A DNA stretch of 19,881 nucleotides from Aliarcobacter butzleri. GTDB lineage: Bacteria; Campylobacterota; Campylobacteria; Campylobacterales; Arcobacteraceae. Positions 1 through 19,881 of the stretch are shown here, piece by piece; positions within the stretch are counted from its first letter, which is position 1; each line of letters begins with the position of its first letter. Below the pieces are notes generated by a model that worked only from the letters and a program-made list of their open reading frames with translations, did not search any database and had not been told where the DNA came from. The stretch is taken from positions 1-19,881 of the forward strand of contig JAAYJJ010000186.1 in the NCBI GenBank assembly GCA_012522985.1, read 5' to 3'. The position numbers and the translations under genes are program-made.

Positions 1-385
1 AACTACCAAAGAGACTTCAGTTTTTAATGATGATTTTATTACATATACTAAAAATCTAGATTATTATGCTATCAAAGAGGCTATAAATGAGTTTATTGGT
101 AGCTATGATTTTGAGTACTTTGCTAAACACAATCCCCAAATCAAATCAACTATTAGAACAATCTATAATGCAAAAATCTATCCATATAAAGATATATATG
201 TTGTTAGATTTGAAGCAAATGGATTTTTGCACTCTCAAGTTAGGATTATGGTTGGGTTTTTACTTGCTATCTCAGATAAGAGATATAGTATAGAAGATCT
301 TAAAAATCAACTACAAAAAAAGGAGAAGGTTTTCTGTAAACCTGCTCCTTCTAAGGGGCTATATTTAGCTAAAGTAGGGTACTAA
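1..385 (+). CDS. truA: tRNA pseudouridine(38-40) synthase A, C-terminal part (truncated by window edge)
   Basis: TruA isomerises uridines 38-40 of the tRNA anticodon stem-loop to pseudouridine. Only the last 127 residues are in the window; complete codons begin at position 2 and the gene ends with TAA at 383-385. The visible part carries typical C-terminal TruA signatures: an IGSYDFEYF segment matching the family's F.G.HDF..F motif, then RFEANGFLHSQVRIMVG, which matches the conserved NGFL..MVR.MVG core, and a closing APSKGLYL matching the family's A...GLYL motif. The catalytic Asp lies upstream, outside the window. The gene converges on nuoN, with only 3 nt between the two stop codons, and its last 70 nt contain a hairpin that reads as a terminator for the opposite strand. 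Another plus-strand ORF at 87-293 is out of frame and is a shadow. Family assignment is firm; no intrinsic terminator for truA itself is visible. Confidence 0.9.
   Translation, partial: TTKETSVFNDDFITYTKNLDYYAIKEAINEFIGSYDFEYFAKHNPQIKSTIRTIYNAKIYPYKDIYVVRFEANGFLHSQVRIMVGFLLAISDKRYSIEDLKNQLQKKEKVFCKPAPSKGLYLAKVGY
315..350 (-). terminator. Intrinsic terminator of the nuo operon, inside truA
   Basis: Read on the minus strand, a 13-bp stem (arms 350-338 and 332-320) with a single U.C mismatch (344/326) and a 5-nt loop is followed directly by a run of seven T (321-315), the first two of which also sit in the stem. This is a textbook Rho-independent terminator about 40 nt past the nuoN stop. It lies entirely within the coding region of truA on the other strand. 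On the plus strand the hairpin is preceded by A and not followed by a T-tract, so it should act only on the nuo transcript. Confidence 0.8.
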
Positions 386-388
386 ATC

Positions 389-1873
389 TTAAAACCCACT
401 TGTTTGAACAAAGTATGATATATGTTCAAGTAGTGGATTGATAAAGAAAATAGCTAAAATTGTAACTAAAGCTGATACTCCGATTACAGTTTTTAGTGTA
501 TTATTTGCATTTCCTAAAAATTCCACTTTATCATTTGTAACAGGATCTTTTAAGAACATATATACTACTAGTTTTAGATAATAGTAAGCCGCAATTGCAC
601 TATTTATAGCCATAATCAATGCCAAAATCAAATAATCAGCATTGATTGCAGCTCCTATTAGATACATTTTCCCCCAAAATATTGAAAAAGGAGGAACTCC
701 AGCAAGGCTTAACATAAAAAGTCCCATAATCGATGCAGTTACAGGTGATTTTTTAACCAAACCAGAGAATTTTTCAAATGGATGATCTGATTCAAATCCT
801 TCAAGTTTCTTTTGTCTATGTACCCAAAGCATAGAAAAAGCACCAAGATTTGTAAATAAAAATAGTATCCAATATAAAAACAGCCCTTGTGTAGCTTGAG
901 TAGTGCCTAGTAGTATAGCAACCATAACAAAACCAGCATGAGAAATAGAGCTATATGCTAACATTCTTTTTATATCAGTTTGTACTAAGGCTATCATATT
1001 TGGTAGAGTCATAGTAATAACTACTGTAGCATAAAGTACCATCTCAACCCAAAAAATCTCTGCGTTTACAAATATAGTAAAAAATCTTAGAGCAACTACA
1101 AAAGCAGCTAATTTAGGTACTACAGACATATATCCAGCCATTGCTGCACTTGAGCCTTCATAAACATCTGGTGCCCATATATGAAATGGAACCAATGAGA
1201 GTTTAAATCCAAGTGCAACAAATACAAATATTACACCCAAAAGTACTGGTAAAAATGGCTCAAAGTTATTTTCAACTAAAATAGCATTGATTTGAGATAT
1301 CTCCATACTTCCAGTTACAGCATAAAATATCATAATACCAAAAGCAAAACATCCAGCTGCTAAAGCACCCATTGTAAAATACTTAATAGCTGCTTCAAGA
1401 GATTTTTCACGGTTGTGCATTGCAATAATAGTATATAGTGCCATAGAAGCAGTCTCTAATCCTACAAATATAAGTATAAGATTATCACTACTTACCATAA
1501 ACTGAAATCCAGCTACCATAAATAAAAATAGTGAAAAATACTCTGGATATCTATATTCATGAAATCTTTGTTGAGAAAGAGCCAACAATATAAATAGCCC
1601 TGAAGCTATAATAATAATCAACTGAGCTAAAATCGATATACCATCTACAAGCATTAGATCAAAAAAGCCTTTTGTTGCTCCACTATAGCCTAGTAATACA
1701 CCTAAATCAACTATTAAAAATAAAATAGTTAGCATTACATAAAGAGATTTATGTAAGTTTCTATTTACCAAATCAATACATAAGATTATTAAAGCACCCA
1801 CAACTGCTACTAGCATAGGGGCTAGAGATTTTAGATTTAGACTTGCTAAATCTACTGAGATTGGATCTATCAT
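389..1873 (-). CDS. nuoN: Complex I membrane subunit NuoN
   Basis: NuoN (ND2 type) is one of three antiporter-like subunits of complex I, embedded in the cytoplasmic membrane and coupling quinone reduction to H+ translocation. The 494-residue protein is hydrophobic throughout, as expected for about 14 transmembrane helices. Visible landmarks are the helix with conserved Glu140 ([13 protein letters not shown]), the broken-helix region around [20 protein letters not shown] with Lys224, and Lys254 in SVVPKLAAF; these are the acid/base residues of the proton channel in this family. The ATG overlaps the nuoM stop by one base (TAATG), which suggests translational coupling. It is the last gene of the operon, ending 3 nt from the convergent truA stop. 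Length and residues look normal. Confidence 0.96.
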
Positions 1874-3399
1874 TATTCTTCCTCCCCTATTGAATTAACT
1901 TGTGCAAGAGTCTCTTTTGCGTTTGGAGTTATTGATTTTCCATACATTGTTTGAACAAGTTGTTTTACACTTGCATCTACTGGTTCTAATATAGGTTTTG
2001 GATAAACCCCAAAGAAAACAACCAATGCCACTAGTGGCACTAAAGCAACCAATTCTCTACCTTTTACATCAACTAGTGTTTTATTATTTTCATTGTTTAG
2101 TGGACCAAAAAATACCTTTTTGTATAAAACAAGCATATATACAGCTCCTAGTATAATAGTAGTTCCAGCAAGTAGTGCCATAACTGGTGATACTCTAAAG
2201 AATCCTAATAAACTTAAAAATTCTCCAACAAAACCTATAGTCAAAGGTAATCCTACACTTGCCATAAGCATAATACCAAAAATTAGTGCATATTTTGGCA
2301 TAATAGATGCTATACCACCAAACTCTGCTATCATTTTGGTATGTCTTCTATCATAAAGTACACCAACAAGCATAAACAGTGCACCAGAGACTATACCGTG
2401 GCTAATCATTAAAAATATAGATCCACCAATACCCTCAACATTTAGTGCAAAAGTTCCAAGAATAATAACACCCATATGTGAAACAGAACTATATGCTATA
2501 ACTTGCTTCATATCTTCTTGTGCATAAGCTACCATTGCCGTATAGATAATAGCTATAAGTCCCAATGTTGCCATAGGTATCATCATAGCTACACTAGCAT
2601 CAGGAAAAAGAGGTAATGAAAATCTAATAAAACCATAAGTTCCCATTTTTAGTAAAACAGCTGCTAATATAACAGAACCTATTGTAGGTGCTTGTCCATG
2701 AGCATAAGGTAACCACGTATGAAATGGAATCATAGGAACTTTGATAGCAAATCCAGCAAAAAACGCTATAAAAAGCCATAATTGCATATTGTATGGTAAA
2801 AGTAACATATTCCAATCAGCTAGTGCAAAACTCCAACTTCCTGTAGTTGAATAATATACATAAGCAAGATATAACATACCAACAAGCATAATCAAGCTTC
2901 CAAAAAATGTATATAAAAAGAACTTAACAGAAGCATAGATTCTTAGGTTTCCACCCCATGCACCTATGATATAAAGCATTGGTACAAGTGATAGCTCCCA
3001 AAATAGGTAGAAGATTATAGCATCAAGTGCTACAAATACACCAACCATAGTCATCTCTAAAAATAGTACCGTAATAAGCATATTTTTAAGATCTTTTGTT
3101 TCTGTAAGCCCAATAACCGCTATCATAGTCATAAATGTAGTCATTATAACTAAAAATAGTGAAATTCCATCAACGCCTAGATTATAAGCTATTCCATATT
3201 CCGCAATTACAGGAACAAACTCCATAAATTGCATACCACTATTTGTGCTATCAAAAGAGTACCACAAAACACAGCTTAAAAAGAACTCTATAGCTGTAAC
3301 AGTTATAGCATACATTCTAATAGAGTCTTTATTTACTATAAAGCCCATTGCTGCTGCAACTGCTGGAAAGAATATTAATATCGATAAAATGTATTCCAT
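1873..3399 (-). CDS. nuoM: Complex I membrane subunit NuoM
   Basis: NuoM (ND4 type) is an antiporter-like proton-pumping subunit in the membrane arm. With the ATG at 3399 the protein has 508 residues. The essential Glu135 ([13 protein letters not shown]), Lys220 ([15 protein letters not shown]) and Lys251 ([10 protein letters not shown]) are all in place. A TTG in frame one codon earlier (3402) is less likely: the AAGGGG Shine-Dalgarno at 3411-3406 lies 6 nt from the ATG but only 3 nt from the TTG. The Shine-Dalgarno overlaps the nuoL stop codon. The C-terminal tail after the last helix is short and acidic (ending GEEE). Its stop overlaps the nuoN start by one base. Confidence 0.96.
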
Positions 3400-3409
3400 C
3401 AATTACCCC

Positions 3410-5338
3410 TTAATTGTTTGATACCAGCAGTATCGCCAAAATTAATAATACAAGCAAACCAAAAGCCATCCATCTTAAAGCAGTGGATAGGTTTCTTGTT
3501 TGCATAACTCTACTTTCATTACCTGTAGTATAGATAGTTTTTGCAATAGCATCTACAATAGTATCAACTATTTTTAAATCTATCTCTTTCCAGCTAAATC
3601 TTGATATTGCAAGATATGGTTTAAGAACTACTTTTTCAAAAAATAGTGGCATATAGTATTGATTTGCTAGAAGTTTATAGCAAAATCTATTTTTTAGAGC
3701 TTCCCCAAAATATGCCTCATCTTTTTTGTGTTTAAATACAGCAAATCCAATACCAACTAAAACAATAGCAGTAGTTACAATAATAAGCATCCAAAGTGTT
3801 GCATTATCAACATGAACATTTAATGGAGGTAAGATACTTGTAACCATATTTGTAAATCCTGCTTGAGTCCAACCAGCAACTATAGATAGTATAGCAAGAG
3901 GTGCCATAGCAGCTATTACAAAACCATAAGTTTCATGAGGATGGTATCCATATTCATGATATTTTTCTTTACCAAAAAATACATACATAATAAGTCTAAA
4001 GCTATAAAATGCTGTTAATCCCGCAGTTATCCATAAAACACTCCAGATGATATATGAACCACTACCAAATGCAACTTCAAGAATTAAGTCTTTTGAGAAA
4101 AACCCAGCAAAAGGAAAAATACCAGCTAGTGCAATAGATGCTAGTATCATAATAAGCCCTGTTCTTGGCATATGTTTATATAATCCACCCATTTTTTTGA
4201 TATTAATCTCATCATTCATAGCATGCATTACATTTCCTGCACCCAAAAATAGAACTGATTTGAAAAATGCGTGAGTTGCTAAGTGAAAAAGTGCTACCCA
4301 ATAAGCTCCAAGTCCAGCAGCAACAAACATATATCCTAGTTGAGATAGAGTTGAAAATGCAATAATCTTTTTCATATTTGTAGCTACTAGTGCTTGAGAA
4401 GCTGCAAACATAGCAACAAAAGCTCCAAGTCCAGCTATAAATGCACCAACTTCAGGAACAACTGTATAGATCTCATTTGCTCTAATAACCAAATAAACCC
4501 CAGCTGTAACCATCGTAGCAGCATGAATAAGTGCTGAAACTGGTGTTGGACCTTCCATCGCATTTGCAAGCCATTGATTAAATGGAAATTGAGCTGATTT
4601 ACCCATAGCACCAATAAATAAAAATATTGCAATAGCAACAACTGTTGATGTATTTAAGCTAGAAATATTTGCAAAAACTTCATCATATTGTAAAGAGCCT
4701 AAGTTCCAATAGATCAAAAACATACCAACAAGCATAGCAAGGTCAGCAACTCTATTTGTTATAAATGCCTCATTTGCAGCAAATGCTGGAGATATAGATG
4801 AGTGAGGTGAAAGAGTTGAAAATGGTGAGTTATAAAGATCTTTTACCAAAGGTTTATCTTCTTTATGGTACCAAAATCCTATTAGCAACCATGAACATAG
4901 TCCAACACCTTCCCAACCTATAAATAGCCCAGCAAAGTTATCACTCATAACCAAAATCATCATAGAAAAAACAAAAGCTGATAGATATGAGAAAAATCTA
5001 TTAAAACTCTTATCACTATCCATATAACCTATAGAGTGGATATGAACCATTGTTGAAACTATTGTTACAACTACCATCATAGTTGCACTTACTTGATCAA
5101 CAACAAAGCCAAATGGAATATTAAGATTACCTATAACTATCCAATCTAACATCCTAACATGAACAACATTACCTGTAATTACCCAAGAAAGTAGTACTAG
5201 CGATGCGATCATCGATAAACCTAACATAGCTGAAGTGAAAAGTCCAGTTATTAGTTTTTTTGGATAATTTGCAAAAAAAGCAGCAAATATTGATCCAACA
5301 AGTGGAGCAAAAAGTGCTATATATAACAGATTTTCCAT
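3410..5338 (-). CDS. nuoL: Complex I membrane subunit NuoL
   Basis: NuoL (ND5 type) is the distal antiporter-like subunit, which also carries the long lateral helix along the membrane arm. The protein is 642 residues, within the family range. Landmarks are Glu143 in FIGWEGVGLCSWLLIGFWY, the FPFNQWLANAMEGPTPVSALIHAATMVTAG core, and a hydrophobic C-terminal anchor. Between the FWY helix and the AFITNRVADL helix there is a polar loop of about 20 residues (roughly 166-187, with PFSTLSPHSSISP) that is longer than the equivalent in the E. coli protein. The Shine-Dalgarno (GGAGG) is encoded by the last codons of nuoK, 3 nt before the ATG-proximal spacer. The stop is 10 nt from the nuoM ATG. Confidence 0.96.
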   Translation of the reverse strand: MENLLYIALFAPLVGSIFAAFFANYPKKLITGLFTSAMLGLSMIASLVLLSWVITGNVVHVRMLDWIVIGNLNIPFGFVVDQVSATMMVVVTIVSTMVHIHSIGYMDSDKSFNRFFSYLSAFVFSMMILVMSDNFAGLFIGWEGVGLCSWLLIGFWYHKEDKPLVKDLYNSPFSTLSPHSSISPAFAANEAFITNRVADLAMLVGMFLIYWNLGSLQYDEVFANISSLNTSTVVAIAIFLFIGAMGKSAQFPFNQWLANAMEGPTPVSALIHAATMVTAGVYLVIRANEIYTVVPEVGAFIAGLGAFVAMFAASQALVATNMKKIIAFSTLSQLGYMFVAAGLGAYWVALFHLATHAFFKSVLFLGAGNVMHAMNDEINIKKMGGLYKHMPRTGLIMILASIALAGIFPFAGFFSKDLILEVAFGSGSYIIWSVLWITAGLTAFYSFRLIMYVFFGKEKYHEYGYHPHETYGFVIAAMAPLAILSIVAGWTQAGFTNMVTSILPPLNVHVDNATLWMLIIVTTAIVLVGIGFAVFKHKKDEAYFGEALKNRFCYKLLANQYYMPLFFEKVVLKPYLAISRFSWKEIDLKIVDTIVDAIAKTIYTTGNESRVMQTRNLSTALRWMAFGLLVLLILAILLVSNN

Positions 5339-5341
5339 AAA

Positions 5342-5641
5342 TCAGCCTCCCATACTTTGTAGATTATCTAGACTTAGTGAGTTTTTTCTTTTATAAGTCA
5401 TTATAAGTAAACCTAAGCCAATAGCTACCTCACTAGCGGCAACTGCTATAATAAAAAATGCAAACATTTGACCATCTAAGTCACCATGAAATTTTGAAAT
5501 AGCTGCTAAACCAACATTGACGGCATTTAACATAATCTCAGATGCAAAAAATAGCATTAAAAGGTTTTTTCTTCTAATAACACCGATAAGCCCAATACAA
5601 AAAAGTATAGAACTAAGAATTAAATAGTCATTTAACATCAT
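5342..5641 (-). CDS. nuoK: Complex I membrane subunit NuoK
   Basis: NuoK (ND4L type) is a small three-helix subunit linking the quinone site region to the antiporter subunits. The protein is 99 residues, with the two buried glutamates of the family at Glu35 (FFASEIMLNAVN) and Glu71 (AVAASEVAIGLG). Two consecutive ATG codons begin the frame; the first (5641) forms an ATGA overlap with the nuoJ stop, a typical coupled start, and the second (5638) cannot be excluded. The last codons (Met-Gly-Gly) double as the Shine-Dalgarno of nuoL. Confidence 0.96.
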   Translation of the reverse strand: MMLNDYLILSSILFCIGLIGVIRRKNLLMLFFASEIMLNAVNVGLAAISKFHGDLDGQMFAFFIIAVAASEVAIGLGLLIMTYKRKNSLSLDNLQSMGG

Positions 5642-6216
5642 TTTTTATCCTTTGTAATATCAGCAGAAGAGCTAAGTTTATCTATCTCATCTTCACTCAT
5701 TTGAGTAATAGAGATATCCATTTTTTTACCTGCTAAGATTACTCCACCTATCATAGCTACCAAAAGCATAACAGCAGCTAACTCAAATGGAACAAGATAT
5801 TTAGTAAATAGTACAATACCTACTTCTTTTACATTGTTTCCATACTCCATAGAGATAGGATGAGATACTAAAATATTATTACTTACTATTGGAGCAGTTA
5901 GTATAACAACTACTAATAGGGCAATTCCACCACTTAGAATAAAAACCAATCTAGGGTTTTTGATATCTTCTTTTACTTCAGCTATTGTGTCAAAAAACAT
6001 CATACCAAAAGCATATAGTGCCATAACAGCACCTGTATAAACCACTATTTGAACAACACCCAAAAACTCTGCATCTAATAAAAAGTAAAATGCTGAAATA
6101 AATATCATCCCAGCAGCCAACGAGCTAAGAGCATATAGAGCATTGTTTGTTAGAACTGTTGTACAAAACATTGCAATAGTTAAAAATGCAAATAAATAAA
6201 AAGCTACTATTTCCAT
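5638..6216 (-). CDS. nuoJ: Complex I membrane subunit NuoJ
   Basis: NuoJ (ND6 type) is a membrane subunit whose third helix is part of the conformational coupling path between the quinone site and the pumps. The 192-residue protein shows the family's conserved helix QIVVYTGAVMALYAFGMM at about 56-73, including the pi-bulge region, and about five hydrophobic segments. The C-terminal tail is hydrophilic and lysine/aspartate rich. An AAGGAGAGG Shine-Dalgarno immediately follows the nuoI stop. The stop codon overlaps the nuoK start (ATGA). Confidence 0.95.
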   Translation of the reverse strand: MEIVAFYLFAFLTIAMFCTTVLTNNALYALSSLAAGMIFISAFYFLLDAEFLGVVQIVVYTGAVMALYAFGMMFFDTIAEVKEDIKNPRLVFILSGGIALLVVVILTAPIVSNNILVSHPISMEYGNNVKEVGIVLFTKYLVPFELAAVMLLVAMIGGVILAGKKMDISITQMSEDEIDKLSSSADITKDKK

Positions 6217-6225
6217 CGCCTCTCC

Positions 6226-6855
6226 TTAATATGCTAAAGGTGTTTTTTTGATCTTCTCATCAGCATCATCTGATGGTGCACCAAATCCACTAAATTCTTG
6301 TTGATCTTTTAGGAAATCAAGTGGAGTTAGAAGATCATCTTTTAGTACAAAATGAGCTCTTTGCTCACTTGCATTTTCATATCTTCCTCCATGAACAATA
6401 GCAAGTTCAGGACAGACTTCAGCACAATATCCACAAAATATACATCTACCTAAATTGATAGTATATTCAGTTACCTCTTTTCTTGATTTTTCATCTATTT
6501 TTGTATCAAGTCTTATACAGTTAGCTATACAGATCTTTTCACAAAGTCCACATCCAATACATCTATTGTTCCCACTTTCTAAAAGAGCTAGTAGTTTATG
6601 TACTGCTCTATATCTTGGGCTAACTGGAAGTTTTTCCATAGGGTATTTGATAGTATGCATATCATTTTTAAATAGGGCATCAACCATATTTTTAAATGTA
6701 ATCTTCAATCCCCCAAAAAGTTCAGTTTTGACTGTTCTACTCATAACTTGAGTAAACTCTTGCCATCTATTATCAGGATATTTTCCGTCATTAACGGTTA
6801 TATATCCATCTGATTTTGGGATATCATTGTTTACTTGTTTGATTTGTTCGTTCAT
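6226..6855 (-). CDS. nuoI: Complex I Fe-S subunit NuoI (two 4Fe-4S clusters)
   Basis: NuoI (TYKY/Nqo9) is a peripheral arm protein at the membrane interface that carries clusters N6a and N6b and passes electrons to NuoB. In the 209-residue protein, one ferredoxin motif uses Cys99, Cys102, Cys105 and Cys109, and the second uses Cys138, Cys141, Cys144 and Cys148 followed by Pro. The first motif has Ile instead of the usual Pro after its fourth cysteine and an extra Cys113. An N-terminal segment of about 40 hydrophilic residues precedes the amphipathic region, longer than in minimal NuoI proteins. AGGAG lies 6 nt before the ATG and overlaps the nuoH TAG stop. Confidence 0.96.
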   Translation of the reverse strand: MNEQIKQVNNDIPKSDGYITVNDGKYPDNRWQEFTQVMSRTVKTELFGGLKITFKNMVDALFKNDMHTIKYPMEKLPVSPRYRAVHKLLALLESGNNRCIGCGLCEKICIANCIRLDTKIDEKSRKEVTEYTINLGRCIFCGYCAEVCPELAIVHGGRYENASEQRAHFVLKDDLLTPLDFLKDQQEFSGFGAPSDDADEKIKKTPLAY

Positions 6856-6863
6856 GAATTCTC

Positions 6864-7856
6864 CTACAACATAATTACTAAGCCTGTAATTATAATATTA
6901 ATTACAGCTATTGGCATTAATACTTTCCAACACAACCACATAAGTTGGTCTGGTCTAATATGAGGCCATGATGCTCTTGTCCAAAGGAAGAAAAATATTA
7001 AAAACATAACTTTTAATATAATAGCAATTCCTCCAGGAATAAACCAAAGATCATTAAAGCCACCCATAAAAATAAGTGCTACTAGAAATGATACTGTAAA
7101 AAGGTTTGCATACTCACCTATAAAAAACATACCCCATCTCATACCAGAATATTCAGTTGCATATCCAGCAATAAGCTCTGCTTCATGCTCTAGTAAGTCA
7201 AAAGGTGTTCTATTGGTTTCAGCAAAACCAGCTATCAAAAATAGAATAAATGCCACAGGTTGAGTAAAAAGTAACCAATCAAATATACCACCACTTTGGT
7301 AGTTGTTGATATCTATTAAAGATAGACTTCCTACTAACATCAAAGGAGCAAGTATAGAAAGTCCTGTAACTATCTCATAACTTAAAAGTTGAATAGTTGT
7401 TCTAGCTCCTCCTAGCAATGCCCATTTATTGCCACTTGCCATACCTGCTAGAAGTGGTCCATAAAGTCCAGTTGCCATAACACCCAAAACAAATAGTAAA
7501 CCTATATTGATATCACTTATAATAGGAGTAACAGTATATCCACCTATATTAAATGATGGTATAAATGGAACGGCACTCATAGCTATAAAAGCAGTTGCCG
7601 CTGTTATAACTGGTGCTATCATAAAAATAGGCTTATTTGCATTTTGTGGTACAAAATCCTCTTTTGTAAAGAGTTTTATACCATCAGCTAAGATCTGTAA
7701 AACTCCAGCAGGTCCTACATGCACAGGTCCTAATCTTCTTTGCATAAAAGCTAATATCTTTCTTTCTATATAAGTTGTAAATCCAGCTATTGCAGAAAAA
7801 ATCAGTAATACAACCAAAACTTTGATTATAGTTTCAAGAAAATATATTGGATCCAT
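6864..7856 (-). CDS. nuoH: Complex I membrane subunit NuoH
   Basis: NuoH (ND1 type) anchors the peripheral arm to the membrane and forms most of the quinone-binding tunnel. The 330-residue protein is hydrophobic, with the family's conserved ERKILAFMQRRLGP (31-44) and the acidic loop ETNRTPFDLLEHEAEL (213-228) followed by GYATEYSGMRWGMFF, which line the quinone chamber and the putative proton path. Its Shine-Dalgarno (GAGG) overlaps the stop of the preceding nuoG2 3' fragment. Nothing abnormal is seen. Confidence 0.96.
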   Translation of the reverse strand: MDPIYFLETIIKVLVVLLIFSAIAGFTTYIERKILAFMQRRLGPVHVGPAGVLQILADGIKLFTKEDFVPQNANKPIFMIAPVITAATAFIAMSAVPFIPSFNIGGYTVTPIISDINIGLLFVLGVMATGLYGPLLAGMASGNKWALLGGARTTIQLLSYEIVTGLSILAPLMLVGSLSLIDINNYQSGGIFDWLLFTQPVAFILFLIAGFAETNRTPFDLLEHEAELIAGYATEYSGMRWGMFFIGEYANLFTVSFLVALIFMGGFNDLWFIPGGIAIILKVMFLIFFFLWTRASWPHIRPDQLMWLCWKVLMPIAVINIIITGLVIML

Positions 7857-7865
7857 TTTACACCT

Positions 7866-8117
7866 CTACTTTTTTATAACAGCTTTAGCATATCTTGAGT
7901 TGCTAAAGAGTTTACAAGTTTTTGCATCTTTTTTAAATGTTGGAATATAGCACATATCACCACTAAGTTGAATGTCTATTACTACAGGTAACTCAAAACT
8001 TATATGATTTGCTTCAACTATAATAGTATCATTTTCATTAACACCCAATGAATCAGCTCTACTTTTGCTCATATAACATCCAAAAGGCTCTTTTATTAAA
8101 GACGATTTTGCAGTAAA
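7866..8117 (-). pseudogene. Detached 3' portion of nuoG2 (C-terminal domain, same frame after an in-frame TAA)
   Basis: After the TAA that ends the 731-residue NuoG2 frame (8120-8118), the same frame continues open for 83 codons to a TAG at 7868-7866. The first 15 codons read FTAKSSLIKEPFGCY, which aligns with EYTAKTTLAAKDPF following QQFN in NuoG1, so they are plainly coding sequence of a NuoG. An ATG at 8072 would give a 68-residue protein (MSKSRADSLGV...), with only a weak GGA-type ribosome site. The content resembles the C-terminal beta-barrel (molybdopterin-dinucleotide-binding-like) domain of NuoG/molybdopterin oxidoreductases: a LGVNENDTIIVEA segment, then a predicted strand-rich stretch. 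It could be translated by re-initiation, be part of a readthrough product, or be a dead fragment. A 45-nt apparent gap here is out of character with the tightly packed operon. Confidence 0.75.
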
Positions 8118-10313
8118 TTAATTGAACTGATTGATAGGATTTGCTTGATATATAAGCTCACCTTCAAGTTGAGTATATTCAATATTTTCTACTTTATTAT
8201 TATAGCTTATATCACTTACAGAAAGTAAATATCCTCTATTTTCTTTGAAATCATTTGAAAAATAGTTACTTAATGAGTCAAATTCTATACTTTTGTACCC
8301 TTTTTCTTTAGGTAGCAATGAAGTATAATCAACAGTAAACTCCTCTTCAAGTCCTAAGGCTCTTGCTATGTCGTTTAGAGTATAGCCATGATAAGCCAAT
8401 GCTGCATTGGTTGGAACTACTCTTTTATCTATATTTGTAAATGTTCCTTCTTGTTGAAGAAGTGGTGGCATATCCATATCTCCATCACCCAAAGCACTTA
8501 TAGTATAATCTCCGCTTCTATTATAACCAATAGTATAAATACCTGTTGTATCATCAAGTTCACAGATTAAACTAACACCTAGAGTATTTGTTCTTGTAGG
8601 TATAATAACTACTTTAAACTCTGTATATCTTTGGATAAGTCCACTAAGATGAGCTAGGTTCTTGCTTCTTGGGTGGTTGATAAGATCTTCACCTATTATT
8701 AGGCTAAAACTATCTTTTTTATCAAGCATAGAGTTTATAGTCTCTAGTAAGCTCTCATCAGCTCCTATTATATCAAGTAGTTTAGTGTATTGATACTCAA
8801 CAGTGGTTTCTACCTTTTTAGGAACAAGCTTTTCTACCTCTTTTTCTTCACCAGTTTGTGGATCTACAACTTTTTCTTTAATGCTCTCTTTTATAGTCTC
8901 AACAGTAGTTTTAGATCTTATCTCTTTATGTGATGCTAAATAATCACTTATTTCTTTTGGTAAGTCTTTACCAAAAAGATCTAAGATTAGGTATAAAATA
9001 GCCTCTTCGCTCATAGGATTATTTGCTATAGTCTCTATAGTTTTACCTTTTTTACCAAAGTTTTCTACAGTTACATCACCTAGTGGATGGAAGTATAGCC
9101 CTGCACCTTTGTTTAGACTAATAGAGTTATTAAATGCAAATCTTATGCTAGGTGCATCTGATTTGAAATAGCTTCCTACACTTATAACAAAGTTACTATT
9201 ATGAATATCTTGTAAACTACCATTATATAGGCTCTTACCACTAGTTTGAGCAAACTCGTTTAAAAAACTCTTATATCTTTTTGCATCGTTGTTTATAAGC
9301 TTATATCCAAACTTTTCTTTTAGTTTTTGTAAAATAAGTGCTTCTTCGTTTGTAATATATGATCCAAAACTTATAGTGTCAGCTTGTTTAAATGCTTCTA
9401 TGGTTTTTGCAAATTTTTCTTCATCTTTACTTGAATCAAGTGCATAATCAAAAGCAAATCTAGCTGCACCACTTAGGGATACATAGTGTGAATCATTTGT
9501 AACTCTATAGATTTTATGTGATTTATTGTTTATAATGCTATCATGTTTTGTTTCATAATAAAGCAAACTACAATCACTACTATGTGGGTTTGATGCTGGT
9601 ACTCTTGTAAGTTCCCAAGCATTTGATTTGTATTGAAAATCACTACTAACCAAAGCCCCAACAGGACAAACAGAGATACACTCTCCACAATCTATACATC
9701 TATCTTTATCAAATCCGATTAAAGATTTATTTAGCTTATTCCACATAGCATAAGCATCTTTTGGCATAGATTCTTTATATGACTTATCTAAATCCTCACC
9801 GCCTCTTTTAACAGTAGATAGAGCATTTGATCCTATCATATCTTTACATACAGTTACACACTTTTCACATACTATACATAAGCCTGGGTCATACTTCATA
9901 ACACCCCATGTAACAGCTGGTCTATCTATATCTTTAATAGCATAGTGTTGTTTATCTACACCCATATATAGTGTATAGTTTTGTAGTTCACACTCACCAC
10001 TTTGATCACATACACCACATTGTAATGGATGGTTTACATCATAAACTTCCATTATAGAGCGACGCTCTTTTTCTATATTATCAGTAGTTGTGGTAATATT
10101 CATACCATCTTTGACTTTTGCATTACAAGAATAGACTTGTTTCCCATCTGCTTCAACTAAGCAAAGCCTACAAGCTAGAGTTGGCGAACATCTACTAAGA
10201 TAACAGATAGCTGGTATAAAAATACCATTTGCTCTTGCTACATTTAGTATAAACTCCCCATCTTTTGCTTTTATGGTTTTACCATCAATCGTTAATGTTA
10301 TTAAATCACTCAT
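8118..10313 (-). CDS. nuoG: Complex I Fe-S subunit NuoG, paralogue 2 (C-terminally truncated by in-frame stop)
   Basis: This is the second of two tandem NuoG (75-kDa/Nqo3) proteins of the electron-input arm. The 731 residues contain 2Fe-2S ligands Cys37, Cys48, Cys51 and Cys63; the His95/Cys99/Cys102/Cys108 4Fe-4S motif; and a 2x4Fe-4S ferredoxin-like region with Cys146/149/152/156 and Cys206/209/212/216. A molybdopterin-oxidoreductase-like domain follows. Positions equivalent to the N7 cluster ligands are Asn242, Ser245, Cys248 and Ser281, so that cluster is probably absent. The linker between the two 4Fe-4S motifs is about 20 residues longer than in NuoG1. A very charged stretch at about 464-506 (rich in K, E and V) has no counterpart in NuoG1. 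The ATG overlaps the nuoG1 stop (ATGA). The frame ends at a TAA where NuoG1 has Glu (GAA), and homologous sequence continues beyond it; an uninterrupted gene would encode about 815 residues. Confidence 0.9.
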   Translation of the reverse strand: MSDLITLTIDGKTIKAKDGEFILNVARANGIFIPAICYLSRCSPTLACRLCLVEADGKQVYSCNAKVKDGMNITTTTDNIEKERRSIMEVYDVNHPLQCGVCDQSGECELQNYTLYMGVDKQHYAIKDIDRPAVTWGVMKYDPGLCIVCEKCVTVCKDMIGSNALSTVKRGGEDLDKSYKESMPKDAYAMWNKLNKSLIGFDKDRCIDCGECISVCPVGALVSSDFQYKSNAWELTRVPASNPHSSDCSLLYYETKHDSIINNKSHKIYRVTNDSHYVSLSGAARFAFDYALDSSKDEEKFAKTIEAFKQADTISFGSYITNEEALILQKLKEKFGYKLINNDAKRYKSFLNEFAQTSGKSLYNGSLQDIHNSNFVISVGSYFKSDAPSIRFAFNNSISLNKGAGLYFHPLGDVTVENFGKKGKTIETIANNPMSEEAILYLILDLFGKDLPKEISDYLASHKEIRSKTTVETIKESIKEKVVDPQTGEEKEVEKLVPKKVETTVEYQYTKLLDIIGADESLLETINSMLDKKDSFSLIIGEDLINHPRSKNLAHLSGLIQRYTEFKVVIIPTRTNTLGVSLICELDDTTGIYTIGYNRSGDYTISALGDGDMDMPPLLQQEGTFTNIDKRVVPTNAALAYHGYTLNDIARALGLEEEFTVDYTSLLPKEKGYKSIEFDSLSNYFSNDFKENRGYLLSVSDISYNNKVENIEYTQLEGELIYQANPINQFN

Positions 10314-12583
10314 TGTACATCAACCTTTTGAATTTTTACTTTTTTATACCTAAATCCTTTGAAAAGATCACTTCTTTTTTCAATATCATAAGTACTTATT
10401 AGTCCAATAGTTCCTTTTAAGTTATTATCTAACTTAAATACTTTTCTTATTGTACTATTATTAATATTAATAGCAATTTCATTGCCATCACTAATTTTAG
10501 CCGATCTAGCAAAAGAGTCACTTCCTCTTAAAAATGGATCTTTTGCTGCTAGTGTTGTTTTTGCAGTATATTCGTTAAATTGCTGCAAAGGATTATAGTT
10601 ATAAATAACACTTCCATCAAAGCTTTCAATATCTTCGATCTCTTTTATATCAAAACTTTGCTTAGTATCAAACAAATCAAGCCTATACCCTCTATAAGAT
10701 ACCCCACAATTATCATAATAATCATCCAAAGAGTCAAAAGCTATAGCCTTAAAACCACTCTCTTTTGGTAAATGTGGAGTATAGTTGATAGTATATTTTT
10801 GTTTAATATCTAAAAGAGTATTTGCTAAGTCATTTAAAGAATAACCTTTATATCTAATAGCAACATTTGTAGGAACTACCAATTTATCTATATTTGTAAA
10901 TGTTCCTTCTTGTTGGTTTAGTGCTGGTGTATGAAAATCACCACTACCACTAGAACTAATCGTATAATCCCCATAAGAGTTATAAGCTACTACATAATCC
11001 CCACCAAGATCATTGTCTAGATCACATATTAAACTAACACCTAGAGTATTTGTTTGTGATGGAACTATAAGGACTTTAAACTCTGAAAAACTTTGGAAAA
11101 GCCCTAGAAGTTTAGCTATATTTGCACTATTTGGATGTCTAAATAGATCTTCACCTACTATTATCATAGGGGATTTTTTTTGAATAAATCTTTTTTTAAT
11201 ATCATCTACTTCTTCTTCACCTAGGTTAGATTCAGCACTTATATAACCAAGATCAAGATCTTCAAGATAACTATTTACTTCATCATTTGAGCTTTTAACA
11301 AAGGCATTTACAAGCATTGCCAATACCCCATCTTCACTACCAGCTTCATATTTGATATATTTTGTATAGATAGCTTTTAGGGCATCATCCGCAATAGGGT
11401 GCATATAGAAGATTTGGGCTCTATTTTTTTTACTAGCTTGATTTAGTGCAAATTTAATCATTGGATTATCATAATTTACAAAACTACCTACTGTTATAAT
11501 AAAGTCTGATTTTTTAATATCCTCTAAAGAACCATTGTATAAAGAGCTATTAGATGTTAAGGTAAAGTTTTTTATAAAGTTTTTAAAACTTCTTGCATCT
11601 TCGTTGTATAGCTTAACACCAAGTTTTGATTTTAGTTTTTGTAAAATAAGAGCTTCTTCGTTTGTAATATAAGAATCAAACCTTATAGCATCACAGTTTT
11701 TAAGAGCTTTTATAGCCTCGTCAAACTCCTCTTTTGAAGAGATTTTTTTATTTTCAAAATCAAAAGCAAATCTTCCAGCACCACAAAGTGAAGAAAACTC
11801 AAAGTCATTTGTAACTCTTGTTATTTTTTCATCTCCAATTTGTAAGGTTCCATCGTGTTTAACCTCATATCTAAGGCTACATGCACTACTACAATGTGCA
11901 CAACTTGCTGGTATCTTAGAGCCTTCCCAAGCATTTGAGCTATATTTGTAACCATTTGATACCAAAGCCCCTACAGGACAAACAGAGATACACTCTCCAC
12001 ATTGTTGGCATTTGGAAAATCTTATATCTATTTCAGATTTATATCCACCAGGTTTTACATAAAGAGCATTTGAGCCTACTATCTCGTTACATGTTCTTAC
12101 ACATTTTTCGCATAATATACATAAATATGGATCATATCCTAAGATACCCCATTTTTTATTTCTTCTTTTTTGCTCTTTTGCATTAAACTCTTGAGAGCTA
12201 ACTTTAAACTCCAAAGTTTTGTTTTGTAGTTCACACTCTCCGCTTTTATCACATACACCACATTGTAAAGGGTGGTTTACATCATATAGTTTCATAATAT
12301 TTTGTCTATGATGAAAAAGCTCATTAGTATTTGTCTTAATATTTGAGCCATCAACAGCCTTTGCTTGACAACTAAGAACAAAACCATCATTACCCTCAAC
12401 TTCTACAACACACATTCTACAGCTTCCTATAGGTGAGACTTTGGAGAGATAACACATAGTAGGTATATAGATACTATTTCTTCTAGCTATTTGAAGTATG
12501 GTTTCACCAAAAGTACCTTTGCACTCTTTGCCATCTATAGTGATAGATAGTTGTTTTCCAAAATGTATAATTCTTTCACTCAT
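10310..12583 (-). CDS. nuoG: Complex I Fe-S subunit NuoG, paralogue 1
   Basis: NuoG1 carries the Fe-S chain between the flavin site and NuoI. I chose the ATG at 12583 (757 residues, MSERI...) because it forms an ATGA overlap with the preceding stop; a frame extension to 12619 only adds residues inside the upstream gene. 2Fe-2S ligands are Cys44, 55, 58 and 72. The His104/Cys108/Cys111/Cys117 motif follows, then Cys155/158/161/165 and Cys192/195/198/202 for two 4Fe-4S clusters. Cys228, Cys231, Cys235 and Cys267 match the N7 ligands of E. coli NuoG. The rest is a molybdopterin-oxidoreductase-like domain without evident cofactor function, ending with a strand-rich C-terminal domain (DNNLKGTIGLISTYD...) and a basic tail. 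It shares stretches of very high identity with NuoG2 (QQEGTFTNIDK, TNTLGVSLICDLD), so the two arose by duplication. Confidence 0.94.
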   Translation of the reverse strand: MSERIIHFGKQLSITIDGKECKGTFGETILQIARRNSIYIPTMCYLSKVSPIGSCRMCVVEVEGNDGFVLSCQAKAVDGSNIKTNTNELFHHRQNIMKLYDVNHPLQCGVCDKSGECELQNKTLEFKVSSQEFNAKEQKRRNKKWGILGYDPYLCILCEKCVRTCNEIVGSNALYVKPGGYKSEIDIRFSKCQQCGECISVCPVGALVSNGYKYSSNAWEGSKIPASCAHCSSACSLRYEVKHDGTLQIGDEKITRVTNDFEFSSLCGAGRFAFDFENKKISSKEEFDEAIKALKNCDAIRFDSYITNEEALILQKLKSKLGVKLYNEDARSFKNFIKNFTLTSNSSLYNGSLEDIKKSDFIITVGSFVNYDNPMIKFALNQASKKNRAQIFYMHPIADDALKAIYTKYIKYEAGSEDGVLAMLVNAFVKSSNDEVNSYLEDLDLGYISAESNLGEEEVDDIKKRFIQKKSPMIIVGEDLFRHPNSANIAKLLGLFQSFSEFKVLIVPSQTNTLGVSLICDLDNDLGGDYVVAYNSYGDYTISSSGSGDFHTPALNQQEGTFTNIDKLVVPTNVAIRYKGYSLNDLANTLLDIKQKYTINYTPHLPKESGFKAIAFDSLDDYYDNCGVSYRGYRLDLFDTKQSFDIKEIEDIESFDGSVIYNYNPLQQFNEYTAKTTLAAKDPFLRGSDSFARSAKISDGNEIAININNSTIRKVFKLDNNLKGTIGLISTYDIEKRSDLFKGFRYKKVKIQKVDVQ

Positions 12584-14586
12584 AGTGCCACCATCCCGAT
12601 GTAATAACATCTCATACATCTCTCAGCTTCCATTTGAGCCTCTTGTGAAGTTAATCCAAGATTTACTTCTAGGTTATTATCTTTTCTAATTTCAACTTCT
12701 AGCTTTTGGCTTTCTGCTCTAGGAACACCTTTCATCCAGCCTTTGATAACTTCGTTTTTATTATAAACTCCAAGTTTTCTAGTGTGATCTTCCATAATTT
12801 CATCATCTGTTAAAGAGACTTTTTTATCATATATATATCTACTTATTACACTAGCTACTCTTTTTGCTTGACCTACAGCATTTACTATAGTCATAGGACC
12901 ATATTCACAATCTCCTGCAGCAAAGAGTCCAGAACGATTTGTCATATAATCTTTTCCATTTGTTAAAAGAGTATTCCAAGAAGTTAGCTTTACTTCCCAT
13001 TCTGGTGGTAAAAGTTGTAAATCTGCACTTTGTGAAACAGCTGGTACTACATAATCACACTCTATTTCAAACTCTCCACCTTCAATCTTATCTAAAACAG
13101 GTCTTCCACCATCTGGATCTGGTTTTAGTTCATATTTATCAACTATAATTTTTGTTATCTTTTCACCATCATCAATAATTGTGTTTATAGCTGAATAAAA
13201 TATAAACTCAACTCCCTCTTCAACGGCTTCACTATACTCTTCTAGTGTAGTATTGTTTATAATAGTCTTCTCATCTCTTCTATAAAGCATTACAACTCTA
13301 CTAGCTCCAGCTCTAATAGAACATCTTACTACGTCCATAGAGGTAAATCCACCACCAACGCAAACAACAGTTTTGCCTTTTAGGTCTGTTGGTTTACCAA
13401 TACGATATTTTTCCCATAGATTTATCTGATCTAGCATATCTATAGCACCCCAATACCCTTGCATTTTAGGGTTTTCATTGCTACATCCTATTCTTTTGGA
13501 TAGTCTTGTACCAAAAGAAAGTAAGGTAGCATCATAGTTACTATCTAGCTCTTTTAGTTTATTGGCATCAACTCTACTATTTGTAAAAACACTTACTGTT
13601 GGCATAGAGGTAACTAGTTCGATATCTTTATTGTATCTATCTATTGGCATCCTATATTCTGGTACCCCAACAGCAACTTCACCACCAAGAACTGGTAAGT
13701 CTTCATAAATATCTACTTTAATTCCTTCTAATGCAAGATAATATGCAGCAGTTAGCCCCGCTGGACCTGCTCCAACAATAGCTACTTGTTTGCCATCATC
13801 TCGTGGTTTTTTTGGTTTTACTGGGTGAAACCACTCTAGATTGTGATCTGTTTCATAATCAGCACCTATTCTTTTTAGCTCCATAATAGATATAGCTGAA
13901 TCTAGATTTGTTCTTCTACAAGCTTTTTCACATGGATGTGGACAAACTCTACCACATGTATGAGCTAGAGGCATAGTTTGCCTAGTAGAAGATAGTGCTA
14001 AATCATACATACCATCTCTAACACCTTCTATATAAGCAGGTATATCAACATGAGCTGGACACATATCCATACAAGGAGCGGTGATATTTGCTATATATTT
14101 ATCACCATCACTATCATACCAAGGTGATTTTTGTTGATTTTTTATACACTCTAAAAACTCATCTTCAAAATATTTTAACATCCCAAGCAATGGAGTAGGG
14201 ACGGTTTTTCCTATTTCACATTTGCTTGTTTCTTGCATGGTAGAAGAGATCTCTTTTAGGTGAGCTATATCACTAAGAGTTCCTTCACCTCTACCTATTT
14301 TGTCAAAAATATCATATAGTATTCTTCCACCCCATCTCCCAGGAGCACATCTTCCACAAGCTTCTGAATACTCTTGGTATTGTCTAGCATAGTTTATAGC
14401 TAGTTTTACTATATCTACACTCTTATCAAAAAGTGCAAAACCATCCCATCCAACATAAGCTTTTGTTTGTGTTGAGTCATCATAAGCAAAGGGAAACTTA
14501 AAAGAGGTAGTTACGATATCTTCACCGCTTTTATTGCGGTTGTCTATCACTTCTCCTTGCCAATATGAAAAATATAGATTACTCAT
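12580..14586 (-). CDS. NuoF-position hybrid flavoprotein: NuoF 4Fe-4S-domain remnant fused to GltD-like FAD/NAD(P)H oxidoreductase
   Basis: This 668-residue protein sits where nuoF is expected but is not a normal NuoF. Residues about 45-145 resemble the C-terminal 4Fe-4S domain of NuoF (SEACGRCAPGRWGGR, then CEIG), with Cys77, Cys80 and Cys123, but the third ligand of the CxxCxxC motif is Gly83. Residues about 165-245 form a GltD/DPD-type Fe-S domain (Cys172, 176, 211, 215, 219, 223). A FAD motif GAGPAG is at 272-277 with GG at 301-302, a dinucleotide-binding GGGFTSMD at 411-418 followed by YRR at 435-437, and a second FAD motif GLFAAGDC at 553-560. The C-terminus has another Cys pair (CMRC, 657-660). 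The NuoF FMN/NADH domain is missing. By family knowledge the GltD-like part should oxidise NAD(P)H through FAD. I infer it is an alternative electron-input subunit feeding NuoG; the actual donor is unknown. It starts 3 nt after the nuoE-like stop. Confidence 0.88.
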   Translation of the reverse strand: MSNLYFSYWQGEVIDNRNKSGEDIVTTSFKFPFAYDDSTQTKAYVGWDGFALFDKSVDIVKLAINYARQYQEYSEACGRCAPGRWGGRILYDIFDKIGRGEGTLSDIAHLKEISSTMQETSKCEIGKTVPTPLLGMLKYFEDEFLECIKNQQKSPWYDSDGDKYIANITAPCMDMCPAHVDIPAYIEGVRDGMYDLALSSTRQTMPLAHTCGRVCPHPCEKACRRTNLDSAISIMELKRIGADYETDHNLEWFHPVKPKKPRDDGKQVAIVGAGPAGLTAAYYLALEGIKVDIYEDLPVLGGEVAVGVPEYRMPIDRYNKDIELVTSMPTVSVFTNSRVDANKLKELDSNYDATLLSFGTRLSKRIGCSNENPKMQGYWGAIDMLDQINLWEKYRIGKPTDLKGKTVVCVGGGFTSMDVVRCSIRAGASRVVMLYRRDEKTIINNTTLEEYSEAVEEGVEFIFYSAINTIIDDGEKITKIIVDKYELKPDPDGGRPVLDKIEGGEFEIECDYVVPAVSQSADLQLLPPEWEVKLTSWNTLLTNGKDYMTNRSGLFAAGDCEYGPMTIVNAVGQAKRVASVISRYIYDKKVSLTDDEIMEDHTRKLGVYNKNEVIKGWMKGVPRAESQKLEVEIRKDNNLEVNLGLTSQEAQMEAERCMRCYYIGMVAL

Positions 14587-14589
14587 AAT

Positions 14590-14859
14590 TTACTCTTCTA
14601 TAGTATCTTCTTGGACTTGCTCTACTAAAGGAGCAGATTTTTTGATAACAACAGTCCAATCAACTTCGTTGAATTTTAAAGAGTTCATCAAAGTATAGTT
14701 ATGCTCTTTTACCATATCTGCTACTTTTTGAATAGGTGAAAAATCACCTATTTCAAATAAAAATATAGCATTTTCATCTTCACTTATATCATCTTTTAGG
14801 AGTTCAAACATTCTATCATAGAAGTTCTCTTTTAGTAGCCTTAAATCATATCTTTTCAT
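14590..14859 (-). CDS. Small NuoE-like complex I accessory protein of Campylobacterota
   Basis: This 89-residue soluble protein sits at the nuoE position between nuoD and the NuoF-like gene. It has no cysteine at all, so it cannot carry the 2Fe-2S cluster of true NuoE (about 160 residues, four Cys). Recognisable features are an N-terminal MKRYDLRLLKENFYDRMFELL segment and a C-terminal LMNSLKFNEVDWTVVIKK segment, which I recognise as like the tiny protein at the same position in Campylobacter. The pattern of alternating helices and strands ending in a W..V.KK strand vaguely resembles the TusA/SirA fold, but that is speculative. The start is supported by AGGGG 6 nt upstream of the ATG. Its role is probably structural, docking the unusual NuoF-like subunit. 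Confidence 0.8.
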   Translation of the reverse strand: MKRYDLRLLKENFYDRMFELLKDDISEDENAIFLFEIGDFSPIQKVADMVKEHNYTLMNSLKFNEVDWTVVIKKSAPLVEQVQEDTIEE

Positions 14860-14869
14860 ATCTAGCCCC

Positions 14870-16096
14870 TTACCTATCTATTTCACCAAAGACTATGTTT
14901 AAACTACCTATAATAGTTACAACATCGGCCAATTGGTGTCCTGGAAGTAAATCTTGTAATATCCCCGTATGCCAAAAGCTAGGAGCTCTTAGTTTGATTC
15001 TATATGGATATGGTGTTCCATCACTACATATATAGTATCCTAGTTCACCTTTTGGTGATTCTGTTGCTACATATACCTCACCAACAGGTGGTCTCATACC
15101 TTGAGTTACAAGTACAAAATGTTGCATTAAAGAGTAGTTTTGAGTCATAATTTGCTCTTTTGGAGCTGAGATATACTCTGGTGCATGAGCCATAAGCTCT
15201 GAACTTGTATCTTTGTACATAGTTATTAGTTGAGTTAGGATTTTTGCTGATTGTCTTATCTCTTCCATATAGCATAGATATCTACCATAACTATCACATG
15301 CATATGAAACAGGAACATCAAAATCAAGCTCAGGATAAAGCCCATAAGGCATCTCTTTTCTAAGATCCCATTTGACTCCACTACCTCTTAGTGTAATACC
15401 ACTACAGCCCCAACTTTTTGCCATCTCTTCAGAGATGATACCTACATTTTCAAGTCTCATTTTCCAGATTCTATTTTCTGTTAAAAGTCCTTCATACATA
15501 GCTACTTGAGGTACTACATGAGCTATAAATTTTTCTAAGCTATCTAACCAACCTTTTGGAAGATCAAGAGGAACTCCACCTATTCTTACAGCAGAGTGCG
15601 TAAGTCTAGCTCCACAATAATCCTCCATCAGATCCATAGCAAACTCTCTTTCTCTAAAGCAGTATAAAAATACAGACATTGCCCCAACATCAAGTGCATG
15701 AGTTGCAAGCCAAAAAAGGTGAGAGATGATTCTATTTAGCTCTACAAGCATAGTTCTTATAACTTCTGCTCTTCTTGGAGCTTCTATGCCTAAAAGTTTT
15801 TCAACAGCTAGAGCAAATCCATAGTTATTTGAAGTTGCTGCTATATAGTCCATTCTATCTGTTGTTGGCAAAAACTCATTGTAGATCATATTTTCAGCCA
15901 TTTTTTCCATACCACGGTGTAGATATCCTACATCAGGAACAGCTTTTATTACCTCTTCACCTTGAAGCTCTAGTATAAGCCTTAGTTGTCCGTGAGCTGA
16001 TGGATGTTGTGGACCAAAGTTTACTATCATAGTATTGTCTTCTCGTTCAAATGAGATATTTTCAAAGAACGGTTTTAGTTTATTTACATGTTGCAT
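14870..16096 (-). CDS. nuoD: Complex I subunit NuoD (49-kDa)
   Basis: NuoD forms, together with NuoB, the quinone-reducing site of complex I. The 408-residue protein is full length, with the conserved GPQHPSAHG loop at 28-36 (including the quinone-contacting His) and [11 protein letters not shown] at about 55-65. It ends with the strongly conserved [20 protein letters not shown]. It is derived from the large subunit of NiFe hydrogenases but lacks the metal-binding cysteines, as normal. It is a separate gene and not fused to nuoC. The ATG at 16096 has AAGGA 7-8 nt upstream, just after the nuoC TAA. Confidence 0.97.
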
Positions 16097-16105
16097 CTTT
16101 GATCC

Positions 16106-16930
16106 TTACTTTCTTTTATCTAAAACTTTTGATTCTTTTTCATCAAATTTAGTGATTAATCTTGCACCAAAAAGCTTGACACCATCTTCTTCTTGATATG
16201 CTAGTGGAGTATGCTCTGGTTCACCCTCTTTTTGGATATCAAATCCATAAGGAACTTCATGACCTAGTCTAGCAAATCTAGTAGTATCATATCTATCAAT
16301 AGCAGCAGAGTCTCTTATTTCAGCTCCTATGATATCACGAGCCTCTTTACCAAAGATCTTATCTACTTCATACCATTGTGCTGCTTCATCACCTTGAAGT
16401 GGATAGGTTTTTCTAAGAGGATGATCATACCAATCATCAGGCATAAGGATTCTTTTTGGATAAGGATGGTTTTTTAGTTTAATACCAAACATATCATACA
16501 TCTCCCTCTCAGCCCAATCAGCAGATCTAAAGATAGATTCAACAGATTCTATAGCTTCTCCTAGCTCTACAAAGCATTTAAGTCTCATTCTTTTATGCTT
16601 AGATGTAGATAACATCTCATAAAAAACCTCAAATCCACCTCTTGAAGAGATATAATCCAAGGCACTAAGCTCCATCAAAAAGTCATATCCAAGTTCAACC
16701 TTTGCAAACTTTATAATCTCTTTGTTTTTCTTTGCTTCCATAAAAACAACTAAATGTCCTCTTTGGATATAAGCATCTTCTATAGCAAAATTTGCTTTTA
16801 AAGCCTCTAAATCTTTAGCAAAAACTTCATCGTTTGATACATCACCTTTTGGAAGTTCTGGAGTTACATGAAACCTATCATTATAGTATGATTTTTTTTG
16901 AACATCACTTTTTGGAGTATATTTTCTCAT
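16106..16930 (-). CDS. nuoC: Complex I subunit NuoC (30-kDa)
   Basis: NuoC is a peripheral-arm structural subunit contacting NuoD, NuoB and NuoI, without a cofactor. The 274-residue protein shows the family signature at 140-180: [21 protein letters not shown] followed by [20 protein letters not shown] (quoted in two parts). There is a hydrophilic N-terminal extension of about 30 residues and a C-terminal tail of about 90 residues beyond the signature, ending in a basic stretch. Its ATG overlaps the nuoB TAA by one base. Assignment is firm. Confidence 0.96.
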
Positions 16931-17439
16931 TATACCAACCTTTTAGGCTTTTGTGATTTGAAAATCGAGCCTTGTCTAATTTTCTTTTGTAAAAGCATTA
17001 CTGCATATTGTAAAGTCTCAGGTCTAGGAGCACAACCAGGTAGATAGATATCCACAGGTACTACTCTATCAGCTCCTTGAACTGTTGCATAAGTGTTAAA
17101 CATACCACCAGTATTTGCACAGCTTCCCATGCTTATTACCCATTTGGGTTCAGGCATTTGATCATAAAGCCTTCTTAAAAACTCAGCATGTTTTTTGGTT
17201 AGAGTTCCAGCAATAACTAAAACATCAGATTGTCTAGGACTAGCTCTAAAGATAGTTCCAAATCTATCAAAGTCATATCTACTAGCACCAGTTGCCATCA
17301 TCTCAATAGCACAACAAGCAAGTCCATATGTCATAGGCCACAAAGAGTTACTTCTACCAAAATTTACTAGTTTATCAACCGCGGTTAGTGCAATAGGTGC
17401 ACCACCATTTGCTAAATAATTTACTTTATGCTGTGCCAT
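16930..17439 (-). CDS. nuoB: Complex I subunit NuoB (N2 cluster)
   Basis: NuoB (PSST/Nqo6) binds the terminal cluster N2, which reduces quinone. With the ATG at 17439 the protein has 169 residues. The four N2 ligands are Cys42 and Cys43 ([11 protein letters not shown]), Cys107 (SMGSC) and Cys136 ([10 protein letters not shown]). The alternative GTG at 17460 would add seven residues, but AAGGAG at 17452-17447 is positioned 7 nt before the ATG and would lie inside the longer frame, so the ATG is preferred. The gene therefore begins 19 nt inside nuoA. Its stop overlaps the nuoC start. Confidence 0.96.
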
Positions 17440-17810
17440 TGTAGTGCTCCTTTTCTCCACTCATATATAAATCCTATTGTTAGCAACAAGAGGAAGAAAA
17501 TCATTGCAACAAATCCAAACCACCCAAGAATTTTGAAGTTTATAGCCCAAGGAAACATAAATATTATCTCTACGTCAAATAATATAAAAAGTAACGCAAG
17601 CATATAAAACTGTGTTGAAATCTTATTTGGTTGCTTTGTAACTTCAGGTCCACACTCATATATAGTACACTTTAGTTTCTCTTCACTCAAACTTGAAAGC
17701 CTTCTACTAACAAACCTTGCAAGTGCTGTTGTAGCAATAAAAGCTACAAATGTGAGAACGAACATTACAAAAGCCCCAAAATACGGGTGTGCAAAATCCA
17801 TATGACTCAT
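17421..17810 (-). CDS. nuoA: Complex I membrane subunit NuoA
   Basis: NuoA (ND3 type) is a three-helix membrane subunit whose first loop contacts the quinone chamber. With the ATG at 17810 it has 129 residues. The loop carries the conserved YECG motif (51-54), the second helix has the acidic DVE motif (79-81), and the C-terminus has the typical EWRKGAL.W ending. An in-frame TTG at 17843 would add 11 residues but has no Shine-Dalgarno; the ATG has AAGGGG 5 nt upstream. It is the first gene of the operon, with a promoter-like region ahead of it. Confidence 0.96.
17447..17452 (-). promoter_or_regulatory. Shine-Dalgarno of nuoB, inside nuoA
   Basis: AAGGAG on the minus strand, 7 nt before the ATG at 17439, within the last codons of nuoA. 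It supports the 169-residue NuoB over the GTG-initiated form. Confidence 0.8.
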
Positions 17811-17815
17811 ATAAT

Positions 17816-17821
17816 CCCCTT
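17816..17821 (-). promoter_or_regulatory. Shine-Dalgarno of nuoA
   Basis: AAGGGG on the minus strand, 5 nt before the ATG at 17810. It decides between this ATG and the longer TTG start at 17843. Confidence 0.75.
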
Positions 17822-17874
17822 TTTTGATATATTTAAAAATCAAATTTTGTTTTGATTATGCAAAACTTTACTAA

Positions 17875-17883
17875 ATCATAACA
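17875..17883 (-). promoter_or_regulatory. Candidate extended -10 promoter of the nuo operon
   Basis: On the minus strand TGTTATGAT fits an extended -10 (TGn-TATGAT), preceded by a T/A-rich spacer and only a poor -35 (GTTCAA-like). Weak -35 boxes with T-rich spacers and strong -10 boxes are usual for sigma-70 promoters in Campylobacterota. It would place transcription start near 17868, leaving a leader of about 58 nt before the nuoA ATG. Another possible extended -10 (TGATAAAAT, 17969-17961) lies farther upstream, so the choice is not certain. Confidence 0.45.
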
Positions 17884-17933
17884 AAAATTAATTAAAGTTG
17901 AACTTAGATAGTTTTATAAATAGAGTATATAAC

Positions 17934-17975
17934 ACTATTTGATACTAAAAGAAACAAGAAATTTTATCAAATAGT
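17934..17975. repeat. 11-bp perfect inverted repeat between the AAA ATPase gene and nuoA
   Basis: Arms ACTATTTGATA (17934-17944) and TATCAAATAGT (17965-17975) are exact reverse complements separated by 20 nt, with a few further A:T pairs possible inside the loop. It lies 17-58 nt downstream of the ATPase stop and about 50 nt upstream of the candidate nuo promoter. It could be a weak transcript-end hairpin for the ATPase gene, although no T-run follows on the minus strand, or an operator. The remainder of 17811-17991 is AT-rich, without an ORF. Confidence 0.55.
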
Positions 17976-17991
17976 AGAAAATATCTCTTTT

Positions 17992-19728
17992 TTATGTTAA
18001 AAATCCCATAAGTTTTTCATTGTCAAATGTACCACGTTGCTCTTTTTTGATTTTTTCTATAACAATCTCATTTGAAAATATAGGATTTTCTAAAGTCGCT
18101 ATTTTATAAGCAGCATTTTTGATAATAAGCTCTATTTGTCCACCAGAAAGAGGATATTTAGCAAGAGCGTGTATATCAAAATCATCACTAAATGGAAGAG
18201 TTTTAGGTAAAAGTAGTTCCCAAAGTTTTACTCTTTCTTCCTCATTTGGCTTTAGAAACTCTATTTTATAGTTAAATCTTCTACTAAAAGCTTTATCTAT
18301 TGATTCTAAAAGATTGGTAGTGGCTATTAAGATACCATCAAATCTCTCAATTTGTTCTAAAAATATATTTTGCATTTGATTGTGCATCTTTTCACTTCCG
18401 CTTTTTGCATCTTCTGTTCTTGTACTTAAAAACTGATCTGCTTCATTTAGAAGTAAAATAGGCTCTGATTTGGACTTTTGGACTATAGATCTATATGTAT
18501 CAAAGATATTTCTTACATTTTTTTCACTCTCACCTACATACATAGATAAAATTTTACTACAATCAAAGCTTAAAACCTTTTTTCTAAGAGATTTGGCAAT
18601 TGCAAGAGCTGTTAGAGTCTTACCCGTCCCAGCTGCTCCATAGAAAATAATCCTAGCATCAATGCCTTTTTTCTTATCTTTGATACCCCATTCAATAAGT
18701 CTATTTGATACAGTTTTATCAACTTGTTTTAAAAGTGAGTCTAAAACCTCTTTGGTTTTTGTATTTAAGATAACTTCTTCTATGCCTTTTTTGGGTTCAA
18801 TTAGCTCAAAAATAGATTGCTCTTTTATAAGAGTATCTATCTTTATTTTTTGAACTCTAGTTTTCTTTTTATTTGAGTTTGAGATTTTATAAAGTATCTC
18901 ATCAGGAATATAAAAGTTTCTACTTATTCCTCCAAAAGGATTGATCATCTCATCATAATCAACCAAAGCATTTGAGACAAGCTTACCACCTTCTTCTAAA
19001 AGTGATCTATGTTTGATCTTTTCATAATCATCAGAGCTTATAAGACTAAGTAGTGCATTCATATCTCTTATAGACTCATCATTACTAGCATATTCTTCTT
19101 TTAAAAGTGCCAAAAATATCATCTGTTCTTTTTCATCAAGATCATACTCTTTGAAAAATTCTTCTAACATAAGAGGTGAATTTGTAGCACTTACTCTTTC
19201 TTTGATACGGTTTTCTAGTAAGATTAGTTTAGATTTAAGTCTATTTATATTTGGTGAATTTTCATTGAAATTTACCTTTATGATATTGAGTTTTTGGGCT
19301 AAATCTATCTTGAAAAACTGATCTTGAAGATACTCTAGATGATCCAAATAGGGTGCAATTTCAGGTAAAACAAACTCTAAGGTTCCATCTTCAAGTAGCT
19401 TTAAAAATGAAGCCGATAAGCTTACACTACTATTTAAAAGCTCTAGTTTTGTAATCTCACTTATTTTAAGATGAGTAAAACCACTTTGAACAATCCAACC
19501 AAGTTCTAAAAGATTTTTAATCTTGATAATCTTTTCTAGATGTTCTAGTTTTTGTATATCATAAAACTCTGATAAAACATCAACAACACTTAAACTTTCA
19601 TTGCCTATTATATATTGCTTTAGCATATATTGTAAGATTTTAGCTTCATTTATAGTACATTTTAGTTGAGAAAAAAGATCTAAACTCTCTATTTTATCAC
19701 TATTTATAAAATCAATTACCTCTTTCAA
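17992..19728 (-). CDS. AAA-family ATPase with uncharacterised N-terminal region
   Basis: A 578-residue cytoplasmic protein. The C-terminal ~230 residues are a classical AAA module: Walker A GAAGTGKT (364-371), an aromatic pore-loop-like YVGESEKNVR (397-406), a Walker B-like ILLLNEAD (424-431) in which Asn428 replaces the usual first acidic residue while Glu429 is kept, sensor 1 ATTN (469-472), an arginine-finger pair (Arg483-Arg484) and a sensor 2 region SGGQIELIIKNAA (528-540). There is no protease motif. The first ~300 residues are mostly helical, Leu/Ile/Lys rich, and not recognised. The start is a TTG placed directly after the stop of the upstream gene, with GGAG 6 nt before it. By family knowledge it should be a hexameric remodelling ATPase; the substrate is unknown. 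It is co-directional with nuo but separated by about 180 nt. Confidence 0.85.
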   Translation of the reverse strand: MKEVIDFINSDKIESLDLFSQLKCTINEAKILQYMLKQYIIGNESLSVVDVLSEFYDIQKLEHLEKIIKIKNLLELGWIVQSGFTHLKISEITKLELLNSSVSLSASFLKLLEDGTLEFVLPEIAPYLDHLEYLQDQFFKIDLAQKLNIIKVNFNENSPNINRLKSKLILLENRIKERVSATNSPLMLEEFFKEYDLDEKEQMIFLALLKEEYASNDESIRDMNALLSLISSDDYEKIKHRSLLEEGGKLVSNALVDYDEMINPFGGISRNFYIPDEILYKISNSNKKKTRVQKIKIDTLIKEQSIFELIEPKKGIEEVILNTKTKEVLDSLLKQVDKTVSNRLIEWGIKDKKKGIDARIIFYGAAGTGKTLTALAIAKSLRKKVLSFDCSKILSMYVGESEKNVRNIFDTYRSIVQKSKSEPILLLNEADQFLSTRTEDAKSGSEKMHNQMQNIFLEQIERFDGILIATTNLLESIDKAFSRRFNYKIEFLKPNEEERVKLWELLLPKTLPFSDDFDIHALAKYPLSGGQIELIIKNAAYKIATLENPIFSNEIVIEKIKKEQRGTFDNEKLMGFLT

Positions 19729-19881
19729 TCACATCTCCATAAAAGAATATAGCATTTTAATCTCATCAGCCCAAATATCAGGATCAATAGTCTCTAGGAT
19801 TAAAGGAATATCATTCATTCTATCATCAGCCATCAAAAACTTAAAAGCATCTATACCAATTTGACCTTTTCCTAAGCTATC
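19729..19881 (-). CDS. nfo: Endonuclease IV (AP endonuclease), C-terminal 50 residues; truncated by window edge
   Basis: Endonuclease IV cleaves DNA at abasic sites in base-excision repair, using three zinc ions. Only the last 50 residues and the TGA (19731-19729) are visible, starting [17 protein letters not shown]. The pattern GKGQIG..AF..LM.D.R....PLILET matches the family's C-terminal end, and the Glu in LET corresponds to a zinc-ligand glutamate of endonuclease IV. It ends with [11 protein letters not shown], also typical. It abuts the AAA ATPase gene with no gap, so the two are probably co-transcribed. Confidence 0.8.
19735..19738 (-). promoter_or_regulatory. Shine-Dalgarno supporting a TTG start for the AAA ATPase
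   Basis: GGAG on the minus strand, 6 nt before TTG at 19728 and within the last codons of the endonuclease IV gene. The next in-frame ATG is 34 codons further in and would cut into the helical N-terminus, so the TTG start (directly abutting the TGA) is favoured. Confidence 0.6.

Follow-up and report, generated by a model that had tools for sequence, protein, structure and literature searches.

The canonical NuoF (51-kDa) subunit of complex I has a C-terminal 4Fe-4S domain, in which the ligands of cluster N3 are four cysteines (CxxCxxC...C). In Campylobacter and Helicobacter, nuoE and nuoF are described as being replaced by nuoX and nuoY (review, PMC6682613). Cj1574c, probably together with Cj1575c, is reported to mediate electron transfer from flavodoxin (PMC4178425). 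The NuoX homologue HP1264 (NMR structure 2LXR) was reported to bind FMN and to be without conserved cysteines (PMC6269979).

StnC of Sporomusa ovata StnABC has a NuoG domain, and its partner is a separate FMN subunit of the NuoF type (PMC10482914, PMC7483475). As reported in the StnABC study, its FAD oxidises NADPH and was judged to be non-bifurcating, while the GltD-like NfnB is a bifurcating flavoprotein; a lysine of StnC seems to coordinate the proximal cluster, and NfnB has a glutamate at this place (PMC10482914). The beta subunit of the NADP-dependent formate dehydrogenase of Moorella thermoacetica is described as having 4Fe-4S cluster-, ferredoxin- and NADP-binding domains (PMC5736913).

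Composition of the complex I operon

The window, i.e. the whole stretch of 19,881 nucleotides from Aliarcobacter butzleri that was analysed, contains on its minus strand a complete complex I operon, as identified by its open reading frames (ORFs) and by Pfam and NCBIfam models. The gene order on this strand is nuoA-D, nuoX, fusion, nuoG1, nuoG2, then nuoH-N (Table 1). The genes nuoA, B, C, D, H, I, J, K, L, M and N were named by NCBIfam models, and both NuoG1 and NuoG2 score above the cut-off of the NuoG model PRK08493. The nuoE slot is occupied by nuoX; NuoX (PF16514) instead of NuoE is a trait of complex I in Campylobacterota. The nuoF slot contains the gene for a fusion protein, which is followed by two full-length nuoG genes. 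The flavodoxin-type (NuoXY) complex I shares NuoX and the rest of the operon, but is without the fusion and without the Fe-S half of NuoG1. Its arrangement, NuoY after NuoX, is not that of the window, where NuoX is followed by the fusion and a full-length NuoG1.

Table 1. Features of the complex I locus (positions in the window; residue numbers of the respective protein)
Feature	Position	Strand	Evidence
Fusion subunit, 668 aa: NuoF C-terminal 4Fe-4S domain and StnC-type GltD module	12580..14586	-	
NuoF-derived 4Fe-4S (N3) domain, aa 65-146; cluster cysteines C77, C80, C123	14149..14394	-	PF10589, E 3.4e-20
Codon of Gly83, the third N3 cysteine position of NuoF	14338..14340	-	Gly in 175/175 rows
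Fer4_20 region, aa 169-248: C172, C176 (distal); C211, C215, C219, C223, K238 (proximal)	13843..14082	-	
FAD and NAD(P) Rossmann domains, aa 267-574; YRR motif 435-437	12865..13788	-	PF07992
C-terminal C657-x2-C660, putative completion of the distal cluster as in StnC-type chains	12607..12618	-	Collinear with StnC-type chains
nuoX, 89 aa, homologue of H. pylori HP1264	14590..14859	-	PF16514, E 1.9e-36; PDB 2lxr, E 7e-21
nuoG1, 769 aa; family keeps cysteine sets for N1b, N5, N4, N7	10310..12619	-	
NuoG1 C-terminal half (about aa 346-767), portion retained as NuoY in the examined fusion-less loci	10319..11584	-	
nuoG2, 731 aa; N1b, N5, 8Fe ferredoxin-like dicluster; N7 ligands missing in the window	8118..10313	-	
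nuoD, nuoC, nuoB, nuoA	14870..17843	-	NCBIfam models over cut-off
nuoH, nuoI, nuoJ, nuoK, nuoL, nuoM, nuoN	389..7856	-	NCBIfam models over cut-off

Domain analysis of the fusion confirmed the original prediction, made from the DNA sequence by itself, that the protein in the nuoF slot joins the C-terminal 4Fe-4S domain of NuoF to a complete GltD-like FAD/NAD(P) flavoprotein. The N-terminal region aligns with NuoF profiles, the PF10589 match being above the Pfam cut-off. Since the fold search scarcely reached the NuoF-derived part, its identity rests on sequence profiles. The fusion thus shares operon position and C-terminal 4Fe-4S domain with canonical NuoF, but has one N3 cysteine replaced by glycine, no match to SLBB in Pfam, and no FMN/NADH-binding domain (PF01512 is not among its Pfam matches at E values up to 1). 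The nearest homologue named to genus is a protein of Arcobacter sp. FWKO B (85% identity).

As had been presupposed, no canonical NuoE/NuoF was found elsewhere in the genome of the window. The absence of the NuoF FMN domain from this genome is not absolute, since the assembly is 95.7% complete and consists of 216 contigs. The genome contains one flavodoxin gene and gave no match for the transhydrogenase PntB.

Cluster ligands and the type of flavin module

An alignment of the fusion family was compiled from the window, 120 listed proteins (600 residues or longer) and 54 ORFs from individual loci (above 450 bits). The resulting 175 rows are not all independent and include near-duplicates, among them the window, P0001 and L001. 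Cysteines 77, 80, 123, 172, 176, 211, 215, 219 and 223 are present in all 175 rows, as are R312, Y435, R436 and R437. Positions 657 and 660 are Cys in 174 rows, with a gap in the remaining one.

The fusion does not have the four cysteines of a canonical N3 site, as the third ligand is replaced by Gly83. Among the 80 ORFs of named loci this glycine is found in 79, with a gap in the other one. The neighbouring residue 84 is Arg in 160 and Lys in 15 of the 175 rows. Because Gly83 is invariant and the other N3 cysteines are kept, the predicted three-cysteine N3 site is a fixed feature of the fusion family as sampled. It could hold a [3Fe-4S] cluster, or a [4Fe-4S] cluster with another ligand (R84 is adjacent), or no cluster. 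Cys42 of NuoG2 was considered as the missing ligand and dropped: it is found in 70 of 70 NuoG2 rows (window included), yet also in 17 of 20 single-NuoG rows from fusion-less genomes, so that its presence is unrelated to the fusion. The loss of a ligand in all 175 rows might also mean that the fusion is a structural relic which no longer transfers electrons. We regard this as highly improbable, as the same rows, down to about 49% identity to the window (length-filtered list), retain all other cluster cysteines together with the nucleotide motifs, and as the module is wholly gone in the examined fusion-less loci.

The flavin module is closest to StnC (8oh5_C) and to the NfnABC chains 9bov_A and 9n5u_A. 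As in StnC, a Fer4_20 region lies ahead of the FAD and NAD(P) Rossmann domains, a lysine is found at the proximal cluster and a CxxC motif at the C-terminus. According to a hand count on the alignment, K238 of the fusion corresponds to K170 of StnC, R312 to R239 and I182 to C114. The fusion differs from StnC in having a NuoF domain instead of a NuoG domain, and in having C211. An FMN domain, which in the Stn system lies on a separate subunit, is absent here, and the partner is complex I. C211 is absent from StnC, and the proximal cluster of the fusion may be all-cysteine through this residue. The NfnB chains 4ylf_B and 5jca_L have Glu at the position of K238, whereas Lys is found in 175 of 175 rows of the fusion family. 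This speaks against the earlier suggestion that the protein bifurcates electrons like other GltD-like enzymes. The YRR motif forms the end of a strand in the NAD(P) fold and is also present in the three aligned StnC/NfnABC chains; it is common to the wider family and is no proof of NADPH over NADH. Because K238, YRR and the C-terminal CxxC resemble StnC, we infer an NADPH-type, non-bifurcating flavin module. The fusion reaches 365.7 bits with the model PRK12771 (NF009410) and stays below its curated cut-off of 516.

Residues 630-660 of the fusion resemble the N-terminus of NfnB, the pieces scoring 7.1 and 3.2 bits only; a circular permutation relative to NfnB is a suggestion.

If the GltD-like module used NADH instead, the fusion would replace NuoEF as a conventional NADH dehydrogenase module. 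It does occupy the operon position of NuoEF and has a nucleotide fold, in a genome where no NuoF FMN domain was found elsewhere, and residue 444, which is mostly basic (Arg in 140 and Lys in 8 of the 175 rows), is Asn in the window. We nevertheless think NADH-linked input unlikely, given the YRR motif in all 175 rows, as in the three StnC/NfnABC chains, and the use of NADPH reported for StnC, the closest chain with studied function that we considered (PMC10482914).

Distribution, gene neighbourhood and origin of NuoY

A full-length fusion (match starting at residue 40 or earlier) was found in 73 of 298 sampled Campylobacterota genomes, and every genome listed belongs to one order (hand count). 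One further genome of this sample has a match over residues 254-666, and seven contain the flavoprotein half with 52-55% identity in ORFs of 726-966 residues. Three of these seven ORFs were scanned; they keep all domains and have an insertion between the NuoF and Fer4_20 parts. Within the family Arcobacteraceae, the fusion occurs in 22 of 101 sampled genomes, one copy being cut by a contig end. A contig search gave at least 589 relatives of the fusion. The best 80 are all titled Campylobacterota and come from Sulfurovum, Sulfurimonas, Sulfuricurvum, Nitratiruptor, Nitratifractor, Hydrogenimonas, Arcobacter, Helicobacter and unclassified relatives. The fusion is thus an ordinary gene of its phylum.

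The NuoF FMN domain is absent in 58 of the 73 fusion genomes of the phylum sample. The 15 others have a domain-level match, which may belong to a subunit of complex I, of a hydrogenase or of a transhydrogenase. In the family sample, 18 of the 22 fusion genomes are without a match to this domain, and all 64 genomes with NuoX but without the fusion carry it.

The assignment of the fusion to the input position of complex I is borne out by its surroundings: nuo neighbours are present at all 80 named loci (the best 80 of the at least 589 relatives). The nuoX gene is directly upstream in 77 of them, and in the other three the contig ends at the fusion. Nineteen separately fetched loci have an identical gene order as far as the contigs reach, and in the family sample every one of the 22 genomes with the fusion has NuoX. 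One metagenome-assembled genome has the fusion with NuoG1 alone.

The search for the taxonomic spread of the architecture, which the original prediction had proposed, also led to an NAD(P)-binding protein of Collinsella aerofaciens (WP_195568673.1; 32% identity). It has the same order of Pfam domains (PF10589, Fer4_20, Pyr_redox_2) and shares with the fusion the C-terminal CxxC and the Lys at position 238. It differs in having Cys at the position of Gly83 and in its context, an [FeFe] hydrogenase; with PRK12771 it scores 591.8 bits. The architecture of NuoF 4Fe-4S domain and GltD module is therefore not unique to complex I, and the fusion need not have originated for this enzyme, contrary to what the earlier idea of a rebuilt complex I subunit had implied. 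The beta subunit of Moorella, likened to the fusion by its description, belongs to a formate dehydrogenase (PMC5736913). The fusion might itself belong to a formate dehydrogenase or hydrogenase of the NADP type, as a beta subunit docking on complex I. Several homologues are indeed called formate dehydrogenase beta subunit by JGI, two of them with the addition (NADP+), and the Collinsella homologue adjoins the hydrogenase. We consider such a formate or hydrogen module very unlikely, since no catalytic subunit of either enzyme is among the identified ORFs of the window, and since nuoX directly precedes the fusion at all loci where the contig continues.

NuoX matches no NuoE family in Pfam. The cysteine sets of the NuoG proteins were assigned to cluster names, and we take them to represent N1b, N5, N4 and N7. 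On this assignment, the ligands of N1b, N5 and N4 in NuoG1 are present in at least 76 covered rows, and its N7 ligands in 69 to 76 of 77. For NuoG2, all 69 rows show N1b, N5 and two full CxxCxxCxxxC motifs, and 61 of the 69 show N7, which is lost in the NuoG2 of the window. All 20 single NuoG of fusion-less loci keep N1b, N5 and the dicluster, with the N7 cysteines under the 85% reporting limit.

The extra clusters of NuoG2 and the FMN of NuoX would allow another reading, in which electrons from flavodoxin or ferredoxin enter at either of these sites and the fusion passes a part of them to NADP+, possibly by bifurcation or confurcation with the quinone. The ferredoxin-like dicluster in all 69 aligned NuoG2 rows, the FMN binding reported for HP1264 (PMC6269979), the flavodoxin in the genome of the window and the bifurcation by the GltD-like NfnB (PMC10482914) would agree with it. 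The glutamate ligand of bifurcating NfnB is a lysine in the fusion, and no NfnA-like second subunit is among the identified ORFs of the window. We therefore judge this crossover to be unlikely.

Twenty fusion-less nuoX loci were chosen to span four family codes, and are thus a non-random sample. At all 20, the gene after nuoX (NuoY, 234-350 residues) best matches the C-terminal half of NuoG1 (E values of 3e-6 to 4e-41), and the sole full-length NuoG is most similar to NuoG2. In a profile comparison, ten NuoY proteins from the family of the window matched NuoG1 with E 6e-62 and 42% identity, and NuoG2 with 5e-22 and 19%. The 120 best proteins listed for the NuoY of locus L161 share 88-94% identity with it, and all named ones among them are from H. 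pylori. One of these is called 'NADH dehydrogenase I subunit F nuoF'; this protein has no Pfam family at E 0.01, and the only NCBIfam hit is a weak one to the NuoG model (E 0.00056), which misses the cut-off by a wide margin. A Campylobacter coli protein shares 94% identity with the NuoY of L168, in which no Pfam domain was found. This NuoY contains 10 cysteines and that of its sister L167 contains 11, while the other 18 NuoY have 1 to 7. The UniRef name of the Campylobacter armoricus NuoY (P0279) already reads 'chain G-li...'. As judged by these homologies, the protein in the NuoY slot, including the H. pylori 'NuoF', corresponds at 20 of 20 examined loci to a NuoG1 that is without the Fe-S half and retains the C-terminal one. 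It had been assumed that the replacements in Campylobacter and Helicobacter are unrelated genes; this agrees with the result for NuoX, but is not supported for NuoY.

A tree was calculated from 79 sequences and 245 shared columns, with all 20 single NuoG and all 20 NuoY, and with 20 NuoG1 and 19 NuoG2 chosen from 77 and 69 plus those of the window. It separates NuoG1 and NuoY from NuoG2 and the single NuoG with a bootstrap value of 100. NuoY sequences are scattered within NuoG1, which requires a minimum of three changes of state, and the AU test speaks only marginally against a single clade of NuoY (p 0.047). This suggests that NuoY may have arisen by repeated loss, more than once. The opposite direction, in which NuoY is ancestral and NuoG1 was rebuilt from NuoG2, was ruled out: the N-termini of NuoG1 form a clade of their own (bootstrap 100), so the change must have been truncation.

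Because NuoY at 20 of 20 examined loci represents the C-terminal half of a second NuoG, fusion-type complex I looks ancestral, and not like a repair of the flavodoxin type. Conversely, flavodoxin-type complex I appears to derive from the fusion type by reduction, perhaps in more than one event given the marginal AU value. The original suggestion that the fusion may restore nucleotide-linked input stays plausible. Among the examined loci, the fusion is missing wherever the Fe-S half of NuoG1 is missing, which suggests that both were parts of a single route for electrons; the C-terminal half of NuoG1 would then be a scaffold.

Electron input and physiological implications

We think it more probable than not that electrons enter through the fusion into a complex I linked to NADP(H), with NADPH being a better guess for the donor than NADH or flavodoxin. 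The cofactor, the direction and path of the electrons, the docking of the subunits and the state of N3 are deduced from sequence comparison in the following scheme. NADPH would reduce the FAD of the GltD-like module, which would be non-bifurcating as in StnC. Single electrons would then pass to the proximal [4Fe-4S] cluster (C215, C219 and C223 with K238 or C211), to the distal cluster (C172, C176, C657, C660) and to the N3-derived three-cysteine cluster (C77, C80, C123). From there they would reach NuoG and menaquinone, coupled to proton pumping. Proton-motive force could reverse the flow, and autotrophs would in this way make NADPH from quinol. For Nautilia, whose partial complex I is described as being without nuoE, F, G and K, an earlier proposal has reverse flow yielding NAD(P)H (PMC2628731). 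Loss of the fusion would have gone together with loss of the Fe-S half of NuoG1 in Helicobacter, Campylobacter and many Arcobacteraceae; the remaining half would have stayed as NuoY, and the complex would then have taken electrons from flavodoxin.

Several observations count against the NADP(H)-linked reading, namely Asn444 in the window, C211, the flavodoxin gene, the PRK12771 score below cut-off and the 15 of 73 fusion genomes with a NuoF FMN domain. The missing N3 ligand also counts against it, as the site could be empty or could carry a [3Fe-4S] cluster of unfavourable potential.

Taken further, the data would fit a distinct class of complex I, ancestral in Campylobacterales, which acts as an NADPH:menaquinone oxidoreductase, is probably run backwards for NADPH in sulfur- and hydrogen-oxidising autotrophs, and has two NuoG and a three-cysteine N3. 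The flavodoxin type of Helicobacter and Campylobacter would be derived from it, more than once, by deletion of the NADPH module and the Fe-S half of NuoG1, and H. pylori NuoF would be a stripped NuoG. We put this wider proposal forward tentatively, as a possibility that falls short of being probable. In the parts of the open-access literature that were available, including PMC8097209, PMC3561388 and PMC4584990, we found no description of the fusion as complex I input, of the fixed loss of an N3 ligand or of NuoY as a NuoG1 remnant. We regard the last two points, and the resemblance of the flavin module to StnC, as new here, although an earlier description may exist.

The names 'nuoF' and 'hypothetical protein' in the databases can be corrected. 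The NuoY result bears on how complex I of Campylobacter and Helicobacter takes electrons without NuoE and NuoF: as NuoY is a former NuoG half, with no Fe-S domain found in the members tested, the remaining NuoG and NuoX would be the more likely places of entry. NADH is usually taken to define complex I. Sulfurimonas, Sulfurovum and their relatives include organisms that live by carbon fixation. A widespread variant with an NADP-type flavoprotein as input would, if true, change the accounting of the energy balance for these bacteria, and their NADPH for carbon fixation may need reverse electron flow.

Cysteines and insertions in the fusion protein

Two additional cysteines, Cys-409 and Cys-422, are located in the NAD(P) fold of the fusion (the 668-residue protein encoded in the nuoF slot). 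Both are present in all 175 Campylobacterota sequences of the alignment, whereas the homologue encoded beside an [FeFe]-hydrogenase in Collinsella (WP_195568673.1) has Val and Ser at these positions. Their role is possibly one of redox regulation. Three relatives contain long fusions of 726–966 residues, all with one family code, in which an insertion separates the NuoF domain from Fer4_20.

Coordinates of the features discussed (L, loci of relatives)
Feature	Locus	Position	Strand
AAA ATPase gene, upstream of nuoA	window	17992–19728	(−)
Codons of Cys-409 and Cys-422 (within)	window	13321–13362	
NuoG2	window	8118–10313	(−)
Long fusion	L051	7688–9865	
Long fusion	L053	8815–11625	
Long fusion	L054	6873–9770	
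Fusion, NuoG1, nuoH	L121	3416–6680	
nuo run ending at nuoG1	L072	4782–12289	
Cysteine-rich NuoY	L167	9775–10503	
Cysteine-rich NuoY	L168	3070–3798	

The ATPase gene upstream of nuoA

A homologue of the AAA ATPase was found upstream of nuoA in 31 of the 80 named fusion loci (the best 80 of 589 relatives), many loci ending short of that position. For the window protein, the curated matches (IteA anti-phage ATPase, CDC48 and the like) were all well under the cut-off. It is possible that the ATPase is an assembly factor or an unconnected neighbour.

NuoG and NuoY variants

In the window NuoG2, the ligands of the N7 Fe–S cluster are gone; they are retained in 61 of 69 aligned NuoG2 sequences. NuoY, encoded after nuoX in loci without the fusion, has 10–11 cysteines per about 240 residues in the Campylobacter coli lineage (L167 and L168), a content differing from that of the remaining 18 NuoY examined in 20 chosen loci. 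In MAG B24_G6 (L072), non-nuo genes follow nuoG1; either nuoG2 to nuoN must be located elsewhere or the contig must be chimeric. In a Campylobacterales MAG (L121), nuoH directly follows the fusion and NuoG1 genes, with no NuoG2 between, so the fusion can apparently work with a single, NuoG1-type NuoG.
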